Source: a virus. Taken from it: DNA of 64,000 nt. This document shows positions 1 through 64,000 of the stretch, piece after piece. How positions within the stretch are numbered: position 1 is the first letter of the stretch; each line of letters opens with the position of its first letter. The stretch spans positions 1 through 64,000 of the IMG/VR virus record IMGVR_UViG_3300008108_000057; one strand, 5' to 3'. A model generated the notes under the pieces. That model was not told where the DNA came from, did no database searches, and saw only the letters and a program-made list of their open reading frames with translations. A program made the translations under genes and the position numbers.

Positions 1-684
1 GATACCTCTCCTAAAACAATAGGAATGGCTGAACGGTTCTATGCCTTTGTGGAGAACTGCTGCAAAGAATTTAAGATGGTCCTCTACATTGTAGGCAATC
101 ACGAACATTATAATGGTGACTTTAGTGAAACTTTGCCATTAATCCGCAAATACCTAAAGTTTGAAAATTTAGTCGTACTAGATAAAGAAAGTATCCGTAT
201 AGGCGATACAATTTTCTTTGGCGGTACATTGTGGACTGATATGAACAAAGAAGATCCTTTTACGTTCTATCGTGTACAACGTGGTATGAATGATTTTCGT
301 TTAGTGACCAATAAACAAGTTGGTGAGGACTGTAATTTCCTTCCACAAGATGCAGTAGAAGATCATAAATTGTTTTTGGCTAAACTAAAAACTTGTTTGA
401 CGTTGAATCCAGAAACTAAGTTTGTGGTTGTTGGTCATCATGCACCAACAAAAGAAAGTGTTAAGCCTAGATATAAAAAGGATCATGAAATCAATGGTGC
501 ATATTCAAGTGACCTAGTAGAATTCATACTTGATCACCGTAACATCAAACTGTGGACGCATGGTCATACCCATGATGAGTTTGATTACATGGTAGGCACT
601 ACCCGTATCGTTTGCAATCCTCGTGGCTATGATGGCTATGAAGATCGTGCCGATCAATTTAAACTCAAATATGTGGAGGTGTAG
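1..684 (+). CDS. Metallophosphoesterase (calcineurin-like), 5' end cut by window edge
   Basis: The frame is open from base 1, so the true start lies upstream and the ATG at 25 is internal. The visible part has the later blocks of the calcineurin-like phosphoesterase fold: GNHEHYNG, GHHAPT and a C-terminal THGHTHDEFDY, which supply metal-binding Asn and His residues. The first block (DxH and GD motifs) must be in the missing N-terminus. These enzymes cleave phosphomono- or diesters with a dinuclear metal site; the substrate cannot be told from sequence. It heads a run of small genes, and a GGAGG Shine-Dalgarno for the next gene lies inside its last codons. Confidence 0.85.
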   Translation, partial: DTSPKTIGMAERFYAFVENCCKEFKMVLYIVGNHEHYNGDFSETLPLIRKYLKFENLVVLDKESIRIGDTIFFGGTLWTDMNKEDPFTFYRVQRGMNDFRLVTNKQVGEDCNFLPQDAVEDHKLFLAKLKTCLTLNPETKFVVVGHHAPTKESVKPRYKKDHEINGAYSSDLVEFILDHRNIKLWTHGHTHDEFDYMVGTTRIVCNPRGYDGYEDRADQFKLKYVEV

Positions 685-685
685 T

Positions 686-907
686 ATGCGTGGTGAAATC
701 CTAAGAGCAAGTTTAATTCATTTTCAGAGCCATATTCAAAAACATCGTGTAAATGTTGAGGTAATGCTGCGTAATCCTACAGCATTACCAGAACATACTG
801 ATTTGATGGATGCAATTGAAAAAGAATTAGCATACATTGCCGAGTATCAAGATAAGATTGAGGCTTTGAAATTGTTTCCTGTCTTTGATGGAAAAGAACA
901 TGACTGA
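686..907 (+). CDS. Small hypothetical phage protein, 73 aa
   Basis: The start is the ATG at 686, right after the previous stop, because a GGAGG sits at 674-678; an upstream in-frame ATG at 623 lies inside the previous gene and is unlikely. The protein is helical and charged (KELAYIAEYQDKIEAL), soluble, with no motif I recognise. Its end overlaps the next gene by 8 bases, so the two are probably translated together. Function unknown. Confidence 0.65.
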   Translation: MRGEILRASLIHFQSHIQKHRVNVEVMLRNPTALPEHTDLMDAIEKELAYIAEYQDKIEALKLFPVFDGKEHD

Positions 908-1112
908 AATAGTCAAAGACTCTCTGGTCGTTGATAGGTTCATTGAGCAACTAGGTGAGTATGCTATGCTTCAAAATCAATTCGGTGAGCATGAGCGTGG
1001 TATACTCATAAATAAGGCTGCTATTGTCATTAGACTGTTGACTCATCATTGCATGGCTTATGATATTGGCATCCCTGCTCAACAAATCAATGCCATCATA
1101 AATGGAAAATAG
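900..1112 (+). CDS. Small hypothetical phage protein, 70 aa
   Basis: I chose the ATG at 900, which overlaps the end of the preceding gene; in-frame ATGs at 885 and 888 would lengthen it by a few residues. The product is a predicted all-helical soluble protein without Cys clusters or a nucleotide-binding motif. It overlaps the following small membrane protein by 11 bases, consistent with an operon of tiny accessory genes. Function unknown. Confidence 0.6.
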   Translation: MTEIVKDSLVVDRFIEQLGEYAMLQNQFGEHERGILINKAAIVIRLLTHHCMAYDIGIPAQQINAIINGK

Positions 1113-1236
1113 TTTAATCTACTTTGTCTTTTTTCTTTTCTTATTTTTTGCCATTCGTCTTGGTGATCCGTTTGGCTTTTTCTTGACAATAATTGGTTTC
1201 TTTGTTATGATGTATATTATGGAGAATAATGATTAA
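1102..1236 (+). CDS. Small membrane protein, 44 aa
   Basis: This short frame fills the gap between its neighbours: ATG at 1102 inside the preceding gene, stop at 1234-1236, whose last A is the first base of the next ATG (TAATG). The product is almost entirely hydrophobic (IYFVFFLFLFFAIRLGDPFG, then a second apolar stretch ending VMMYIMENND), suggesting one or two membrane helices. A GGAG at 1221-1224 inside it serves the next gene. A holin-like or membrane-modifying role is conceivable, but nothing specific supports it. Confidence 0.6.
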   Translation: MENSLIYFVFFLFLFFAIRLGDPFGFFLTIIGFFVMMYIMENND

Positions 1237-1976
1237 TGCGTGTATATATTTCCAATTATCGTAATCACTGGTATTCACCATATACATGGATTGATTATGC
1301 TTTCTTTTGGACTGATTGGTCTAAATGCAGCCGTAATCGTAATATCATTATGGATGAAAAGTACATTGAACATCCCGAATGGGTGGATAAGATTGCTGAT
1401 TTCCTTACACCTATTTCCCGTGGTATTCAAACTGTCTTAGATAAGATACATCCTCCCATTAGATATGTTAAGATTGACCATTGGGATACATGGAGTATGG
1501 ATAGTACTCTCTCCAATATCATTCTTCCTATGCTGAAACAACTGCGTGATACCAAACATGGTTCACCTATAGTTGATGCTGAAGATGTACCAGAAGAACT
1601 ACGCATAGTTGGCTATGAAGGTGGATCATCACAATTTATATTAGAGTTTGAAAACCAAGAACAATATCAAAAAGACTCTTGGGATATCACCCATCGTCGT
1701 TGGGAATGGGTATTGAATGAAATGATTTTTGCCTTTGAGCATATCGTAGATGATTCATGGAAAGAATCATTTGCTTCTGGTGAAATCGATATGCTTTGGA
1801 TACCTGTTGATAAAGATGGTAACGAAGTACCTAAAGGCGAACACTCATACTACCAGATGGGTCATGGGCCAAAACATACCTATGTGTGTGACTATGAAGG
1901 TATGCAGAAGGTAGAGGACCGTGTACAGAATGGTCTAAGACTGTTTGGTAAATACTATAGTGGGCTGTGGGATTGA
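1236..1976 (+). CDS. Conserved phage protein of unknown function, 246 aa
   Basis: The start at 1236 overlaps the previous stop and has a GGAG 11 bases upstream. The sequence is Trp/Tyr/His rich and contains a striking block, KIDHWDTWSMDSTLSNIILP followed by MLKQLRDTKHGSP, and later RRWEWVLNEMIFAFE. From memory this pattern recurs in hypothetical proteins of aquatic T4-like phages, but I know of no assigned function. No signal peptide, membrane segment or known catalytic motif is visible. It is the largest member of this small-gene operon. Confidence 0.75.
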   Translation: MRVYISNYRNHWYSPYTWIDYAFFWTDWSKCSRNRNIIMDEKYIEHPEWVDKIADFLTPISRGIQTVLDKIHPPIRYVKIDHWDTWSMDSTLSNIILPMLKQLRDTKHGSPIVDAEDVPEELRIVGYEGGSSQFILEFENQEQYQKDSWDITHRRWEWVLNEMIFAFEHIVDDSWKESFASGEIDMLWIPVDKDGNEVPKGEHSYYQMGHGPKHTYVCDYEGMQKVEDRVQNGLRLFGKYYSGLWD

Positions 1977-1978
1977 CA

Positions 1979-2218
1979 ATGAAGTATTATACCATCTGTT
2001 ATCCTGATGTGACCACTTTGGGTCATGAATATACCCATTGGGAAACACTATCGGAGCAAGAGATAATAGAACAGTATTGGGTGCATTGGTTTACAAAGAT
2101 GATTAACAATCAACAACCTACAGAAGAATTAACAACAGAAAGATGCATAGAGGATTGGTGTATTGTGCATTGGGCAGAACGAAACTACTGGAGAGAGATG
2201 AAGGACTGTATAGCATGA
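1979..2218 (+). CDS. Small conserved hypothetical protein, 79 aa
   Basis: The ATG at 1979, just after the previous stop, is preferred over the in-frame ATG at 1967 inside the previous gene. The product starts MKYYTICYPD and has a CIEDWCIVHWAERNYW segment rich in Trp and acidic residues. Similar short proteins next to the preceding 246-aa gene are familiar from aquatic T4-like phages, so the pair may act together. The stop overlaps the next start as ATGA. Function unknown. Confidence 0.65.
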   Translation: MKYYTICYPDVTTLGHEYTHWETLSEQEIIEQYWVHWFTKMINNQQPTEELTTERCIEDWCIVHWAERNYWREMKDCIA

Positions 2219-2457
2219 TATCCATTATTCATTACATTAGTGCCAAACGCAGATTAGAAGAAGCAGATAAAACATTCGCCATGTTAGATGGTGATGTATC
2301 GCCTATGATGCGGGCACAGAGAGATATGATTAAGTTTGAAGCAGAATATTACCAAGAAAGAGTTGGTAGATTGGCACTTTATGCATTAGGTGTTGCAATT
2401 GTTTCGTTAGTGTGTTATATTACATATGCTGTTTTTATTCATGTAGGAGTGTTATAA
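2215..2457 (+). CDS. Small single-pass membrane protein, 80 aa
   Basis: The start at 2215 forms an ATGA overlap with the preceding stop; a longer in-frame extension to 2143 lies wholly inside that gene. The N-terminal half is charged and helical (AKRRLEEADKTFAMLDGD), and the C-terminus is one membrane helix (LALYALGVAIVSLVCYITYAV) followed by a short tail. It may be a membrane-anchored regulator or a lysis accessory, but there is no direct evidence. Confidence 0.6.
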   Translation: MISIIHYISAKRRLEEADKTFAMLDGDVSPMMRAQRDMIKFEAEYYQERVGRLALYALGVAIVSLVCYITYAVFIHVGVL

Positions 2458-2460
2458 ACT

Positions 2461-2718
2461 ATGAAAGTAATTGAATATTTGAAGAATCATCTAAACTATG
2501 TTATGATGGCTGTTGTTTTGATTGGTCTGGCATTTCTTTTGTTTTTGACTGCTAAAAGAAGTTTTGAAGAACTAAAGAACCCACCTGCACTTGCTGATGT
2601 AAAAGGTGTACAGAATCATTTAGTGTGGGATGTAAATGGTAACTGTTACTTTGTACGTCCACACAATGAATACACTAACTATCTTGTTGCTGTACCCGAT
2701 TGTAACAAAGTTCGCTAA
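2461..2718 (+). CDS. Small membrane-anchored protein, 85 aa
   Basis: It begins three bases after the preceding stop. The N-terminus has a basic start (MKVIEYLKNHLN) and one membrane helix (YVMMAVVLIGLAFLLFLTA), followed by a roughly 50-residue soluble domain with two Cys (GNCYF and PDCNKV). The topology suggests an inner-membrane anchor with the domain outside the cytoplasm, where the Cys pair could form a disulfide. No family recognised. Confidence 0.6.
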   Translation: MKVIEYLKNHLNYVMMAVVLIGLAFLLFLTAKRSFEELKNPPALADVKGVQNHLVWDVNGNCYFVRPHNEYTNYLVAVPDCNKVR

Positions 2719-2727
2719 GGAGAAAAT

Positions 2728-2901
2728 GTGAAAGCTTATTCTGGTTTTAAAATGTCACAAGAAACAAAACGTATGCTCTCTGTAACGTCAAAAGAGAATC
2801 TTCCTTTCATGAAAAAACTTTTCATTGGGGCAGAGATTGCAGAAGCAAAAGCAAAGCAAGCAAAAATTAAAGATAATTCTAAACCCGATTTGGAGGCATA
2901 A
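2728..2901 (+). CDS. Small basic hypothetical protein, 57 aa, GTG start
   Basis: The only ATG near the ribosome site (2726) runs straight into TGA, but the overlapping GTG at 2728 opens a 57-codon frame that ends exactly at the next ATG (TAATG at 2899-2903). An AAGGAG at 2718-2723 is correctly spaced. The product (starts KAYSGFKMSQ) is Lys/Ala rich in its C-terminal half, probably one helix. Exact filling of the gap and the stop/start overlap make it likely real. Function unknown. Confidence 0.6.
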   Translation: MKAYSGFKMSQETKRMLSVTSKENLPFMKKLFIGAEIAEAKAKQAKIKDNSKPDLEA

Positions 2902-3185
2902 TGGCTACATTTATTGAAGTTGATTCTGTAGAAAAAGGCTGTAAAGTAATCATCAATCTTGATGATATTATTGAGATTGCTCCACTTGCTGCTGGTGGTT
3001 GTGTATTGTTCTTTGCTGATTCTGCTGCTGTTAATGGTAAGTCTGCATATGCCGTAAAAGATAGTTATGAACAATTCAAACAATTTGCAATGCAAACAGT
3101 AACGGCAGAATCTATTTCTGCTCGTTTCCCAACCAAGAAAGAATCAAAAGAGAAAACCGATAAACTGGAGATCCCTAAGTTCTAA
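2901..3185 (+). CDS. Small conserved phage protein, 94 aa
   Basis: It starts at the A shared with the preceding stop, with a GGAGG at 2892-2896 just upstream. The protein opens MATFIEVDSVEKGCKVIINL, a beta-rich domain, then KDSYEQFKQFAMQ and a Lys/Glu-rich tail. I recall similar short proteins in aquatic T4-like phages with no known role. No enzymatic motif is visible. Confidence 0.65.
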   Translation: MATFIEVDSVEKGCKVIINLDDIIEIAPLAAGGCVLFFADSAAVNGKSAYAVKDSYEQFKQFAMQTVTAESISARFPTKKESKEKTDKLEIPKF

Positions 3186-3187
3186 TC

Positions 3188-3796
3188 ATGAACATCTTTT
3201 ATCTACATAATGATCCTGTGAAGTGTGCAGAGATGCACAACGACAAACATTGCATTAAAATGATTCTAGAATACTGTCAGCTACTCTCTACGGCTCACCG
3301 TATTCTAGATGGCACAGAAACTCAAGCCAAATCAAAAACTGGTCGTAATGTTAAGCGTTGGGTACTGAACAATGAGATGGAGAATGTCTACTACTCTGCT
3401 ACTCATATCAGTCACCCATCCGCTGTTTGGGCAAGACAATCGGCAGCAAACTATGATTGGCTTGTTCACTTGTTGATGGCTCTCTGTAAAGAATATACCT
3501 ATCGTTACGGTAAGGTGCATAAGTGTGAGCAGATAGGCCTAGTACAAGCATTGAGAATTCATCCTAAGAATATTCCCAATGATAGAGTATTTACTGAACC
3601 CACACCTGCTATGCCTGAAGATGTAAAAATTTCTGGTGATTCCATTGCTTCTTACAGAAATTATTACATAAATAATAAGACGCATCTTGCATCATGGAAA
3701 GGTAAAGTGAATTCAAGACCTATACCTAAATGGTATACTGAAGGTTGTCTCCAGAAAATGGTTGATATCAACCAAGAACTTGGGTTGTACGCTTAA
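3188..3796 (+). CDS. Conserved phage protein, His/Cys-rich N-terminus, 202 aa
   Basis: The opening segment HNDPVKCAEMHNDKHCIKMI, with HISHPSAVW and EPTPAMPEDVK further on, is characteristic of a conserved family I associate with aquatic T4-like phages. The clustered His/Cys/Asp residues near the N-terminus suggest a metal site or nuclease-like active site, but I cannot name an activity. The C-terminus is basic (WKGKVNSRPIPKWY). It starts three bases after the preceding gene and is the last gene before the pstS leader. Confidence 0.65.
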   Translation: MNIFYLHNDPVKCAEMHNDKHCIKMILEYCQLLSTAHRILDGTETQAKSKTGRNVKRWVLNNEMENVYYSATHISHPSAVWARQSAANYDWLVHLLMALCKEYTYRYGKVHKCEQIGLVQALRIHPKNIPNDRVFTEPTPAMPEDVKISGDSIASYRNYYINNKTHLASWKGKVNSRPIPKWYTEGCLQKMVDINQELGLYA

Positions 3797-3809
3797 AAAA
3801 AATTTCAAA

Positions 3810-3827
3810 TTGTGACAGTTCCGTTAC
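3810..3827 (+). promoter_or_regulatory. Degenerate PHO-box-like direct repeat upstream of pstS (candidate)
   Basis: Two 7-base units, TTGTGAC and CCGTTAC, are separated by 4 bases, giving the 11-base periodicity of PhoB sites. Each matches the CTGTCAC form of the half-site at 5 of 7 positions. The location, 39 bases before the pstS start, is right, but the match is weak and could be chance. Confidence 0.25.
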
Positions 3828-3865
3828 TTTTTGAGTGTTTAAGCAGTTCAACCAAAGGAGATAAC

Positions 3866-4897
3866 ATGAAATTCAAAAAAGTATTAGCAGCATCCTTCCT
3901 ATTTCTCTCTACGGTTGTATCAGCAGCAGAATTTACTGGTGCAGGTGCAACCTTTCCTTTCCCAATCTATGCTAAGTGGGCTGAAGCATACAAAGCACAA
4001 ACTGGCATTGGTCTAAACTATCAATCAATCGGTTCTGGTGGTGGTATTCGTCAAATCAAAGCCAAGACAGTTGACTTTGGCGCAAGTGATATGCCATTGA
4101 AGCAAGACGAATTAGATAAAGAAGGACTGATGCAGTTTCCTGCAATCATCGGTGGTGTTGTGCCTGTATTTAATCTAGATGGTATTGAATCGGGCAAACT
4201 AAAACTCACACCTGAGATTATTGCAAATATTCATTTAGGTAAAATTACAAAATGGAATGATAAAGCAATTGCAGAAATCAATCCTGGTGTTAATCTACCT
4301 GCAATGAATATTACTGTTGTGCATCGTGCAGATGGTTCAGGGACTACATTTATCTGGACAAACTTTTTAGGCAAAGCCAATGCAGAATTTGCCAAAGCAG
4401 TAGGTGAAGGTACAGCAGTTAAATGGCCAGTGGGTGTAGGCGGTAAAGGCAATGAAGGTGTTGCAGCACAAGTACAAAGACTGAAAGGTGCGTTTGGTTA
4501 TGTTGAATATGCATATGCAAAGAGAAATAAAATTCCTTATGCATCACTAAAAAATCGTGATGGTAATTTTGTATCACCTGATGATTCTACATTCAAAGCA
4601 GCAGCCGCAAATGCAGATTGGAAAAATGCACCAGGTATGTATTTGTTACTCACATGGCAAACAGGTAAGGATGCTTGGCCAGCAACAGGTGCAAGTTTCA
4701 TTCTTATGCACAAGCAACAAGCAGATACACTAACAGGTCGTGCAGTTCTCAAATTCTTTGATTGGTCATACAAGAATGGTGCTCAGATGGCAACTGAACT
4801 AGAATATGTTCATATGCCACAAGACGTAATCAAACTTGTACAAGACAACTGGCGTAAGGATCTAAAAGGTCCTGACGGTAACCCAATCTGGAAGTGA
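3866..4897 (+). CDS. pstS: Phosphate ABC transporter substrate-binding protein PstS
   Basis: 343-aa periplasmic phosphate-binding protein. The ATG at 3866 is chosen because an AAAGGAGAT precedes it and the protein then begins with a signal peptide (MKFKKVLAASFLFLSTVVSA, cleavage before AEF). Family blocks follow: GAGATFPFP, IGSGGGIRQI, DFGASDMPL, and later HRADGSGTTF, which line the phosphate site. The length is typical for PstS. The phage carries no other Pst component here, so the protein would feed the host PstCAB transporter. Eight bases downstream lies an outer-membrane phosphate porin, so the pair covers both envelope barriers. pstS is a known auxiliary gene in marine T4-like phages. 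Confidence 0.95.
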   Translation: MKFKKVLAASFLFLSTVVSAAEFTGAGATFPFPIYAKWAEAYKAQTGIGLNYQSIGSGGGIRQIKAKTVDFGASDMPLKQDELDKEGLMQFPAIIGGVVPVFNLDGIESGKLKLTPEIIANIHLGKITKWNDKAIAEINPGVNLPAMNITVVHRADGSGTTFIWTNFLGKANAEFAKAVGEGTAVKWPVGVGGKGNEGVAAQVQRLKGAFGYVEYAYAKRNKIPYASLKNRDGNFVSPDDSTFKAAAANADWKNAPGMYLLLTWQTGKDAWPATGASFILMHKQQADTLTGRAVLKFFDWSYKNGAQMATELEYVHMPQDVIKLVQDNWRKDLKGPDGNPIWK

Positions 4898-4904
4898 GGA
4901 CAAA

Positions 4905-6311
4905 ATGAAACTATTTAAAAAACTTTCTATCGTAGTTGCACTAGCCGCAGTAATTCCTGCATATGCTGATGAGTATAAAGAAACATTGAATATTCTCAGA
5001 GAGAAGAATGTAATCACTCAAAAAGAATATGAATCAAAACTCAAAGCATATGAAGAAAGAGAAGAAAACAAAAAGTTTGCAGAACAGCGAATTGACAAAG
5101 ACGTTAGCGATTCAGTCAAATATAGACAAGCCAGAGCAAACGATGGTTCAGTCACAGAAAATGGAATCGGACTTAAATCAAAAGATGGTAACAACACCAT
5201 TCAATTTACAGGTCGATTACATATGGACTATCGACAGTACACACCAAATTACGGTGTCGGTCAAACCACGGATTCGTATCAAAACGTAGCAGAGATGCGC
5301 CGTGGTAGATTTGGTGTTCGTGGACAATTCGCAAAAGACATCAAATATGAATTCTCTGGTAACTTTGGTAATGATGTCGGTGCAGCATCTTCATCAACCA
5401 CAATGGATGTTGCATGGGTAAACTATGCAGCCAATCCAGAACTACAATACCAATTCGGTTTATTCAAGATGCCATTCAGTCTTGAGCAACTGCAAAGTTC
5501 CAACAATCTTGATATGATGGAGCGTAGTTTGATTGGTCAAGTTGAAGGTGAATTTATTCCTGGTAAAGAAACTGGTTTTATGATTCACGGTATTCCTAAG
5601 CCTGGTTTGACATACGCTATTGCAGCAAGTCGTGGTCGTGCTAACAAAGACGCTGTGTCGGATGGATTTGATTATATTGGCCGTGTGACTACAAACATTG
5701 CTGAACTACAAGGTAGCAAAGCATATACACTACACTTAGGTGCTGCATATAGTACAGGTGAAATCAAAGGTGGTGTTGCACCAGCAAGTGGCAGAACAGA
5801 AGCACGTTCACAAAATGCTTGGTTCACTGGCTCTGCATTAGGTGGTGTAACTGAGAGAACCCGTCAAGGCCTTGAAGCAGCATTTGCATATAATGCTTTG
5901 AAAGTACAAGCAGAACAATTTAATTTCATATATGATCCTACAACAGGAAACAATCAAGAAATTAAAGGCTATTATGTTCTTGCAGCATACAATCTGACTG
6001 GTGAATCATATAACTACAAAGATGGTGTATTTGGTGCAATCAAACCTGCTAATCCTTTAGACAAAGGTGGTAAAGGTGCCGTGCAAGTCAATGTGCGTAT
6101 GAGTGAGTTTGATGCCAGCAATATCACAGTTGCTACTGGTAAATCAAATCGTGCTACTGCCATGACCTATGGTATCACATGGTTTGTTACCGATAATATG
6201 CGTTTCATGGTGAACTATGTTGACACTAAATTTGATGCACTTGTAGGTAGCTCAGGTAGCCGTGTGAATGGTGACCGTGCTATTATGTTTAGAAGCCAAC
6301 TAAACTTCTAA
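4905..6311 (+). CDS. Phosphate-selective porin (OprO/OprP-like outer-membrane protein)
   Basis: 468 aa with a signal peptide (MKLFKKLSIVVALAAVIPAYA), a helical segment with KNVITQKEYE and KAYEEREENKKF, then a long beta-barrel-type domain from about residue 95 (IQFTGRLHMDYRQY onwards). It ends in Phe (RSQLNF), the usual C-terminal signal for outer-membrane barrel insertion. The architecture matches the OprO/OprP family (PF07396), trimeric anion channels for phosphate. It directly follows pstS and was probably acquired with it. I would expect PhoB or late phage control, but no promoter is visible between the two genes. A general porin is the main alternative. Confidence 0.8.
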   Translation: MKLFKKLSIVVALAAVIPAYADEYKETLNILREKNVITQKEYESKLKAYEEREENKKFAEQRIDKDVSDSVKYRQARANDGSVTENGIGLKSKDGNNTIQFTGRLHMDYRQYTPNYGVGQTTDSYQNVAEMRRGRFGVRGQFAKDIKYEFSGNFGNDVGAASSSTTMDVAWVNYAANPELQYQFGLFKMPFSLEQLQSSNNLDMMERSLIGQVEGEFIPGKETGFMIHGIPKPGLTYAIAASRGRANKDAVSDGFDYIGRVTTNIAELQGSKAYTLHLGAAYSTGEIKGGVAPASGRTEARSQNAWFTGSALGGVTERTRQGLEAAFAYNALKVQAEQFNFIYDPTTGNNQEIKGYYVLAAYNLTGESYNYKDGVFGAIKPANPLDKGGKGAVQVNVRMSEFDASNITVATGKSNRATAMTYGITWFVTDNMRFMVNYVDTKFDALVGSSGSRVNGDRAIMFRSQLNF

Positions 6312-6366
6312 TTATATAAATCGGTCACAATGATAAGGTGACTCTGGACCCGTAACCAGAACTAAT

Positions 6367-7182
6367 ATGCAAAAAACATACCGTAGTATTTTTATATCCG
6401 ACGTTCATTTAGGAACGAAAGATTGTAAAGCCGGACATCTTAACAATTTTCTCAAGCATAATACATGTGAAACACTATATCTTGTGGGTGATATAATTGA
6501 TGCGTGGAAAATTAAACAGAATAAATGGCGTTGGAAACAAAGTCACACAAATGTGATTCGCAGAATATTAGGTCATGCTAAGAGAGACACTAGAGTAGTT
6601 TATGTATTGGGAAATCATGATGAGTTTCTCAGACCGTATTTACAATACAATTTAAATTTCGGAATGGTAGAAGTATACAATCAAATAGAACATATTGGTG
6701 CTGATGGTAAACATTATCTTGTGGTACATGGCGATTTGTTTGACGGTATTACAAGGCTAGCCCCTTGGCTTTCATTTTTAGGAGACAAAGCATATGACGC
6801 CGTTTTATCTTTCAATACTAGAATCAATAGCATCTTACATAGAATGGGCTTTGGTTATTTTAGTCTCAGTCGCTATCTTAAACACCGGGTAAAAAAAGCA
6901 GTAGACTTCATGTTTCAATTTGAAACAAATTTAACAGTATATTGTAAGAAAAAAGGATTTGATGGAGTAATTTGTGGGCATATTCATCATGCAGAGATAA
7001 AAGAAATTGATGGTGTTGTTTATATGAATGATGGTGATTGGGTTGAATCGTTGACTGCACTTGTTGAGCATCATGATGGCAGATGGGAAATAGTCACATG
7101 GACACAGGAGAGCGATAATGTGGTTGATGATATTGATAGCGGTACACATAAACAATCCAAAGGACATTCCAGGAAGAATTAA
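6367..7182 (+). CDS. LpxH-like UDP-2,3-diacylglucosamine diphosphatase family phosphoesterase
   Basis: 271-aa calcineurin-like enzyme of the LpxH type. Motifs in order: SDVHLG, GDIIDAW, GNHDEF, VHGDLFDG and CGHIHHAEI, together forming the dinuclear metal centre, with a helical insert between GD and HGD blocks as in LpxH. LpxH removes UMP from UDP-2,3-diacylglucosamine in lipid A synthesis; relatives with other substrates exist, so the exact reaction is inferred. The protein is somewhat longer than bacterial LpxH (about 240 aa), with a charged tail that overlaps a nested small gene. Its neighbours, a porin and a glycosyltransferase, suggest remodelling of the host cell surface. Confidence 0.8.
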   Translation: MQKTYRSIFISDVHLGTKDCKAGHLNNFLKHNTCETLYLVGDIIDAWKIKQNKWRWKQSHTNVIRRILGHAKRDTRVVYVLGNHDEFLRPYLQYNLNFGMVEVYNQIEHIGADGKHYLVVHGDLFDGITRLAPWLSFLGDKAYDAVLSFNTRINSILHRMGFGYFSLSRYLKHRVKKAVDFMFQFETNLTVYCKKKGFDGVICGHIHHAEIKEIDGVVYMNDGDWVESLTALVEHHDGRWEIVTWTQESDNVVDDIDSGTHKQSKGHSRKN

Positions 7183-7288
7183 TTTGCAGTTTGAAACACA
7201 ACAACAATGTGAACAAACTTTACAGTCTATGACATACTGGTTGAAGTTTGATAATTTCAAAGTTGAAGGAAAGTGTGTAAAGAGATGA
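7118..7288 (+). CDS. Small hypothetical protein, 56 aa, overlapping the LpxH-like gene
   Basis: This frame starts 65 bases before the end of the upstream gene and ends in an ATGA overlap with the glycosyltransferase. An AGGAG at 7106-7110 is 7 bases before its ATG. The product begins with an apolar stretch (MWLMILIAV) followed by PKDIPGRINLQF, a Gln-rich helix and YWLKFDNFKVEG, ending in CVKR. The composition is protein-like and both junctions favour a real, translationally coupled gene. Function unknown. Confidence 0.65.
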   Translation: MWLMILIAVHINNPKDIPGRINLQFETQQQCEQTLQSMTYWLKFDNFKVEGKCVKR

Positions 7289-7995
7289 AACTAAGCGATA
7301 AAATTACTATTGTTATTCCTTGTAGGAACGAAGAAAATTATATAAATCATTTGCTTAATTCTTTACGTCAACAGAAGATAGGTGACACTAGAATTATTAT
7401 TGCCGATTGTTCAACAGATAACACTAGAGAAGTAATAAGAAATAATCGTGCTTTTTTGAATATTGAAATTATTGAAGGTGGTCCTGTTGCAACTGCAAGA
7501 AATAATGCAGCCAAACTAGTTACGACACCTTATATTCTATTCATAGATGCCGATGTAATATTCTTTGATAATTACACAATTCGTGATGCTGTTTTTGAGA
7601 TGGAACACAACAACTTAGATTTGATTGGAGCAAACATCAAGTGTTATGAAGATAATTGGAAAGCAGAACTTGGGTTTATGATTTTCAATAAGATCAATCA
7701 TATACTAAAACATTTCTCTCCTTTTGCTGTTGGTGCATTCATGTTAACTCGCAAGAGTAAGTTTGATGAGTTTGGTGGGTTTCAAGATAAGTTTTTAACG
7801 TCAGAAGATTACTTCCTTTCACGAATGTATGATCCCAAAAAGTTTAAAATAATAAATCACTATTTTGGCCAAGATGCTAGACGATTTAAAAAGATGGGTT
7901 ACTTTGGTATGGCTTGGTACCTCATCAAGAATTTTTGGAATAGAAACAATGAGAAATATTGGAAGAATTTAGATGCTAGTAAGTATTGGAACTAA
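7285..7995 (+). CDS. Family 2 glycosyltransferase (GT-A fold)
   Basis: 236 aa. The ATG at 7285 overlaps the preceding TGA (ATGA); an in-frame GTG at 7273 is possible but not needed. The N-terminus ITIVIPCRNEENYI is the GT2 nucleotide-sugar binding strand, followed by ADCSTDNT and FIDADVIF, a DxD-type motif for the metal-bound sugar nucleotide. GAFMLTRKSKFDEFGGF and the TSEDYFLS acidic motif complete the catalytic half; the C-terminus is basic and aromatic. No membrane helices, so it is cytoplasmic or peripheral. It may glycosylate host surface polysaccharide or phage DNA or protein; the context favours the envelope. Confidence 0.85.
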   Translation: MKLSDKITIVIPCRNEENYINHLLNSLRQQKIGDTRIIIADCSTDNTREVIRNNRAFLNIEIIEGGPVATARNNAAKLVTTPYILFIDADVIFFDNYTIRDAVFEMEHNNLDLIGANIKCYEDNWKAELGFMIFNKINHILKHFSPFAVGAFMLTRKSKFDEFGGFQDKFLTSEDYFLSRMYDPKKFKIINHYFGQDARRFKKMGYFGMAWYLIKNFWNRNNEKYWKNLDASKYWN

Positions 7996-8001
7996 ATATA
8001 C

Positions 8002-8030
8002 TTGACTACTACGTTACAATCATATATAAT
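8002..8030 (+). promoter_or_regulatory. Sigma70-type promoter
   Basis: TTGACT at 8002-8007 and a perfect TATAAT at 8025-8030 are separated by 17 bases, in the 60-base gap before the gene at 8056. A late-type CTAAATA lies just upstream (7992-7998), so the region could serve both host and phage-modified polymerase. Confidence 0.65.
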
Positions 8031-8055
8031 TATACTATATTTTATGGAAGATTGA

Positions 8056-8697
8056 ATGATGGAAAATATGCTGAATGTACAAAGTCTTTATCCTTCTAAT
8101 GTGTACTGGATACACAGCCCACAATATCTTGAGATAGCGAAAGAAGTTTCTTATGCCTATCTAGCAGAAACAAAAAAACAATCCACTTGTAATCCTGCAT
8201 ATCCTGTACACATGACAGAGTATATGGATGATTCTAGACTGTATCCAATGGTTGAATATATTTGTGGTACTGGACATAATATCTTAGAATCACAAGGTTA
8301 CAATATGGAAGGATGGGTCGTAACGTGTAGGGAGTTTTGGTGTCAAGAACACGAAAAATATTCTGGTCACGAAGAACATGTACATGGTTTTGGTAATCAA
8401 CTGACAGGAATATATTTCTTAGATGTACCAGAAAATTCTTGTAAGTTTTCTGTATATGATCCAAGACCAGCAAAACGTCAAATTAACATGCCTCCCAAAA
8501 ACGTGAATGAGTTGACCGATGCAAGCACCATTGCTTTTTTTGATCCAAAGCCAGGGATGTTATATTTCACTAATTCATGGTTGCCTCACGGATTTACTAG
8601 AAATGGAAATGACGATTCCTTCACATTTATTCATTTCAATCTAGGTGTAGGAAGAATTAAAAATTATAACCCACCATCCGAAACAATTATCATATGA
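8056..8697 (+). CDS. 2OG-Fe(II) oxygenase (2OG-FeII_Oxy_5-like)
   Basis: 213 aa. The core follows the PF13759 pattern: HEEHVHGFGNQLTGIYFLD, a YDPR strand, FFDPKPGMLYFTNSWLPHGF and a closing IHFNLG, supplying the metal-binding His residues and the double-stranded beta-helix. Such enzymes hydroxylate using 2-oxoglutarate and oxygen; the substrate in phages is unknown. Starts at 8056 and 8059 are both possible after the GGAAG at 8046. A sigma70-type promoter lies just upstream, and the stop overlaps the next ATG (ATGA). It is the first of five oxygenase-like genes in this region. Confidence 0.75.
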   Translation: MMENMLNVQSLYPSNVYWIHSPQYLEIAKEVSYAYLAETKKQSTCNPAYPVHMTEYMDDSRLYPMVEYICGTGHNILESQGYNMEGWVVTCREFWCQEHEKYSGHEEHVHGFGNQLTGIYFLDVPENSCKFSVYDPRPAKRQINMPPKNVNELTDASTIAFFDPKPGMLYFTNSWLPHGFTRNGNDDSFTFIHFNLGVGRIKNYNPPSETIII

Positions 8698-8963
8698 ATA
8701 AATATAAGATACGATACAATCAAACAAGAGGTAATCCAGGTAGAGGCACACCTGATCATGTTTGGAGAGTATTTGAAAACAACAGAGAATATCTTTTTAA
8801 GAATGTGACCATCAATGTACCATGTAAAGGTGAATCTGAAGAAGATGGACAACATTGGAATATTGTGTGTCACGGTTACCTTCAAATAGATAGAGTAACC
8901 TCTACTGCGATTATTAATGACAAACCTAATGATATAACACTATGCCAACATACGAATTCTTGA
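8694..8963 (+). CDS. Conserved small phage protein, 89 aa
   Basis: Starts in an ATGA overlap with the oxygenase gene. It opens MNKYKIRYNQTRGNPGRGT, then HVWRVFENNREYLFKNVTIN, a compact beta-rich pattern that I recall from hypothetical proteins of aquatic T4-like phages. No catalytic motif. Its last 22 bases overlap the next gene in another frame, typical of tightly coupled early genes. Function unknown. Confidence 0.65.
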   Translation: MNKYKIRYNQTRGNPGRGTPDHVWRVFENNREYLFKNVTINVPCKGESEEDGQHWNIVCHGYLQIDRVTSTAIINDKPNDITLCQHTNS

Positions 8964-9217
8964 ACAAAGAAACCAATGAAATTGAAGAACATACTATGAG
9001 AATATCACAGTATGATAAATTCAAAGAACAAAATCCCCACTTAGAAAGATACATAGACGAAGCACCCATCTTAGGTGATGGTATGCGTATGTCTGTTCCT
9101 GGTATTGGTCAACCCGATGCAAGATTTGAAAGAGAGATTATAGGTCGCATCAAAGAAAAAGTTCCACACAATACAGTAAAGCATGGTCACAAAACTAAAA
9201 TGCCTCGTGAATGGTAA
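8942..9217 (+). CDS. Small conserved phage protein (MPTYEF type), 91 aa
   Basis: The N-terminus MPTYEFLNKETNEIEEHTM resembles the first strands of FmdB-like zinc-ribbon proteins, but no CxxC pairs are present, so the zinc ribbon is missing or replaced. Next comes a helix (ISQYDKFKEQNPHLERYIDEAP) and a C-terminal part containing PDARFEREIIGRIKEK. Proteins of this build are common in T4-like aquatic phages, sometimes labelled FmdB-related. Regulation of transcription is only a guess. It overlaps the gene before it by 22 bases. Confidence 0.6.
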   Translation: MPTYEFLNKETNEIEEHTMRISQYDKFKEQNPHLERYIDEAPILGDGMRMSVPGIGQPDARFEREIIGRIKEKVPHNTVKHGHKTKMPREW

Positions 9218-9228
9218 AGGAGAAACAA

Positions 9229-9927
9229 TTGGCACCAAGAAAAAGAACAGCAGCAGCAGAAGCCAAATCACAACATTTTTCACTTAAAAAAATAAAGCCT
9301 TTAACAGAGAATCAAGAAAGAACATTTGAAGCATATGAAGCAGGTAATCATTTAGTCTTATCAGGATCAGCAGGGTCAGGTAAATCTTTTCTTGCAATGT
9401 ATCTTGGTCTTAAAGATTTGTTAGACGATGCATCACATTACAACAGAATCATTATCATTCGTTCAGCAGTACCTTCAAGAGATTTAGGATTTGTACCAGG
9501 TACACTTGAAGAAAAAGCAAAGATATATCAAGAACCGTATCAGAACATCGTCAACGAATTGATTGGTCGAGGCGATGCATGGCACTTCTTAATACATAAA
9601 GGAATTGTAGAGTTTCAAACAACCAGCTTTCTAAGAGGTCTAACATTTAGAGATTGTATTATTGTGTTTGATGAATTTCAATCTGCTACATTTCATGAAA
9701 TCGACACAGTATTGACACGCATAGGAGAGAATTGTAGATTTATATTGTGTGGAGATTATAATCAAAATGACCTAAACAATAAGAAAGAGAAGTCTGGCTT
9801 GACGGATGCTGTCCGTATACTAAATAATATCAAAGACGTACATCATATCAAATTTGGATTAGAAGATATCGTCCGAAGTGGTTTCGTCAAAGAATATCTA
9901 ACAGTAAAAGAAAAGCTTGCTTTATAG
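9229..9927 (+). CDS. phoH: PhoH-like P-loop ATPase
   Basis: 232 aa. It has a Walker A motif GSAGSGKS within LSGSAGSGKSFLAMYLGL, a RSAVPSRDLGFVPG segment typical of PhoH, and Walker B IIVFDEFQSA, then LCGDYNQND. I place the start at TTG 9229 because a perfect AAAGGAGA lies 5 bases upstream and the protein then begins APRKRTA; the in-frame ATG at 9211 lacks a ribosome site and overlaps the preceding gene. PhoH proteins are cytoplasmic ATPases tied to phosphate stress or RNA processing (some fused to RNases). phoH is very common in marine phages; here it accompanies pstS. Confidence 0.9.
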   Translation: MAPRKRTAAAEAKSQHFSLKKIKPLTENQERTFEAYEAGNHLVLSGSAGSGKSFLAMYLGLKDLLDDASHYNRIIIIRSAVPSRDLGFVPGTLEEKAKIYQEPYQNIVNELIGRGDAWHFLIHKGIVEFQTTSFLRGLTFRDCIIVFDEFQSATFHEIDTVLTRIGENCRFILCGDYNQNDLNNKKEKSGLTDAVRILNNIKDVHHIKFGLEDIVRSGFVKEYLTVKEKLAL

Positions 9928-9947
9928 ATTTACAACCTGAGGTAAAG

Positions 9948-10628
9948 ATGCCCATAACAGCCAATAATACGCAAATTACATTTAACGACAATACCAGACA
10001 AGTTACAGCATATCCAACTGCCGCTGTACAAAATCGTATAATGAGAGTGTATGAAGGACCATCTGTTACGGCCAATACTACTGGAACTTGGCCTAAACCT
10101 ACAGGGTTAAAAGGAATACAAGTGACCGTTGTTGGTGGTGGTAATCGAGGTGGTAGAGGTACCCCAGGAGTTCCTACTCCCTCAAACTTTAATCAGGCTT
10201 TTGGTGGTGGCGGCGCCGGAGGAACAGCAATAAGATATTATCCAGCACCATCAATACCCGGACCTCAACCATACAGAGCTGGAGGAGCCGCCAATACATC
10301 TTCCTTTGGTGTTGCTCCACTAACAGTTATTTCTGCAACTGCCGGTAACACCGGAACAGCTTTTTCGGGAGGTACTGGTGGTATCGGTACAAATGGAGAC
10401 ATTAATATTAGAGGTGGTTCAGGAGGAAGAGCAGCAAACCTCATATCAGGACTGTATAATGGAGGAGTTGGTGGAATGTCATCCTTAGGTGGTGGAGGTG
10501 CATCAGGTAGTGATGGAAACAAATACGGTGGAGGTGGTGGCGGTGCCTCTGGATGTGGCATACCAGGAATTCCTAATTCCTTCGGCCTCGGAGGTGTAGG
10601 TGTTGTTATAATTGAAGAATACTATTAA
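9948..10628 (+). CDS. Glycine-rich adhesin/tail-tip-like protein, copy 1 of 3
   Basis: 226 aa. A short N-terminal module (MPITANNTQITFND) is shared with the next two proteins. Then comes a beta strand leading into VTVVGGGNRGGRG and several glycine-rich blocks (GGGGAGGT, GGTGGIG, GGGGGGASG), ending in GVVIIEEYY. Such glycine-rich domains occur in phage receptor-binding tips; the polyglycine sandwich of T-even gp38 adhesins is the best-understood analogue. Role at the fibre tip or capsid surface is inferred. It is the first of three tandem paralogues, 21 bases after phoH, far from the structural block. Confidence 0.65.
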   Translation: MPITANNTQITFNDNTRQVTAYPTAAVQNRIMRVYEGPSVTANTTGTWPKPTGLKGIQVTVVGGGNRGGRGTPGVPTPSNFNQAFGGGGAGGTAIRYYPAPSIPGPQPYRAGGAANTSSFGVAPLTVISATAGNTGTAFSGGTGGIGTNGDINIRGGSGGRAANLISGLYNGGVGGMSSLGGGGASGSDGNKYGGGGGGASGCGIPGIPNSFGLGGVGVVIIEEYY

Positions 10629-10676
10629 TATCAATAAAATAAATACGAAAACACTACTCGAAAAATAATATTAAAA

Positions 10677-11360
10677 ATGCCCATAACAGCCAATAATACA
10701 CAAATTACATTTAATGATGGTACGGTACAAACCGTGCCTTATTATGTCGGTGGTACTCCTAGAATGTTTAGCTATACTTCTGATACCACTTATACTAAAG
10801 CACCAGGTGTAAAGGCAATAAAAGTTACTGCGGTGGGCGCTGGCGGTCCTGGGAGAGGTAATATTGATGCGAATACATCAAGTGGAGGTGGTGGTGGAGG
10901 AGGTGCAGTTGTCATAATATATCCTGGCCCAAGCATAGTTGAACCTATATCAATTATTGTTAGTTCTTCAAATACAACCTTTGGTGGACCATCAACAGGA
11001 CCTGCATCGGCACAGTCAGTTCAGATTATAGCATATGCTGGTAGCGGTAATACACTTCCTGATGTAGCTAATAATCGATCTGGTGGAGCAGCAGGATATG
11101 GTTGCGTACCTATTGCTAATCCACTTAAGAGTTCAGCACTAACTATGTGGGGACAGGCGGGAGAATCAGGACGTAGTATATCAAGTAATGTAACAACTTG
11201 GTCTGGTATTGGAGGTAGCTCTATTTTAGGTGGTGGGGGTGCTATTGGATTACCAGGAACTGGTTACGGTGGAGGTGGTGGAGGTGCAAACACAGCCTCA
11301 CCTAATATTTCCGCAGGTTCGGGTGCACCGGGTATCGTCATAATTGAAGAATTTTTTTAA
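10677..11360 (+). CDS. Glycine-rich adhesin/tail-tip-like protein, copy 2 of 3
   Basis: 227 aa. It repeats the N-terminus of its neighbour almost exactly (MPITANNTQITFNDGT) and the closing GIVIIEEFF, but the middle glycine-rich part differs (SSGGGGGGGAVVI, SILGGGGAIG, GYGGGGGGAN). Conserved ends with a variable centre fit a family in which the centre carries binding specificity. No signal peptide or membrane helix. The 48-base gap before it contains AATAAATAC, a possible late promoter core. Confidence 0.65.
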   Translation: MPITANNTQITFNDGTVQTVPYYVGGTPRMFSYTSDTTYTKAPGVKAIKVTAVGAGGPGRGNIDANTSSGGGGGGGAVVIIYPGPSIVEPISIIVSSSNTTFGGPSTGPASAQSVQIIAYAGSGNTLPDVANNRSGGAAGYGCVPIANPLKSSALTMWGQAGESGRSISSNVTTWSGIGGSSILGGGGAIGLPGTGYGGGGGGANTASPNISAGSGAPGIVIIEEFF

Positions 11361-11371
11361 AGAGTTAAGAA

Positions 11372-12106
11372 ATGCCAATAACATTTAGCAATACTGAAAT
11401 TATATTTAATAATCAGCCTTGTGGACAAACAACAGCATATTGTAATCCAGTTGGTAGTAGTATAACAAGGTATTACACAGCATCAGGTCCAGGAACTTGG
11501 CCTAGACCTAATATAACAGGTGAGAATTCATTAAAGGCAATAAAGGTTACTGTAGTTGGTGCTGGTGGACCAAATGCCGTTCTTCCTGGACCAGGTGCAG
11601 AACAAGGTGCTGGTGGAGGTGCTGGTGGTGGGGCAGCAATTAAATATTATCCTGGTCCATCAATACCTGGTCCTCAACCTTATGTTGTTGGTACATCATT
11701 ACCTGGCCCAGGCGTGACGCAAGCAAATGGAACTTCTTCCTTTGGGGCAGCACCACTAACTGTTGTTTCAGCCACAGCAGGAGATTCGGGTTCTAGTATA
11801 TATGCCGGCATAAATGCAGGGTCTGGATCGGGAGGAGATGTCAATTTTACTGGTGGTGCAGGCACCCAGGGTCTTAGACAATTAACACCAATATCATTCA
11901 ACGCCGTTGGTGGTCAAGGAGGAAGTTCCATTTTTGGTGGAGGAGGCCGTTTTATTTCACCGGGAACTCCTGCACTTTCTACAGTTGCTTATGGTGCTGG
12001 TGGTCATGGTGGTGTTAACCCTGGTGGACCAGCCATTTCACCCACACCACCATCAGTTCTCGTTCGTGGTGGTGAAGGAATCGTTATAGTTGAAGAATTT
12101 TATTGA
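11372..12106 (+). CDS. Glycine-rich adhesin/tail-tip-like protein, copy 3 of 3
   Basis: 244 aa, the most diverged of the three tandem paralogues: it starts MPITFSNTEIIFNN, has a core VTVVGAGGPNA, and glycine-rich blocks (GAGGGAGGG, GGQGGSSIFGGGG) ending GIVIVEEFY. It shares YYPGPSIPGPQPY and SSFGAAPLTVVSATAG closely with copy 1, so copies 1 and 3 look closest in the middle while copy 2 diverges. This is consistent with duplication and recombination. Probable role in host recognition, by analogy only. Confidence 0.65.
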   Translation: MPITFSNTEIIFNNQPCGQTTAYCNPVGSSITRYYTASGPGTWPRPNITGENSLKAIKVTVVGAGGPNAVLPGPGAEQGAGGGAGGGAAIKYYPGPSIPGPQPYVVGTSLPGPGVTQANGTSSFGAAPLTVVSATAGDSGSSIYAGINAGSGSGGDVNFTGGAGTQGLRQLTPISFNAVGGQGGSSIFGGGGRFISPGTPALSTVAYGAGGHGGVNPGGPAISPTPPSVLVRGGEGIVIVEEFY

Positions 12107-12129
12107 TTAAAAGTAAAAGGTGAATTAAT

Positions 12130-12723
12130 ATGAGTGCCCGTGAACATTTCAACAGACAAGGTGTTTTGCTTTTTAAAAACATAGTATCACCAGAAATATC
12201 AAAGTTTATGACTCATCTGCTGGCGGTAAAAGGTGCGATGGGAGTAGGTGGCGACGATCAAATACCAAACTCAAAAGCAGCAGGTCATGGTGAACTTGCC
12301 TGTGAAACTATTTTAGAAATGGTATGGCCAAGATTAGAGGAAGCGTTAGAGGAAGAACTCTTTCCCACATACTCGTATGCTCGTTTATATGGTAATGATG
12401 ATGAGTTAAAGATACATTCTGATAGACCTTCATGTGAAATATCTGTTACAATACAACTAGGTCGTTCCCATCATTATTCTTGGCCTATATACATGGCAGG
12501 TCACCGTTATGATTTAGCAGAAGGTGATGGTGTTGTATATAAAGGATGTGATCTATTGCATTGGAGAAAGCCATGTGATGGTCCAGAACATTATTATTCT
12601 GGACAAGTATTCTGTCATTTTGTTCGTGCTAATGGTCCATATGCTGAGTTTATTGGTGATAAGAGATGGAATGGACAACATCCTTTTGTAAGAGATCGTA
12701 TGATTGATATGTATAGAAAGTGA
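12130..12723 (+). CDS. 2OG-Fe(II) oxygenase-like protein
   Basis: 197 aa. The pattern KIHSDRPSCEISVTIQLG contains the HxD iron ligands at the start of the double-stranded beta-helix, and the second ligand is in KGCDLLHWRKP, followed by a strand GQVFCHFV. A basic residue after the second His would bind 2-oxoglutarate. Substrate unknown. It is followed 7 bases later by a second, unrelated-looking oxygenase, so both may act in one modification step. The N-terminal 60 residues are helical without recognised motifs. Confidence 0.7.
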   Translation: MSAREHFNRQGVLLFKNIVSPEISKFMTHLLAVKGAMGVGGDDQIPNSKAAGHGELACETILEMVWPRLEEALEEELFPTYSYARLYGNDDELKIHSDRPSCEISVTIQLGRSHHYSWPIYMAGHRYDLAEGDGVVYKGCDLLHWRKPCDGPEHYYSGQVFCHFVRANGPYAEFIGDKRWNGQHPFVRDRMIDMYRK

Positions 12724-12730
12724 GTTAATT

Positions 12731-13345
12731 ATGTCACAACAATTGATATTTCCTGTTGCACCATTCAATGCACCGGGGAAAGATGATATTTGTTATTGGG
12801 AAGGATTTCTATCTGATGATGAAATCAACTACATTCTTTCTCGTCCTGAGTGGCATGACCAACATGATGCTCAAATTGGCGCAGATGGTGTTGGACTAGT
12901 GGATAAAGAAAAACGTAGAACCAATGTTTCTTGGATGCGTGTTGATAGAAAAAATCATCACATTTGGGAAAAGATAACAGATGCAATTTGGTCTGCTAAT
13001 CGTCAATTCTTTCAATTTGATCTAACGGGTTGTTATGAACCAGCACAGCTAGGTGTATATACACAACATGATCAAGGACACTACGATTGGCATACTGATG
13101 CTAGTCTATGCAATTCAAATCATGTTTATAGAAAATTATCAATGTCATTGATGTTAAGTGATCCTTCTGAGTTCGAAGGAGGTGAATTACAAGTCAAATA
13201 TGGTAATGATGATATTAAACAATTGGAACAGAAAAAAGGTCGTGCATGGTTTTTTCCGTCATGGACATTACATCGTGTCACTCCAGTCACTAGAGGTATT
13301 CGCCGCTCACTAGTATTGTGGGTTGGTGGTCCAGGATTTAAATAA
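12731..13345 (+). CDS. 2OG-Fe(II) oxygenase, prolyl 4-hydroxylase-like
   Basis: 204 aa. The start at 12731 avoids overlap with the preceding gene; an in-frame ATG at 12704 would add nine residues. Iron ligands are HTD in YDWHTDASL and the distal His in WTLHRVTPV, followed by the 2OG-binding Arg in RGIRRSLVLWV. A FEGGELQVKYG segment is typical of PKHD/P4H-type enzymes. Possible substrates are proteins or small molecules. The stop and next start share an A (TAATG), which couples it to the exonuclease. Confidence 0.8.
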   Translation: MSQQLIFPVAPFNAPGKDDICYWEGFLSDDEINYILSRPEWHDQHDAQIGADGVGLVDKEKRRTNVSWMRVDRKNHHIWEKITDAIWSANRQFFQFDLTGCYEPAQLGVYTQHDQGHYDWHTDASLCNSNHVYRKLSMSLMLSDPSEFEGGELQVKYGNDDIKQLEQKKGRAWFFPSWTLHRVTPVTRGIRRSLVLWVGGPGFK

Positions 13346-14007
13346 TGTTTAACTATTGCCCACCTAAAGAACTACAAGACCTACAATCAGAAACTTTTCC
13401 TGACGGTAAAAGATACTATAAGTTGCCAGATGGTACTAAGTTGCCATCTGTAACTACTGTTGTTGGATCCAAAAAGAAAAAAGCTATCATGGAATGGAGA
13501 GCAAGAGTCGGCGAAGAGGAAGCCAATCGTATCTCTAAACAAGCTACTTCCCGTGGCACTAATGTGCATACTATCTGTGAGAACTATCTAAATAATAAAC
13601 AGGATTATATGAAAGGTGTGATGCCTGATGCTGTTGAGTTTTTTCTCTCAATAAAACCCTATCTGAACAAGATAAACAACATTCATTATCAAGAGCAAGC
13701 GTTGTGGTCTAAAGCAATAGGTATGGCTGGTAGAGTAGATTGTATTGCAGAGTATGACGGAGTACTTTCTGTAATTGATTTTAAGACCTCTGCAAGACCA
13801 AAGAAAAGAGATGATGTATTAGATTATTTCTGGCAAACTACAGCATATGCTTTAATGTATGAAGAACTGATTGGTATCCCTATTGATAACCTGGTTGTTA
13901 TTATGGCAGTTAAAGATTCACCACCAATTATCTTCAAAGAGAGAACTGAGGATCACCTAAACGGTTTAGCAGAAGCCATCAAGTATTATCACCAGAATAA
14001 ACATTGA
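13345..14007 (+). CDS. RecB-like PD-(D/E)XK exonuclease
   Basis: 220 aa. The catalytic core is GRVDCIAEYDG followed by LSVIDFKTSARPK, giving the Asp and DxK residues of the PD-(D/E)XK superfamily, then a YFWQTTAYALMYEE helix with the conserved Gln. The N-terminal part has PSVTTVVGSKKKK and RGTNVHTICENYL, seen in Cas4/RecB/MGME1-type nucleases. It probably degrades or processes DNA ends in replication or host DNA breakdown. It overlaps the preceding stop by one base. A sigma70-type promoter overlaps its final codons. Confidence 0.8.
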   Translation: MFNYCPPKELQDLQSETFPDGKRYYKLPDGTKLPSVTTVVGSKKKKAIMEWRARVGEEEANRISKQATSRGTNVHTICENYLNNKQDYMKGVMPDAVEFFLSIKPYLNKINNIHYQEQALWSKAIGMAGRVDCIAEYDGVLSVIDFKTSARPKKRDDVLDYFWQTTAYALMYEELIGIPIDNLVVIMAVKDSPPIIFKERTEDHLNGLAEAIKYYHQNKH

Positions 14008-14032
14008 CATTTAATTAAGATTTTAGTATAGT
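14004..14032 (+). promoter_or_regulatory. Sigma70-type promoter
   Basis: TTGACA at 14004-14009 and TATAGT at 14027-14032 are spaced by 17 bases. The predicted transcription start is close to 14039, the ATG of the next gene, so that gene may be read from a leaderless message, or the promoter may mainly serve the genes and tmRNA downstream. Confidence 0.6.
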
Positions 14033-14038
14033 GACTAA

Positions 14039-14605
14039 ATGATAGATTATGTAAAAACTTATGATAACGTTCTATCGAAAGAAGAATGTGAACATATCAT
14101 AAAAAAATTTGAGTCTAATCTCACACATCAGGTAAGAAATTACCATGAAAACCATCATTCTTTTAAACAGATAAACATCAATCACCACATTGATGTTTGG
14201 GGTAGAGAGTTTGAAGTTCTCTTTGGAACAATGCATGAGTATCTAAAAAGATACAAATCGGATCTCAATATTGATGATGAGTCTTGGCCAAATGAAATGT
14301 TGTATGAGCAGTTAAGAATAAAAAGATATTTACCAAATACTGAAGATGAATTTAAATTTCATGTTGATTCTAAAGATTATCTTTCAGCAAGAAGATTTTT
14401 AGCTTATTTTTGGTACTTGAATGACGTTAATGAGGGTGGCGAAACAGTATTTCAATTAAACAGGGAAGTTTCTCCTAGTATAAAAGTTCAACCTAAAACA
14501 GGAAAGTTATTGATGTTTCCTCCTTTATGGACACATCCACACCTTGCTTTGCCTCCTGTTAGTGGACCTAAGTACATTGTTGGAGGATACTTACATTACG
14601 TATAG
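14039..14605 (+). CDS. 2OG-Fe(II) oxygenase, prolyl 4-hydroxylase-like
   Basis: 188 aa with the full P4H layout: FHVDSKDY gives the HxD pair, FWYLNDVNEGGETVF the conserved central strand with the EGGET motif, GKLLMFPPLWTHPHLA the distal His, and GPKYIVGGYLHY the 2OG-binding Lys. Family members hydroxylate prolines or other residues. There is no good Shine-Dalgarno before the ATG at 14039, and the upstream promoter predicts a message beginning about there. A GGAGA at its end serves the next small gene. Confidence 0.8.
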   Translation: MIDYVKTYDNVLSKEECEHIIKKFESNLTHQVRNYHENHHSFKQININHHIDVWGREFEVLFGTMHEYLKRYKSDLNIDDESWPNEMLYEQLRIKRYLPNTEDEFKFHVDSKDYLSARRFLAYFWYLNDVNEGGETVFQLNREVSPSIKVQPKTGKLLMFPPLWTHPHLALPPVSGPKYIVGGYLHYV

Positions 14606-14614
14606 GAGACAATC

Positions 14615-14704
14615 ATGGGACTAACCATGTTTTTTCTGCTTACCTTTGGTAATGCAGTAAATATCTATTTTGTTGATAAAGCAATAAATGACAGAAACAC
14701 ATAA
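14615..14704 (+). CDS. Very small membrane peptide, 29 aa
   Basis: ATG at 14615 follows a well-placed TAGGAGA (14603-14608). The peptide begins MGLTMFFLLTFGNAVNIYF, an apolar helix, and ends with a short charged tail. It overlaps the next gene by 17 bases. The strong ribosome site is the main support; the short length limits certainty. It may mainly couple translation of the DUF2061-like gene, which lacks its own ribosome site. Confidence 0.45.
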   Translation: MGLTMFFLLTFGNAVNIYFVDKAINDRNT

Positions 14705-14897
14705 AAGAACCATAGCAAGAATGATCAGCTATAGAATTACAGCTTGGTTGTTCACTATATTTTACACTTACCTCTTTACAGGTAGTATAGCACAGGCCAC
14801 AGGATTTGCTACGATACTACATATTCTGTTGAGCTTGGACTATTATATACATGAAAGGATTTGGTTAAAAATAAAATGGGGCAAAACCGATAAATAA
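14688..14897 (+). CDS. DUF2061-like small membrane protein, 69 aa
   Basis: The sequence ETHKRTIARMISYRITAWLF opens the pattern of the DUF2061 family (PF09834), followed by two membrane helices and the closing YYIHERIWLKIKWG. In bacteria, family members are small inner-membrane proteins of unclear function. The ATG at 14688 lies inside the 29-aa frame and lacks a clear Shine-Dalgarno, suggesting coupled translation. It immediately precedes the tmRNA. Confidence 0.75.
   Translation: MTETHKRTIARMISYRITAWLFTIFYTYLFTGSIAQATGFATILHILLSLDYYIHERIWLKIKWGKTDK
14889..14896 (+). promoter_or_regulatory. Late-promoter-like GATAAATA before the tmRNA (candidate)
   Basis: GATAAATA differs from the T4 late consensus TATAAATA at one position and lies about 10 bases before the predicted 5' end of the tmRNA acceptor piece. 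It overlaps the stop codon of the preceding gene. Confidence 0.35.
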
Positions 14898-14902
14898 AAT
14901 AT

Positions 14903-15310
14903 CACACTATTCATCTAGAAGTGGCAAAGGCGACGAAGAAACTAAGATACCGCTGGTCGGTAACGTAGGTGAGAATCCTACATAGTGTGTACCGTATTGT
15001 TGTATGAAGTTGACTGAAAGGTGTTCTGGACGGCGGTTCGATTCCGCCCAGCTCCACCAGAAGTGTTGTTTAGGGTGATATGTAAGAGTTTAACAAGACT
15101 CTAAGGATTGGAATTCCCGACCTGTGAACAGCAGGACACTTCTGATGGGGCTGACCTGGTTTCGACAGGGCAATGAGTAAAGAGATGGACAACACGGTAG
15201 GCGATGACCGTAAATCAAGCAAATCTATAAACGCAAATGATGAGCGTTTCGCACTAGCCGCTTAAGCTAGTTGGGGTTTTACCAGTTGTCCTTATTACCC
15301 AATCAACTGG
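14903..15310 (+). ncRNA. ssrA: Circularly permuted (two-piece) tmRNA, tag ANDERFALAA
   Basis: The acceptor piece (about 14903-15059) comes first: a T arm GGCGG-TTCGATT-CCGCC at 15032-15048, then CAGCTCC, discriminator A and CCA at 15057-15059. The coding piece (15147 to about 15310) follows and starts GGGGCTG, which pairs with CAGCTCC over 7 bp including the G3-U70 wobble recognised by alanyl-tRNA synthetase. The tag frame is 15233-15265, ANDERFALAA then TAA, with the stop inside a hairpin (ACTAGC/GCTAGT). An H-type pseudoknot follows (TTGGG 15271-15275 with CCCAA 15298-15302; CCAGTTG with CAACTGG). The 87-base spacer begins and ends with complementary AGAAGTG/CACTTCT, extending the acceptor stem for processing. 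It would rescue stalled ribosomes with SmpB. Confidence 0.93.
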
Positions 15311-15323
15311 TTTGAGATTAATT

Positions 15324-15331
15324 TTTAAATA
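15324..15331 (+). promoter_or_regulatory. Late-promoter-like TTTAAATA (candidate)
   Basis: An AT-rich TTTAAATA, two changes from TATAAATA, sits 12 bases before the ATG at 15344 and just after the tmRNA coding piece. It is the only promoter-like element for that gene, but the match is imperfect. Confidence 0.3.
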
Positions 15332-15343
15332 CTTTAGATCACT

Positions 15344-16021
15344 ATGATACCATATAAATTTTTAGACATAGAAAACCATCTTGATATTACAAAACAACTT
15401 GAGTACCTAATGCTCAATGAGTTGTATTTGAATATTCGTCCTAACAATGATGTTCTTTTCACATTTCATCCAACACGACCAGGCCAAAGAAAGTATGATA
15501 TATTAGAACATGGTTTACTTTGGAATTATTTGAATCATGAAGAAGTATTTGAAAGATGTCCTGATTTAAAAGCAGCATTAGATAAACTAGGCGTTGAAGT
15601 CATTTCATGCTCGGTGCTTGTTATAACAGCAGGAGATGGTTCTGGGTTTCGCCTAGGCCTTCATTCTGATGCATCTATAAGTAAAATAGATTACAGAATT
15701 AATTGGCCAATATATCAATGTTTACCTGGTACTACTACAACGATGTACAAGATGAAACCTGATGCGGTTAATCTTTTAACCACTGGAGAAACTCCATATA
15801 AACCACCAAGCCAAGATGTTGTTTCTAAGAATGAAACTGGTATCTATAGAATGTGTGATGTAGAATCTGAAATCACCTCTTTTGTATTTGATCGTCCTCT
15901 ACTGTTCAAATATAACATTCCACATAGGGTATACGATACCGAACCTGGTATTCCATATCCAAGAATTTTACTTTCACTAGACTTCAATGACTGTGATATG
16001 GTAAGAGAGCTTTATCAGTAG
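15344..16021 (+). CDS. 2OG-Fe(II) oxygenase / aspartyl hydroxylase-like protein
   Basis: 225 aa. FRLGLHSDASISKIDYRINW has an HxD pair in a strand, and LLFKYNIPHRVYDTEPG supplies the distal His, followed by PRILLSLDF. The INWPIYQC segment after the first ligands resembles aspartyl/asparaginyl beta-hydroxylase-like folds more than P4H. Assignment to the cupin-type oxygenases is moderate; the exact family is uncertain. It lies alone between the tmRNA and the pqqA promoter. Confidence 0.55.
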   Translation: MIPYKFLDIENHLDITKQLEYLMLNELYLNIRPNNDVLFTFHPTRPGQRKYDILEHGLLWNYLNHEEVFERCPDLKAALDKLGVEVISCSVLVITAGDGSGFRLGLHSDASISKIDYRINWPIYQCLPGTTTTMYKMKPDAVNLLTTGETPYKPPSQDVVSKNETGIYRMCDVESEITSFVFDRPLLFKYNIPHRVYDTEPGIPYPRILLSLDFNDCDMVRELYQ

Positions 16022-16044
16022 ATGATTATCATGATTTTCACTAC

Positions 16045-16074
16045 TTGACAAATCCCATCTAGTCAATATATAAT
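16045..16074 (+). promoter_or_regulatory. Sigma70-type promoter for pqqA and rubrerythrin
   Basis: A perfect TTGACA (16045-16050) and a perfect TATAAT (16069-16074) are separated by 18 bases. This is the strongest host-type promoter I see in the window. It is followed by a leader hairpin and the pqqA ribosome site. Confidence 0.75.
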
Positions 16075-16078
16075 CTTA

Positions 16079-16105
16079 GTCGTAACATTTTGTTGCGACA
16101 TTTTT
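16079..16105 (+). promoter_or_regulatory. Leader hairpin with U tract before pqqA
   Basis: GTCGTAAC (16079-16086) pairs with GTTGCGAC (16092-16099), an 8-bp stem with one G-U pair and a 5-base loop, followed by ATTTTT. It begins about at the predicted transcript start, so it may protect the 5' end of the message or act as a weak attenuator. Confidence 0.5.
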
Positions 16106-16116
16106 AGGAGACTACT

Positions 16117-16191
16117 ATGACTTGGATGACACCACAAGCAAACGATATGCGTTTTGGTTTTGAAATCACAATGTATATTGCGAATCGATAA
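16117..16191 (+). CDS. pqqA: PqqA, precursor peptide of pyrroloquinoline quinone
   Basis: A 24-aa peptide beginning MTWMTP and ending in GFEITMYIANR. Bacterial PqqA peptides (about 23-24 aa) have the same GFE[VI]TMY core, with Glu and Tyr spaced E-x-x-x-Y; these two residues are cross-linked by the radical-SAM enzyme PqqE with the chaperone PqqD and become PQQ. Here they are Glu16 and Tyr20. A TAGGAG at 16105-16110 precedes the ATG. No pqqB-E genes are in the window, so the peptide must feed the host pathway. PQQ is the cofactor of methanol and glucose dehydrogenases. The rubrerythrin gene follows 12 bases later. Confidence 0.92.
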   Translation: MTWMTPQANDMRFGFEITMYIANR

Positions 16192-16203
16192 TTAGGAGAT
16201 ACT

Positions 16204-16638
16204 ATGAGCGTCAAAGGAACTAAAACTGAATTGAATTTGAAAGAAGCATTTGCAGGTGAATCACAAGCAAATCGCCGTTATCTATATTTTGCAAACATGG
16301 CTGACATTGAAGGATCACCAGAAGTTGCTGCCGTATTTCGTCACACAGCAGAAGGTGAAACTGGACATGCACACGGTCACATGGAATATTTGTTAAATGG
16401 TTCCGCTGGCGATCCTGCAACAGGTATGCAAGTAAATAATGTTGCAGAAGCACTTGAATCTGCCATTGAAGGTGAAACTCACGAATACACCGATATGTAT
16501 CCAGGTATGGCTAAGACTGCCCGTGAAGAAGGCTTTGATGAAATTGCAGATTGGTTCGAAACACTTGCAAAAGCAGAACGTTCTCATGCAGGTAAGTTCA
16601 AGAAAACTCTTGAGGCTTACAAAGCTGGACAACTATAA
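16204..16638 (+). CDS. Rubrerythrin-like diiron protein
   Basis: 144 aa with a four-helix ferritin-like domain: [20 protein letters not shown] and the [12 protein letters not shown] helix give one set of Glu/His ligands; [17 protein letters not shown] and [12 protein letters not shown] give the second. The C-terminal rubredoxin domain of full rubrerythrins is absent, so this is a rubredoxin-less (erythrin-like) form. Members reduce hydrogen peroxide at a diiron centre. It follows pqqA in one transcription unit and has its own TTAGGAGA. Protecting the infected cell from peroxide is the likely role. Confidence 0.9.
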
Positions 16639-16641
16639 ATA
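16634..16641 (+). promoter_or_regulatory. Late promoter TATAAATA
   Basis: Exact match to the T4 late consensus, overlapping the rubrerythrin stop codon, 85 bases before the gene at 16726. The leader it would produce contains a CTGGGT/ACCCAG hairpin. Confidence 0.65.
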
Positions 16642-16725
16642 GTATTATACACTGGGTTTTGGTGGCATCACCCAGGAGCAATCCTAAAAAACCACCACTT
16701 ACACACAACACACAAGGAGAAAACT

Positions 16726-16998
16726 ATGAGTAATCTTACACCTTTTGAAATTCGTCTTGAACTTTTAAGAATGGCGAAAGAACTTTTGTTAGAGGAATAT
16801 CATTCTAACAAAGATCGACTTCAACAAGAATGGCATGTAAAGGTAGAGTCTGCAAAACTAAACGGACAACCAATACCTGATCATCCAGCATATCCAACAT
16901 ATCCCACAGAAAACGAAATTATTACCAAGGCACAGTCCTTGAACGGTTTTGTTTCAAACATCACAACAGAAAAGACTACTAGCAAAAAGTCTACCTGA
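16726..16998 (+). CDS. Conserved small phage protein, 90 aa
   Basis: Starts MSNLTPFEIRLELLRMAKEL, a helical segment, then WHVKVESAKLNGQPIPDHPAYP and a helix ITKAQSLNGFVSN with a Lys/Thr tail. I recall this protein, with the same opening words, in many T4-like aquatic phages; its function is unknown. A strong AAGGAG precedes the ATG. A late promoter and an 85-base leader upstream suggest high late expression, and a UUCG hairpin follows it. Confidence 0.7.
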   Translation: MSNLTPFEIRLELLRMAKELLLEEYHSNKDRLQQEWHVKVESAKLNGQPIPDHPAYPTYPTENEIITKAQSLNGFVSNITTEKTTSKKST

Positions 16999-17007
16999 TC
17001 GGGACAA

Positions 17008-17025
17008 GAGAGGCTTCGGCCTCTC
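17008..17025 (+). terminator. UUCG-loop hairpin (terminator or processing hairpin)
   Basis: GAGAGGC-TTCG-GCCTCTC forms a perfect 7-bp stem with the very stable UUCG tetraloop. There is no U tract after it, so it may stabilise or end transcripts only partly. It separates the preceding small gene from the hydrolase gene. Confidence 0.5.
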
Positions 17026-17046
17026 CCTAACTACTAAGGAGAAATA

Positions 17047-17586
17047 ATGCTTAAAGATAAGTTCACAAATATTTTTAGCGGAATAAGTTTTTTAATTGTA
17101 GCAACACTATTATCTCTGTCCGTATTTGCATATACAATACCAGATCAAGTTGCAAATGAAATTGAACGAGAAACTAAACAAGTCATGGCAAAAGACGTTG
17201 AGTGTCTTGCCAACAATATCTACTACGAAGCAGGTAGAGAATCCTTTGAAGGAAAACTTGCCGTAGCACAGGTTACCATCAATAGAACAAAGTCAAACAG
17301 ATATCCAAATACAATCTGTGGCGTTGTCTATCAAAAAGATAAAATCAATGGAAGAATGTTATGCCAATTTAGTTGGGTATGTGAAAAAGTTCACACAAAT
17401 AAAAACCAATACCTATGGGAAGAAGCACAATACATTGCCAGAAAAGCATTGACAGAACCTATTGCTCATGCTAAAATAGCAGCACATAACGTAATGTATT
17501 TTCATGGAGCCTACATCAATCCTGGTTGGAAAAAGAGTGGTGTGGTAATGCAAATTGGTAATCATATATTTTATACTAGAACATAA
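17047..17586 (+). CDS. SleB-type cell-wall hydrolase (endolysin candidate)
   Basis: 179 aa. The N-terminus has Lys residues and an apolar stretch (FSGISFLIVATLLSLSVFA), a signal or signal-anchor peptide. The rest is the Hydrolase_2 (PF07486) domain: VECLANNIYYEAGRESFEGK carries the catalytic Glu region, with AVAQVTINR, TICGVVYQ and CQFSWVC following and an AAHNVMYFH block near the end. These enzymes cut peptidoglycan glycan strands. With its export signal it could reach the periplasm without a holin. It lies just before gp33, and an AAGGAG precedes the start. The TAATG junction couples it to the next gene. Confidence 0.85.
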   Translation: MLKDKFTNIFSGISFLIVATLLSLSVFAYTIPDQVANEIERETKQVMAKDVECLANNIYYEAGRESFEGKLAVAQVTINRTKSNRYPNTICGVVYQKDKINGRMLCQFSWVCEKVHTNKNQYLWEEAQYIARKALTEPIAHAKIAAHNVMYFHGAYINPGWKKSGVVMQIGNHIFYTRT

Positions 17587-17807
17587 TGCCAACAAGAGAA
17601 GAAATAAAAACATTCAGTTTGATGATTGAAACTATGGCAGGAGAAATGAACTGTGACTTATTGGATGCAATTCTTCATCACTGTGAACAAACAGGTTTAG
17701 AGGTGGAGGTTGCATCCTCTCTTGTATCATCAGCACTCAAGTCAAAAATCAGAGAACAAGCCGAAAAGAACAATCAACTAAAGAAAATAAACAGACTACC
17801 TCTATGA
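17586..17807 (+). CDS. 33: gp33-like late-transcription coactivator
   Basis: 73 aa: MPTREEIKTFSLMIETMAGEM, then LLDAILHHCEQTGLEVEVAS and SALKSKIREQAEKNNQLKK. The pattern aligns with the C-terminal two-thirds of T4 gp33 (a helix like SYLEATTAFLEENSIP and a segment ending in KIQSEAIDENLL). gp33 bridges RNA polymerase and the sliding clamp for late transcription. The protein is shorter than T4 gp33 (112 aa), as in other aquatic relatives. Placement next to gp59 and gp32 matches T4, where 33, 59 and 32 are adjacent. No gp55 in this window. Confidence 0.7.
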   Translation: MPTREEIKTFSLMIETMAGEMNCDLLDAILHHCEQTGLEVEVASSLVSSALKSKIREQAEKNNQLKKINRLPL

Positions 17808-18388
17808 GTGAAAATGGCGGATACGCCGTCTATATGATGTATCAGTCTTTAAGATTGCATTTTATATCTGACAGTTACGATTACTTCAAATATAACGGCA
17901 AAACAAATACAACAAAAGAATCTTTTCTTACTCACAAAAACAAATATTCTTTTTACAAATTATCCAGAAAATATTCATTAGAAGATTGTAGAGACTTTTT
18001 GGTATCTAACTTTGTTCGCCAAGACTTTCATTGGGTCGGTGAACTATTGACACCAGAAGCAGAAGATAATTACACAAATTGGTTAAAAACAAAACAGTCC
18101 TTGACATATACTTTTGAAAATGATATAACTTACTTGTTTGACCACCATAAAGATTTCATATCAGTCAAATCTGCATCACCAAAACTATATGACGAATTAC
18201 TCAGACATAAAGTGACTTTAGAAACTGTCGTGATACTTAATGACTTGATGAACTTTTTACCAATGTGGGAGAAAAAAATTGATGATGATATAATATGGCC
18301 AACTTGGAAAAGAAAGATAAAAAAATATACGCCGTTCGTTGTTTATGATAAAATAAAATTTCGTGATATTGTGAGGAAATACTTATGA
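17804..18388 (+). CDS. 59: gp59-like replicative helicase loader
   Basis: 194 aa. AVYMMYQSLRLHF followed by DYFKYNGKTNTTKESF and KYSFYKLSRKYSLEDCRDFLVSN matches the N-terminal domain of T4 gp59 (VYKLYLMIKQHM, YDVIKYN, FFQKLSEKYKLKELALIFISN) closely. The C-terminal part (ETVVILNDLMNFLPMW, then KYTPFVVYD) also parallels gp59. gp59 loads the gp41 helicase onto gp32-coated fork DNA. It starts in an ATGA overlap with gp33 and ends in another with the deoxynucleotidase; gp32 follows, as expected for partners. Confidence 0.85.
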   Translation: MSENGGYAVYMMYQSLRLHFISDSYDYFKYNGKTNTTKESFLTHKNKYSFYKLSRKYSLEDCRDFLVSNFVRQDFHWVGELLTPEAEDNYTNWLKTKQSLTYTFENDITYLFDHHKDFISVKSASPKLYDELLRHKVTLETVVILNDLMNFLPMWEKKIDDDIIWPTWKRKIKKYTPFVVYDKIKFRDIVRKYL

Positions 18389-18873
18389 AAACACTATACT
18401 TGGATATGGATGGAGTGTTGGCTAACTTTGAAAAACGATTTGAAGAACTTTTTAATAAATCTGCTAATAGGTCTAGAGAATTAAAAGAATTCAATTCAGA
18501 TTGGTCAACATTCATTGAAGGTGGTAACTTTGCAACACTTGAATGGTGGCCAGGTGCTCAAGAACTATTAGAGTTTGTTGATTCTATTCCTAACATCAAT
18601 ATTGAAATTCTAAGTTCAAGTGGTGGACCAAAATATCACAAAGAAGTAACAGAACAAAAACAGAAGTGGTTACAAGATCATGGCATCAAGTACAAGCAAA
18701 ACATTATTCCAGGTAGCAGATTGAAAGGTACTTATGCCAGAGGTGCCAGTACCATTCTTGTTGATGATACTGACTATGTTATAGAAGGTTTCATTGACAA
18801 TGGTGGTATCGGTATATTACATAGAGATTTAGGCAATACTAAGAGATTGATACTTGATGCTCTTGCAGTATGA
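18385..18873 (+). CDS. HAD-family 5'(3')-deoxyribonucleotidase-like phosphatase
   Basis: 162 aa. The N-terminus MKTLYLDMDGVLANF carries the HAD motif I (DMDG) with the nucleophile and acid Asp; IEILSSSGG is motif II (Ser), KLK-type basic residues fall around KGTYA, and ILVDDTDYVI is motif IV (DD). The short cap segment and WWPGAQELLEF resemble the NT5C group (PF06941). It probably dephosphorylates deoxynucleotides, adjusting the dNTP pool. It sits between gp59 and gp32 in the replication cluster. Confidence 0.8.
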   Translation: MKTLYLDMDGVLANFEKRFEELFNKSANRSRELKEFNSDWSTFIEGGNFATLEWWPGAQELLEFVDSIPNINIEILSSSGGPKYHKEVTEQKQKWLQDHGIKYKQNIIPGSRLKGTYARGASTILVDDTDYVIEGFIDNGGIGILHRDLGNTKRLILDALAV

Positions 18874-18911
18874 CTAAATACTATGATATAATGAGCTGTA
18901 TGTGGACAAGT

Positions 18912-18933
18912 CGTTTATACTACGTTTATACTA
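18912..18933 (+). promoter_or_regulatory. Perfect 11-bp tandem repeat in the gp32 leader
   Basis: CGTTTATACTA occurs twice head-to-tail (18912-18922 and 18923-18933), directly before the gp32 GGAG at 18934. T4 gp32 represses its own translation by binding repeated unstructured leader elements, so this AU-rich repeat is a candidate operator. A CTAAATA (18874-18880) and a TATAAT (18887-18892) lie upstream as possible promoters. Confidence 0.45.
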
Positions 18934-18943
18934 GGAGATACTA

Positions 18944-19849
18944 ATGGATTTTTCAAAACTCAAAAAGAGTTCGTCTAACCTTGACAAACTCACCAAAGCA
19001 CTAGAAGCAGTCAACACTTCTTCCGATTCAAATTCCGATGACGATCATTACTGGAAACCTGAACTAGATAAGTCTGGTAATGGTTATGCAGTCATTCGTT
19101 TTCTTCCTGAACCACCACAAGATGAAGATGGACTCCCATGGGTCAAAATGTTCCGTCATGGCTTTCAAGGTCCTGGTGGTTGGCTGATTGATGATTGCCG
19201 TACTACACTCAATGAAAAGTGTCCTGTTTGTGAACACAATACACAATTGTGGAACTCAGGCATTGAAGCAAACAAAAAGATTGCCCGTGATCAAAAGCGT
19301 AAGCTAACTTATGTTTCAAACATCTATGTTGTTGAGGATCCTAAACGTCCTGAAAACAACGGCAAAGTTTTTCTATTTAAATATGGTAAGAGCATCTTTG
19401 ATAAAATCAATGGTGCAATGCATCCTGAGTTTGAAGATGAGAAGCCAATGAACCCATTTGACTTGTGGAAAGGTGCTAACTTCAAAGTCAAGATTCGTAA
19501 AGTCGATGGTTATCAAAACTATGATAAGTGTGAGTTTGATTCACCTGCACCTCTGCTAGATGACGATGATGCCCTAGAGAAAGTATGGAAGCAAGAATAC
19601 TCTCTCAAAGAGCTGATTGATCCTAGCAAGTTCAAATCATATGATGCTATCAAAGCACGCCTTGATAAAGTTCTGGGTCTAGCAGGAACTGCTGCACCAA
19701 GAACCACGGTTGAAGATAGTTCTCATATGTTTGAAACTGAAGTTGAGGAGAAGCCTGTTGCAAAGAAAGCTCCAGTGAAAACACCTTCAATCGATGAAGA
19801 TGAAGATGATGATATGAATTACTTTGCAAAGCTTGCAGCCGAAGATTAA
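18944..19849 (+). CDS. 32: gp32 single-stranded DNA-binding protein
   Basis: 301 aa, same length as T4 gp32. The basic N-terminus (DFSKLKKSSSNLDKL) is the cooperativity region with the K/S-rich LAST-type motif. The core OB fold contains a zinc site with His72, Cys85, Cys93 and Cys96; the His-Cys spacing equals T4 and the Cys85-Cys93 spacing is two shorter. WVKMFRHGF and GKVFLFKYGKSIFDKI are conserved core strands. The C-terminus is highly acidic (DEDEDDDMN), the partner-binding tail. It coats ssDNA in replication and recombination. Autoregulation is suggested by the leader repeat. Confidence 0.95.
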   Translation: MDFSKLKKSSSNLDKLTKALEAVNTSSDSNSDDDHYWKPELDKSGNGYAVIRFLPEPPQDEDGLPWVKMFRHGFQGPGGWLIDDCRTTLNEKCPVCEHNTQLWNSGIEANKKIARDQKRKLTYVSNIYVVEDPKRPENNGKVFLFKYGKSIFDKINGAMHPEFEDEKPMNPFDLWKGANFKVKIRKVDGYQNYDKCEFDSPAPLLDDDDALEKVWKQEYSLKELIDPSKFKSYDAIKARLDKVLGLAGTAAPRTTVEDSSHMFETEVEEKPVAKKAPVKTPSIDEDEDDDMNYFAKLAAED

Positions 19850-19870
19850 ACAGACTAGACGGTCTTGTTT

Positions 19871-19894
19871 AGCCCCGCCTAGTGCGGGGTTTTT
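19871..19894 (+). terminator. Rho-independent terminator after gp32
   Basis: CCCCGC-CTAGT-GCGGGG, a 6-bp all-GC stem followed by TTTTT, the strongest terminator in the window. It closes the plus-strand replication cluster exactly where the minus-strand tail genes end. Confidence 0.85.
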
Positions 19895-21461
19895 ACATCA
19901 CAGAACTTCTACGTTGAAGTTTGTTTATGATATTTCCAATTGCATCATCACGAACAGGTGCAGCACCAGTTGCAGTACCAGCATCTTGACCACCTAAATT
20001 TATTCCATTTGTTGAACTCTTATTGATTATCATAGGTGCCGACTGTGTAAAATCCATGATCTCAGATTCTAGCTGCATATTTTGATCAGTAGCAGTTGCA
20101 ACAGGAGGTGCTGAAGGAACATTAGGCATTGCTGTAGACATGTCTGATGATGCTGAACCTGGTGTTGTTGCTGTAGATGCTGCTGGAGTTGATGCATCAC
20201 CAGCAGAAGATGTAATTGAACCTGCTGGTGAAGCTTCAGCACCTTTTGATGCTCCTGAAGGTACTGGTGTTGCAGATGAAGCAGTTTGTCCACTCATCCC
20301 ACCTGATGTTGCTCCTGAAGGTACTGGTGTTGCAGATGCTTGTTTTTCTTTTCTCTTTTTTATTTCAGCTTCAATGGCATCTAATTTTGCTGATTTTTCT
20401 TTGATATATGGAGAAGGATTAGATTTTAATTGAAATCTAGGATTTCCATATTGAAGAATGTCCTCACGCAAAGCATTTAATTCGGTTAATGTGGCAGAAG
20501 CAATATTACCTTTTTTATCTTTATTAAATTTATCAATTATTTTTTTTCTTGCTGCTTCTTTTTCTGGACTTTCTTTCATTGATTCGTATTCTGCTTCACC
20601 ACCATAACCACCACCAGCAGCCTGACCAGAGGATAAAGCTTTTTGCTGCTGAATTCCTGTCTTATCTCTATTTAACCATAGATCATAGACATATGCACCC
20701 AAGGCCGCCACAGTCAAAAGACCCAACAAAGCTATACCAACGGGACTTAATAGAAAAGCTCCAAGTCTTGCAATTAAACTTAAAAATCCAGTACCGAATG
20801 ATGTCATTATTGTTTTAGCCAAATTAATGAATGGATCTAAAAATTTCATTAGGTTTGTAAACATATCTTTGATATTTCCAAACATACTTCTAATGAAGTC
20901 TAAAAGTCCACCACCTTCTTTCTTTTCAACTGGTGTTGCTTTAGGTCTTGCACTACTAGTAATTGCTGCTAATAATTCTTTGAAACGGCGTTCATCTTCT
21001 AATGATTGTTCCTCTCTAAAGTTTTTTTCTACTTCCCTTCTCTTTGTCTCATCATCAATATTCTTTTTAAGTAGATTATAAATTTTTGCAAATACATCAG
21101 CAACACCTTCACTTTGTTTGACTGGTTGTAAAGAACCTGGACTGACTCTTGCAAAGAATGGATCATATGCTGCTTCACGACCTGCACCCTTTCTTGCAAA
21201 GTATTGAATGTCATCTGCACTTCTTCCCATCATTCTACCAAGAATTGCTGTACCAAGTTTTGTTCTACCAACAAGCATACTTGCAATATTCAAAGGATCG
21301 AATGCTTCTCGTATTCGTGTTCTCTTTGCAGCAAATTTTTGTGATACCGCCTTACCGACTGAACCAAACCCTCCACCTTCAGCAATATTTCTTGCTATTA
21401 AATCGGTAAGTGATATCTGACCAGTTCGTCTGGCTTGTCTATAATCTTGTGCTGTCGCCAT
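19893..21461 (-). CDS. Tape-measure-like tail protein, membrane-active segment
   Basis: 522 aa. Residues 115-168 form a charged helical module (starting KQSEGVADVFAKIYNLLKKN) that is clearly related to residues 86-138 of the preceding GH19 protein. A long apolar region at about 222-262 (FLSLIARLGAFLLSPVG and on) looks like membrane-crossing helices, as in tape measure proteins that are ejected into the host envelope. The C-terminus is Ser/Thr/Ala/Pro rich with a repeated SATPVPSGA unit. Size is near T4 gp29 (590 aa). Position, last after tube, gp26 and lysozyme genes, fits a tape measure or hub component. No sequence match to gp29 is claimed. Confidence 0.55.
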   Translation of the reverse strand: MATAQDYRQARRTGQISLTDLIARNIAEGGGFGSVGKAVSQKFAAKRTRIREAFDPLNIASMLVGRTKLGTAILGRMMGRSADDIQYFARKGAGREAAYDPFFARVSPGSLQPVKQSEGVADVFAKIYNLLKKNIDDETKRREVEKNFREEQSLEDERRFKELLAAITSSARPKATPVEKKEGGGLLDFIRSMFGNIKDMFTNLMKFLDPFINLAKTIMTSFGTGFLSLIARLGAFLLSPVGIALLGLLTVAALGAYVYDLWLNRDKTGIQQQKALSSGQAAGGGYGGEAEYESMKESPEKEAARKKIIDKFNKDKKGNIASATLTELNALREDILQYGNPRFQLKSNPSPYIKEKSAKLDAIEAEIKKRKEKQASATPVPSGATSGGMSGQTASSATPVPSGASKGAEASPAGSITSSAGDASTPAASTATTPGSASSDMSTAMPNVPSAPPVATATDQNMQLESEIMDFTQSAPMIINKSSTNGINLGGQDAGTATGAAPVRDDAIGNIINKLQRRSSVM

Positions 21462-23014
21462 TATGTTGCTGCTCCTCGTGCAAAGGTTGATGCGTCTGAT
21501 CTAGGTACCGTCATAGTTTTTGAATTGTCTGCTGAAGCTACTACGTTATTGGTTTGATTTACCACGACAGGTCCTCCTGCTGCGGCCGCTTGTTGTTTTT
21601 TTAGGTCTTTGTTTTCTGTAGATGTTTCAGCTAATCTTTTACCAGATGAACTAGTTGAACCTTCTGGTAAATTAGAAGAATATTTCTCAACTTTAGATAA
21701 TAGTTCTGCACCATATCCTTTTGATAAATTTAATCCTCTTCCACCAATAGTTTGTGTTACTTCTCTATTTGCTTCAGATTGATTTTTAAATGAATTTATT
21801 TTATTTTTTCCTAATCCATCTCTGACAAAAACAATTGCAGCTCTAGCAGCAATCTGAGGATCGTTTAATTTTTCAGGATTACTTACCAAATCAATTCCAA
21901 GTTTTTTTCCTAACTCTCTATAATTATTTTTTCCGGTTACTTGTATAAATCCTCTACCAAGATATTTGAACCCATCACCTTCTTCCGTATTACCCATTGA
22001 TTTACCCATTTTAGTGTCTTTTCCATATACCATTTCGGCAAATTTATATGGGTCTTTCTTAATTTGATTTAATTCCTCATCAGAATATTTGTTTGCTCTT
22101 GCAGTAAATATTTCTCTAATTCTTTTATTACTAGTATTTGCATATGCCTTTAAATTCTCAGATTGAGGCACAAAATTAGATTCTTTTTGAATATTTGCTA
22201 AAATAGCCTTCTTTGCATATTCATTGGTTACTCCCAACTCATCTGCTTGAGCATTTACCATTCCAATTACTCCAGCAGCTCCAATTCCTATTTTTGCTGC
22301 TGTTGGTATTGCAGCACTGGGAACAGAAGAAGGTGCTGAGGGAGTAGGTCCTTTAGGCGCAGGTGTTGCTGAGGGAGTAGGTCCTTTAGGCGCAGGTGTT
22401 GCTGAGGGAGTAGGTCCTTTAGGTGCCGCTGCCGTTGGTGGTTGAGCACCAGGTGATGGTTTTGCACCTTTTGGGATTTCAGGTTTTTCTATTCCTTTTC
22501 CTTTAGGTGTTTCTTTTTTCAAATCTTGTATTTCTTTTTTTGTTTTGTCTGATTCTTTTTTAATTTTCTTAGTTTCTTTTTTCAGACCTTTTGGTTGTTT
22601 AGTTAAAGCCTCAATCAATTGTTGATTTCTTTTCTCTTTTACTTCATTGAAAGATTTTGCAAAGTTTTCTTCTATTTGAAGTTCTTTTTTCTTCTTTTCT
22701 TCGTTTCGTCTTATTAAACCATATAACTTACCAGCAATGTCTGTGATAGATTCGCCTTTCTGTGGAGGTACATCTGCTCTGGCAACTTTTGATACAAACT
22801 TAGGATCTTTTTTCTTGCTATCTTTTAATCCTTTTCTCATACCACCTTTTGTTCCAGCATAGTTATCGGTAGCAGATTTTTTTCTACCAAATATTCCCGA
22901 CACCAAATTAAAAGGATTGAGATTACTCATCAATCCTCTTGTATTGTTCTGCATTGTTTCTGATGGTTCTGGTCTGTTATTACCACCACCCAACAGACTT
23001 CCTAATATACTCAT
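21461..23014 (-). CDS. Tail-associated GH19 lysozyme / tape-measure-like protein
   Basis: 517 aa. N-terminal module shared with the following gene, then a Lys/Glu-rich coiled coil (about 100-170), a Pro-rich linker with three APKGPTPSAT-type repeats (197-228), and a GH19 chitinase/lysozyme domain (about 255-445). GH19 marks: Glu278 in QKESNF, Glu344/345 before YLGRGFIQVTGKNNY (351-365), and NPEKLNDPQIAA. It probably opens the peptidoglycan during DNA entry. The gp5 relative in this phage lacks a lysozyme domain, so this is its likely replacement. Its ATG overlaps the stop of the gp26 frameshift frame (ATGA); its stop overlaps the next start. Confidence 0.75.
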   Translation of the reverse strand: MSILGSLLGGGNNRPEPSETMQNNTRGLMSNLNPFNLVSGIFGRKKSATDNYAGTKGGMRKGLKDSKKKDPKFVSKVARADVPPQKGESITDIAGKLYGLIRRNEEKKKKELQIEENFAKSFNEVKEKRNQQLIEALTKQPKGLKKETKKIKKESDKTKKEIQDLKKETPKGKGIEKPEIPKGAKPSPGAQPPTAAAPKGPTPSATPAPKGPTPSATPAPKGPTPSAPSSVPSAAIPTAAKIGIGAAGVIGMVNAQADELGVTNEYAKKAILANIQKESNFVPQSENLKAYANTSNKRIREIFTARANKYSDEELNQIKKDPYKFAEMVYGKDTKMGKSMGNTEEGDGFKYLGRGFIQVTGKNNYRELGKKLGIDLVSNPEKLNDPQIAARAAIVFVRDGLGKNKINSFKNQSEANREVTQTIGGRGLNLSKGYGAELLSKVEKYSSNLPEGSTSSSGKRLAETSTENKDLKKQQAAAAGGPVVVNQTNNVVASADNSKTMTVPRSDASTFARGAAT

Positions 23015-23217
23015 CTACTTGTTCTCTGCGATTGTTTTTGTTTTATTTTTTCATTTTCTTCTTCCAAATAACGAATCAACATATTGACATAAACATCTCT
23101 CTCCCATGGCAGCATATTCTCAATTTCTGCAAGACTATATTTGTGGTGCTGTATTAAAGCAAAGTTAGTCTTGTAGTAGTTCTGCAATGTATCATGACGA
23201 AAACTTACACGAAAAAA
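23011..23217 (-). CDS. -1 frameshift extension of gp26 (66 residues)
   Basis: After the slippery site the -1 frame reads RVSFRHDTLQNYYKTNFALI, then QHHKYSLAEIENMLPWERD and a Glu/Lys-rich tail, ending in TGA that overlaps the next ATG. The frame has no ATG before codon 33 of the extension and no ribosome site, yet its coding character is clear and it fills the gap exactly. Read through the frameshift it would give a 306-aa gp26 fusion. The HHKYSLAEIENMLPWE pattern resembles the extensions of tail-assembly chaperones (P2 E', lambda T). A separately started small protein (TTG in the frame) is the alternative. Confidence 0.7.
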   Translation of the reverse strand, partial: FFRVSFRHDTLQNYYKTNFALIQHHKYSLAEIENMLPWERDVYVNMLIRYLEEENEKIKQKQSQRTSR

Positions 23218-23930
23218 TTGTTGAGTCCTTCAATCTCTAGTTTATGTTCGTAACCACATTTGTTACATGTAAAGTCAACAGTCTTTTCTAGTTTTGGTAA
23301 GTTATTGAAAAATTCTTCTAATCTACTGAATTGTTGTTGATTTAATGAATCTACAAACTCTAACAATTCTTTTGGATCTGCTTCTTTTGCATAATAGAAC
23401 TGTTCACCATCATGAATATATTCAATACTATCTGCAATCATTTTTAAAGCAAACTCAGAAATATCTGTAGTGTTCCTTGTTTCTTTTACAATAGAGAACT
23501 CAGGATACTTTAGTTTAACTGTTATATTCTCTGTCAGTTTAATCGTATCTGATATTCCTTCAGGTTTATCAACTTTAATATCCAATAGATTAATATTGAC
23601 TTCCATGATGTTGCCACATTCTTTTCCTTCAACTTCATTGTTACAGCGGTATTTGTTTTCTGCAATCTCACCCACAGACCTTGCTCTCAAGTTTAAAAAA
23701 TAAAACTCAATGTCTGTGATAGGAAGTTTGTCTATGTCAATATCTTCAGTCAAAGTACAATTGTGTAACACTTGACGAATATTCTGTTCTATAGCACTTT
23801 CATCACTTGCTTCAAGTGCCATTAGCAAGTTTCTTTGTTCTTTAACTAGAAATGGTCTGAAACGAATGTGTTTTCCAGACAAAGGCAAATCAAGTTCATA
23901 AATCGGTGTATCTATTTTTGGCAAAGCCAT
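23205..23930 (-). CDS. 26: gp26-like baseplate/tail assembly protein (T4_baseplate family)
   Basis: 241 aa. The pattern KIDTPIYELDLPLSGKHIRF, RPFLVKEQRNLLMALE, LPITDIEFYFLNLRARSVGE and a four-Cys segment (YRCNN, KECGN) with a second CNKCGY near the end match the gp26/PF12322 family; T4 gp26 is 208 aa. The Cys pairs suggest a zinc site. GGAG precedes the ATG on the minus strand. The gene ends NNFFV, and the FF codons with the preceding T make a U UUU UUC heptamer, so part of the product is probably extended by frameshifting. It lies upstream of the tape-measure-like genes, the place of the tail chaperones in other phages. Confidence 0.8.
   Translation of the reverse strand: MALPKIDTPIYELDLPLSGKHIRFRPFLVKEQRNLLMALEASDESAIEQNIRQVLHNCTLTEDIDIDKLPITDIEFYFLNLRARSVGEIAENKYRCNNEVEGKECGNIMEVNINLLDIKVDKPEGISDTIKLTENITVKLKYPEFSIVKETRNTTDISEFALKMIADSIEYIHDGEQFYYAKEADPKELLEFVDSLNQQQFSRLEEFFNNLPKLEKTVDFTCNKCGYEHKLEIEGLNNFFV
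23211..23217 (-). other. Programmed -1 ribosomal frameshift site U UUU UUC
   Basis: The heptamer T-TTT-TTC lies two codons before the gp26 stop in the correct reading phase for a -1 slip. A Shine-Dalgarno-like GAAGGA is 8 bases upstream, comparable to the stimulator in dnaX. No strong downstream hairpin is visible. Confidence 0.7.
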
Positions 23931-23949
23931 AACAATCTCCTATAATATA

Positions 23950-24639
23950 TTAAGTCTTAAATCCTTGAGCAACTGAAGTCATATCATAAATCTTCCCTGA
24001 TGTACTGCTATTGAAAGGATTGTATGAAGTTCCGCCAGCATATTTCGTTAACGCACTTGTTGCCATGTCAACAGCGGTTTCAACACCAGCATTAATAAGA
24101 TTCTCTGCAAATGCTGCAATAGAATTGTTTTCCCAAGTGTAATAAGCAAAAGTCACAGCAAGTTTATGATGTGAATTCTCATTACTCCAATCTAAATCCA
24201 ATTGATTAATTGAAATCGGAAAAGCATCAACTAAAGTAATTGAGTATGAAAGTTGATTTTTTACGTTATATTGATTTACAGTAATTGGTGTAACATAACT
24301 TTGTCTATAATTGAAGTCATATGTTGTTCTTGGATTGATTAGATTCATCCAAGCATCAAACAGTTTCTTTTCACTCATATCATCACTTACCATAAAAGTC
24401 ATTGTTGTATCATTGTAGGTTGTGAGATATGGAAGTTTTTCTGTTGGACCATAAATCTTTCTTTCTGCTGTTGCTAGTGTCTTGCTTGGCAACTCTGCAT
24501 TTTCACATCTTAATTTTATTTGCCTTCCCGTGTTTAAGTATGCCACAAGTTTAAGTGGAATTGCAATTTCCACATCAAATCTGGCTGGTCTGGCTAAGTC
24601 AGTTTTGAAACTTGCCTTAAATTCGTTTAATGATGGCAT
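23950..24639 (-). CDS. Tail-tube-fold protein (gp19/gp54 family)
   Basis: 229 aa. The pattern ARFDVEIAIP, LRCENAELPSKTLATAERKI and MTFMVSDDMSEKKLFDAWMN, INPRTTYDFNYRQSY is typical of the T4 tail tube group (gp19 and its baseplate relatives gp54/gp48). The position before gp26 and the tape-measure-like genes, and the presence of a separate gp48-like gene nearby, favour a tube-initiator (gp54) role, but a tube protein cannot be excluded. It starts directly at the previous stop and has AGGA upstream. Confidence 0.65.
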   Translation of the reverse strand: MPSLNEFKASFKTDLARPARFDVEIAIPLKLVAYLNTGRQIKLRCENAELPSKTLATAERKIYGPTEKLPYLTTYNDTTMTFMVSDDMSEKKLFDAWMNLINPRTTYDFNYRQSYVTPITVNQYNVKNQLSYSITLVDAFPISINQLDLDWSNENSHHKLAVTFAYYTWENNSIAAFAENLINAGVETAVDMATSALTKYAGGTSYNPFNSSTSGKIYDMTSVAQGFKT

Positions 24640-25248
24640 TTATTTTTTCCTTATTTTTCTCATAGATTCTTTAAATACAGAACCCTTGTTTTGCTTTTGG
24701 AATCTTTCCACTGGCAAGAACAATGCAGATTCCCACTCTTTAGGAAATACTTTCAGAGGTCGTGTGGCCATATGCTCATAAAGATAGTGCTTCAGACAGG
24801 GTAGAAAGGCTCTGAAGCGTCTGGATGAGGCCAGCATATCGTAGGTCTTGTTTGTAATTCTGACCCTTTCTATGCCCTCTCCGTCATCGTCGGTAATGGC
24901 AAGTGGCATTAATGCATCCATTAGCATACCACGAACCATAGGTGGCAAATAATGAAAGTTGATTCCTAAGAAGCCTTCTGGCATCTTTTTCAATACCAAC
25001 ACTAATGGAAATATATCATAATAAGGTAAAACATCAGCATATTTTGGATCATAAGCAAAGAAGTATAAGTTTCCTAGTATGACCCTTGATTGTTTTCTTT
25101 GTTGCTCACGAATTATGTCTCTGGACATTCGTGAAGGATTACGAAGATTCCTTACTTGTTCCTGAAACCAACGAACACTTTGCCTTGACAATATTTCATA
25201 GTCAAGCATTGATCGTTCTTGTGCTAATTGAGTGAGTTTAGATTCCAT
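24640..25248 (-). CDS. T4-like morphogenesis protein, possible gp2-like DNA end protector
   Basis: 202 aa. A helical N-terminus (SRQSVRWFQEQVRNLRNPSR) is followed by ILGNLYFFAYDPKYADVLPY, YDIFPLVLVLKKMPEGFLGI and NFHYLPPMVRGMLMDAL, a conserved block I associate with aquatic T4-like phages. Its neighbour is gp4; in T4 genes 2 and 4 are adjacent, so a gp2 role is plausible, but I see no direct sequence proof. The C-terminus is strongly basic (KESMRKIRKK), consistent with DNA contact. Confidence 0.5.
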   Translation of the reverse strand: MESKLTQLAQERSMLDYEILSRQSVRWFQEQVRNLRNPSRMSRDIIREQQRKQSRVILGNLYFFAYDPKYADVLPYYDIFPLVLVLKKMPEGFLGINFHYLPPMVRGMLMDALMPLAITDDDGEGIERVRITNKTYDMLASSRRFRAFLPCLKHYLYEHMATRPLKVFPKEWESALFLPVERFQKQNKGSVFKESMRKIRKK

Positions 25249-25252
25249 TGAA

Positions 25253-25260
25253 TATTTATG
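25253..25260 (-). promoter_or_regulatory. Late-promoter-like CATAAATA (minus strand)
   Basis: CATAAATA, one change from the T4 late consensus, lies in the 12-base gap between gp4 and the next minus-strand gene. It is very close to that start, so it may serve downstream genes rather than the first. Confidence 0.35.
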
Positions 25261-25695
25261 TTAGATGCCAAGATGTTTTTCTGTGATTACTTTGAACTCC
25301 CAACCTCTATCTAAGCAATACTCTTGTGCTGCTTTCCACTTTGCTTGATTGATACCGTAAGTTGTCACCTCTTGTAAATACTGCTTGGTGAGTCGCTTTC
25401 TAGGTTTGGGTTCTTTAGTCTCTCTGTCGGGCTTCACTTCTATAATCATAGTCTTTGTTTTTCCGTCTTTGGTTTTGACTCTCACTAGAAAGTCGGGAAA
25501 GTAACGATGAAACCTACCGTCTACCGGCGATTTGTATGGTATAATGAGTTCTTCTGAACCCCATTGTAGAATATCATCATTCTTATCAAGCCAGTTCATC
25601 ACTCTACACTCCCATGATGACCTATAGATGATATTTTTATAATCTCCCATGTATTTTTGTGGGTTTGTGGGATTAAATCGTCCAGAGTATGCCAT
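25261..25695 (-). CDS. 4: gp4 head completion protein (TnsA-like nuclease fold)
   Basis: 144 aa, near T4 gp4 (150 aa). It begins MAYSGRFNPTNPQKYMGD, almost the T4 pattern MAYSGKWVPKNISKYRGD, then IIYRSSWECRVMNWLDKN and ILQWGSEELIIPY. RYFPDFLV and MIIEVKPDRE give the Asp and ExK residues of a PD-(D/E)XK (TnsA-type) core. It ends with KWKAAQEYCLDRGWEFKVIT as in T4. It acts after DNA packaging, preparing the head for tail attachment. It is the first gene of the minus-strand block. Confidence 0.93.
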   Translation of the reverse strand: MAYSGRFNPTNPQKYMGDYKNIIYRSSWECRVMNWLDKNDDILQWGSEELIIPYKSPVDGRFHRYFPDFLVRVKTKDGKTKTMIIEVKPDRETKEPKPRKRLTKQYLQEVTTYGINQAKWKAAQEYCLDRGWEFKVITEKHLGI

Positions 25696-25702
25696 ATAAA
25701 TA
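25695..25702 (+). promoter_or_regulatory. Late promoter TATAAATA (plus strand)
   Basis: An exact late consensus 31 bases before the gp48 start, leading the long plus-strand baseplate operon. Confidence 0.7.
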
Positions 25703-25721
25703 CTTTCATTAATCTCTTATC

Positions 25722-25729
25722 TATTTAAC
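25722..25729 (-). promoter_or_regulatory. Late-promoter-like GTTAAATA (minus strand)
   Basis: On the minus strand GTTAAATA (two changes from the consensus) lies 26 bases before the gp4 start. With the plus-strand element at 25695 it makes a compact two-way late promoter region of under 40 bases between gp4 and gp48. Confidence 0.4.
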
Positions 25730-25733
25730 ACCC

Positions 25734-26867
25734 ATGGCTCTCTTAAATCAAATTGGTGGAATATCCACAGGTGGGTTAACTGGAGTTCTCAAAGGACCTC
25801 TAGACAGACTTTTTGGTAATAAAAATGTTCCTTTTAATTACAAATACCCTGCAAGTTTAGGTAATGAACCTTCAAGAATGCACATGGTGCAATTCACCAT
25901 ATTTAACATAATTCCTAAACAGTTTGACGTTTTAGGTACTATAGATTCAATAAGCCAAACAAAAAGAGCAGAAGTTGGTGGAAAGGCTCAAGCGGTAGCC
26001 GCAAAAAGTGCTGATGTAGCACAAAACCTACAATCTTACTTAAAACCAGACAGAAAGCAAGTAGCAACAACAATATCATTGTATATGCCCGATACTTTAT
26101 CAATGAACTATCATGCTGAATATAGTGAATTGTCTATTATGGATGCAACTAATAGTATGAATAGAGTTGCTGGAGCCATTGGTTCTTTAGCGGAAGATTT
26201 ACAAAAAGGTGGTGTTGGTGGAGATAATCTTAAAAATAGTATAGCTAAAAATGTTAATGCTTATGGTGCTGAAGCAGCACTCAGAGCAGTAGATGCAACT
26301 ACAGGAATGCAAACAACCACTCTTGGATTAAGAGCAATGGGATTAGCAATCAATCCTCAGCTTCAATTAGTTTATAAAGGTGTGGGATTTAGAACATTTA
26401 GCATGGAGTTTCTTTTCACTCCTAGCACAAAAGAGGAATCAGATCAAGTTTCTGCAATTATAAACTCTTTCATTTATGCAGCAGCACCAACGGTTCAAAC
26501 AGAAACGAACGGTATGTATTTTATTCCACCGTCAATATTCAATCTGAGTTTTAAGGTGGCTGAAACTGGACAATTTTCTAGCTTAACGAATATGTTACAA
26601 AAGGCGGGGAATAGTATTATTCCTGGAGTTCCATTAGGAACTTCATTAGCTAAGAGATTTGGTGCTGCATCTACTGGTGTTGAAAATGACAGACTATACA
26701 AAGTTGGTGATTGCGTATTAGAAGATATCTCAGTAGATTATGCACCAAACGGATGGGCAGCGTATTCTGGTGGTGCACCAGTTCAAACAAGACTAACTCT
26801 GTCATTCAAAGAAATGGATATTCTTGATAGAACTAGAATGAACACTTCAATAGACCAAATGAGATAA
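25734..26867 (+). CDS. 48: gp48-like baseplate tail-tube cap
   Basis: 377 aa, near T4 gp48 (364 aa). The C-terminus GDCVLEDISVDYAPNGWAAY with QTRLTLSFKEMDILDRTRM closely parallels T4 gp48 (GPCQIQSIRFDKTPNG, TLEITMREIITLNRASL). The FTPSTKEESDQVSAIINSF and NGMYFIPPSIFNLSF segments fit the tube-like fold. gp48 sits on the baseplate hub and starts the tail tube. It is the first gene of the plus-strand late operon, behind an exact TATAAATA promoter. Confidence 0.8.
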   Translation: MALLNQIGGISTGGLTGVLKGPLDRLFGNKNVPFNYKYPASLGNEPSRMHMVQFTIFNIIPKQFDVLGTIDSISQTKRAEVGGKAQAVAAKSADVAQNLQSYLKPDRKQVATTISLYMPDTLSMNYHAEYSELSIMDATNSMNRVAGAIGSLAEDLQKGGVGGDNLKNSIAKNVNAYGAEAALRAVDATTGMQTTTLGLRAMGLAINPQLQLVYKGVGFRTFSMEFLFTPSTKEESDQVSAIINSFIYAAAPTVQTETNGMYFIPPSIFNLSFKVAETGQFSSLTNMLQKAGNSIIPGVPLGTSLAKRFGAASTGVENDRLYKVGDCVLEDISVDYAPNGWAAYSGGAPVQTRLTLSFKEMDILDRTRMNTSIDQMR

Positions 26868-26871
26868 AGCA

Positions 26872-27507
26872 ATGAAATATTTCAGTAATTTTCCAAAACT
26901 TATTACTTCAGATGGTAAAGGAAATGTTAATCTATCAACAAATCTTTTAGCTAGAGTAAATTTAGTTCCAAGTTTATTAAAGAATCCTGCTCTTTACTAT
27001 AAGTACACTATGCAGGATGGTGATACACCAGAAATCATAGGATCAAAATATTATGATAATCCATACAGATATTGGATATTTTTGTATGGAAATAACGTAA
27101 TGGATCCTCAATGGGATCTTGCTCTATCAAATTTAAATTTTGATGCATATCTTCAAAACAAATATTATGATGCTGCAAACTCCAATAATCAAACAGTTAT
27201 TGCATATACAAAGTCAACTATCAAATATTATAAAAAAGTTGTGCATACATATGATTCTGGTACACAAACAGAAACTACGATGAAGTATAACGTAGATGCA
27301 CAAACATATGCTAATCTTCCTGTCAATCTAGTAACTACAAAATATTTTGATGAATTCAGTTATGTTACTGTGACTGAGACAAGAGAGGCACAAGACATTT
27401 ACGATTATGAACTACAAACAAATGAAGCAAAAAGAGAAGTGAATATTGTTAATAGACTATATGCTGGCCCAATGGAAGAAAGATTAAAATCATTATTGAG
27501 CACATAA
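26872..27507 (+). CDS. 53: gp53-like baseplate wedge protein
   Basis: 211 aa, near T4 gp53 (196 aa). YYKYTMQDGDTPEIIGSKYY with DNPYRYWIFLYGNNVMDPQW matches the LysM-like core of gp53 (YYIKGSPRPEELANAIYGNP, QLYWVLLMCND). gp53 clamps neighbouring wedges around the hub. The gene starts four bases after gp48, and the next gene starts one base after its stop. Confidence 0.85.
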   Translation: MKYFSNFPKLITSDGKGNVNLSTNLLARVNLVPSLLKNPALYYKYTMQDGDTPEIIGSKYYDNPYRYWIFLYGNNVMDPQWDLALSNLNFDAYLQNKYYDAANSNNQTVIAYTKSTIKYYKKVVHTYDSGTQTETTMKYNVDAQTYANLPVNLVTTKYFDEFSYVTVTETREAQDIYDYELQTNEAKREVNIVNRLYAGPMEERLKSLLST

Positions 27508-27508
27508 T

Positions 27509-28942
27509 ATGACAACAACATTAGTAGACAATACTACAGTTGGAGTAAATAGAGATTACTCCTCAGACAGTACAAAAAGTGGTATCAGAAATGCAAAAGA
27601 TTATAATCTGATAGCTTTAAATGTTTTGTCTGGCCAATTTATTACATTAGACTTGAAACCAATGTTAGTAGAACTATCTTATTTTGAAGATATCTACAGT
27701 AACTCTGTATCTGGTCAAATTTTAATAAGTGATGCTCAAGGTGTGATTGAAAAGATGGGTATGCATGGAAATGAATATATCCGCATGGCTTTTGGTAAAG
27801 ACGAAAATCCTAATATAAGAATCGATAAGATATTCAGAATATACAGTATAAGCAATAGACAGAAAACTACAGGATTTGATACAGAAAACTATGTAATACA
27901 TTTTTGTTCTGATGAATTAGTTTTGTCTGAACAATACAAGATAAGCAAATCATATAACGGTAAGAGTATATCTCAAATTGTAAATGATGTTCTTCTTACC
28001 TATTTAAGAGTACCAGAGAACAAATATGATGCTAGAAACATAGAACAGACAAAAGGTGTCTATAGCATCATAGTTCCAAATTTAAAACCATTTGAAGCTA
28101 TCAATATGGTTTCTTTGTATGCTCAAGCATCAAAGCAAATTGGTGCAGATATGCTTTTCTTTGAAAATGCAAAAGGATATAATTTCGCATCATTACAATC
28201 TTTGTTTCAAAAAGATCCTTATCATACATACGAATATCGTCCAAAGAATATTAGTATGGAAAACTATGATAAAAACATCAATCAAGAAATATTCAATGTT
28301 CTTGGATATGAAATATTGAATTCATTTAACGTAATTGAAGGAATTTCTTCTGGTACCTTTGCAAACAGATTACTTACAATAGATCCACTTCTTCGTAATT
28401 ATAAAGTAACAGATTTCAATTATCTTAAGTATCGTGAAAAATCAAAATCTTTAAATAAAAACCCTGTTGTCAATAATCTAAAAAATAGATTTGGTAGTGC
28501 TTTATATGAAACACCACAAGCTTGTTTCAAATTAGCAGGAACAAACAGTGGTTGGGAAAAAGTAGATTATATCAAAGCTAGACCAGGTTCTGTTACAAAA
28601 GATATATTCGTTGAGACATTCTTCTCACAAAGAAAATCTCAGATAAGTCTTGCTAATTACACCAGAGCAAAATTGTATATTGCTGGAGATCCTAATGTGA
28701 CTGTAGGTTCGACAATCAATTTTGATTTGTTATCACAAGACCCTGCTTCTACTAATGATCCAAAACAATTAGACCCATATTATTCTGGAAAATATCTAGT
28801 GACTGCGGTAAGACACATTATTCAAACTGCTGCATATAATACAATCATTGAAGTTGTAAAAGATAGTTTACCTCAAGCATATCTACAAGTTGATAATGAA
28901 AGACCTATAATTAAAAATACAGTAGCAGGAGTGAAAAAATAA
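27509..28942 (+). CDS. 27: gp27-like baseplate hub protein
   Basis: 477 aa, longer than T4 gp27 (391 aa). YFEDIYSNSVSGQILISDAQ opens a tube-like beta domain; ENYVIHFCSDELVLSEQYKI and SQIVNDVLLTYLRVPENKYD follow, with LKPFEAINMVSLYAQA, typical of hub proteins in contractile systems. gp27 trimers join tube to spike (gp5). Identification rests on pattern and on the gp5-like genes that follow directly (TAATG overlap). Confidence 0.7.
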   Translation: MTTTLVDNTTVGVNRDYSSDSTKSGIRNAKDYNLIALNVLSGQFITLDLKPMLVELSYFEDIYSNSVSGQILISDAQGVIEKMGMHGNEYIRMAFGKDENPNIRIDKIFRIYSISNRQKTTGFDTENYVIHFCSDELVLSEQYKISKSYNGKSISQIVNDVLLTYLRVPENKYDARNIEQTKGVYSIIVPNLKPFEAINMVSLYAQASKQIGADMLFFENAKGYNFASLQSLFQKDPYHTYEYRPKNISMENYDKNINQEIFNVLGYEILNSFNVIEGISSGTFANRLLTIDPLLRNYKVTDFNYLKYREKSKSLNKNPVVNNLKNRFGSALYETPQACFKLAGTNSGWEKVDYIKARPGSVTKDIFVETFFSQRKSQISLANYTRAKLYIAGDPNVTVGSTINFDLLSQDPASTNDPKQLDPYYSGKYLVTAVRHIIQTAAYNTIIEVVKDSLPQAYLQVDNERPIIKNTVAGVKK

Positions 28943-30570
28943 TGGATCAAACAACTGTCTTTACAGGAATGAATGGATTTGTTTGGTGGATAGGTGTTGT
29001 TGAAAATAGAAAAGATCCATTAAATGTTGGTCGTTGTCAAATTAGAGTGTTTGGTTGGCACACAGATGATAAGAATTTAATACCTACATCAGATTTACCT
29101 TGGGCCCAGCCAGTTCTTCCTGTAAATAATTCAAAAACATTTACAACTCCGATTGAAGGTGACTGGGTTATAGGATTTTTCTTTGATGGTCCTTTAGGTC
29201 AAGCACCCGTATACTTTGGTGTGTTGCCGGGTATTCCCACACCTTATGTGAATAATCCACAAAAAGGTTTTTCGGATCCAAGAACATCAGCAGAGTTACT
29301 AACTGCTCCTAACACTCCCATAGTTTCAACATTAAGTGATGGGTCAGGAACTGTTGTAAAAAATCAACCAGCAGTAAGAAACCCCAATCCTCTTACAGTT
29401 GGATATCCAAATACAAATCTTTTAGCGATTAATGATCCAAAAAATCCTCCACCTTCTATTGCATCAAGATACTTAGATTCTACTGAAGGTATATCTGGAC
29501 CAGATGCAAAAAGTGTCAATACAGCCATTGCTGGTGCAGCACAAGGTGCGGCTGCTGTTACACAAGGTCTTACTCAAGACTTAAAGAGCTTAGTGCCAAA
29601 TGCAAATTCTTTAGCAAACTCAATACAAGTTCCACCTGGTGGTCTATCAAAGTTATTAGGCCAAAGTCTCGACTTAGGGGCTGGACTTGTTGGGGGTGAT
29701 TCCGCAGCACAGAAAAAAATTCAAGAGGCTAAACAAAAACTAGCACAACAAGATGTTGATAGACAACTTAAAGATGCTTTGAAGGCATCACAAGAAGCAC
29801 AGAAAAAAGCAGCAGCATCATTGAATGAATCTTTAGATTCTTTAGGAGATAAAGCAAGTAAGATAGCAGGAAATATTTCCAATAAAATGTCAAACTTAAG
29901 TCCTGGAAAATTGACAACACAAACACCTGTCATATTAGATGTAGGTGATAAAGCAGCACTTACTGAAACTGGAATATCATTTGAACGAAGTTTGTATAAA
30001 AATACTAAAGATGAAAATTTAATATACGCCGGTAAAGATCCTGTTGTTTGGGATAGAACTAATCGTGAAAGATTGAGAAGAAAATTATCAAGTCTAGATG
30101 CAGCAGGATATCCAAGACCACCAGAAGATCCACCAAAAACTGTAAGTGCCACACCAAAGGCAAACTTGGGTGCAGTCGCACCAGGAACAGCAGTCAATGT
30201 TTATGCCCCCAATAAAATTCCTAATGAAGTTCCATTGGAAAAAGTAGGAAGCACACTAGAAAAGTCTACAGAGAATATGATCATGCTAACTAGTGAATAT
30301 ATCGATAAAGTAGCATCAAACTGCTATAGACTCGTAAACAACATGAATACAAATGTAGATTTACTTAACTTCAATCTTTATTATGAAAGAAGTTTAAAAA
30401 TAATTGCAAAGAAAATTGATCAAGTTGAAGAAGCATTGACTCAAGCTGGGAAAGATATTTCTCCCACAAAAGATTTAGAAAAAAAAGCAGATGGTCTGTT
30501 AGGAACTCAATCAGAGTTACAAAAATTGTATACTATTAAACGTAATGAATTAAAAACACAAGGATCATAA
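28942..30570 (+). CDS. 5: gp5-like hub protein, OB-fold part only
   Basis: 542 aa. The N-terminal 110 residues are the gp5 OB fold: FVWWIGVVENRKDPLNVGRC, QIRVFGWHTDD, DLPWAQPVLPV, TPIEGDWVIGFFFDG, AQAPVY-like strand VYFGVLPG. No lysozyme catalytic pattern is visible. The centre (about 190-330) is Ala/Gln/Lys rich and helical, and the C-terminal 100 residues are a helical bundle (NMNTNVDLLNFNLYYERSLK). In T4, gp5 has OB, lysozyme and needle domains in one chain; here the needle is the next gene, one base on. It would bind the gp27-like ring. Confidence 0.75.
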   Translation: MDQTTVFTGMNGFVWWIGVVENRKDPLNVGRCQIRVFGWHTDDKNLIPTSDLPWAQPVLPVNNSKTFTTPIEGDWVIGFFFDGPLGQAPVYFGVLPGIPTPYVNNPQKGFSDPRTSAELLTAPNTPIVSTLSDGSGTVVKNQPAVRNPNPLTVGYPNTNLLAINDPKNPPPSIASRYLDSTEGISGPDAKSVNTAIAGAAQGAAAVTQGLTQDLKSLVPNANSLANSIQVPPGGLSKLLGQSLDLGAGLVGGDSAAQKKIQEAKQKLAQQDVDRQLKDALKASQEAQKKAAASLNESLDSLGDKASKIAGNISNKMSNLSPGKLTTQTPVILDVGDKAALTETGISFERSLYKNTKDENLIYAGKDPVVWDRTNRERLRRKLSSLDAAGYPRPPEDPPKTVSATPKANLGAVAPGTAVNVYAPNKIPNEVPLEKVGSTLEKSTENMIMLTSEYIDKVASNCYRLVNNMNTNVDLLNFNLYYERSLKIIAKKIDQVEEALTQAGKDISPTKDLEKKADGLLGTQSELQKLYTIKRNELKTQGS

Positions 30571-30571
30571 A

Positions 30572-31333
30572 ATGGCGACAGAAGCAGATTTGGAAAAAGC
30601 AATAGATCAATCTGTTGCACAAACAAAAGCACTTGGTGAAATTCAACAAAATAAACCAAAGTATGAGCAAAAAGGCGATCAGCTTGAGGCCGTGGTAAAC
30701 CCAAACAATTCGTATGGTGAACCAAAAACTCCTTATGATTCAAAGTATCCATATAATCATTCTATAACATCCGAATCTGGTCACTCTATTGAACTAGATG
30801 ATACACCAGGTGCTGAAAGAGTAGCAATAACGCATAGATCAGGAACATTCTCAGAAATTCATCCAGATGGATCAAAAGTTGAGAAAATTTTCAATGATAA
30901 TGTACAGATTATTGTAAAAGATAATCAGGTGTATATTATGGGTAATGAACAAAAATCTACTCAAGGAAGTCTAAAATTATACATTAAAGGAAACGTGAAA
31001 GCACAAGTAGACGGTTCTGTAGAATTGGAGGTCAAAGGTAATTTTGCCATGAAAGTTGATGGTACGTTTAGTGCCATAGCAGATTCATTTAATTTTGTTG
31101 GTCCTATCAATCAAGTAGGAGATTTTGCTTCTACGGGGAATATCATTAACCAAGGTAATATTTCATCCGATAAAAATATTCAAGCAGAACTTGACTTTGT
31201 TGGACACAGAAATGTTATTGTAGATGGTTATGGAGATTATGGTGGAGATGTTACTGCCGGACCAGTAAGTTTACAGAATCATGTTCATATAAACGGTGGA
31301 GGAATAGGAAACAGCGGTCCACCTGCACAATAA
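30572..31333 (+). CDS. Separate gp5 needle (beta-helix spike tip) protein
   Basis: 253 aa. After a helical N-terminus come repeated short strands (GSLKLYIKGNVKAQVDGSVE, LEVKGNFAMKVDGTF) typical of the gp5 C-terminal triple beta-helix. The C-terminus reads QNHVHINGGGIGNSGPP; the HxH pair (His237 and His239) is like the metal-binding tip of P2 gpV and phi92 gp138 spikes. The end of this protein would be the piercing point of the tail. It replaces the C-terminal part of T4 gp5, which is cut from gp5 during maturation; here it is a separate gene. Confidence 0.75.
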   Translation: MATEADLEKAIDQSVAQTKALGEIQQNKPKYEQKGDQLEAVVNPNNSYGEPKTPYDSKYPYNHSITSESGHSIELDDTPGAERVAITHRSGTFSEIHPDGSKVEKIFNDNVQIIVKDNQVYIMGNEQKSTQGSLKLYIKGNVKAQVDGSVELEVKGNFAMKVDGTFSAIADSFNFVGPINQVGDFASTGNIINQGNISSDKNIQAELDFVGHRNVIVDGYGDYGGDVTAGPVSLQNHVHINGGGIGNSGPPAQ

Positions 31334-31349
31334 CTATAATAAATAGAAG

Positions 31350-31745
31350 ATGGCTACCACACTACAAAAAATATATTCAGATTTGGATTTAACATTTGCA
31401 ATGAATCCTATAACCAAAGACGTTTCTTTGAGTTATGATGACACCGCAGTGATTCGTTCAGTCCGAAATCTACTGTTAACAAACTTTTATGAAAGACCAT
31501 TTCAGCCAGATTTAGGCTCAAATGTTAATGGTTATTTGTTTGAGCCAACAACAGTAATAACAGCTTCGGCACTAGAAACAGAAATAAAAAATACCATTTT
31601 AAATTATGAACCAAGAGTCAATTTAATTGATGTTAATGTGTTGTCGTTAGATGATCAGAATGCATTTTTTGTTGAACTACAATTCTTTGTTGGAAATAAC
31701 ACATTACCGTCATCTATTAATCTACTTCTTGAGAGGTCAAGATAA
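31350..31745 (+). CDS. 25: gp25 baseplate wedge protein
   Basis: 131 aa, same size as T4 gp25 (132 aa). LDLTFAMNPITKDVSLSYDD with AVIRSVRNLLLTNFYERPFQP and LGSNVNGYLFEP are family hallmarks, and NYEPRVNL contains the EPR motif shared with TssE-type sheath initiators. gp25 starts sheath polymerisation. A TAATAAATA element precedes it by 5 bases, too close for a usual leader. The stop and the gp6 start share an A. Confidence 0.92.
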   Translation: MATTLQKIYSDLDLTFAMNPITKDVSLSYDDTAVIRSVRNLLLTNFYERPFQPDLGSNVNGYLFEPTTVITASALETEIKNTILNYEPRVNLIDVNVLSLDDQNAFFVELQFFVGNNTLPSSINLLLERSR

Positions 31746-33820
31746 TGGCAACAGCCAACTCAAGTATACAATTTGCAGATTTAGATTTTGCAGATATTAA
31801 ATCAAGTTTAATTACTTTCTTAAAGAGTCAAGATACATTTAAAGACTATAACTTTTCAGGTTCGGGTCTTTCTGTTCTATTAGATATTCTTGCGTACAAT
31901 ACACAATATAATGCATACTATCTGAATATGGTAGGAAACGAAATGTTTCTTGATACTGCACTACAGAGAAGTTCTGTTGTATCACAAGCAAAAGTTCTGA
32001 ATTACACCCCAAAATCTACGATTGCACCAGCCGCAACTATCAATTTGACATCGTATGGTGTTACGACAAGTTTATTGACTCTTCCAAAGTTTACGCAGTT
32101 TATCTCAGAAGCAATTGATGGTGTCAACTATATTTTTGTAAATGATGATTCATATACAGTTTCGGTTGTTTCAGGTGAAGCAAACTTTACTGATGTGACA
32201 TTAAAACAAGGAACTCCTGTAGACTATTCTTTTGTTGTTGACACCACATCAAATCCTGAATTGCTATTTGAAATTCCAGATGAAACGATAGATACAACAA
32301 CATTAAAAGTTACAGTAGAAGATTCCGGAACAAACTCATTTAGCACAATATATACGCAGGCAAGTGATGTATTATTACTAGACGGAACAAGCACAGTATA
32401 TTTCCTACAAGAAGGATTGAACGGAAATTATGAAATATACTTTGGTGATAATATCATAGGTAAGAAGTTAATTGATGGAAATATTGTTCGTCTAAGTTAT
32501 CTTTCAACCAACGGAACCGCAGCCGCTGGTGCTAATAGTTTCATTTTGCTTGATTCTCTCACAGGGTTTTCTAATACTTCTATATTTTCAATTACACCAG
32601 CAACAAATGGTGGAGAAAAAGAAAGTATTGATTCTATCAAGTTTCAAGCACCAAAGTCATACGCTGCACAAAATCGTGCAGTATCAAAAAATGATTATAT
32701 CACATTAATTCAACAGAATCAATTAGGATATGCTTTTGATGCTGTTAATGTTTGGGGAGGACAAGAAAATGATCCTCCTGTATATGGACAAGTATTTGTG
32801 TCAATTAAGCCTGTCGGTGCGTTTACATTTACCGATACGCAAAAAGAAAGAATTATAAAGGATGTAATTGAGCCAATTTCTATTTTAACTGTCGATCCTG
32901 TTTTGGTTGACCCAGATTATACTTATTTAAATATAACAGCAAATGCTCTTTATGATCCAAGAAAAACAAACTTAACAGCAGCACAAATTAAAGATAAAAT
33001 AAAAACTGCAATAGTAAGTGTAACCAACGATACACTAGATACTTTCAACTCAACATTCTTAGCTACTGATGTAAATGATGCGATTAAATCTTCAGATCCT
33101 TCTATCATAACAAATGAGTTGTCGCTAAGAGTTCAGAAAAAGTTTTATCCTACACTAACAGTTCCTACAAGTTATAAATTGTTTTTTGGCACAAAACTTC
33201 AAAAAGGAATGTTCCAAAGTGGGGTAACAAGTTTTCCAGCAATGGATTTTAGAGATCCAGAAAATGTTTCAAACATATTGAATAACGTTTATGTTGAAGA
33301 AACTCCATCTTCTACTGGTGGTGTTGAATCTATCTCTATTTTAAATCCTGGTATTAATTATCAAAGAGCACCTAAAGTTACTATCAATGGTGATGGTTCT
33401 GGAGCAACAGCAATTTCAGAAATTAATCCTAACGGTACAATCAAGACAATACGCATAACTGCAAAAGGAAATAATTACACTAGTGCTACTGTAGTTATAA
33501 CTCCTACTGAAGGAGACACCACAGGAGCTTTAGGTGTTGGTGTAGCAAATATTGAAGGAAGATATGGTACATTACAAACATACTATTATAACTCAAACGG
33601 CGTAAAGGTTATAATAGGAACAGTAGGAACTATTGACTATGAAACAGGAATAATAGATTTAAATGCATTTGCTCCTATTGGTGTGACAAATGATTTAGGA
33701 CAACTCACCATCAGTGCTACTCCAGTTTCTACAATTATTTCATCATCATATAATAGAATAATCACGGTGGATCCTTTTGATCCAAATGCTATTACCGTAA
33801 ATTTAACAGCTAAGTCATAA
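31745..33820 (+). CDS. 6: gp6 baseplate wedge protein
   Basis: 691 aa, near T4 gp6 (660 aa). FADLDFADIKSSLITFLKSQ and SGLSVLLDILAYNTQYNAYY, LNMVGNEMFLDTALQRSSVV are the classic gp6/baseplate-J opening; SIKFQAPKSYAAQNRAVSKN and DYITLI are the second hallmark. gp6 dimers form the baseplate ring. Near residues 530-600 it carries a repeated GINYQRAPKVTINGDGSGA module, also found in gp8 and the giant protein. It directly follows gp25, as in T4-like phages. Confidence 0.92.
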   Translation: MATANSSIQFADLDFADIKSSLITFLKSQDTFKDYNFSGSGLSVLLDILAYNTQYNAYYLNMVGNEMFLDTALQRSSVVSQAKVLNYTPKSTIAPAATINLTSYGVTTSLLTLPKFTQFISEAIDGVNYIFVNDDSYTVSVVSGEANFTDVTLKQGTPVDYSFVVDTTSNPELLFEIPDETIDTTTLKVTVEDSGTNSFSTIYTQASDVLLLDGTSTVYFLQEGLNGNYEIYFGDNIIGKKLIDGNIVRLSYLSTNGTAAAGANSFILLDSLTGFSNTSIFSITPATNGGEKESIDSIKFQAPKSYAAQNRAVSKNDYITLIQQNQLGYAFDAVNVWGGQENDPPVYGQVFVSIKPVGAFTFTDTQKERIIKDVIEPISILTVDPVLVDPDYTYLNITANALYDPRKTNLTAAQIKDKIKTAIVSVTNDTLDTFNSTFLATDVNDAIKSSDPSIITNELSLRVQKKFYPTLTVPTSYKLFFGTKLQKGMFQSGVTSFPAMDFRDPENVSNILNNVYVEETPSSTGGVESISILNPGINYQRAPKVTINGDGSGATAISEINPNGTIKTIRITAKGNNYTSATVVITPTEGDTTGALGVGVANIEGRYGTLQTYYYNSNGVKVIIGTVGTIDYETGIIDLNAFAPIGVTNDLGQLTISATPVSTIISSSYNRIITVDPFDPNAITVNLTAKS

Positions 33821-33822
33821 TA

Positions 33823-36654
33823 ATGGCAACAGATAAAAAGACCTCGATATTAATACCATCGCAGCTCCCTGAGTTCATCAGGGACAATCCTGACTATTCT
33901 AAATTTGTTGAGTTTCTTAAAGCATACTATGAATGGATGGAACAGAACGGTCAAGCTTTGGATCGTTCAAAAAATCTATTGAGCTATAAAGATGTTGATG
34001 AAACGACAAATGAATTTATTGATTATTTTGTTAATGATTTTCTTCCGTATTTTCCAGAAGATGCATTAATAGACAAAAGAAAAGCAATAAAAATTGCTCG
34101 TCAATTATATAAAGCAAAAGGAACACCAGCATCGTATAGTTTTCTATTCAGAGTTCTCTATGATTCTGATTTTGAATATTTCAATACATATGATTCTGTT
34201 CTTAAAGCATCTGATGGTGCTTGGTATGTTGCGAAAAGTGTTCGTTTAGCTTCTGATGATCCAAACTTTCTTGGCACAAAAAATCTTAGATTATTTGGTG
34301 AAACATCAAAAACAATCGCTACAATTGAAAATGCTGTACTAGCAAATACAAGAACAGAAATTTATATATCAAATATCTCCAGACTCTTTCAGTCAGGAGA
34401 GTTTGCAAAAATTGTTGATGCGTTCAATCAACCAGTATTGTTTAATGGTGAAGTGCTTCGTGCTAAAATCATTGGACAAATTGGTCAAATAAGAATCAAT
34501 CCAAATTTTAGAGGACAGTTATATAAAGTTGGAGATCCTGTTGTTTTTGTTGGTGGATTAAATTCAAATACTGGAATCGGAGCAACAGCAACAGTTGGTT
34601 CTGTAACACTAGGAGCAATACAAAGAATTAGTGTACTAGATGGTGGATATGGTTATAATGCAAATGGTAATACAGACATCATTTTAACAAATGCTGAAGG
34701 AGCAGCAGCAGAACCAGCAGGATTTGATCCTGCACAAAAAACTTTAGCTAATGTACGTTTAATTATTCCTACTAGCATTACTTTTTCTGCTAATGTACCT
34801 ATAGGAAACGCAGTATATTCATTCATCAGCGTAAATTCTACTGCTAATGCTAATACAACTATAGCAAATGCATTTTCAAACACAGTATCATTTTTAGCTT
34901 ATCCTATAAGTTCTGTTTCTGTTCTAAATGGTGGTGGAGGAATTAGTGCAGAAAATCAAATTGGTGTAGCAGCTATATCAACATACCCAACAAACTATAC
35001 TTCTGCACCTGGAAATTTAGGTGCATTAGGAATATTAGGTCCTATACAAATAGCACATGGTGGCACGGGTTATGTTATCAATGATGTTATTACCATTACA
35101 GGAGGTTCTGGTTATGGTGCATTTGCAAATGTAACCAACGTAGCTGCAAATGGACAAATTACTTCAGTAGATTATGTTTCTGCTGACGGTAACTATCCTT
35201 ATGGTGGAATGGGTTATAGTCTTGAAGCGTTACCTACACTTAACGTGGTATCAACTGGAGGAACTAGTGCTAACTTGTATGTTGATGGTATTTTAGGTAG
35301 AGGAGCTGATTTCGGATTAACAACTGATCGTATTGGAGCAATCACTACAATCAATACGATTAATCCAGGAGAAGATTATGTTTCTGCACCATCACTTTCT
35401 TTAAGAGTGCAAGACATTATCGTTTCAAATGTAGATTTAAATCTAATAGTTCAAACAGGAAATACAATTTTTCAAGGAGCTAATATAAACGTTGCAACTT
35501 ATGTTGCTCGTATTGATTCTTTTAGCATACTTGAACCTAATTTAAATGAAGAACTATCAAAATTTAGAGTTAGAGTATATAATTATAGCACAACACCAAA
35601 TCCTGCTTTACAATTAAAAATATCAAATCAGGACATGGTCTTAAATATTGATAATAATAATTATCCAGCAAATTATTTCTTTGCTGGAAGTCCTCAATTT
35701 ACAAGTGGAATTAGAACGTATGGTGATGGAACAGCAAAAGCAGATGCTTCATTCCTAAATGGATTAACATTCAGTCAAGGACAATACCTAGATACTAGAG
35801 GTCAGCCAAGTGCATTTAGTATTCTACAAGATGAAGATCATAATCAATTTACGTATCAAATCACTGTAGAAAAAGAAATAGCGAAATACAGAGAAACTTT
35901 ACTTAACTTGCTTCACCCGTCTGGAACTAAACTTCGTGGAAGATATGCACTCAAGTCTAATAACGAACTTGATTTGGATACAACTACATCAGCGTTCCAA
36001 GCAAAAACTTTATATTTCTACACACAAGTAGCGGCCGCTAATGCTGCAATCAGAACAGATTTTGCAAATTTAAGCAGTAATACAATTAGCTTCTATAATT
36101 TGGGTAGCGGAGTCAACATTGCAGACTTCATTTTTGCAAACAGCACGATATCATTGTCACCAACAAATGGACCAAATGTTCACTCTGAAATTACTTCAAT
36201 TAATCCAGCAACGAACACCATTACCATAGCAGCAAATACGTGGTTGACATTCCCAAATGTAGCGAATATTTCTGCGGTTTCTTCATGCACCACAATAAAT
36301 ATAGTATCACTAACTGGCACTTACAATATCATTAATAATGGTATTTACAGCAATACTGCGTATCCTTTAAAAGACATTGTATATGTAGGAGATCAGGTAA
36401 GAGTAAACGGTGCCATAAGAACAGTTTCATCTATAAACTACGAAACTGGTAATATTGTTCTTTCTTCTGCGGTCACAGCAAACGCTGGTGCAAATCTAAG
36501 TGTGTTGAGAACTTTCTCTGCTGGTGGAACTCTTGGAAATCAAGGCCAAGTAGTTATCTATGGACCAATAGGAGTACAATATAATCCAGAACTCATTACT
36601 GAATCTGGACAAACAATTACAACGGAAGACGATAGAATCATCTTATTAGGATAA
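33823..36654 (+). CDS. gp7-like baseplate wedge structural protein
   Basis: 943 aa; T4 gp7 is 1032 aa. The N-terminus LPEFIRDNPDYSKFVEFLKA with YYEWMEQNGQAL and IKIARQLYKAKGTPASYSFLF is a conserved opening of large structural proteins found after gp6 in aquatic T4-like phages. It then has several beta modules (GGYGYNANGNTDI, GGTGYVINDVITITGGSGYG) like those of gp6 and gp8. The gp7 role is inferred from position between gp6 and gp8. Late in the protein is a helical stretch containing AKYRETLLNLLHPSGTKLRG. Confidence 0.65.
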   Translation: MATDKKTSILIPSQLPEFIRDNPDYSKFVEFLKAYYEWMEQNGQALDRSKNLLSYKDVDETTNEFIDYFVNDFLPYFPEDALIDKRKAIKIARQLYKAKGTPASYSFLFRVLYDSDFEYFNTYDSVLKASDGAWYVAKSVRLASDDPNFLGTKNLRLFGETSKTIATIENAVLANTRTEIYISNISRLFQSGEFAKIVDAFNQPVLFNGEVLRAKIIGQIGQIRINPNFRGQLYKVGDPVVFVGGLNSNTGIGATATVGSVTLGAIQRISVLDGGYGYNANGNTDIILTNAEGAAAEPAGFDPAQKTLANVRLIIPTSITFSANVPIGNAVYSFISVNSTANANTTIANAFSNTVSFLAYPISSVSVLNGGGGISAENQIGVAAISTYPTNYTSAPGNLGALGILGPIQIAHGGTGYVINDVITITGGSGYGAFANVTNVAANGQITSVDYVSADGNYPYGGMGYSLEALPTLNVVSTGGTSANLYVDGILGRGADFGLTTDRIGAITTINTINPGEDYVSAPSLSLRVQDIIVSNVDLNLIVQTGNTIFQGANINVATYVARIDSFSILEPNLNEELSKFRVRVYNYSTTPNPALQLKISNQDMVLNIDNNNYPANYFFAGSPQFTSGIRTYGDGTAKADASFLNGLTFSQGQYLDTRGQPSAFSILQDEDHNQFTYQITVEKEIAKYRETLLNLLHPSGTKLRGRYALKSNNELDLDTTTSAFQAKTLYFYTQVAAANAAIRTDFANLSSNTISFYNLGSGVNIADFIFANSTISLSPTNGPNVHSEITSINPATNTITIAANTWLTFPNVANISAVSSCTTINIVSLTGTYNIINNGIYSNTAYPLKDIVYVGDQVRVNGAIRTVSSINYETGNIVLSSAVTANAGANLSVLRTFSAGGTLGNQGQVVIYGPIGVQYNPELITESGQTITTEDDRIILLG

Positions 36655-36657
36655 AAC

Positions 36658-38412
36658 ATGTCAACAGTAAAAATTTCGCAGCTACCAAATATTCCTGGTG
36701 GGTTAAATGCAAATACTTCAAACAGTCTATTTCTTGGGGTAGATATTCCCACAGGAATCACTGGTAAATTTACTGCAACTCAACTAGCAGATAGACTTTA
36801 TGCAAATAACATTCTAAACGTTGGAGATAATCCTATTGTTCTTCCTGATGTTGTTGCACAGTTTGCAGGAGATTCTGAAGCATATCTACAAGTTAATCTA
36901 TTGAATAGTGTAGCAAATGGTTCAGCAGATTATGTTGCAACTGCCGATGTTGGTACAGATACTACCCATTACATAGATTTAGGTATCAATAACTCAAATT
37001 ATGGTACAAGTGCATTAGATGGATATTTGGTAGTTGCTGGTGACGGAACAGGTGATCCTGGTGGTAATCTGATGCTTGGTTCTATTACATCAGGTAAACA
37101 AATTGAGTTTATTATTGGTGGATTTGAACAAGCTAACGTTGTTGCAAGAATGATTGATGATACTGGTTTTAGATTGGTGAAAAAACCTATCATTTTTGCT
37201 GACGGAACATCTCAAAATACCGCAGCAGCATCAGCAAGCTTTTCACAAGAAGCTTTTGCTACAGCAAATGTAGCAGCAGCAAATACAGTTGCCATCAATA
37301 CACTAGCAACAGCAGCGTACGGTAGAGCAAATACTGCTTCAGGTAATACTGTGGCGTTGCAAGCACAAATGTCCACAACGAATACCAATATTGCTTCAGT
37401 AAATACATTTGCTCAAGCGGCATTCAGCAAAGCAAACAATGCATTAGCAAACACCTCAGGAACATTTGCTGGAGATTTAACTGTCACTGGAAATGTTACA
37501 GTTCTAGGAACAACAAGTTCTACAGGTCCCATCACAACAGGTAATCTAATTGTAAGTGGTACTTCAACACTTACAGGCAACGTGTCAATGATTGCAAACA
37601 CCTACATGACGGGTGCTGTAACTGTCAACAGCACCATGGTTCTTGCAAACAGCAACTTTAGTGCAACAGAGGCTGCCTTTAGAATTACAGCAGCAGGAAG
37701 TTCACAAATTCCAACGCAGTCCGGTACAATGATGCAAATAACCGGTAAAGCAAACACGCCTACTAGAATACTTGTTGATTCTTTTGGTACTTCAAATGCA
37801 GCATATTCTATCATTGCTGGTAGAAGTGCCAGGGGTACGGTAAATGCGCCAACACCAACACAGAACAATGATATTCTGTTGCGTATTGCTGGCAACTCCT
37901 ATGGTACTACAGGATATGCACCATTCGGTGCAGCAAGAATTGATTTTGTTGCTACCGAAAATCAAACAGATACCGCACGTGGTTCCAGAATTTTATTCTA
38001 CAATACTCCAAATGGTTCAAATGTTGTTAATCAAATCGCTTCATTTAATGCCGATTCTGTTTATTTCACTGGTACTGTAGCACCACAAAAAGGATTCATT
38101 TATACACCGACGATGTTACAAGGTGCTCAGACAGCCTTTACAATTGATTTTTCAACAACATCATTGATTAAAGCAGAATTGGTTGCGGATTTAACTATCA
38201 CACTTTCAAATTATGTTTATGGTAAAGTAGTTGAGGTTTGGTTAACCAATACTAGCGGTAATCAGAGAACAGTTACTCATGGTTGTACAGCACTAAATTC
38301 TACTATCAATTCTACAACATTTAATATGTCGGCAACCAGTTCTGCATACTTGAGGTACTTTAGTATTGATGGAGATCAGGCAAACACATTCGTATCAGTT
38401 CAACACGCTTAA
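36658..38412 (+). CDS. Virion structural / fibre-like protein, 584 aa
   Basis: It opens MSTVKISQLPNIPGG and contains ADYVATADVGTDTTHYIDLG with NNSNYG, a module seen again in the broken fibre gene at 57282-60595, then Ala/Asn repeats (FATANVAAANTVAINTLATA, AAFSKANNALANTSG) and beta-strand repeats (LTVTGNVTVLGTTS). These are typical of trimeric fibre or whisker-like proteins. It lies between the gp7-like and gp8 genes, so it may be attached to the baseplate wedge. No tip or chaperone domain recognised. Confidence 0.6.
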   Translation: MSTVKISQLPNIPGGLNANTSNSLFLGVDIPTGITGKFTATQLADRLYANNILNVGDNPIVLPDVVAQFAGDSEAYLQVNLLNSVANGSADYVATADVGTDTTHYIDLGINNSNYGTSALDGYLVVAGDGTGDPGGNLMLGSITSGKQIEFIIGGFEQANVVARMIDDTGFRLVKKPIIFADGTSQNTAAASASFSQEAFATANVAAANTVAINTLATAAYGRANTASGNTVALQAQMSTTNTNIASVNTFAQAAFSKANNALANTSGTFAGDLTVTGNVTVLGTTSSTGPITTGNLIVSGTSTLTGNVSMIANTYMTGAVTVNSTMVLANSNFSATEAAFRITAAGSSQIPTQSGTMMQITGKANTPTRILVDSFGTSNAAYSIIAGRSARGTVNAPTPTQNNDILLRIAGNSYGTTGYAPFGAARIDFVATENQTDTARGSRILFYNTPNGSNVVNQIASFNADSVYFTGTVAPQKGFIYTPTMLQGAQTAFTIDFSTTSLIKAELVADLTITLSNYVYGKVVEVWLTNTSGNQRTVTHGCTALNSTINSTTFNMSATSSAYLRYFSIDGDQANTFVSVQHA

Positions 38413-38422
38413 TAAATAGACC

Positions 38423-39805
38423 ATGGCAAATCAAAATATAATCACATACGGTGCAAGGCTAACAGGAGTCAGAGAGCAATACTATTCTCCTGTTTCTCAG
38501 ATACTTGCTACAGACACTTTTGTGGAAACTTTTTATTGCTTTTTAGCAAAAGTTGATCCTTGGCCCAATGAAAATGTTCCTCCTATACCAACTCAAGATC
38601 AAAAAAGTCTAAAGAAAATATATAAAAATATTTTTGTTGCTAAAAAAGTAGGAACGAATAATATTTCTCCAGTAGTTGAACGAATTGATTGGGTAGCAGG
38701 AGAAACATACGATTATTATCGTGATGATGTTGATATGCTTGAGATAGATCAAAATGGATTCTTAGTAAGAAAATTTTATATCAAGAATCGTTTTGATCAA
38801 GTATTTAAATGTCTTTGGAATAATAATGATGGTGTTGTTTCAGATGAACCTTACTTTCAACCAGGTACATACACATCAAACAATTTGTATCTAGGTACTG
38901 ACGGTTACAAGTGGAAATACATGTACACCGTTGATATTGGTGCAAAACTGAAGTTTATGGATACCGTTTGGATTCCTATTCCTATTGGTAGACCAGGACC
39001 AACATCATTATATTCTCCACCATGGCAAACAACTCCTGCAGGTTCGGGAAATATTGATGTGATTAATGTTCTTGATGGTGGTTCAGGATATAATCCAGCA
39101 AACAATCCAATCACAATAACAGTTACAGGTGATGGAACAGGTGCAACAGGAACAGCAACCGTAGTCAGTAATGTCATTACTAATATTGTGGTGACTAATC
39201 CTGGTGGTAATTACACTTATTCTAATGTAACCATAACTTCAAGTCAAGGTTCTGGTGCAGCAGCTATAGCTCCTGTTTCCCCTATATCAGGACATGGAAC
39301 AGATCCAATATCAGAGTTAGGATGTTCCCGTGTAATGTTTACTATAGAATTTGATGGAAATGAAAATGGATTAATTCCTACAGATATAGATTTTCGTCAA
39401 ATTGGACTTGTAGTAAATCCATATTCACAAGGAAGTTATCCTGATGTTGCAAATTCCGAAATATTCAAAACAACCACTGATTTAGTTTTGGTAAGTGGAC
39501 TTGGAACATATCTAGCCGATGAAACTGTATATCAAGGATCTAGCTTATCAACAGCAACATTTACTGCAACAGTTTTAAGTTTTGATGATGCAACCGGTGT
39601 GCTTAGGTTGATAAATACAGTAGGAACACCAGTACCTAACTCTACAATTTTTGGAAATACGTCTGGTACCGCAAGAACAACTTTAACAATAAGTAATCCA
39701 GATTATGATATTTTTTCAGGACACATAATTTTTGTTGAGAATAGAAGCTCAATTCAAAGAAGTGTCGATGGAATAGAACAATTACGATTTGTATTAGGAT
39801 ATTAA
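38423..39805 (+). CDS. 8: gp8-like baseplate wedge protein
   Basis: 460 aa, longer than T4 gp8 (334 aa). TFVETFYCFLAKVDPWPNEN, VPPIPTQDQKSLKKIYKNIF, YDYYRDD and GYKWKYMYTVD follow the order of T4 gp8 (FITFGRSEPWSSNENEVGF, APPYPTD, GYVWEYLFEI). An insertion of about 90 residues (GGSGYNPANNPITITVTGDG and following) explains the extra length. It ends IQRSVDGIEQLRFVLGY, as T4 gp8 ends IMAMDQTEEINILFTF. A TTAATAAATA element is just upstream. Confidence 0.85.
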   Translation: MANQNIITYGARLTGVREQYYSPVSQILATDTFVETFYCFLAKVDPWPNENVPPIPTQDQKSLKKIYKNIFVAKKVGTNNISPVVERIDWVAGETYDYYRDDVDMLEIDQNGFLVRKFYIKNRFDQVFKCLWNNNDGVVSDEPYFQPGTYTSNNLYLGTDGYKWKYMYTVDIGAKLKFMDTVWIPIPIGRPGPTSLYSPPWQTTPAGSGNIDVINVLDGGSGYNPANNPITITVTGDGTGATGTATVVSNVITNIVVTNPGGNYTYSNVTITSSQGSGAAAIAPVSPISGHGTDPISELGCSRVMFTIEFDGNENGLIPTDIDFRQIGLVVNPYSQGSYPDVANSEIFKTTTDLVLVSGLGTYLADETVYQGSSLSTATFTATVLSFDDATGVLRLINTVGTPVPNSTIFGNTSGTARTTLTISNPDYDIFSGHIIFVENRSSIQRSVDGIEQLRFVLGY

Positions 39806-39814
39806 GGAAAAAAA

Positions 39815-42800
39815 ATGGCCCTAAATTTTAATGTTGACCCATATTATGATGATTTTGATCCATCAAAGAATTTTCATAGAATACTTTTCAAACCAGGATA
39901 TGCTGTACAAGCAAGAGAACTAACACAATCTCAAACTATTCTGCAAAATCAAATTAGTAATTTTGCTGATGCCATTTTTAGTCAAAATACTCCAGTCTCT
40001 GGTGGAAGAGTTTCACTTAACTTTGCAGCTATAGGAAATATTGGAGCTTATTACGTAAAGCTACAAACTCAATTTTCTGGTGTTGAAATTGACGTTAATA
40101 ATTTTCTAAACAAAGATATTCAAGATGTAAATGGAATTGTTCAAGCAAGAGTTATTGCTGTAGCAGAAGGAACTTTAATTGATCCTCCTACTCTTGTTGT
40201 AACCTACTATACTGGAGCTAAATTTAAGGACGCATCTACAATTATTTGTACCGATGGATCAAATTTTTCTGCCACTACTATAGGCACAAATACATCGGCT
40301 GAAACATGCACAGGTGCATCTTCAACAGTATCAATTTCAGAGGGTATTTTTTACATCATTAATGGTTATAACACTTCAAATGTTCAGAACCCAGATGGAA
40401 CATATAACAGATATTCAATTGGTAATTTTGTAAGTGTTTTACCTCAGACAATTATTCTTGACAAGTATGCTAGTAATCCAAGTGGTCGTGTAGGACTTTC
40501 AATTACAGAAACAATTGTAGATTATATTGATGATACTTCACTTTTAGATCCTGCTGTAGGAGCATCAAATTATCAAGCACCTGGTGCAGACAGATATAAA
40601 ATTTCATTGGAATTAGTTGTATTACCTCTCACACCAGGAAATGATGATCAATTTATTGAACTTGTCAGACTTGAAAATGGTAAAATTCTAAAACAAGTTG
40701 ACGGAACAGTATATTCAGTTATTAATGATTATATTTCAAAACGCACATACGAAACAGATGGTGATTTCATCGTTAATGAGTTTAGTTTTACACCAACTGC
40801 AAATACTGTAAATCCGGATCTTTATGATTTAAAAATTAGTAAAGGATTAGCATATATTCGTGGGTACAGAGTAGAAAATCAGTCAGACATAACATTCTCT
40901 ACCCCTAGAGCAAGATCAAATAACATTATTAATAACAATCAAGTTTATGTTGATTATGGTTCTTATGTGTTAGCAAATAATGTTTCTGGTACCTTTGATA
41001 TTACTACAATGCCAAAGATTGATTTGCATTGTGTAGCAAATTCAAATATTGTTTCAACAAACTCAGTAACATATTCTGCTACTTTAATTGGTTCTGCATT
41101 CTTAAGAAATATTGATTATGAAAGTAGTGTATCAGATTCAGATACATCGTCATATTCATACAAAATGTATATTACTGATGTAAGTGCAAATACTTTAAGT
41201 GGTACAGCATTAGCAGCAGGGTCATCCCCAACAACAATTCAATTTAATGACACTAATGGAAAATTCTCTGCTGTAGCAAACGCATATTTTGGTGTTAAAA
41301 TTTCCGCATTAACTTCTGGTTATACTGATGTTAGAGAAATTGTATCGTATGATGGAACAACAAAAACAGCAACGGTCGATTCACCATTCACATTAAATCC
41401 TACAAATTCTACTCAATTTAATTTACTGTTTTCAACAACAGATATTGAGTCTTTGATTAATGTGCCAAATGGTCCTGCAACACCTACCGTTAGAACTGCA
41501 TCGGCTAACATACCGAATGCAGGAAAATTTAACGGATTGTTTACTGGTGATACAATATTATATAATCCTACTCAAGCGGAACTGCTGTTCACTGTTGGTT
41601 ATCCATACGTATCAAATATTTCTGATAGTAGCTATATTTCACAAAAAGTTTTCAGATCAAAATCTTTCACCAGCTCAGGTGGAAATTTTGTAATGACTCT
41701 ATCGCTTCCTGTTAATACTGCAAATATCAAATTTATTGGAACAGGAACATTATCGTCAGATGCCATTAAACAAAACTTTACTGTAGTTAATAAGGCAAAT
41801 AATAGACAAATTCTAGATTTTGTATCTGCTGGAAATACTGTTGTTATTTCTTCCGACCAAAAAACAGCAACATTCACAACACCTGTTTATGGTACAACAA
41901 CAGTAGATGTTATTGCTGGAGTTTCTGTAGGAAATGCTGATAACTCAACGTTAGTCTTAAAGGCAAAAAATCTTGTAGTAGGAAATACTCAGATAGTGAG
42001 TTATGCTGGTCCTACAGCGATTGTTGATGCTAATACCTATCTTGATCTGACAAATGGACAAATTTATATTAAAGAATCTGCGGTAGGAAAAACAACATCA
42101 TTATATGTTTCTGATGTTAAGAAAATTAGAAAAATTATTAGTACAAAATCGTCAGTAACAGTACCAACAACATCAATGTTGTCTGATTCTTCATATGATG
42201 TAACTAGTTTGTTCTTGCTAGACAATGGACAAAGAGATAACTATTATGATTTTTCTGCTGTTAGATTGAAACCTGGAGCTTCTAGACCACTAGGAAATCT
42301 ATTGGTTATTTTTGATTACTATGCACATACTGGAGGAGATGGATACTTTGATGTAAATTCTTATCTAACCCCAATATCTTCTTCACCAGATCAATATAGA
42401 GAAATTGGTCAATATACAAGTAAAGCGGGTATCAACTACAGACTTACTGACAGTTTAGATTTTAGACCAGTTAGACAGGCACCATCTGGTAGTGTTTCTT
42501 CGGTTCCATTTACTTTGGAATATACTGGGAATCCATCTGCACCAGACGATAGTGGTATCTTAATTCCTCAAAACCTAAGTTACTTTACACATGATTATGC
42601 ATACTACTTAGGAAGAAAAGATAAACTTGTCATAACAAAAGATAATACAATTGATATTATTCTAGGAACACCTTCTGTTAATCCTACATTCCCGGCTGAA
42701 CCTGACGGAGCACTATTGCTTGCAAAGATGACTCTTGATCCATATACAGGTTATATTCCAGGTGAAGATTCGACAACACAACAGACAAATTATAGTATAG

Positions 42801-45800
42801 AAAGAGTACAACATAAAAATTGGATCAAACGAGATATTACTGATTTACAGGATCGTGTTAACAATCTCGAATACTATACTGCATTAAGTTTGCTCGAACA
42901 AAATGCACAGTCACTACAAATTCCAGATTCAAATGGTTTGAACAGATTTAAGAATGGTATTCTTGTAGATGACTTTTCTTCATATGCAACAGCAGATACA
43001 CGACTATCTGAAGGATTTAATGCTAAAATTGATATTGCGAAGAAACAATTGACACCTAGAAGTATTGTAGATAATTTAGCACTAAAAAATCCTATAGTTC
43101 TAAATTCATTGGGAACAATAAAACAGACAAATTCGTTTTATGTTCATACTATTGCCGGTAGTACAAATATATACACTCTACCCTACACAACCAAATTTAT
43201 TACTGGACAAACACTAGCAAGTAGCGTAGTATCTGTAAATCCATTTGGTGTTATCAGAAATGAAGGATCTATGCAATTATGTCCTCCTATGGATAATTGG
43301 GTAGATAATCAACAAGCACCTGATATTCTAGTAGTGGATCCAAGACTACAATTATTTCAAGCTAGTGGAACAAATCTCATTCAAAATGCTGGTAACTGGC
43401 AAACAATTCCAGGAACAACAAGCCAAACTCTTGCTGGTACTTCCACAGCCGTAACCACTACTGGAAACATACAAACAACTACGACAACACAAACATTTAA
43501 TGTATTTGGTAATCAAATACAAAATGTTATTAATTCGGGATATTCTGCAATTAATTCAACTATTGGATTAAACAATGGTTATATAACAAATATTGGGATA
43601 CTTGGATACATTCGTCCACAAAGAGTCCGCTTTAGAGCATCAGGATTACTAGCTAATGCTAAATTAAAAGCATTCTTTGATGGAGTAGATGTATCTAATG
43701 ACATTGTAAGTCCTAACATTATTAGAGTAGATAATGTATCTGGAGTTTTCAGAGAAGATGATATTGTAGGTTTCGAGATAGCTAATGTGTTTTATCCTGT
43801 AGGAAGAGTGTTGGGAGTAACACAGGTACCAGGAGCATCAACATCTTATAATTTGGCTATATTTGATATTGATGGTGCACCAGAATACCTAGCGGCAGCT
43901 ACGCTAAGAAATGCTAGATTCGATGAAAATGGAGTTTATGTTTCAGGATCTACTACCGCTAGTGGACAACTATCATCTGGAGTTTCACCACTAAACGTGT
44001 CTGGAACAATTAGAGGTCCTGCAGGATCACTTATTACAAATGCAAATACAAATGCGAACTTAATTTTTAGATCCACAAAGACTGATGCTACTTGGGGCGA
44101 CTTCTTAAAAATAAATGGTATGTGGGCAACTGGTAATAATATTACCGCATATCGTAGTTGGGATGCAACATATACTTTCACAGCAAACACTGGTGGTAAC
44201 TATGTTATAGCTGCTAGTTCTTGGAGAGACACTACAGCACCATTTGTGAATAGAACAGCAACAATTACTATTGACGGAACTGTTCAAATAAGTGCTACTG
44301 AATTGTATAATGCGACTCCAACGGGAACTGTCAGTAAGACAATCTCGTTGACACCTGGAAATCACACAATAAGAATAACAGCAAATGGTTCTGGTACACC
44401 ACTTGCCACAGTAGCAACTCAATCTGGCCTTGCATGTATTATAACAGAACCAGTAGGAACACCAGGAAGAAACATTGTATTCAATGCTTTATATCCACCT
44501 TCAGTAGATTATCCAAGCGGAACTCAAATAATCTTGCCTCTAGGAGGAGCATACTTTGATGGATTTACAAGAGTTTCTTTGGCCGCAGGAGCAAGTGAAC
44601 AAGATGATTTTTATATTGGTTCAACTATAACCATAACTACAAAATATCTGTACACTTATCTGTCTGATGGTAGCACACTACAAATTCCTGTTCCATTTAC
44701 ATCTGGAGGCGCAGGAGATGGAGGAATTACTGTAGGAAGCAGAACTTATGTTGGACCTGATGGAAGAACTGGATATGTTCTACAAAGCATAGAAACATAC
44801 ACCGCAAATATCATAGATTATGATGGTCAATTAAGAATTGCGACTTTAGATACACCAGTCAATCTATCATTAGGAGATAATCAATTATTTGGAAACATTA
44901 ATTCCACATACAGTATTAAAGGTAACCTTGTTAGTTTAGAAGAAGCAATTATAGATGGCACTACAGTACCAACTTTCTCTAGTGATGCTCAAGGTAATGT
45001 AACTGGTTTATTTGAGATTCGTCCAAATAGATTCAGAACTGGTGAAAGACTCTTTAGACTTGATAACAGAACTATATCTAATGATCCTCTAACTGCTACA
45101 TGTTATGCAGAAGCAACATTTACTGCCTCTGGATTATCATCTTCTAGACAAAAATTAGAATTTGCTCCGTCAGTTGATGCTGGTGGTAAAACTTTTATAC
45201 AAACCAATCAGAGAAGTGGTGCTTTCATAGGTACTGCGACACAAACAACTGTCACTCAGCAAGTAATAGCAGAACAAGGATTTAGAGGTTGTTGTTTCAT
45301 TGCTGGAACAAAGATTACCATGGCTGATGGTTCTATCAAAAATATTGAAGATGTTCAAATCGGTGATGAGTTGATTGGTAAAGATGGTTCTGTTAATACA
45401 GTGCTTGAGTATGTCAGACCTGTATTGGGAGAAAGAACACTAATCTCTCTAAATGATAGCACTCCTTTCATAACCAATGATCATCCAGTCTACATGAAAG
45501 ATGGCACATGGAAATCTTTTGATCCAGTTGCGACAAAATTAAAGTATAAAAAACTTTCTGACTGGAACATAGGTAAGTTGGAAGTTGGTGATGTCATTGA
45601 AACTGTAGACGGTGTAGGATTTAAAATTGAAACTATGTCTGAACATTCTGACAGAGATGATCTTCAAGTTTATAACTTCTCATTAAATGGAAACCACACC
45701 TATATTGCTAATAATCTAGTTGTTCACAACAAGTGTTTTGTTGCTGGTACTGAAGTTCTTATGAAGGACAACACTTGGAAGAATATAGAAGATGTAGAGT

Positions 45801-48800
45801 TGAATGATGTATTAATTGGTGAAAGTGGATCAGAAAACAGAGTAAGAGAATTCCATAGACCAACTCTAGGACTTATGGATCATATATTACCTCATAAACT
45901 GAGATTAGCATCAATTAACAATTCTGATTTTTCTGTATCTGAAGATCACATGATTAAAACAACTTCAGGTTGGAGAACACCGACAGTAGAGATGTGTAAG
46001 ATTCTACATGCCAAGACTTTAGAGATTGAGAATATTGACATTACTCAATTACAACTTGGCGACGATATCATATGCTCCGATGGCTCGCTACTAAGAGTTG
46101 AAAGCATTGAATTTAAAGAAGATGCTCCAGAAATACAATTGTATAACTTTAGATTGTACGGAAACAAAACATACCATGTACGTATGAAAGGTAGTGATAA
46201 GTTTATCTTAGTGCATAACAAGTGCTTTACTTCAGGCACAGAAGTCCTCATGAAGGACAACACTTGGAAGAACATTGAAGATGTTGAAATAAATGATGTA
46301 TTAATTGGTGAAAACGGATCTGAAAATAGAGTAAGAGAATTCCACAGACCAACTCTGGGACTCAATGATCACATCTTACCACATAAACTAAGACTGGCAT
46401 CAATTAATGAATCAAACTTCTCTGTCTCAGAAGATCATATGATCAAAACAACCTCTGGTTGGAGAACACCTACAGTAGAAATGTGTAAGATTCTTCATGC
46501 TAAGACTCTAAAAGGAGACAACATTGATATTTCTCAACTGCAAATTGGTGATGAAATTATATGTTCTGATGGCTCACTACTAAAAGTAGAAACTATTGAA
46601 TTTAAAGAAGATGTTCCAGAACTGCAACTCTACAATTTCAAACTATATGGAAACAAAACATACCATGTACGTATGAAAGGTGCAGAGAAGTTCATGCTAG
46701 TGCATAACAAGTGCTTTACTTCAGGCACAGAAGTATTGATGCATGATGGCTCTTGGAAAAATATTGAAGAAGTCGAACTTGGAGATATACTACTTGGTGA
46801 AGATGGTGCTGAAAATATGGTTAAAGAGTTTCATAGACCTGTACTAGGACTCAATGATCACATCTTACCACATAATCTAAGACTGGCATCTATTAATAAC
46901 TCAGAGTTTTCCGTGTCTGAAGATCACATGATCAAAACAACTTCAGGTTGGAGAACACCTACAGTAGAAATGTGTAAGATTCTACACGCTGAAACCTTGA
47001 AGAATGAAAATATAGACATTACTCAATTACAGCTTGGAGATGAAATCATATGCTCTGATGGCTCATTGTTAACAGTAGACAGCATTGAATTCAAAGAAGA
47101 TGCTCCGGATCTACAACTTTATAACTTCAAACTACATGGAAACAAAACATATCATGTACGTTTGAAAGGTAGTGACAAGTTTATCTTAGTACACAATAAA
47201 GATCCTCTTGCTCAAACGTTCGCTGTTCCTAAAGACAATTATCCAAATGGAGCATTCTTACGTTCAGTTAAGTTGTTCTTCCAATCAAAACCAACTGGAC
47301 CTAATGCTCCTGATGTTGAAGTGTATGTTGTTGGAACGACAAATGGTTACCCTAATGGAAAAAATTTAGATTATTCTGTAGCTAGAGTGAAGGCTCAAGA
47401 TATTAAAATTTCAAATAATCCACATTGGCTTGATCCAGAAACAGCAACGGAATTCGTATTTCCTGCTCCTGTTTACATTCAAAATAGTATTTTTTATGCC
47501 TTTGTTGTATTTTCGCATAGTCCTGACTACACAGTATACTTTGGACAACAAAACGCTGTTGCCGTGCCTTCTACAACAAAAGCATTGCCAACCGATCCTA
47601 ATCCTGCTAACCCAGGGAAAATTGGAGCAACTCCATATGTTGGTGGATTATTCGAATCCCAAAACGCTGTCACCTGGCAAGTTGATCAAACTAAACAAAT
47701 GATGTTTGTAATTGATCAATGTGTATTCACCACATCAGACTCAAAAACTTTGGAATTCTCTTTACCTTCTGGTTTACCATTTAGAGCAATTGATGTTCTC
47801 AACGATATTGTTCATACAACCAGTCCGGCTAGCATCAATAATACTTATGGTAACTTTGCACAAAAGGTACCAGTTATGCGTTCTGATGCAGTAAACGTCA
47901 CTACAACAGATTTTATTCCAACAGGAGCAGTAATTAAGTACACCGCAAGTGCAACATTAAATGATGGTGCAAATACTGTTGTTGGACAGTTCCCTGTGTT
48001 CCCAGGAAGACTTGGATCACCAACATATGATGATGTTGATTATGATGATGGAAGAGGACCAAGAGCGTTGCTTAGAGATGCAAATAACTCATTTAGACTT
48101 TTTGCAACCATGGCAACAGCAGATTCTAACACATCTCCAATTATCGCAGATGATGGTGTAAGTCTGTATAACATTAGATATGTGATTAACAATCTTGAAC
48201 TGTCTAACAGCATGATTGAAATTGTAGATGGAGGAACAGGGTATCATCCAGCAAACGTAGTTGCTACTGTAAGTCCACCTGATATTGGTAGTGATGCTGC
48301 AACATGTGGAGTTGTTCTAACTTCAAATGTAATTACCAATGTGTATTTGACAACCTTTGGTTCTGGGTATGTTAAAACTCCTACAATCACAATTACTGGA
48401 GCGAATACAACTCCTGCTACCGTTCTTATTCGTGGAGAGACTTCATCTGGTGGAGGTAATTTAACAACCGCAAGATACTTGACAAAAGTAGTAAAATTAA
48501 CTCCAGACAATGAATCTGGTGATTTAAGAGTATTCTATACAGCATACAAACCTCTAGGAACAGAAATCTATGTGTATTATAAGATTCTGAATTCGGACGA
48601 TACGGATGTAATTGATGATAAAGAATGGCAATTAATGACTCAGACAAGTACAATATCATATTCACTATCAAAACAAAATCTAATTGAATATGAATGTGCT
48701 CCTGGTGTCAATAATTTAGCAGATAACTTTATTTCATATACAAAAGGAACCGAAACTTACAATTCATTTAATCAGTTCCAAATCAAGTTTGTTATGACAA

Positions 48801-48874
48801 CAGAAGATACAACAAATATACCTTTTGTGACTGACATACGAGCATTAGCTTTACCATCTGGAACAGGATTGTAA
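39815..48874 (+). CDS. Giant virion structural protein (DUF4815-like) with four tandem Hint modules
   Basis: 3019 aa. The N-terminus (FNVDPYYDDFDPSKNFHRIL, FKPGYAVQARELTQSQTILQ) matches the DUF4815 type of large structural proteins in aquatic T4-like phages, probably baseplate-associated (gp10-like place after gp8). A carbohydrate-binding-like beta domain is around residues 1420-1540. Residues 1827-2461 are four Hint modules (146, 162, 162, 162 aa), joined by single Lys residues. Each starts with Cys and ends VHN. The structural sequence resumes at 2463 with DPLAQTFAV, a conserved site in relatives, so the array looks inserted. The C-terminus (2463-3019) is beta-rich with a GSGYVKTPTITITG module. 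Confidence 0.8.
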   Translation: MALNFNVDPYYDDFDPSKNFHRILFKPGYAVQARELTQSQTILQNQISNFADAIFSQNTPVSGGRVSLNFAAIGNIGAYYVKLQTQFSGVEIDVNNFLNKDIQDVNGIVQARVIAVAEGTLIDPPTLVVTYYTGAKFKDASTIICTDGSNFSATTIGTNTSAETCTGASSTVSISEGIFYIINGYNTSNVQNPDGTYNRYSIGNFVSVLPQTIILDKYASNPSGRVGLSITETIVDYIDDTSLLDPAVGASNYQAPGADRYKISLELVVLPLTPGNDDQFIELVRLENGKILKQVDGTVYSVINDYISKRTYETDGDFIVNEFSFTPTANTVNPDLYDLKISKGLAYIRGYRVENQSDITFSTPRARSNNIINNNQVYVDYGSYVLANNVSGTFDITTMPKIDLHCVANSNIVSTNSVTYSATLIGSAFLRNIDYESSVSDSDTSSYSYKMYITDVSANTLSGTALAAGSSPTTIQFNDTNGKFSAVANAYFGVKISALTSGYTDVREIVSYDGTTKTATVDSPFTLNPTNSTQFNLLFSTTDIESLINVPNGPATPTVRTASANIPNAGKFNGLFTGDTILYNPTQAELLFTVGYPYVSNISDSSYISQKVFRSKSFTSSGGNFVMTLSLPVNTANIKFIGTGTLSSDAIKQNFTVVNKANNRQILDFVSAGNTVVISSDQKTATFTTPVYGTTTVDVIAGVSVGNADNSTLVLKAKNLVVGNTQIVSYAGPTAIVDANTYLDLTNGQIYIKESAVGKTTSLYVSDVKKIRKIISTKSSVTVPTTSMLSDSSYDVTSLFLLDNGQRDNYYDFSAVRLKPGASRPLGNLLVIFDYYAHTGGDGYFDVNSYLTPISSSPDQYREIGQYTSKAGINYRLTDSLDFRPVRQAPSGSVSSVPFTLEYTGNPSAPDDSGILIPQNLSYFTHDYAYYLGRKDKLVITKDNTIDIILGTPSVNPTFPAEPDGALLLAKMTLDPYTGYIPGEDSTTQQTNYSIERVQHKNWIKRDITDLQDRVNNLEYYTALSLLEQNAQSLQIPDSNGLNRFKNGILVDDFSSYATADTRLSEGFNAKIDIAKKQLTPRSIVDNLALKNPIVLNSLGTIKQTNSFYVHTIAGSTNIYTLPYTTKFITGQTLASSVVSVNPFGVIRNEGSMQLCPPMDNWVDNQQAPDILVVDPRLQLFQASGTNLIQNAGNWQTIPGTTSQTLAGTSTAVTTTGNIQTTTTTQTFNVFGNQIQNVINSGYSAINSTIGLNNGYITNIGILGYIRPQRVRFRASGLLANAKLKAFFDGVDVSNDIVSPNIIRVDNVSGVFREDDIVGFEIANVFYPVGRVLGVTQVPGASTSYNLAIFDIDGAPEYLAAATLRNARFDENGVYVSGSTTASGQLSSGVSPLNVSGTIRGPAGSLITNANTNANLIFRSTKTDATWGDFLKINGMWATGNNITAYRSWDATYTFTANTGGNYVIAASSWRDTTAPFVNRTATITIDGTVQISATELYNATPTGTVSKTISLTPGNHTIRITANGSGTPLATVATQSGLACIITEPVGTPGRNIVFNALYPPSVDYPSGTQIILPLGGAYFDGFTRVSLAAGASEQDDFYIGSTITITTKYLYTYLSDGSTLQIPVPFTSGGAGDGGITVGSRTYVGPDGRTGYVLQSIETYTANIIDYDGQLRIATLDTPVNLSLGDNQLFGNINSTYSIKGNLVSLEEAIIDGTTVPTFSSDAQGNVTGLFEIRPNRFRTGERLFRLDNRTISNDPLTATCYAEATFTASGLSSSRQKLEFAPSVDAGGKTFIQTNQRSGAFIGTATQTTVTQQVIAEQGFRGCCFIAGTKITMADGSIKNIEDVQIGDELIGKDGSVNTVLEYVRPVLGERTLISLNDSTPFITNDHPVYMKDGTWKSFDPVATKLKYKKLSDWNIGKLEVGDVIETVDGVGFKIETMSEHSDRDDLQVYNFSLNGNHTYIANNLVVHNKCFVAGTEVLMKDNTWKNIEDVELNDVLIGESGSENRVREFHRPTLGLMDHILPHKLRLASINNSDFSVSEDHMIKTTSGWRTPTVEMCKILHAKTLEIENIDITQLQLGDDIICSDGSLLRVESIEFKEDAPEIQLYNFRLYGNKTYHVRMKGSDKFILVHNKCFTSGTEVLMKDNTWKNIEDVEINDVLIGENGSENRVREFHRPTLGLNDHILPHKLRLASINESNFSVSEDHMIKTTSGWRTPTVEMCKILHAKTLKGDNIDISQLQIGDEIICSDGSLLKVETIEFKEDVPELQLYNFKLYGNKTYHVRMKGAEKFMLVHNKCFTSGTEVLMHDGSWKNIEEVELGDILLGEDGAENMVKEFHRPVLGLNDHILPHNLRLASINNSEFSVSEDHMIKTTSGWRTPTVEMCKILHAETLKNENIDITQLQLGDEIICSDGSLLTVDSIEFKEDAPDLQLYNFKLHGNKTYHVRLKGSDKFILVHNKDPLAQTFAVPKDNYPNGAFLRSVKLFFQSKPTGPNAPDVEVYVVGTTNGYPNGKNLDYSVARVKAQDIKISNNPHWLDPETATEFVFPAPVYIQNSIFYAFVVFSHSPDYTVYFGQQNAVAVPSTTKALPTDPNPANPGKIGATPYVGGLFESQNAVTWQVDQTKQMMFVIDQCVFTTSDSKTLEFSLPSGLPFRAIDVLNDIVHTTSPASINNTYGNFAQKVPVMRSDAVNVTTTDFIPTGAVIKYTASATLNDGANTVVGQFPVFPGRLGSPTYDDVDYDDGRGPRALLRDANNSFRLFATMATADSNTSPIIADDGVSLYNIRYVINNLELSNSMIEIVDGGTGYHPANVVATVSPPDIGSDAATCGVVLTSNVITNVYLTTFGSGYVKTPTITITGANTTPATVLIRGETSSGGGNLTTARYLTKVVKLTPDNESGDLRVFYTAYKPLGTEIYVYYKILNSDDTDVIDDKEWQLMTQTSTISYSLSKQNLIEYECAPGVNNLADNFISYTKGTETYNSFNQFQIKFVMTTEDTTNIPFVTDIRALALPSGTGL
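45293..47197 (+). repeat. Tandem array of four Hint (hedgehog/intein-like) modules
   Basis: Modules start at Cys codons 45293, 45734, 46223 and 46712; the last three are spaced exactly 489 bases and are highly similar. Each opens CF[IVT][AS]GT (intein block A), has an xDH block B (TNDH in module 1, SEDH in 2-4), a YNF-L-GN-TY block F, and ends VHN followed by Lys. Module 1 keeps the block F His (GNHTY); modules 2-4 have Lys there (GNKTY). No homing endonuclease domain. The missing +1 Cys/Ser/Thr argues for cleavage rather than classical splicing. Confidence 0.88.
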
Positions 48875-48875
48875 A

Positions 48876-49097
48876 ATGGCACTAGTTAAAGTTACTGGAT
48901 CAGAGTTTGTGAGAGACACTAATAATATGGCTCTCATAAACACGGATAATACTGCAAGAAATGAGTATTATGCTAAAATTCGTATGTTAAAGACACATAA
49001 AGATGAAATAAATACAGTTAAGGAAGAAATTGCTGGCATCAAAGAAGATATGAACGAAATAAAAGCTTTGATGTTAAAACTATTAGAAAAAGGCTAA
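48876..49097 (+). CDS. Small coiled-coil phage protein, 73 aa
   Basis: MALVKVTGSEFVRDTNNMAL opens the protein; the second half (KTHKDEINTVKEEIAGIKED and on to the end) is a heptad-rich coiled coil. The same build recurs in aquatic T4-like phages after the large structural gene. It may bind or trimerise a neighbouring fibre protein. It begins one base after the giant gene and ends one base before the next gene. Confidence 0.65.
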   Translation: MALVKVTGSEFVRDTNNMALINTDNTARNEYYAKIRMLKTHKDEINTVKEEIAGIKEDMNEIKALMLKLLEKG

Positions 49098-49098
49098 A

Positions 49099-51774
49099 AT
49101 GGCTAATACAGTTACTTTATTGAGCTATGCCAATACTTTTGGCGATTGGGTAGTTACTACAAATAAACTCATACAAGAAAATAATGATCTTGCTGCGAAC
49201 AATTATGTAAAATCAACAGGAACTTTATTTCTTAGTTCTCCCACTCTTGGTCTCCAAGTAGCAAACAATGCTGTTGTTCAAGGACAACTTCAAGTTTCTG
49301 GTATTGGTTCATCTGCCTATATTCAAAAAAATATTCAGGTTGATGGTTCAATCATAGGAGCATCAAACAATTACTTTATTGCAAATGATGCTAACACAAT
49401 ACTTAATATTACTCAGTCTGGTTCAGGACTTGTATTAAGAATTAATCCTCAACCAGGAGGAATGGGTACAGCAGGTGCAAACTCAACTGTAATTGATGGC
49501 AACGGTAACGTGTATATTGGTTCAGCATTTGCAGGACCATTCAAACTAAATGTTGCTAATGGTAATGTTAATTTCTCGAATAATCTAATAGTTGGTCGTA
49601 CTGTTAATTCGCCTATAATAGTAGGAGCAAATAATGTTATTGGTGATGTAGTATCAGGAAATACTAGAGTAATATCTCCTGTCGTTATAGGTACCACATC
49701 TGTCACAAGTAATTTTATTACAGCAAACACGCAGATTAATACACCTACGGTTGTAGCTTCAAGTAATGTTATTAGTAGTATAATATCAGCAAATACTAGA
49801 GTAATATCTCCTGTCGTTATAGGTACCACATCTGTCACTAGTAATTTAATTACAGCAAATGTATTAGCAACGACACCAGAATTAATAGTAACATCAAAGA
49901 TAGATGCAAACCAAGCATTTATATATGCTGATAGAACTGTTTCGAATACTGTAGTAGTTCAAGGAACTTTCTTCATTAATGGTGATACTGCATATAACTC
50001 ACCTACCTTTACAATTAATTCCGCAGAAATTATTGCTTCAAATGGAAGCTTTATTAATGCTAGAGGACCATTATCAAATGCTGAAATAAAATGGAATGAG
50101 ATTAATGATTGGTGGGAGCTTAAAGATGTAAATAATCCTATTAGCTATTCTAAAATACTAACAGCAAACTTAATTAGTGATTCCACCGTATTACCAAGTT
50201 CTAATAATATTGCAAGTTCTGTAACAGTAAATTACTTACAGAATGTGTCAAACACACAAAATGTTTGGATCAATAATACTAATACCTTTGCTTCTATGGG
50301 TGCATTTACTGCTAACCAAGCATGGGTAGGTGCTAATACTGCTAATGGTAACATAATAGCATTGCAGTCACAAATGTTTACTGTAAATGCTAATGTTACT
50401 GCTACCAATAGCCTAACTCAAGCAGCATTTAATAGAGCAAACAATGGTGTTTTCAATGGAACGACTGGTGCTGCTACTGGTTCTGTTGGAGTTATTTCAT
50501 TCAGCAGTAATAATGGTGTTACAATATACGGTTCATCAAACGTACTTAATATTAGCACATCACAAGATTTAAGAAGTACAGCAAGCCCAACATTCGATAG
50601 TTTAACTTTAACCAATCCACTTGCGATTTCACAAGGTGGTACTGGATCAACATCAGCAGCATCAGCACTTACTGCACTTCTTCCGACAGGAACAACTGCT
50701 GGATATATTCTGACTACTGGTGGTCCAGGAAGTTTCTATTGGGCAGCAGGTGGCGGAGGTGGTGGAGGTGGAACCACTCCAGGAACAACGATTAGCTCCT
50801 CTCGTCTATCATATATTGCAAATGGTGTAACCTCAGCATACACGACACCAACGTATATACCGGGAGCGGCTCAATTAAGAGTGTATTTTGATGGTGTTAG
50901 ACAGTTTGCCGCAGGCTATACAGAAACAAGTAACACTAGCGTTACGTTTACAACTCCTGTAACAAGTGGAATTAATATTCTTTTTGAAGTTGATGGATAT
51001 ATCAATAACCCATATTATGCGAACAATATTGCATACACAATTAATTCAGATATCTCACCGACAGCGAATAGTATTCAATTAGCCATTGATGGATTAACAT
51101 CTAAACTAACAACTTATTATGCTAACACGAATGGTGGAACTCAAACATTCACTAATGTTGTACTTGCACCAACACCTACAATTAATAGTCCTTCTGGTAA
51201 TACACAAATAGCTACAACTGCATTTGTCAATAATAAAGCAAACTCAGGTGTAACATTTACTGCAAGCATTACTGGTTCTGCTGGCTCTGTTGCTAATACA
51301 GGTATTGTAGGATTAATTACAAATGCACAATTAGCAGGACCCATCGGTATGACAGTAACCGATGACACATCAAGTTCAAGCACCAGTTATATTACATTTA
51401 CTCAACAAACTTCTGGTACAAGTTTCAGTTCTAATGTTTCAAGCACCAAATTGACGTTTGTTCCATCAACTGGAACATTGTCTGCTACTATAATGACAGC
51501 AACATCAGATAAAAATCTGAAAGAAAATATTGTAGGAATTTCTGATGCGTTGAATACTGTCATGCGATTGAAAGGTGTTGAGTATAACTGGAAAGATACT
51601 GGAGAAAAAGGTATGGGTCTAGTTGCTCAAGAGGTTGAAGAAATTCTTCCTTATCTTGTTTCAGAAAACGAAAATGGAAAATCAGTCATGTATCAAAATA
51701 TGATTGGATTGTTAGTTGAAGCTATCAAAGAATTAAAGCAAGAAATAAACACACTCAAAGGTGATAATAAATGA
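49099..51774 (+). CDS. Tail fibre protein with C-terminal S74 chaperone domain
   Basis: 891 aa. N-terminal ANTFGDWVVTTNKLIQENN is an attachment module common in T4-like aquatic fibres. The middle has beta repeats, including a 44-residue unit occurring twice (ANTRVISPVVIGTTSVTSN), then Ala/Asn repeats, a Gly run (GGGGGGGG) and a SRLSYIANGVTSAYTTP domain. The C-terminus (SDKNLKENIVGISDAL, KGMGLVAQEVEEILP) is the S74 intramolecular chaperone, which assembles the trimer and then cuts itself off at the Ser of the SDKNLK start. The stop overlaps the next start (ATGA). Confidence 0.85.
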   Translation: MANTVTLLSYANTFGDWVVTTNKLIQENNDLAANNYVKSTGTLFLSSPTLGLQVANNAVVQGQLQVSGIGSSAYIQKNIQVDGSIIGASNNYFIANDANTILNITQSGSGLVLRINPQPGGMGTAGANSTVIDGNGNVYIGSAFAGPFKLNVANGNVNFSNNLIVGRTVNSPIIVGANNVIGDVVSGNTRVISPVVIGTTSVTSNFITANTQINTPTVVASSNVISSIISANTRVISPVVIGTTSVTSNLITANVLATTPELIVTSKIDANQAFIYADRTVSNTVVVQGTFFINGDTAYNSPTFTINSAEIIASNGSFINARGPLSNAEIKWNEINDWWELKDVNNPISYSKILTANLISDSTVLPSSNNIASSVTVNYLQNVSNTQNVWINNTNTFASMGAFTANQAWVGANTANGNIIALQSQMFTVNANVTATNSLTQAAFNRANNGVFNGTTGAATGSVGVISFSSNNGVTIYGSSNVLNISTSQDLRSTASPTFDSLTLTNPLAISQGGTGSTSAASALTALLPTGTTAGYILTTGGPGSFYWAAGGGGGGGGTTPGTTISSSRLSYIANGVTSAYTTPTYIPGAAQLRVYFDGVRQFAAGYTETSNTSVTFTTPVTSGINILFEVDGYINNPYYANNIAYTINSDISPTANSIQLAIDGLTSKLTTYYANTNGGTQTFTNVVLAPTPTINSPSGNTQIATTAFVNNKANSGVTFTASITGSAGSVANTGIVGLITNAQLAGPIGMTVTDDTSSSSTSYITFTQQTSGTSFSSNVSSTKLTFVPSTGTLSATIMTATSDKNLKENIVGISDALNTVMRLKGVEYNWKDTGEKGMGLVAQEVEEILPYLVSENENGKSVMYQNMIGLLVEAIKELKQEINTLKGDNK
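49659..49838 (+). repeat. Two copies of a perfect 48-bp direct repeat in a fibre gene
   Basis: The 48 bases at 49659-49706 and 49791-49838 are identical, 132 bases apart, encoding the repeated NTRVISPVVIGTTSV segment. Identity at DNA level suggests recent duplication and a site for recombination. Confidence 0.8.
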
Positions 51775-52790
51775 CAACGAAAGTAACAAGTTTAGTATTA
51801 GCTAATACTGCCGTTACACCTGGAACTTATGGTAGTACAACACAAATTCCTACATTTGCTGTAGACGGTCAAGGTAGAATTACTTCAGCAGCAAATGCTG
51901 CTATATTATTTGGTACTATGGCAACTCAAAATTCAAGTAATGTCAATATTACTGGTGGTTCGGTAACTGGTATTACTGATCTTGCTGTTGCGGATGGTGG
52001 TACTGGAGCATCTGACGCTGCAACAGCTAGAACTAATTTGGGTCTAGGTACTGTTGCGGTTGAAAATACTGTTCCTGTAGCCAAAGGTGGTACTGGTGCT
52101 ACTGATGCTGGAACAGCTAGAACTAATTTGGGTCTAGGTAGCGTTGCAGTTGAGAACACTGTTCCTGTAGCCAAAGGTGGTACAGGAGCTACTGATGCTG
52201 GAGGTGCGAGAAGCAACTTAGGCTTGGGTACTATGAGTACTCAAAATAGTACAGGAGTAAGTATCACAGGAGGTGCAATAGCATCACTTAGTACTTTTTC
52301 AACCAGTGGTTTCTCTGATGCAAACTTGTATGGATCGGTTTCGATATATGGTGGAACAACAGGAGAATATGAAACATTTGCGTCAACTACAAGTATGTTT
52401 TCTAGTAGTCCAGCGGCAGATGTGGATTTAGGTTCATACATACTCTCTAGTTCCTTTTCTTATACAGTGTTGAGAATCAAAACTCAGGGAATATATATTC
52501 CAAATGCTTTTAATCCGGTCAATCCACTCCCATCAAGACTTTATAAAGACTTTTCTGTTGGAATATGGTATAATCAAAGTACAGGTGTTTATACAGTAGA
52601 TTTTGGTACAAACCTAGTTGCTTTTAATAGCGATGGCACCAACTTTGCTGCGGGCGCCTGGAATTCTGGTAGAGCCGCTATAGTAGGTGCTGGAACAACT
52701 TCTCTTGTGTATAGATTTACAAATAGAGCATCACCAGCAGCAGATTCGTCAACTTATTTCTATACTTTATTCGAGATAACAAAATGGTAA
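51771..52790 (+). CDS. Tail fibre protein with GGTGATDA repeats
   Basis: 339 aa. N-terminal SLVLANTAVTPGTYGSTTQI is an attachment module shared with the protein at 53080. Three 30-residue repeats follow, each with GGTGA(T/S)DA and ARTNLGLG, like the repeats of lambda Stf and other fibre proteins. The C-terminal half (DFSVGIWYNQSTGVYTVDFG and NRASPAADSSTYFY) is a unique beta domain, probably the receptor-binding part, with a paralogue two genes on. The stop overlaps a small gene by 7 bases. Confidence 0.75.
   Translation: MTTKVTSLVLANTAVTPGTYGSTTQIPTFAVDGQGRITSAANAAILFGTMATQNSSNVNITGGSVTGITDLAVADGGTGASDAATARTNLGLGTVAVENTVPVAKGGTGATDAGTARTNLGLGSVAVENTVPVAKGGTGATDAGGARSNLGLGTMSTQNSTGVSITGGAIASLSTFSTSGFSDANLYGSVSIYGGTTGEYETFASTTSMFSSSPAADVDLGSYILSSSFSYTVLRIKTQGIYIPNAFNPVNPLPSRLYKDFSVGIWYNQSTGVYTVDFGTNLVAFNSDGTNFAAGAWNSGRAAIVGAGTTSLVYRFTNRASPAADSSTYFYTLFEITKW
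51993..52229 (+). repeat. 90-bp tandem repeat in a tail fibre gene
   Basis: Units begin at about 51993, 52083 and 52173, each encoding GGTGxxDAxxAR(T/S)NLGLG and, in the first two, a VENTVPVAK linker. The third is truncated. The second and first are near-identical in DNA. Confidence 0.75.
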
Positions 52791-53071
52791 ATAACAATAT
52801 TTTACAAGCAAACGGTATGTCAATATATCAGCATACCTATAAAAATTATCAATTACATATACTTGTTGATCATAACAGTAAATCAGTTCAGGTACAAATT
52901 ATAAATCCTCAGAACTCTGGCCATTGTGTGTTAAACAAGGTTGATATTGATGAACAAGTTGACTTAAATGATCAAGCATCTGCGATTGCAGCTATTGTAT
53001 CATGGAGTGAACTTGATGATAAAATTTTTAGGGCACAAAAAATCTTTGAAGATTGTCCTGTAGAAGAATAA
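52784..53071 (+). CDS. Small hypothetical protein between two fibre paralogues, 95 aa
   Basis: It starts 7 bases inside the end of the fibre gene. The sequence (HTYKNYQLHILVDHNSKSVQ, VNLNDQASAIA-like DLNDQASAIAAIVSW) is soluble alpha/beta with no known motif. Its position between two related fibre genes suggests a fibre assembly chaperone or a module that swaps with them, but this is only context. Confidence 0.55.
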   Translation: MVNNNILQANGMSIYQHTYKNYQLHILVDHNSKSVQVQIINPQNSGHCVLNKVDIDEQVDLNDQASAIAAIVSWSELDDKIFRAQKIFEDCPVEE

Positions 53072-53079
53072 ATTAAAAA

Positions 53080-53805
53080 ATGATAACAAGAGTTAGAAGT
53101 TCTACGTTAGCTAATACTGCGGTTACAGTAGGATCTTATGGTGGTGCGTCACAAATTCCTTCGTTTACTGTAGATCAACAAGGTAGAATTACTTCAGCAA
53201 CAAATAATGCTGTAGGCACCGTGCAGATTTCTGGTGGTGGTACTGGTGCTACTGATGCGCCGACAGCTAGAACCAATTTAGGCTTAGGTACTATAAGTAC
53301 CCAATCAGCAGCTTCAGTGAATATTACAGGTGGTAACATATCTGGTCTTGCTACTTTTCAGCTTGGTACAACCGCTGCCGGAAAATTATATCAAGACATG
53401 TTTAATGCCAGTTTTACTGAGGCAACAGCAACTCAAGATATTGATATATGGCCGTATTTAATCAATAGTTCTGCATCATATAACTTTGTAAGAGTAAAAG
53501 TTCATGGAGCATATTGGCCTACTAGTAATCCAGTAACTCCAGCTCAATCAAGACTTTATAAAGAATGGCTAGTTGGAATATGGTACAACGATAGCACAGG
53601 TCTTTATACAGTAGAAGGTGGTTCATTAACAGCTAGTTTCAATTCAGATGGTACTAACTTTCCTGCTGGTGTATTTAATGGAGGTAAAGCTTTTATAGCA
53701 GGTACTGGTACATCTTCTGTTGCAATTAGACTTGGAAATAGAACCTCACCAGCGGTAGGTTCGTTTGCTTATTTTAACGTTTTGCTAGAAGTGATGAGTT
53801 GGTAA
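53080..53805 (+). CDS. Tail fibre protein, paralogue of the 339-aa fibre
   Basis: 241 aa. N-terminus SSTLANTAVTVGSYGGASQI matches the fibre gene at 51771, but only one GGTGATDA repeat is present. The C-terminal domain is clearly related (LYKEWLVGIWYNDSTGLYTV, NSDGTNFPAGVFN, LGNRTSPA) yet diverged, with WPYLINSSASYNFVRVKVHG. Two such genes differing in repeat number and tip suggest alternative or hetero-oligomeric receptor-binding proteins. Confidence 0.75.
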   Translation: MITRVRSSTLANTAVTVGSYGGASQIPSFTVDQQGRITSATNNAVGTVQISGGGTGATDAPTARTNLGLGTISTQSAASVNITGGNISGLATFQLGTTAAGKLYQDMFNASFTEATATQDIDIWPYLINSSASYNFVRVKVHGAYWPTSNPVTPAQSRLYKEWLVGIWYNDSTGLYTVEGGSLTASFNSDGTNFPAGVFNGGKAFIAGTGTSSVAIRLGNRTSPAVGSFAYFNVLLEVMSW

Positions 53806-53840
53806 TTATATTTTATAAATTAAAAACATAGAGGAAAAAT

Positions 53841-54188
53841 ATGCCTGCAGGTTATCAAGATTTATTTCTAGAACAAGGTACAACATTTACTACGCAGATG
53901 ACTCTTGCTGATGATACTGGTGCACCTTATAATCTTACAGGCTTTACAGTAAGAAGTCAAGCAAGAAATTCTTATTATTCGTCAAATGTAGCAATTAATT
54001 TTACTGCAACTGTATATAGTGCAAACTCTGGTGTTATTCAATTGTCTGCAAACTCGGCAACAACGTCAAATGTTTCCACTATGCAAAAACTAGTATATGA
54101 TGTAATTATTACTGAAACATCAACAGGATCAGTTACTAGAGTTCTTGAAGGTCAAATATTTGTTTCACCATCTGTAACAAGAAACTAA
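53841..54188 (+). CDS. Small virion structural protein, 115 aa
   Basis: MPAGYQDLFLEQGTTFTTQM followed by YNLTGFTVRSQARNSYYSSN and VYDVIITETSTGSVTRVLEG, an immunoglobulin-like beta sandwich pattern I associate with structural proteins of aquatic T4-like phages. The AGAGGAAAAAT before the ATG is a good ribosome site. It begins a set of small structural genes (this and the next) ahead of the large YadA-like protein. Confidence 0.65.
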   Translation: MPAGYQDLFLEQGTTFTTQMTLADDTGAPYNLTGFTVRSQARNSYYSSNVAINFTATVYSANSGVIQLSANSATTSNVSTMQKLVYDVIITETSTGSVTRVLEGQIFVSPSVTRN

Positions 54189-54189
54189 A

Positions 54190-54453
54190 ATGCCAAATGT
54201 AATTGTTAATCCCGTACAGCAGATTAGTGTTAGAGTTAATCAAGGAAACCAGCAAACGGTTTACAGCACGGCATCATTTGTTGGGGCGAGTGATGCTGCG
54301 GCTCAAGCGAATACCGCTTTAGCATTAGCTCAAGCAGCCTATAACACAGCAAATACTAAAGTAAGTAAGTCTGGTGATACAATGACAGGTAATCTCGTAT
54401 TTGCTAATTCAGCCACAATTAGTGCAGTTATTGACGGTGGCATATTTACATAA
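54190..54453 (+). CDS. Small fibre-associated protein, 87 aa
   Basis: The N-terminal half is beta-like (PVQQISVRVNQGNQQTVYST), the second half contains the Ala/Asn heptad pattern of the fibres (AQANTALALAQAAYNTANTK) and SGDTMTGNLVF, the marker that precedes fibre shaft repeats. It ends VIDGGIFT, close to the DGGSF ends of the next two proteins. Probably a connector or short fibre. Confidence 0.6.
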   Translation: MPNVIVNPVQQISVRVNQGNQQTVYSTASFVGASDAAAQANTALALAQAAYNTANTKVSKSGDTMTGNLVFANSATISAVIDGGIFT

Positions 54454-54456
54454 ATA
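54449..54456 (+). promoter_or_regulatory. Late-promoter-like CATAAATA
   Basis: One change from the late consensus, overlapping the preceding stop and 27 bases before the ATG at 54484, which has its own AAGGA. Confidence 0.5.
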
Positions 54457-54483
54457 AAAAGATAACAATAATAAGGACGTAAC

Positions 54484-56658
54484 ATGGCCTCTAATACCGA
54501 AATTCTCATTAAACGCTCGTTCTCTACGGCATCTCCGGCGAACTTGGCGGCAGGTGAATTAGCCTATTCTTACACCTCTAATAATCTGTTTATCGGTACG
54601 GCAGATGGTACAAATGCATTACAGATTGGTGGATTTAAAAATTTCACTAATATCACTCCCGGAGAATACGGTTCCACCACAGCAATTCCAGTCCTGCGTA
54701 TCTCGGCAAATGGTTTAGTTACCAATGTAACTACCTCTGCAATTGCAAGTACGCTTAATATTTCTGGTGATACTGGAACTGATGGAATTAATCTACTTAC
54801 AGAAACTCTTGCCTTTGCTGGAGGAGACGGTTTAACATCAGCAGTCACAGCAAATACAGTAACGTTTAATGTAGATAATACTGTTTTCCGTGCAAATACT
54901 CCTATTGTTACACAGTACATTGATTCTAGCGTTCAAATCGCAGGGAACTTAACAGTTCTTGGCACAGAAACCGTCATCAATGTTGATACTATTAAAGTTG
55001 ATGACCCATTAATTCAACTTGCTGCAAACAATACTTCTGACGTAGTTGATATTGGTTTTATTGGTCACTACTATGATGGGGTACAGAGACATACTGGTTT
55101 CTATCGTCATGCACAAGACAAACAATACTATCTGTTCAATAACTATACGACAGAACCAACATCAAACGTTATTACGCCGTTCTCTGATAGCTTTGTACTA
55201 GCAACATTAAGAGCAAACTTAACTGCAAATACGTCTAACGTACTAAATGTTCTAACACTTCAGTCCGGCTCTCAGTTGTATGCAAATGGTTCTTCATATT
55301 TTGCAAATGCTCCATATTTCGATGCGGGAGCAATATTAGATGATAACCTAGTTATCAACTCAGCGAAGCGTTTACGACTAAAGAATAACGATAACTCCGC
55401 AATAGTTGATATTTACAACGATGGTGGTGCTAATACAAATCTTCTATATGTCAATAGTGATATAGAAACATCAAGAAATCTATATGTCGCCAATCGTATC
55501 TACGGCAATCTAAGTAATAACACTCTCTACTTAGTACCAAGTGCCAACTATGCACCCGAAGTAAACGATCAATACATTATTGTTGATCCAACAGCACCAA
55601 ATCACATACACCTTCGTGCTGGTGGTGCAATAGATTCTTCTAATGCTGAATTGTTCTTAGGTGGTGAAAATACTAATGTTCAAGTGAGTGATAATGCCAA
55701 AGAAACATATATTACTGCAAATTCTCATTATTGGACATTTAGCAATGATGCTAAACTAATATTACCTAACGGTGGTGAAATTTATGGTGTTACTGGAACT
55801 ATATTTGTTGACTCCATACAAACAACATTTAGTGGTAATACAACTGCTAACGGTACTGTAACAGTTGGTACGAATCTTTTTGTACCTAATTTACCAAATA
55901 GTGCAACAGCAAATCTAGTTTACTATGATGCTGCAAATGGAAGATTTAGCTATGCAAGCGATAATGCACTAACCCCAACATCGATTGCTAATGGTGCATT
56001 CTCACTATCAATTCAAAGTACAGATGGATTATTAGTACATAATGGTGCAGGGTTACAGTTAGCTAATGGTGCAATCATCAAAGATACTGCGGGTGACGCA
56101 GTTGCCTTTGGACAGAATGCTGGTACAATAACTCAAGGATTACAAGCAGTTGCAATTGGTGATTCTGCTGGTTATAATAATCAAGGTGCATATGGTGTTG
56201 CAATTGGTTATGGTGCTGGTAACGTTAATCAAGGTCAAACTGCTGTTGCTATTGGTATCAATGCCGGTATAACCAATCAAGGTGCTTATGGTATTGCGAT
56301 TGGTAATTCTTCTGGTGGGGGACAAGGACAATACGCTATTGCATTAGGTTATGATAGTGGAGGACAACAAGGTGCATCTTCTATTGCTATCGGTGAACAA
56401 GCTGCTAAAGGTAATACAAGTGCAGCCGGAATCAATTCTATCTCAATAGGTAAATTTGCTGGCTTTGAAACTGCTGCTGCTGGTAGTATTATTTTGAATG
56501 CTTCTGGATCAAATCTAAGTTCTACAGTAGCAGGATTCTTTGTTAATCCAGTTCGTTATACAGAAACACAAGATGCTACTTATGATGGACTTGCATTCTA
56601 TAATTCAAATACAAAAGAGATTCGTTACTCATATGTTCTCGATGGAGGCAGCTTCTAA
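54484..56658 (+). CDS. Adhesin-like virion protein with YadA-type head repeats
   Basis: 724 aa. N-terminus EILIKRSFSTASPANLAAGE, LAYSYTSNNLFIGT is a conserved attachment module in aquatic T4-like structural proteins. At about residues 540-660 there are at least six repeats of the kind AVAIGDSAGYNNQGAYGVAI, each with AIG or ALG, the left-handed beta-roll of trimeric autotransporter adhesin heads (YadA). Such heads bind host surfaces, so this may be a secondary adhesion fibre. It ends in DGGSF. A CATAAATA promoter-like element precedes it. Confidence 0.75.
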   Translation: MASNTEILIKRSFSTASPANLAAGELAYSYTSNNLFIGTADGTNALQIGGFKNFTNITPGEYGSTTAIPVLRISANGLVTNVTTSAIASTLNISGDTGTDGINLLTETLAFAGGDGLTSAVTANTVTFNVDNTVFRANTPIVTQYIDSSVQIAGNLTVLGTETVINVDTIKVDDPLIQLAANNTSDVVDIGFIGHYYDGVQRHTGFYRHAQDKQYYLFNNYTTEPTSNVITPFSDSFVLATLRANLTANTSNVLNVLTLQSGSQLYANGSSYFANAPYFDAGAILDDNLVINSAKRLRLKNNDNSAIVDIYNDGGANTNLLYVNSDIETSRNLYVANRIYGNLSNNTLYLVPSANYAPEVNDQYIIVDPTAPNHIHLRAGGAIDSSNAELFLGGENTNVQVSDNAKETYITANSHYWTFSNDAKLILPNGGEIYGVTGTIFVDSIQTTFSGNTTANGTVTVGTNLFVPNLPNSATANLVYYDAANGRFSYASDNALTPTSIANGAFSLSIQSTDGLLVHNGAGLQLANGAIIKDTAGDAVAFGQNAGTITQGLQAVAIGDSAGYNNQGAYGVAIGYGAGNVNQGQTAVAIGINAGITNQGAYGIAIGNSSGGGQGQYAIALGYDSGGQQGASSIAIGEQAAKGNTSAAGINSISIGKFAGFETAAAGSIILNASGSNLSSTVAGFFVNPVRYTETQDATYDGLAFYNSNTKEIRYSYVLDGGSF

Positions 56659-56661
56659 ATA
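56654..56661 (+). promoter_or_regulatory. Late-promoter-like TCTAAATA
   Basis: CTAAATA, the form reported for T4-like cyanophages, overlaps the stop of the YadA-like gene, 38 bases before the coiled-coil gene at 56700, which has a TAGGAG. Confidence 0.45.
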
Positions 56662-56699
56662 CAATGATTATATAATTTTCTAAATGATAGGAGTTTGAA

Positions 56700-57278
56700 A
56701 TGAGTCAGGAAAAGTATATTGAATATTATGTGGATGTAATGTCTAAGACCTTGCAAGATAGCATCGTCAAAAGCATTTCTCTACAGGCAAATTTAAAATT
56801 AACTGAAAATATTATTAAGGAGTTGCAAACAAAAGTTGAAGAATTAACTATTTCTGTTGAATCTTCAAAAAAAGAATTAGAAAATACAAAAGCAGATAAA
56901 AATGCTAATGATAACACTAAAATTCAGCAACTTCAAAATGCAAATAATGAATTAAATAATACGATTAATAATTTAAAAAATCAAATAACTGATCTTTCAA
57001 TTATTAAGTCTGAGTATGAAAATGTAAAGCATCAGTTACAACATATTGATACATTTACAAATGAATTGAATAAGACCCGTGAAGAATTGACAAGTGTGCA
57101 TGGAAAATATGGTTCTGAAATTAAAGAACTAAATGACCAAATTGACTATTTAAAATTAACTCCTGCCAAAAGAAAAAAAATTGATGAGGCTAAGGCCGCA
57201 CAAACAGTAGTTGTTAGTGCAGAATTGGAAGAATTAGTAGTATCGGACGAAATCATCAAGGACGGCGGAAGTTTTTAA
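56700..57278 (+). CDS. Coiled-coil structural protein, 192 aa
   Basis: Almost entirely heptad-rich: ENIIKELQTKVEELTISVES, NTIQQLQNANNELN-like segments through about residue 150, with high Lys/Glu/Asn. It ends IIKDGGSF, the same last five residues (DGGSF) as the preceding 724-aa protein. It is likely a fibre shaft or a linker for fibre assembly. The start follows a TAGGAG, and the next gene starts three bases after the stop. Confidence 0.65.
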   Translation: MSQEKYIEYYVDVMSKTLQDSIVKSISLQANLKLTENIIKELQTKVEELTISVESSKKELENTKADKNANDNTKIQQLQNANNELNNTINNLKNQITDLSIIKSEYENVKHQLQHIDTFTNELNKTREELTSVHGKYGSEIKELNDQIDYLKLTPAKRKKIDEAKAAQTVVVSAELEELVVSDEIIKDGGSF

Positions 57279-57281
57279 TAA

Positions 57282-58340
57282 ATGTCAAATACAACAATAC
57301 AGTTAAGAAAATCAGGACAAACAGGTAATACGCCAGCTAACCTAGCACATGGTGAGTTGGCGATTAACTATGCTGACGGTAAACTGTTCTATAAGAATGG
57401 TGTTGGTATTAAGTCAATTGAAAACCAAAAAACGTTTTCAACGATTAATGCTAACAACTCTCTTATCATTGCTACAACACCAACAGATATCTTAAATATT
57501 GTTCCAGGCAATAATGTTACGATATCAACAAATACAATTTCCAAGACAGTCACAATTAACTCTACTGCAACTGGTGGTGTAGAAGATACTGTTGCTAGAG
57601 AATTAGCACAAGGCGCATTTACTGCTGCAAATACCGCAGGGTCAAATACTGTATATCTACAAGCAGTTAACGATTCACAAAATACCAACATTACTGCGGT
57701 TAATACTTTTTCTAGCTCCGCATTTGATTCTGCAAATGCAGGAGTAAATCTAGCAACCGCTTCTTATGCTCAAGCCAATAATGCTTCAGGTAACACCGTA
57801 GCATTACAGGCACAGATGACAACAACTAACACTAACGTTACTAGTGTTAATACATTTGCACAGTCAGGATTTAACTCAGCAAATGCAGGAGTTACTCTAG
57901 CGGCAGCAGCATATAACCAAGCCAATACCGCATCAAGTAATACAGTATACTTACAATCAATCAATGATTTACAGAATACTAATATCACTTCTGTAAATAC
58001 TTTTACTGGTTCTGCATTTAACTCAGCAAACGCTGGAGTAGCATTAGCTACCTCCGCATATGGTAAAGCTAACGCTGAAGGTGAAATTAATAATACGCAG
58101 AATACTTGGATTGCAAATACTAATACTTTTGCACAAGCGGCATATAATTTTGCAAACACACGTTTCAGTTCATCTGGTGGTACAATTTCAGGCAACGTAA
58201 CAATTCAAAATGATTTGAGTGTTTTGGGTAATGTTAATTTTATCGGAAATGTTACTTCTGTAACTGTTACAGGTAACAGTGGTCAGTTTTTCGGTTATGC
58301 ATCAAATGGACTGCAAATCACGATGGTTATTCACAGATAA
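57282..58340 (+). pseudogene. Tail fibre gene, 5' part of a frameshifted gene
   Basis: 352 aa to the stop. N-terminus TIQLRKSGQTGNTPANLAHG, ELAINYADGKLFYKNG is an attachment module; then come Ala/Asn repeats of about 40 residues (NTNITSVNTFTGSAFNSANA, GVALATSAYGKAN). The frame ends just after GQFFGYASNGLQITMVIHR, while the conserved continuation GYSQINIQNINSGLDASSDL is in the next frame. One missing base in the CAAATC run near 58315 would restore a single 1104-residue protein. Either an assembly or base-calling error or a real mutation; product may be a truncated fibre. Confidence 0.7.
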
Positions 58341-58381
58341 ACATTCAAAATATTAATAGTGGACTTGATGCATCTAGTGAT

Positions 58382-60595
58382 TTGGTTGCAACTGCTGATA
58401 ATGGTACTGAAGATGATACATATATTGCCGCAGGTATCGGTAGTAGTCAACATAGTGTTTCAGACTATACTTTGGTTGGACCAAACGATGGATACCTTTA
58501 TGTGTCAGGTAACACAACTACTGGTGGTGGTGATCTTGTAATAGGTACATTTTTACCCCAAAATGATGTAATAATTGCCGCAGGCGGCATGAATACAGAA
58601 AATGAACAGATGCGTATCATCGGTTCAAGCAACACAATTAGTATTCGTTCTAATGTAAATTCAAGTTTAGCTAAAAGTGTACTTCTAGGACCCATTGCAA
58701 ATCTTCATATCACTGGAGGAAGTACAGGTCAATTATTATCTACTGATGGTTCTGGAAATTTAAGTTTTATCAATTCTCCAGCAGACTTAGCTTCTGCTGC
58801 TTATGCTCAAGCTAATAATGCATCAAGTAATACTGTAGCTATACAGGCAGTTAATGATCTACAGAATACTAATATTACTTCAGTAAACACTTTTGCTGCA
58901 TCAGCATTTAATAGTGCTAATGCTGGAGTTACTCTAGCAACTGCTGCTTTTGAGGTAGCAAATACCGCAGCAGGTAATACTGTGGCTCTACAGTCACAGA
59001 TGACTACCACAAATACTAATATTACATCAGTAAACACATTTGCTGGTTCTGCTTTTAATTCTGCTAATGCAGGAGTAACTTTAGCAACGGCTGCCTTTGA
59101 AGCAGCAAACACCGCAGCAGGTAATACTGTTTACCTACAAACAGTTAATAACCTACAAAATACAAATATTACTGCTGTTAATACGTTTGCTCAAGCAGCT
59201 TATGATAAGGCGAATACTGGAGGTGGTGGAAGTGATACTGTAGCATTCGCTGCTTATGCTCAAGCTAATAATGCATCAAGTAATACTGTAGCCTTGCAAG
59301 CAGTTAATGATCTACAGAATACCAATATTACTTCAGTCAATACATTTACTCAGGCAGCATATAACTCAGCAAATGCAGGAGTAACTTTAGCAACGGCTGC
59401 CTTTGAAGCAGCAAACACCGCAGGATCAAATACTGTATACTTACAAGCAGTTAATGATCTACAGAATACCAATATTACTAGTGTTAATACCTTTGCTCAA
59501 GCAGGATTCAACAAAGCAAATGATGCAGTACAAACAGGGTTCACAACAATATCTGCAAATGCTGTTTCAATTACACCAGCAAATAATGCAGACACCTTAA
59601 CAATTAATCCTGGTACCAATATAACAATATCTGCATGTACCACTACAAAAACAATTACAATTAATTCGACAGCAAGTGGTGGTGGAGGTGGAAGTACAAC
59701 ATTAATATCTGACGTTAGGTCTTTTATTGCCAATAGTGGACAAACAGTATTTACTGTTCCTACATATGTTGTAGGAGAAAATAGAATTAGAGTATTTGTT
59801 AACGGTGTAAGACAAAATAATGTTGTCGATTATGCTGAAACTAATCCAACAACTATAACTTTAAATCCTGCGGCTGACGCAGGTGATAATGTTGTTTTTG
59901 AAGTTACTGCCTTTGATGGAGCATTAACTCCAAACCAAAACACTTGGATTAATAATACTGATACTTTTGCTAAAATGGCTGCCTTTACTGCCAATGCAGC
60001 ATATAATACAGCAAACACTCCACCAACTAGAGGAATAACAACAGACGCTAGTTATTATCCAGTTTTTGTTGACGCTAATAATTCTACCGCATTAGTTGAA
60101 TCACTTCATACCAACTTAAATTTAAATTATAATCCTTCCACTTCATTACTATTTGTATCTTCTGCTAACATATTATCTTTAGGTGTTGGAACAGCACCAT
60201 CTCCAACTGGTGGTGATATTCGTGCATCCAACAATATTACTGCATTCTTCTCTGATGAAAGATTGAAAATAAACATCAAACCTATTGATAATGCATTAGA
60301 AAAGATACAAGAAATTTCTGGTGTATACTATAATACAAATGAATTGGCTAGAACATACGGTTATACTGACACATCCGAACATGTCGGTGTTATAGCACAA
60401 CAAATTCAAAGTGTGTTACCACACGCTGTTAAGCCTGCTCCATTCGACACAGACTTTGATAAAAATGGAAATATATTTTCGAAATCTGGAGAAAATTATC
60501 TAACTGTACAGTATGAAAAATTAATTCCTCTCTTAATTCAAGCAATTAAAGAACAGCAAGAACAGATTGATGAGTTGAAACGAAATGCTAAATAA
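58382..60595 (+). pseudogene. Tail fibre gene, 3' part of a frameshifted gene, with S74 chaperone
   Basis: The frame is open well upstream of 58382 and has no good ATG or ribosome site, so it reads as the rest of the gene at 57282. It holds the ATADNGTEDDTYIAAGIG module (also in the protein at 36658), at least five Ala/Asn repeats (AAFEAANTAAGNTVYLQ, NDLQNTNITSVNTF), a SFIANSGQTVFTVPTYVVG beta domain shared with the fibre at 49099, and a C-terminal S74 chaperone (SDERLKINIKPIDNALEKIQ, HVGVIAQQIQSVLP). 737 residues from the TTG at 58382. Confidence 0.7.
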
Positions 60596-60641
60596 TTTTT
60601 CAAATTGTCGGAATTTTTTTATGGTAGGATAAGGAGTACAA

Positions 60642-61601
60642 ATGCCAATCCCTGGCCCAGGTCAATCGTTACCAATAACTACAATTGCTACTGAGTTTGG
60701 TGGCACGGTACCGCATGAAATTAGTGAATATTATCGTGGGGGTGCTTTAGTACCTAATTCTCCCGGTACTGCTACTATTCCTACGAGCGGAACAATAGCA
60801 TATTCAGATTTTTATAATACTTCAGCTACAACAAGAGTTGCAATACCTTTAGTGATTTCAGCGTCAACCGACAACTATAATGTATATACGAGTCGTGGAC
60901 CAACTTATAATCCTGGTAATTCTGATATTACAGTCACAATAAATCCAGGAGTAACTGTAGGAAGCTCAAGCACTCCTGCTTATGCATTTTCGGTGCCTTC
61001 AGAATTTTCTCCTGCTGACACTATAACTGTCATCAATAATGGTCTAATTCAAGGTAAAGGAGGAGCTGGTGGTCGTGGTACTGGCTCAAGCTCAACGTCC
61101 TGTGCCGGTGCTGTTGGTGGTAATGCAATATTTGTTAATAGACCAACAGTTATTACTAATAATGGTACTGTTGCAGCTGGAGGTGGCGGAGGTGGCGGAG
61201 GAGGAGCGAACTTCGTTCCTAGACCGGCCAAGTCAGGAGGACCAAGATATGCACTTGGTGGTGGCGGTGGCGGAGGAGCAAGTGCACCACCATCAGCAGG
61301 TGGTCCTCTAGGTCCTGGCCCATTTCCAGGAACGTCAGCAACGGTAGGTGGTCCAGGTACCAGTCCTGCTGGTGGTACTGGTGGTACTGGAGGAACAAGT
61401 CTTCCAGGGGTTGCAATTGGAGGTGCAGGTGGAGCTGGTGGTGGTAGAGGTGCTGCCGGTACTGCTGGCACAAACCGAACGTATGCACCAAACCCAGCCT
61501 TAGGCCTCGGCGGCGCAGGAGGAGCGGCTGGAAATTATATCGTAGGTAATCCATTCGTAACTTGGCCAGTAACAGGTACCCGACAAGGTGGCGTAGCCTA
61601 A
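60642..61601 (+). CDS. Glycine-rich adhesin-like tail protein, 319 aa
   Basis: N-terminus PITTIATEFGGTVPHEISEY, YRGGALVPN is a phage tail-protein module. A beta domain follows (SDITVTINPGVTVGSSS), then the C-terminal half is glycine-rich in runs (GGGGGGGGGAN, GGGGGGGAS, GGTGGTGGT, GGAGGAGGG). This matches the build of polyglycine receptor-binding tips. It differs from the three glycine-rich proteins at 9948-12106 in N-terminus, so it was recruited separately. An AAGGAG lies at 60630-60635. Confidence 0.65.
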   Translation: MPIPGPGQSLPITTIATEFGGTVPHEISEYYRGGALVPNSPGTATIPTSGTIAYSDFYNTSATTRVAIPLVISASTDNYNVYTSRGPTYNPGNSDITVTINPGVTVGSSSTPAYAFSVPSEFSPADTITVINNGLIQGKGGAGGRGTGSSSTSCAGAVGGNAIFVNRPTVITNNGTVAAGGGGGGGGGANFVPRPAKSGGPRYALGGGGGGGASAPPSAGGPLGPGPFPGTSATVGGPGTSPAGGTGGTGGTSLPGVAIGGAGGAGGGRGAAGTAGTNRTYAPNPALGLGGAGGAAGNYIVGNPFVTWPVTGTRQGGVA

Positions 61602-61618
61602 TAAAAAAAAGGATTTAT

Positions 61619-61960
61619 ATGAACACACTTTATATGAAAATACATCAATTTGAAGAACAGAGTCATTCTTTGATAGTATCATTTGCCTCAGATACGACAG
61701 AACATCAAGATCCGGATAAATATCCAGCATATGCTTATCAGCCGCTACATATGTGGCCAGGCGTAAATGACCCAGAAGAAATAAAAAAACGAATTGCAAT
61801 TTCTGGAATGTATCACGCCGAGCAGCAAGAGCGTGAAGAAAAATTTGTTGCAGATTCAGCAAAAATACAACAGTATAAAGACATGATTGGACAGGTATCT
61901 TCATATTCTATAGAAGATTTGGCACCAACTACTCCTCCCGAATTTGTTATAGAGGTGTGA
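61619..61960 (+). CDS. Hypothetical protein, 113 aa, possible fibre accessory
   Basis: I place the start at 61619, after an AAAAGGA; the longer in-frame start at 61562 would lie inside the glycine-rich gene. The sequence has EEQSHSLIVSFASDTTEHQD, KYPAYAYQPLHMWPG and a helical second half (GMYHAEQQEREEKFVADSAK) ending IEDLAPTTPPEFVIEV. Location just after an adhesin-like gene suggests a chaperone or accessory. No family recognised. Confidence 0.6.
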   Translation: MNTLYMKIHQFEEQSHSLIVSFASDTTEHQDPDKYPAYAYQPLHMWPGVNDPEEIKKRIAISGMYHAEQQEREEKFVADSAKIQQYKDMIGQVSSYSIEDLAPTTPPEFVIEV

Positions 61961-61961
61961 A

Positions 61962-62480
61962 ATGTTTAAATTCCCACCTAAGGTATTAAAGGCATTTGAT
62001 ATACTGGTAGTTAAAACTGAAGTTTTTTCTGGCGCCATATTAACTGTAGAGCCTATATTAGATGGTGTTTTCACAGTTGGATCCAGCTTTGATTATGTTT
62101 GGATGATAAGTAAAGGACGCCTGGTATGTACAGAGACAACTACGGGTGAAGTTGTTGAATTGAGAAAAGGTGAATCTACTCTAACAAAATCTTTTTCAAA
62201 AGGAGAGTGGAGAATGCAGGTTATGGAAGATACAGAAAGTCTATGTGTTAGTCCTTTTTTGAATGAATCAACGTCACAGATAACAGACAAAGTTGCTCCT
62301 TTTGCTATACTTTCTGGACAAAATAAAGCCATATCAAAAGATTCAAAGTTATTTTTAGGATCAGGTTCTTTGCAGATTGATGATCGTACTTTTAATTCTC
62401 CTGCACAAATTCGTTTTTCTAAAGGAAATAAGATAGTTCATGCAAATGAAGATTCTTTTGGGTTTTTTATTTTAACATAA
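61962..62480 (+). CDS. Hypothetical protein, cupin-like beta fold, 172 aa
   Basis: Beta-rich: GAILTVEPILDGVFTVGSSF, VWMISKGRLVCTETTTGEVV, ELRKGESTLTKSFSKGEW resembles a cupin-like barrel but lacks the metal-binding His residues. It starts one base after the preceding stop. It is the last gene before gp13. Function unknown; a structural or assembly role is likely from position. Confidence 0.55.
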   Translation: MFKFPPKVLKAFDILVVKTEVFSGAILTVEPILDGVFTVGSSFDYVWMISKGRLVCTETTTGEVVELRKGESTLTKSFSKGEWRMQVMEDTESLCVSPFLNESTSQITDKVAPFAILSGQNKAISKDSKLFLGSGSLQIDDRTFNSPAQIRFSKGNKIVHANEDSFGFFILT

Positions 62481-62483
62481 ATA
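62476..62483 (+). promoter_or_regulatory. Late-promoter-like CATAAATA before gp13
   Basis: One change from the late consensus, overlapping the preceding stop, 34 bases before the gp13 ATG. The spacing fits a leader of about 25 bases. Confidence 0.55.
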
Positions 62484-62517
62484 TAATAATCTAGAGAACT
62501 CCAACTATAATAAAAAA

Positions 62518-63297
62518 ATGGCCCAAATAACTAACAGACAAGAATTTAAAGACTATTGCCTTCGTCGTTTAGGGTTTCCTGTAATTGATATTAATATCGA
62601 TGACGAGCAGATAGAGGACAGAATTGACGATGCCATGCAATACTGGCAAGACTATCATTTCGACGGCCTACAAAAAGTCTACTATATCAAAGCAGTAACA
62701 CAACAAGATATCAATCAGCGTTATATTGATATGCGTCCATCTGTCACAAAAGATGCATCAAACAATTCTTTAAATATTGTTGGTGTAACTAGAATCTTTC
62801 CTATTCAAGACTCTCAGGCAACAATCAATATGTTTGACCTGCGTTATCAGTTACGTTTAAATGAATTGTATGACTTCACTTCAGCATCTTATATCAATTA
62901 CACATTGACAATGCAACATCTGCGTTCACTGGAAATATTATTTACTGGTGAAGTACCTATTCGTTTTCAGAGACATATGCATAAATTGTTTATTGATTGG
63001 GCATGGGGTGCTTCTGAGGCTCCTGTTGGTACTATAGTTGTTGCTGAGTGTTATGCATTAATTAATCCAGATGTTTATCATGCTGTCTGGGATGATCGTT
63101 GGCTCAAACGATATGCTACAGCACTCATCAAACGCAATTGGGGAGACAACCTCAAAAAGTTTCAAGGCGTTCAATTGTTAGGTGGTGTTACACTAAACGG
63201 TGACAAAATCTACGAAGATGCAGTTGACGAAATCAAACAACTGGAACAAGAAATGGAAAGCAATTACGGCGCACCGCTAGAGTGGTTCATGAACTAA
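62518..63297 (+). CDS. 13: gp13-like neck / head completion protein
   Basis: 259 aa, near T4 gp13 (309 aa). Conserved words include RQEFKDYCLRRLGFPVIDIN, IDDEQIEDRIDDAMQYWQDY, HFDG, DLRYQLRLNELYDF and LIKRNWGDNLKKFQGVQLLGG. This pattern is a hallmark of gp13 in aquatic T4-like phages. gp13 caps the packaged head and prepares tail joining together with gp14, which follows at once. Confidence 0.9.
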   Translation: MAQITNRQEFKDYCLRRLGFPVIDINIDDEQIEDRIDDAMQYWQDYHFDGLQKVYYIKAVTQQDINQRYIDMRPSVTKDASNNSLNIVGVTRIFPIQDSQATINMFDLRYQLRLNELYDFTSASYINYTLTMQHLRSLEILFTGEVPIRFQRHMHKLFIDWAWGASEAPVGTIVVAECYALINPDVYHAVWDDRWLKRYATALIKRNWGDNLKKFQGVQLLGGVTLNGDKIYEDAVDEIKQLEQEMESNYGAPLEWFMN

Positions 63298-63298
63298 G

Positions 63299-64000
63299 AT
63301 GCCAACTAACCATTATTTTAATAACTATAATGCCAAATACACTGAACAACGTTTAGTGGAAGATTTGATTGTTGAATCCATAAAAATAATGGGTGTGACT
63401 TGTTATTATATTCCGACCACTTACAATAATCCAACAGATTTTATATATGGTGAAGATCCTCTGAAAAAGTTTACAACAGCATATCCTATTGAGTTATATC
63501 CAAAAGATGTTATGGATTATAAAGGAGATAAAGATTTCTTTAGTAAGTTTGGTCTTGAGATTAGAAACCATATAACTGTAGTAATGTCAAAAAGAAGTTT
63601 CTCTCAAAGAGTTCCTGTAGATCCTGATTATGGTAGACCAAAAGACGGAGACTTAATTTATATTCCTCCTCTTAATGGTGTAGGTGAACTATATGAGATT
63701 AAGTTCGTTAATCAAGATATGGACATGGCTATGCTTGGTCGTAGAGTTCCATATTTTTATGAATTAGAATTGGAGAAATTCAAGTATTCACATGAAACAA
63801 TTGATACTGGTATACCTGATATTGATATCGTTCAACAAAAAGATGCTTACGCACAAAGATTTACGTTAACTGGAGTTTCAGGTGTTTTTGCTATAGGAGA
63901 AACTATTTTTATTAGTCCAGATATTACTTTAGCAAATGCAACTACAACAGGTATCATTGCAGCTTATGATTCTGCAACTGCAAACTTAGATATTAATACA
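63299..64000 (+). CDS. 14: gp14-like neck protein, 3' end cut by window edge
   Basis: Opens MPTNHYFNNYNAKYTEQRLV, then EDLIVESIKIMGVTCYYIPT and the conserved KDGDLIYIPPLNGVGELYEI, MLGRRVPYFYELELEKFKYS. T4 gp14 is 256 aa; 234 codons are visible and the frame is open to the last base, so the end is missing. It forms the neck with gp13. It starts one base after the gp13 stop. Confidence 0.9.
   Translation, partial: MPTNHYFNNYNAKYTEQRLVEDLIVESIKIMGVTCYYIPTTYNNPTDFIYGEDPLKKFTTAYPIELYPKDVMDYKGDKDFFSKFGLEIRNHITVVMSKRSFSQRVPVDPDYGRPKDGDLIYIPPLNGVGELYEIKFVNQDMDMAMLGRRVPYFYELELEKFKYSHETIDTGIPDIDIVQQKDAYAQRFTLTGVSGVFAIGETIFISPDITLANATTTGIIAAYDSATANLDINT

Follow-up and report, generated by a model that had tools for sequence, protein, structure and literature searches.

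The cofactor PQQ is made from PqqA, a ribosomal peptide; the side chains of a Glu and a Tyr are cross-linked by PqqE with PqqD, and trimming and oxidation then yield PQQ. Synthesis uses up one PqqA peptide per cofactor molecule.

Viral PqqA as such is already known; it was reported in 2020 for VP_266 from Lake Baikal (PMC7678222). As in the locus described here, PqqA is found there in a T4-like phage, assigned in that paper to Methylophilaceae, and support of PQQ-dependent methanol oxidation was proposed. In contrast to the present locus, pqqA of VP_266 lies beside a methanol dehydrogenase gene, and the case is a single report without an operator or a survey. By analogy, the closest regulatory parallel is provided by cyanophages with genes under Pho boxes of the host (PMC10976474 and studies cited in it), where an auxiliary gene likewise has an operator taken from a two-component regulon of the host; the cyanophage genes serve phosphate uptake, whereas a cofactor-precursor peptide and a putative PQQ regulon are concerned here. 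Two-component control of PQQ or methanol dehydrogenase genes is described in Pseudomonas, where AgmR/ErbR control the pqq genes and AgmR is of the LuxR type (PMC12997753), and in Methylomicrobium, where MxaY/MxaB control methanol dehydrogenase (PMC5018670). Unlike these systems, the dyad described below is matched to no described binding site, and the regulator proposed in OM43 is a candidate. The present results go beyond the 2020 report in the breadth of occurrence, in the travelling of pqqA without pathway genes and in the host operator.

The window, a stretch of 64,000 nucleotides from a virus record of 163,380 bases, is T4-like; it encodes baseplate wedge, hub and lysozyme proteins as well as endolysins. 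Its pqqA gene thus shares a phage genome with structural and lysis genes (Table 1).

Table 1. Features at and near the pqqA gene (positions in the window)
Feature	Position	Strand	Evidence
Permuted (two-piece) betaproteobacterial tmRNA	14946-15328	+	Rfam beta_tmRNA 158 bits (gathering 84); tmRNA_permuted 151.5 bits
Dyad operator ATCATGATTTTCACTAC ('pqq box'), centre about 16036	16028-16044	+	18.1 bits, 16-nt phage matrix
-35 hexamer TTGACA, exact	16045-16050	+	sequence match
-10 hexamer TATAAT, exact; 33 nt from operator centre, class-II-like geometry	16069-16074	+	spacing peaks
Leader hairpin, 9-bp stem, then ATTTTT	16079-16099	+	fold z -3.75
Ribosome-binding site TAGGAG	16105-16110	+	read from sequence
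pqqA, 24-aa PQQ precursor peptide	16117-16191	+	PF08042 35.4 bits; TIGR02107 35.0 bits
TAGGAG of the rubrerythrin gene	16193-16198		
Rubrerythrin, 144 aa	16204-16638	+	PF02915 95 bits
90-aa protein	16726-16998	+	no Pfam/PHROG match

The product of the gene (MTWMTPQANDMRFGFEITMYIANR, 24 aa) is confirmed by profile comparison as a full-length PqqA. It exceeds the gathering cut-off of 21.1 bits for PF08042 (profile positions 1-19 of 19) and the equivalog cut-off of 20 for TIGR02107 (positions 1-21 of 21), and it contains the GFEITMY core with Glu and Tyr in the spacing E-x-x-x-Y. An earlier note on this DNA had claimed a PqqA peptide from this core and spacing, and had named a PF08042 search as the check, with absence of profile similarity counting against the claim; the search is positive and the claim is borne out by both curated profiles. 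This is the sole PqqA match in the whole record. The phage peptide matches host PqqA over its full length; in contrast to the host gene, the phage copy stands alone, without pqqBCDE.

The peptide is closer to PqqA of Burkholderiales (e.g. Limnobacter, Comamonadaceae) than to that of Methylophilaceae, and its C-terminal end, DMRFGFEITMYIANR, is seen likewise in several Burkholderiales. The phage also encodes a tmRNA, whose tag is ANDERFALAA according to ARAGORN. Since this tmRNA is of the beta type, the host is probably a betaproteobacterium. The closest host tmRNAs match at about 79% and over part of the gene; tmRNA similarity yielded no host genus, and most of the best-matching genomes have no PqqA. 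The term methylophage is likely to apply to the phage family; for this phage it is not proved, because the peptide end is Burkholderiales-like and the tmRNA is betaproteobacterial in general only.

A strong promoter, a leader hairpin and a ribosome-binding site of its own had also been claimed for the gene, and all three are present. The -35 and -10 hexamers are exact, stand 18 nt apart and form a pair that occurs once in the 64-kb window (0.05 expected from shuffling). The hairpin is predicted at -11.8 kcal/mol; it has structural counterparts with other sequence in several relatives (e.g. L440), and folding over all phage leaders is modest, with a mean z of -1.25 (hosts -0.98). The earlier promoter reading was nevertheless incomplete, as it overlooked a host-type PQQ operator that adjoins the -35 box on its 5' side and precedes the predicted transcription start by about 45 nt.

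The rubrerythrin gene starts 12 nt 3' of pqqA and is probably co-transcribed with it. Rubrerythrin homologues also occur close to pqqA in L072, in L089 and, within the second scan set described below, in about 25 loci. The 90-aa protein encoded further downstream has conserved counterparts close to pqqA in some 50 viral loci. In several relatives a sequence resembling an intrinsic terminator lies directly 3' of pqqA, and in several isolates pqqA is oriented opposite to its flanking genes.

Two scans of IMG/VR with degenerate DNA patterns for the 24-aa peptide (at least 120 and at least 119 contigs) together place pqqA in at least 231 contigs, which may be redundant and some of which may be host-derived. 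All 120 listed contigs of the first scan encode a complete PqqA of 23-25 residues, as do 107 of the 111 new contigs listed in the second; the other four have no start found by script, for three of these owing to a match within about 50 bases of a contig or locus edge. Conservation of GFE[VI]TMY in these sets arises partly by construction because the search was pattern-based, and is therefore not counted.

Independently of any pattern, the peptide was compared by tblastn with 50,697 phage records. Nine cultured methylophage genomes surfaced (four of Melnitz, and Venkman, MEP301, MEP401, MEP402 and P19250A), and all nine carry pqqA. Further phages known by name are MEP431-434, EXVC038S, HIM624-A (partial), Mg-Mtp1 and RSA-MFP1; the statement covers the nine genomes and does not extend to all methylophages. 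The remaining matches are one uncultured podovirus, two Acinetobacter 'phage' records and a weak match to a Rhodococcus phage (E 5), which is probably due to chance.

The gene is readily overlooked. The pqqA frame is not annotated in the records of P19250A, Venkman, MEP301 and MEP401, and in those of Melnitz-1 and the podovirus an antisense frame is called across it. P19250A was said to lack the putative AMGs described in the Lake Baikal paper (PMC7678222); contrary to this, it does encode pqqA. The earlier note had left it undecided whether methylophage reports mention the gene: the Lake Baikal paper does, while the published descriptions of the isolates Melnitz, MEP401/402, MEP301 and Venkman do not.

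A second kind of viral PqqA (MWTKPTYExIRLGFExTMYFKxR and similar) is present in L012, L020, L022, L028, L035, L039, L047, L055 and L062. The dyad operator is absent altogether from this IRLGFE.TMYFK subgroup. Two of its members, L020 and L062, have a cell-wall hydrolase homologue.

Phage pqqA is maintained under purifying selection. When codons covered by the search pattern are excluded, pN/pS is 0.35. None of the 127 loci varies in W, P or R, although six different codons are used for R. Many phage peptides equal host PqqA residue for residue, including that of Methylophilaceae (e.g. MWTTPAATEMRFGFEVTMYVMNK).

Counting of lineages by shared flanking proteins was abandoned when mosaicism joined 123 of 127 loci, and for this reason the large terminases of isolates were used instead. 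Those of P19250A, Venkman, MEP301 and MEP401 show no mutual matches among the matches listed; the terminases closest to them belong to phages of Pelagibacter, Vibrio, Rhodoferax and other hosts. If the T4-like Melnitz is counted as well, pqqA is present in at least five unrelated phage lineages. The pattern points to repeated acquisition of a gene that follows the host and not the phage, which a tree of a 23-residue peptide could not prove. So tiny and cheap a gene might also be a harmless passenger that horizontal gene flow maintains without benefit to the phage. This is very improbable: a passenger would not be expected to show purifying selection, nor to recur in unrelated lineages with methylotrophic hosts while the nearest Pelagibacter, Vibrio and Rhodoferax phage relatives give no match in the PqqA search.

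Phage pqqA travels alone. Each of 44 phage records has one copy over the family cut-off, and none of the 44 has PqqE over its own cut-off; a methanol dehydrogenase is found in one, a record of 72 kb. Neither PqqE nor methanol dehydrogenase was found in the genome of the present phage. The chemistry must therefore be done by the host, which agrees with the proposal of the earlier note that the phage gives extra precursor while the host gives PqqB-E. That proposal also fits the copy number in hosts: five genomes contain 3 (OM43 LSUCC0665), 1, 2, 6 and 12 (Methylotenera mobilis) copies of pqqA, several in four of the five, so a higher pqqA dosage is a habit of hosts too.

The absence of PqqE from all 44 records also bears on whether pqqA is a phage gene at all. 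One INPHARED match, Acinetobacter 'phage' MD-2021a (CAKLQF020000010.1), looks like a bacterial chromosome contig, with polyphosphate kinase and pqqBCD, and shows that host DNA or host islands can be misfiled as viral. As a general account the chance of this is negligible; pqqA is present in complete genomes of cultured phages, which already refutes it for the isolates, and in the present T4-like genome the gene stands beside baseplate and lysis genes.

The 72-kb record (L060, IMGVR_UViG_3300025120_009955) encodes a full PQQ alcohol/methanol dehydrogenase at 34049-35731 in addition to pqqA, and resembles Lake Baikal VP_266 in having both in one phage contig; the region upstream of its pqqA yielded no pqq box. 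A dehydrogenase beside pqqA implies more use of PQQ, not less, and so speaks against a decoy peptide that would occupy PqqD/PqqE, slow PQQ synthesis, and save redox power or block competitors. Binding of PqqA to PqqD/PqqE is established biochemistry, and a poor substrate in excess could compete. A decoy should lose its reactive residues, yet the Glu/Tyr core is intact in all loci found, including the methylophage tblastn matches, and identity with host PqqA is common; this role is accordingly quite unlikely.

Most phage pqqA genes are preceded by a dyad with the consensus TMATGAWWWTCATKA. The motif T[AC]ATGATTTTC.TTA[GT], which in dyad form is TMATGA-WWW-TCATKA, was obtained from 106 dereplicated phage upstream regions with a log-likelihood of 456, against 49-57 for mononucleotide shuffles. 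The phage loci contain 109 sites that score over 12 bits, and 69 of these lie upstream of pqqA. In a held-out test the dyad exceeded 10 bits in 39 of 64 dereplicated loci of the second scan, compared with 1.3% of 2,791 control windows drawn from the same loci. A good dyad is missing from roughly one to two fifths of the phage pqqA genes, including that of MEP401. With a symmetric matrix, the operator described here is the top site of the entire 163-kb phage genome.

The same operator is found at host PQQ promoters. With a matrix made from phage sites only, the three highest scores in the complete OM43 genome fall at sites in front of pqqA, in front of a tandem pair of pqqA genes, and in front of the pqqB gene of pqqBCDE. 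In Methylopumilus and Methylophilus methylotrophus, pqqA and pqqB have exact or near-exact sites upstream; such sites also precede pqqA in Methylotenera and an xoxJ-like gene in Methylophilus, and a few further near-matches occur at unrelated places. In Methylophilaceae hosts the dyad is about 110-145 nt upstream of pqqA, and Methylophaga has a variant, TCAGGAAAATCCTGAG. These sequence comparisons show that phage pqqA and host PQQ-biosynthesis promoters have an operator in common. The dyad resembles a Fur box, but that reading was rejected because PQQ promoters account for the top-scoring OM43 sites. In the literature searched, no account of the operator came to light.

Activators are usually placed near -65 (class I) or near -42 to -45 (class II), two helical turns apart. 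In hosts the distance from dyad centre to -10 has its peak at 52-54 nt; phages have two peaks, at 30-31 and 52-53 nt (31-33 and 53-54 nt in the held-out set; 29-33 or 52-54 nt taken together). Taking the -10 element to start at -12, the dyads are centred near -65, which is the host-like position, and near -42 to -45. This spacing suggests that an activator binds the dyad.

The exact hexamers downstream of the operator, which this phage shares with close relatives (e.g. L459 and L440), would also suit a constitutively strong early phage gene in which the dyad is a passive remnant of a captured host promoter. In the phage set, TTGACA is unenriched at every offset. The dyad is kept, where a remnant would decay, despite divergence of the stretch that separates it from the gene; phages also repeatedly show class-II spacing, which is uncommon in hosts. 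A purely constitutive gene is therefore unlikely. Activation through the dyad is preferred; since a perfect -35/-10 pair follows it, pqqA of this particular phage may be partly activator-independent.

The best candidate for the activator is a response regulator of the NarL/LuxR type. Genes for such regulators occur near pqqA in ten loci, six of which also have a histidine kinase; the one inspected is Methylophaga-like (L139), with kinase and regulator adjoining pqqA at 4639-5283. OM43 strain LSUCC0665 has a kinase and a regulator at 796032-798380, and the regulator is 55% identical to the NarL/LuxR-type one; the LSUCC0665 regulator (796032-796670) is a candidate PQQ regulator.

In the preferred reading, which on this evidence is considered probable, phage pqqA is an auxiliary gene that tops up a consumed precursor and is switched on by the PQQ activator of the host. 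The host activator would probably raise pqqA transcription from the dyad, and the gene would be active while the host makes PQQ. The peptide would be cross-linked by host PqqE with PqqD, trimmed and oxidised; as one peptide is spent per cofactor, the precursor is the single part of the pathway that a phage could usefully supply alone. The resulting rise in PQQ would keep a PQQ-dependent methanol or alcohol dehydrogenase loaded, and active, through infection. A broader reading is evenly poised: unrelated phages of PQQ-dependent methylotrophs may convergently have taken up a precursor gene of 23-25 residues together with the host PQQ operator, nearly universally and unnoticed, so that the bottleneck relieved, under the host PQQ activator, would be PqqA supply and not an enzyme.

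If these readings hold, phages of methylotrophs that are abundant in the sea and in fresh water commonly carry an auxiliary gene that gene callers miss because of its shortness, and a PQQ-gene operator has been exposed. Precursor dosage, mirrored by the host pqqA copies, would be suggested as a limit on PQQ supply. The cultured pairs of Venkman or Melnitz with H5P1, and of MEP301 with an OM43 strain, would be direct test systems. Viral infection would be linked to methanol oxidation through pqqA; as the dyad also sits before the host's own PQQ genes, the findings suggest that viruses feed methanol or alcohol oxidation of their hosts under host control.

Follow-up and report, generated by a model that had tools for sequence, protein, structure and literature searches.

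Does the gp26 gene of this virus make one protein or two? In the window, a stretch of 64,000 nucleotides of viral DNA (positions 1 to 64,000 of IMG/VR record IMGVR_UViG_3300008108_000057), gp26 ends just after a run of T bases at which the -1 frame is open and continues well past the gp26 stop codon. The reading we favor, with a probability of about 0.93, is that gp26 and the extension in the -1 frame constitute a single tail assembly chaperone gene with two products, made through a predicted -1 slip on the heptamer T_TTT_TTC. Most ribosomes would stop after the Phe-Phe-Val that closes the gp26 frame, releasing a short form of 241 amino acids (aa). A minority would slip back one base on the heptamer and read 66 more codons; their product, of 306 aa, would be the long form and would correspond to T4 gp51. 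If the two products act as gpG and gpGT do in lambda, the tape measure protein would be coated by the short part, and the C-terminal extension would bring in subunits of the tail tube or hub. That the slip occurs, how efficient it is and what the two products bind are what we infer, and the lambda roles are applied to this phage by analogy.

Anatomy of the Locus

All features of the locus lie on the minus strand. The gp26 open reading frame (23205..23930) encodes the short form, which matches PF12322 (T4_baseplate) at E 2e-60 (204.6 bits against a cut-off of 24.5) and phrog_150 at E 8e-66. Its 3' end reads GAA GGA CTC AAC AAT TTT TTC GTG TAA, with the slippery heptamer TTTTTTC at 23211..23217 and, 8 nt upstream of it, the Shine-Dalgarno (SD)-like GAAGGA at 23226..23231, a possible stimulator. 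The -1 frame is open from 23211, the last C of the heptamer, and the extension (23011..23211; 66 codons plus TGA) translates as RVSFRHDTLQNYYKTNFALIQHHKYSLAEIENMLPWERDVYVNMLIRYLEEENEKIKQKQSQRTSR. Its stop codon, TGA at 23013-23011, overlaps the ATG at 23014 of the next gene in an ATGA. The preliminary description of this DNA, which had proposed the frameshift, placed the heptamer, the GAAGGA, the open frame and the overlap correctly, and translation of the predicted fusion product gp26-51 (23011..23930) does give the 306 aa that it foresaw. It was also right that the extension has no ATG near its beginning: the first lies no earlier than codon 32, and none is found ahead of the conserved core. 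The only earlier near-start, TTG 23187, has no SD site, with a pairing of -0.7 kcal/mol as against -7.3 kcal/mol at the start of gp26 itself.

The neighboring genes bear on the lambda-like order V-G-GT-H suggested for the region. A gp19-like tail tube gene (23950..24639; phrog_45, E 1e-38; PF06841, 1.5e-05) lies directly upstream of gp26, as that order has it, whereas the tape measure candidates downstream are assigned from position and resemblance only. The gene that shares the ATGA overlap (21461..23014; 517 aa) had been called a tail lysozyme. The overlap stands; the open reading frame carries a GH19 (chitinase-class) domain and matches endolysin families, which does not establish a tail lysozyme of the T4 gp5 type. 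Ahead of the GH19 domain, this protein has tandem GPTPSATPAPK repeats within a stretch rich in Pro, Ala and Lys.

Within the window, the number of T TTT TTC heptamers is not significant (33 copies, with 28 +/- 6 expected in such AT-rich DNA), and a stop-free run as long as the extension arises with p about 0.003 in base-shuffled sequence. The heptamer alone is thus unremarkable and the length of the open frame moderately unlikely, so the case rests on comparison with relatives. Judged on sequence, conservation across these relatives lifts the observation far beyond chance.

Conservation of the Slippery Site

Searching IMG/VR with gp26 yielded 80 loci; the comparison also included the cyanophages P-SSM2 and S-H9-1, at about 40% identity. 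In every locus with a readable gp26 3' end, T_TTT_TTC lies directly before the end of the gene and the -1 frame is open beyond it. Alignment of related gp26 genes had been put forward as a check on the frameshift, and relatives that lack the heptamer as evidence against it; heptamer and frame are present in 42/42 dereplicated representatives, which share <90% DNA identity with each other. The codon that precedes the two Phe codons varies in these 42 relatives (AGT, AAT, TCT, GGT or GCT, for Ser, Asn, Gly or Ala) and always ends in T. Elsewhere in the same genes the Phe codons are mixed (TTT 367, TTC 127), so TTT TTC would be expected in about 19% of Phe-Phe pairs. In nearly every locus, the +1 frame after gp26 runs into a stop after only a few codons.

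A second search used the extension alone as query, so that its 80 loci were not selected on gp26, though some contigs are common to both sets. TTTTTTC is present in 77 of the 80, TTTTTTT and TTTTTTA occur once each, and one locus has a truncated gp26. That locus, L146 (1-700), was considered as an extension without a heptamer and rejected as such: its gp26 has lost about 75 codons from the C-terminal end and runs directly into the extension, which probably reflects a natural deletion or an assembly artefact.

Kinship with T4 gp26 and gp51

What is the extension? It matches phrog_634, labeled “baseplate hub assembly catalyst”, at E 7e-29, and also the C-terminal positions 235-276 of phrog_150, the family whose N-terminal part corresponds to gp26. 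One family, phrog_150, therefore covers gp26 and the extension in that order, and T4 gp51 matches it end to end. When the 306-aa fusion is aligned with the T4 gp51 family, hhalign returns E 1.4e-16 over 229 columns (20-285 to 12-244), an alignment that runs across the junction with no gap there. By these sequence matches, the extension is the equivalent of the small cyanophage “gp51 / baseplate hub assembly catalyst” and of the C-terminus of T4 gp51. The gp26 part of the fusion aligns with T4 gp26 at E 3.9e-15, and T4 gp26 and T4 gp51 are paralogues. Together, these alignments indicate that T4 uses two genes for the short and long forms where this phage would use one. T4 gp26 provides a natural control: it ends GAG TTC TTT GAG TTA CTA TAA, with neither the heptamer nor a -1 open reading frame, as expected of a phage that has a separate long gene 51. 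No second gene for a long form was found in the 163,380-base record, which may be incomplete; it holds a single PF12322 match and a single phrog_634 match. Searches of NCBIfam and of PDB sequences returned nothing useful.

Predicted structure points the same way as the T4 gp51 colinearity. The two best structural matches of an AlphaFold2 model of gp26 (mean pLDDT 85) are to its N-terminal 95 residues: 3FGX (Z 6.6, 3.6 A over 86 residues) and 5IR0 (Z 5.2, 3.6 A over 78), with the next match at 2.7 and all Z values <8. Both are solved structures and have been described as tail assembly chaperones (3FGX in PMC9603447, 5IR0 in PMC12987554). The HK97 chaperone 2OB9 is listed at Z 3.7 for a model of the T4 gp51 type, and plain Foldseek with the gp26 model gave no significant match. 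Given such modest Z values, the structural matches are support for a chaperone fold, such as that of HK97 gp13 and YqbN type proteins, and not proof of it. The assignment of gp26 as a tail assembly chaperone, a counterpart already proposed in the preliminary description, is thus supported by its colinearity with T4 gp51 and by the resemblance of its model to known chaperones. The predicted fold of gp26 residues 5-95 resembles 5IR0, a chaperone of the Vibrio phage satellite PLE, a modeled likeness hinting that satellites and T4-like phages may share an N-terminal chaperone fold.

The Junction in Other Lineages

Homologues of gp26 occur in 1,595 phage records, and the junction was read in 17 named phages besides T4 and phiAS4. 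The heptamer T_TTT_TTC is kept in KVP40, S-CRM01, S-N03, syn9, S-PM2, MED4-213, Mosig, Astolliot and Mendera; phiM9 and RHph_Y68 have TTTTTTG, and Melnitz and phiM12 have TTTTTTT. Vibrio phage K483 (L097, CTT TTC) and the Salmonella phage (Kuttervirus) STML-13-1 (L098, ATT TTC) keep the -1 open reading frame with no X_XXY_YYZ heptamer, so that any shift of frame in these two phages would depend on a non-canonical slip or on some other mechanism. In KVP40, S-CRM01, phiM9, RHph_Y68, Mendera and phiM12, all of which keep a T-run slip site, the gp26 stop codon is part of a TAATG or TGATG; in these phages a separate small gp51 could be made by reinitiation alongside frameshifting. Across the loci, overlaps of this type with an ATG in the -1 frame at the gp26 stop were noted in L084, L086, L087, L089, L090, L097 and L099. 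The public annotation of L082, L088, L091, L093 and L094 omits the extension or uses an internal start, at the cost of conserved N-terminal residues.

How Ribosomes Would Reach the Extension

Could the extension be a gene of its own? In that case it would be a small gp51, as in cyanophage annotation, read either by termination-reinitiation or from a start that it carries itself, and databases do annotate two genes in P-SSM2, S-PM2, KVP40 and others. The overlapping stop and start codons of several distant relatives are in keeping with such an arrangement. The pattern of selection in the window's own clade is not. The extension as a whole has a dN/dS of about 0.10, as against 0.195 for gp26. 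Codons 3-17 after the slip, which lie past the gp26 stop, before residue 18 and upstream of any conserved start codon, have a dN/dS of 0.08 in the -1 frame, while the values for the remaining two frames are 1.32 and 0.83. Over codons 0-17 of the extension, only 3/39 loci of the clade have an ATG and 13/39 any of ATG, GTG or TTG. Purifying selection on a segment with no conserved start suggests that ribosomes would enter the -1 frame from gp26, and the simplest reading of these sequences is that translation of the extension begins upstream, via gp26. A start of its own, which the preliminary description named as a finding that would tell against a frameshift, is thus not conserved in the clade, although in some more distant phages an ATG does overlap the stop of gp26, with the T-run site kept as well.

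A separate gene also leaves the invariant heptamer unexplained, together with the gap-free match to T4 gp51 at the junction. Its one candidate start in this phage is the TTG that lacks an SD, and in Mosig, Melnitz, syn9 and MED4-213 the extension is annotated from starts that exclude conserved residues further upstream. We therefore consider a separate gene very improbable for this phage. Slippage of RNA polymerase on the T6 run, which would yield the same long protein, seems to us slightly less probable still, for while the signal is a homopolymer run that reads TTTTTTT or TTTTTTA at two loci and reaches T7 in Melnitz and phiM12, it otherwise consists of exactly six T and then a C, in the phase T_TTT_TTC of the tandem-slip pattern, and longer runs are generally needed for productive transcriptional slippage in bacteria.

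Possible Frameshift Stimulators

If ribosomes slip on the heptamer, is the slip stimulated? An SD-like stimulator of the dnaX type had been proposed, and the GAAGGA is indeed present 8 bases upstream. By the median of the set, about 97% of windows in gp26 pair less well with the anti-SD than does the sequence upstream of the heptamer, which places that sequence in the best 3%. However, GAAGGA encodes a conserved Glu-Gly, and synonymous change at its Gly codon is less constrained than the average. The element follows from conserved codons under no extra synonymous constraint, which gives no support for a separately selected SD, and its candidacy as an independently selected signal was rejected on that ground. 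RNAalifold detected no conserved structure in the RNA downstream. In stimulated frameshifting of the dnaX type an SD lies upstream and a stem-loop downstream; any likeness of this locus to that type would rest on the SD-like pairing.

It is tempting to extend the frameshift reading beyond this phage. In most of the T4-like superfamily, one invariant heptamer with no detectable RNA structure may set the ratio of short to long chaperone; T4 would have swapped it for the duplicated, separated genes 26 and 51, while lineages like K483 and the Kutterviruses would keep the -1 open reading frame with a non-canonical slip or other mechanism. We offer this tentatively, as a proposal with somewhat less than even odds.

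Relation to Known Systems

Among the closest known systems is lambda gpG/gpGT: a -1 slip toward the 3' end of a single gene, near the one for the tail tube, yields both a short and a long chaperone. The slip site here is instead T_TTT_TTC, and gp26, which is the larger protein, has cysteine pairs of the CxxC type. The roles of the lambda products are taken from a 2016 review, according to which neither is present in the virion and the tail chaperone frameshift is conserved in long-tailed phages, T4 excepted (PMC5009743). A second such system is the pair of hub assembly chaperones gp26 and gp51 of T4, homologous over their whole length to the short form and to the long form including the extension, respectively. 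Gp51 is essential in T4 and absent from the particle (PMC3004832). Unlike in the window, the short and long forms of T4 and phiAS4 are encoded by separate, divergently transcribed genes. Some T4-like phages have one short gene and one long fused gene (PMC10885494).

Slippage at polyT sites has precedents. In the Vandenendeviridae phage Adele, a -1 frameshift at a polyT site gives TAC-N and TAC-NC, although that phage belongs to another family and its motif is GTTTTT; polyT frameshift signals were already known in T4-like TAC-N genes (PMC12846349). The cyanophages P-SSM2, S-PM2, syn9 and S-H9-1 share the heptamer, the frame and the extension with this phage, but their gp26 has only about 40% identity to that of the window, and they are annotated as two genes or with the extension omitted (S-H9-1).

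The title of a paper by Vladimirov, Gautam and Davidson (Virology 2022, 566:9-15) makes a case that T4-like phages use a mechanism other than frameshifting. Papers that cite these authors credit them with identifying T4-like chaperone genes and polyT slip sites (PMC12846349, PMC10885494), and one of them ties the non-frameshift mechanism to those phages whose short and long forms have a gene each (PMC10885494). With T4-like chaperones and polyT slip sites already known, the kind of system described here is not new. What is added is the depth of its conservation, the selection test on a start-less segment and the match to T4 gp51 that spans the junction.

Implications

Should the frameshift reading hold, the annotations “baseplate hub subunit” and “assembly catalyst” would become, in a large aquatic group of T4-like phages, those of one chaperone gene with two products. 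Phages with the heptamer and phages with split genes would then provide a clean comparative test of the role that the essential gp51 of T4 plays in hub and tail assembly.

Follow-up and report, generated by a model that had tools for sequence, protein, structure and literature searches.

We found that a 3019-aa virion protein encoded in the window (the whole stretch of 64,000 nucleotides of DNA from an uncultured phage analyzed here) contains four abutting intein-like (Hint) modules, which resemble A-type bacterial intein-like (BIL) domains most closely and which probably process themselves after translation, resulting in two chains or in one religated chain. This reading is based on the predicted fold, catalytic residues, conservation, purifying selection, and empty and split-gene homologues, from which we infer the reactions and the dominant product.

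A module array at a conserved junction of a baseplate protein

Translation of the ORF gave four Cys...VHN modules at residues 1827-2461 with lone Lys spacers, as the original prediction had described (Table 1). All four start with CF and end with VHN, and module 4 is followed by K-DPLAQTF. The exact 489-bp period predicted for modules 2-4 was reproduced by the coordinates and by Tandem Repeats Finder (45752-47190, period 489, 2.9 copies). In the full virus record of 163,380 bases, a profile of type I modules (see below) matched these four modules only.

Table 1. Positions in the window of the module-bearing ORF, its parts, and the predicted catalytic residues of the modules.
Feature	Position	Strand	Remarks
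Whole ORF, 3019 aa	39815..48874	+	DUF4815-type baseplate protein with module array
N-part, aa 1-1826, C-terminus ...EQGFRGC	39815..45292	+	DUF4815; match to 9euf chain 0
Module 1, type I, 146 aa, aa 1827-1972	45293..45730	+	
Module 1 residues	Cys1 45293-45295; block-B His 45482-45484; His-Asn 45725-45730	+	
Lone Lys, module 1/module 2 spacer	45731..45733	+	
Module 2, type II, 162 aa, aa 1974-2135	45734..46219	+	
Module 2 residues	Cys1 45734-45736; block-B His 45947-45949; His-Asn 46214-46219	+	
Lone Lys, module 2/module 3 spacer	46220..46222	+	
Module 3, type II, 162 aa, aa 2137-2298	46223..46708	+	AF2 pLDDT 93.7
Module 3 residues	Cys1 46223-46225; block-B His 46436-46438; His-Asn 46703-46708	+	
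Lone Lys, module 3/module 4 spacer	46709..46711	+	
Module 4, type II, 162 aa, aa 2300-2461	46712..47197	+	
Module 4 residues	Cys1 46712-46714; block-B His 46925-46927; His-Asn 47192-47197	+	
Lys, +1 of module 4	47198..47200	+	
C-part, 557 aa, N-terminus DPLAQTF	47201..48874	+	Own gene from this point in L190

The 3019-aa protein matches DUF4815 and phrog_358, and its ORF comes after several consecutive baseplate genes (tail tube cap, hub/lysozyme, and wedge subunits). Its N-terminal region and DPLAQTF part both match chain 0 of PDB 9euf, a solved DUF4815 protein. The family, gene neighbours, and 9euf matches imply that the 3019-aa protein most likely belongs to the baseplate or associates with it, which supports the earlier placement of the array in a tail or baseplate protein at a conserved junction. 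Homologues of the N-part and the DPLAQ-F part are likewise united in chain 0 of 9euf (ORF65), but this chain has 1152 aa and was matched as module-free. DPLAQTF, which had been proposed as a conserved point after the array, is conserved in relatives both with and without modules. The linker upstream is highly variable; A-type BIL domains are found in variable regions of non-conserved proteins.

Other repeats occur in the window. A 147-bp tandem repeat (4.6 copies) lies in a tail-fibre-like ORF at 58820-59508, shorter repeats lie at 51996-52202 (90 bp) and 49655-49860 (66 bp), and an endolysin-like ORF on the minus strand contains a perfect 33-bp repeat of 2.7 copies (22334-22423).

The copies have diverged under purifying selection

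Module 1 shows 39-41% aa identity to modules 2-4, which are pairwise 81-87% identical in aa and 78-81% in nucleotides. Third codon positions take 64-70 of the approximately 90-105 nucleotide differences among modules 2-4, and dN/dS is 0.06-0.11, with dS above 1. Among the modules of a seven-module array (L081), dN/dS is 0.04-0.14. Thus, purifying selection has acted on each copy since duplication, which disfavours a repeat generated by assembly. The original prediction had named an assembly artefact as a danger to its reading, and we consider this explanation of the four-module array highly improbable. It draws on a 99.9% identical contig (L012) that breaks inside the array, where 316 and 268 bp are lacking (between window positions 45682 and 45999, and 46702 and 46971). 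These gaps break the reading frames, have almost no microhomology, and are probably an assembly join rather than a true deletion variant. Against an artefact, L012 matches the window at 100% over 704 bp across the junction of modules 2 and 3, the DNA of the copies is ~20% apart, chiefly at silent sites, and independent contigs also bear arrays of 2, 3, 4, and up to 7 modules.

The modules are closest to A-type BIL domains

A Pfam search of the 3019-aa protein gave Hom_end_hint (1e-43, four stretches), PT-HINT (1e-23), and Hint_2 (2e-13); in NCBIfam, the window modules matched no specific family above its cut-off. The top PDB match by sequence for type I was 2LWY, a BIL domain (E 2.6e-9). An AF2 model of module 3 had a mean pLDDT of 93.7. 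When this model was compared by Foldseek and VIA-align 2, 6y75 (BUBL1 BIL2) ranked first (Z 18.0, 134 aligned, rmsd 2.1 A) and 2lwy second (Z 16.3), with inteins below, and the alignments to the BIL structures ran from the first to the last residue. An AF2 model of the array together with its flanks (951 aa) had a pLDDT of 53 and was too poor to inform packing. The predicted intein-like (Hint) identity was thus borne out by the Pfam search and the fold prediction, and by nearest sequence and predicted fold the window modules come closest to A-type BIL domains.

Like the A-type BIL domain of Clostridium thermocellum (2LWY), the phage modules combine the Hint fold with Cys1, a block-B His, and a C-terminal His-Asn, have a non-nucleophilic +1 residue, lack an endonuclease, and are preceded by a variable linker. 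Unlike the single modules of the literature, they occur as 2-7 abutting copies, usually one Lys or Arg apart, in virion baseplate or tail proteins, and their +1 residue is mostly basic. The Tetrahymena BUBL1 locus offers the closest fold (BIL2, 6y75/6tmm, Z 18.0; PMC8616854), and there too a BIL domain lies within a repetitive precursor, with lysine chemistry reported (PMC8616854). However, BIL2 is located between ubiquitin-like domains, whereas the phage modules abut directly; Pfam found no ubiquitin-like domain in the 3019-aa protein. Class 1 inteins share the Hint fold and N-terminal chemistry, but their +1 residue is Cys, Ser, or Thr and that of the window modules is Lys. Neighbouring inteins of haloarchaeal MCM (PMC10643990) also occur several to a protein, but at separate insertion sites and some with an endonuclease. 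The original prediction had linked the modules to the Hint domains of polymorphic toxins. PT-HINT (PF07591) does share a Pfam match and the HN end, but A-type BIL domains are closer in sequence and fold, and the window array is followed by a conserved baseplate domain, present also in module-free homologues, and by no toxin domain. The Hedgehog Hog domain lacks a C-terminal HN and acts in sterol transfer, whereas all four window modules have the HN.

Conserved catalytic residues and a basic +1 residue

Exactly four columns are invariant in 132 aligned modules, namely Cys1, the block-B His, the penultimate His, and the last Asn. Full-length modules were partly chosen by search patterns and a full-length filter, which biases the result toward invariant end residues; the block-B His is free of this bias. 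A smaller earlier set of 65 modules gave the identical four columns. As judged from the alignment, these four columns are the predicted Hint catalytic residues.

The +1 residue of the 132 modules is Lys in 83, Arg in 27, Gly in 13, and Ser or Thr in 3, and is never Cys. In agreement with the non-nucleophilic +1 residue claimed earlier, Lys follows each of the four window modules, in place of Cys, Ser, or Thr. At the junction, a Lys/Arg-led +1 was present in 21 of 21 module-bearing rows, mostly directly before DP, compared to a K or R before DP in 1 of 14 module-free rows (an Arg), with a few rows representing the same phage. This difference implies that the basic residue goes with the module and not with the site. 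Since Arg is frequently found in this position, we discarded the idea that the epsilon-amine of the +1 Lys is generally an obligatory nucleophile.

Modules 2-4 have Lys at the block-F His position (NKTY instead of NHTY), as had been noted before, and Ser where the block-B Thr is expected. These substitutions imply that the reaction rates of modules 2-4 may be low. The suggestion that module 1 is chemically unlike modules 2-4 was weakened by the rest of the family, since most type II modules elsewhere have the block-F His and several type I modules have Asn instead. Because the block-F His shows a mixed pattern across the family, we rejected it as a sign that the first module of an array differs chemically from those after it. 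Type II modules retain additional His residues (alignment columns 41, 97, and 154), which might constitute a metal site like the one reported for BIL2.

The junction is empty, filled, or split in relatives

IMG/VR searches for relatives (L numbers) yielded 114 distinct module-bearing ORFs. Two or more complete modules, spaced by 1-4 residues, are present in about 19 of them, and 32 inter-module spacers consist of exactly one residue. The window array is not unique but one of these approximately 19 ORFs. The same junction has no module in L011 (C-part 72% identical) and the more distant L015-L029, one module in L006, L009, and others, two in L005 and L070, three in L073, and four in the window, L003, and L084. 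The longest array, of seven modules with the last lacking HN, occurs in a glycine-rich tail protein (L081). In L076 and L083, arrays close the C-terminus of the N-part or tail protein gene.

The N-part and C-part are separate genes in L013, L014, L076, L083, L180, and L190. Both parts in L190 were each confirmed as homologous to the window protein, and its C-part gene opens M-ALGRI-DPLAQTF, near the residue that C-terminal cleavage would free in the window. The C-part gene of L180 reads M-ANEVNHNFSKRI-HPLAQTF. The existence of split-gene homologues implies that the two halves can function either joined in a single chain, as in L011 and 9euf, or as two chains. The module-free and split-gene relatives show that the array occupies a dispensable junction joining two baseplate parts.

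Searches beyond this set yielded no further arrays. A strict tandem junction pattern had 43 matches in 84,980 cellular genomes, with 0 tandem Hint pairs; a nucleotide search among phages matched nothing; and tblastn of the modules against a phage collection gave scattered intein-like matches (helicase, portal, terminase, hypothetical) and no array.

Module types and array ends

In a tree of 37 modules, type I modules, which come first in arrays, are apart from the type II modules that follow, and a third type with +1 Arg ends two arrays (L070 and L084). Window modules 2-4 form one clade adjoining module 2 of L005 (support 98), and modules 4 and 5 of L081 pair with support 100, implying that amplification is partly lineage-specific. 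Arrays form the extreme C-terminus in L074 and L077, which end VHN-K-stop. A Hint module that lacks HN and has Cys1 and a block-B-like His ends several C-terminal arrays (L076, L081, and L083) and stands alone in L013.

Several further arrangements were observed. The HN-less terminal module (L013:5797-6459; array C-termini of L076, L081, L083, and L180) leads into a conserved helical tail, and this combination is found at the C-ends of differing tail proteins. At the C-terminus of the N-part in L014 (ORF 1332-6473) and L190 (ORF 3624-8798), the HN-less Hint is replaced by a Cys-containing helical domain (CCVVATAM... / VICTALYGLGY..., RGYH), for which a search for a named family found none. Upstream of the C-terminal arrays of L074 (6143-8413, minus strand), L077, and L067 is a diverged Hint-like stretch ending HN-AP-C. 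In L043-L054, lone Hint modules with +1 Gly lie in poly-glycine linkers of ~440-aa proteins, and some of these contigs have a second module in the large tail protein encoded next to it, which in L043 resembles central tail fibre J.

Putative self-processing and its alternatives

In A-type BIL domains as described, Cys1 forms a thioester and the C-terminal Asn mediates cleavage; ligation results if the amine released in this way reacts with the thioester, but most products are those of cleavage (PMC4031507; PMC7664689). In line with the original prediction, Hint modules with a non-nucleophilic +1 residue at a conserved junction are read most simply as autoprocessing elements. In the window protein, Cys1 and the block-B His would convert the preceding peptide bond to a thioester. 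At the other end of each module, cyclization of the last Asn, together with the penultimate His, would sever the module from the Lys behind it. Hydrolysis of the thioester would then complete cleavage, whereas its attack by the newly exposed alpha-amine of this Lys would bring about ligation. Consequently, the ~635-aa array would be removed, and the baseplate protein would end up either as two chains, with an N-part ending in GC and a C-part starting with K-DPLAQTF, or as one religated chain with a scar of up to four lysines. The copies themselves were probably made by in-frame duplication of a module-plus-Lys unit.

Between these outcomes, our analysis leans slightly toward two chains. Characterized A-type BIL domains mostly cleave, related phages split the two parts into genes, the chance of a whole chain would drop as modules are added, and the break is tolerated in split-gene homologues. 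If an unbroken chain were essential, arrays of 4-7 modules would need splicing far better than that of the BIL domains described.

The leading alternative, which we regard as possible although clearly less probable than the main reading, is that the modules are passive passengers: efficient splicing religates the chain, duplication is neutral since the copies remove themselves, and selection acts only for removal. Module-free single-chain homologues (L011; 9euf chain 0), the variable copy number with partly lineage-specific duplication, and a mature linker whose length would resemble most empty sites are as expected for passengers. However, at BIL-like efficiency every extra module cuts the odds of an unbroken chain, arrays of 4-7 modules persist though dS is near or above 1, and the C-terminal arrays of L074 and L077 have nothing to religate.

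It is unlikely that the Cys1 thioester instead hands the N-part to an amine or nucleophile of another protein, in a Hedgehog-like or BUBL-like manner, and so attaches it covalently in the baseplate. In BIL2, which has the nearest fold, the N-extein is reported to be joined to lysine through an isopeptide bond (PMC8616854); moreover, the HN-less terminal modules retain Cys1 and the block-B His, and C-terminal arrays finish VHN-K-stop. Yet Arg is the +1 residue of 27 of 132 modules, so that no Lys side chain is required at +1, and the processing modules retain an HN that would be superfluous in a pure transfer domain. Similarly doubtful is a speculative extension in which the copy-variable BIL chain is a baseplate cutter-ligator, whose thioesters pass the N-part to their own +1 or to a neighbouring lysine. 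If so, the baseplate would contain covalent cross-links or an oligo-lysine joint, and array length would set the ratio of cutting to joining. Slightly less probable again is that the Hint domains are dead structural decoration that fills space or binds something without reacting; modules 2-4 did lose the block-F His, but the sole invariant columns in 132 modules are the four catalytic residues.

Significance

The A-type BIL module itself is a known kind of domain. In literature on tandem or adjacent Hint domains, BIL domains, and inteins, the only relevant report was that on MCM neighbouring inteins (PMC10643990). In the literature searched, in which subscription journals are thinly covered, we found no description of virion proteins that carry arrays of abutting modules with one-residue exteins, and the original statement that Hint domains arrayed in tandem are undescribed for phage structural proteins holds for that literature. 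The array marks a junction that is a single chain in some phages and two genes in others, and relatives provide a natural series of 0, 1, 2, 3, 4, and 7 modules. The modules are a new source of compact, predicted self-processing domains with Lys or Arg at +1. As conserved and tandemly amplified elements of phage baseplate and tail proteins, A-type BIL domains gain a concrete, testable role, which may be programmed chain scission or scarred ligation during baseplate assembly.
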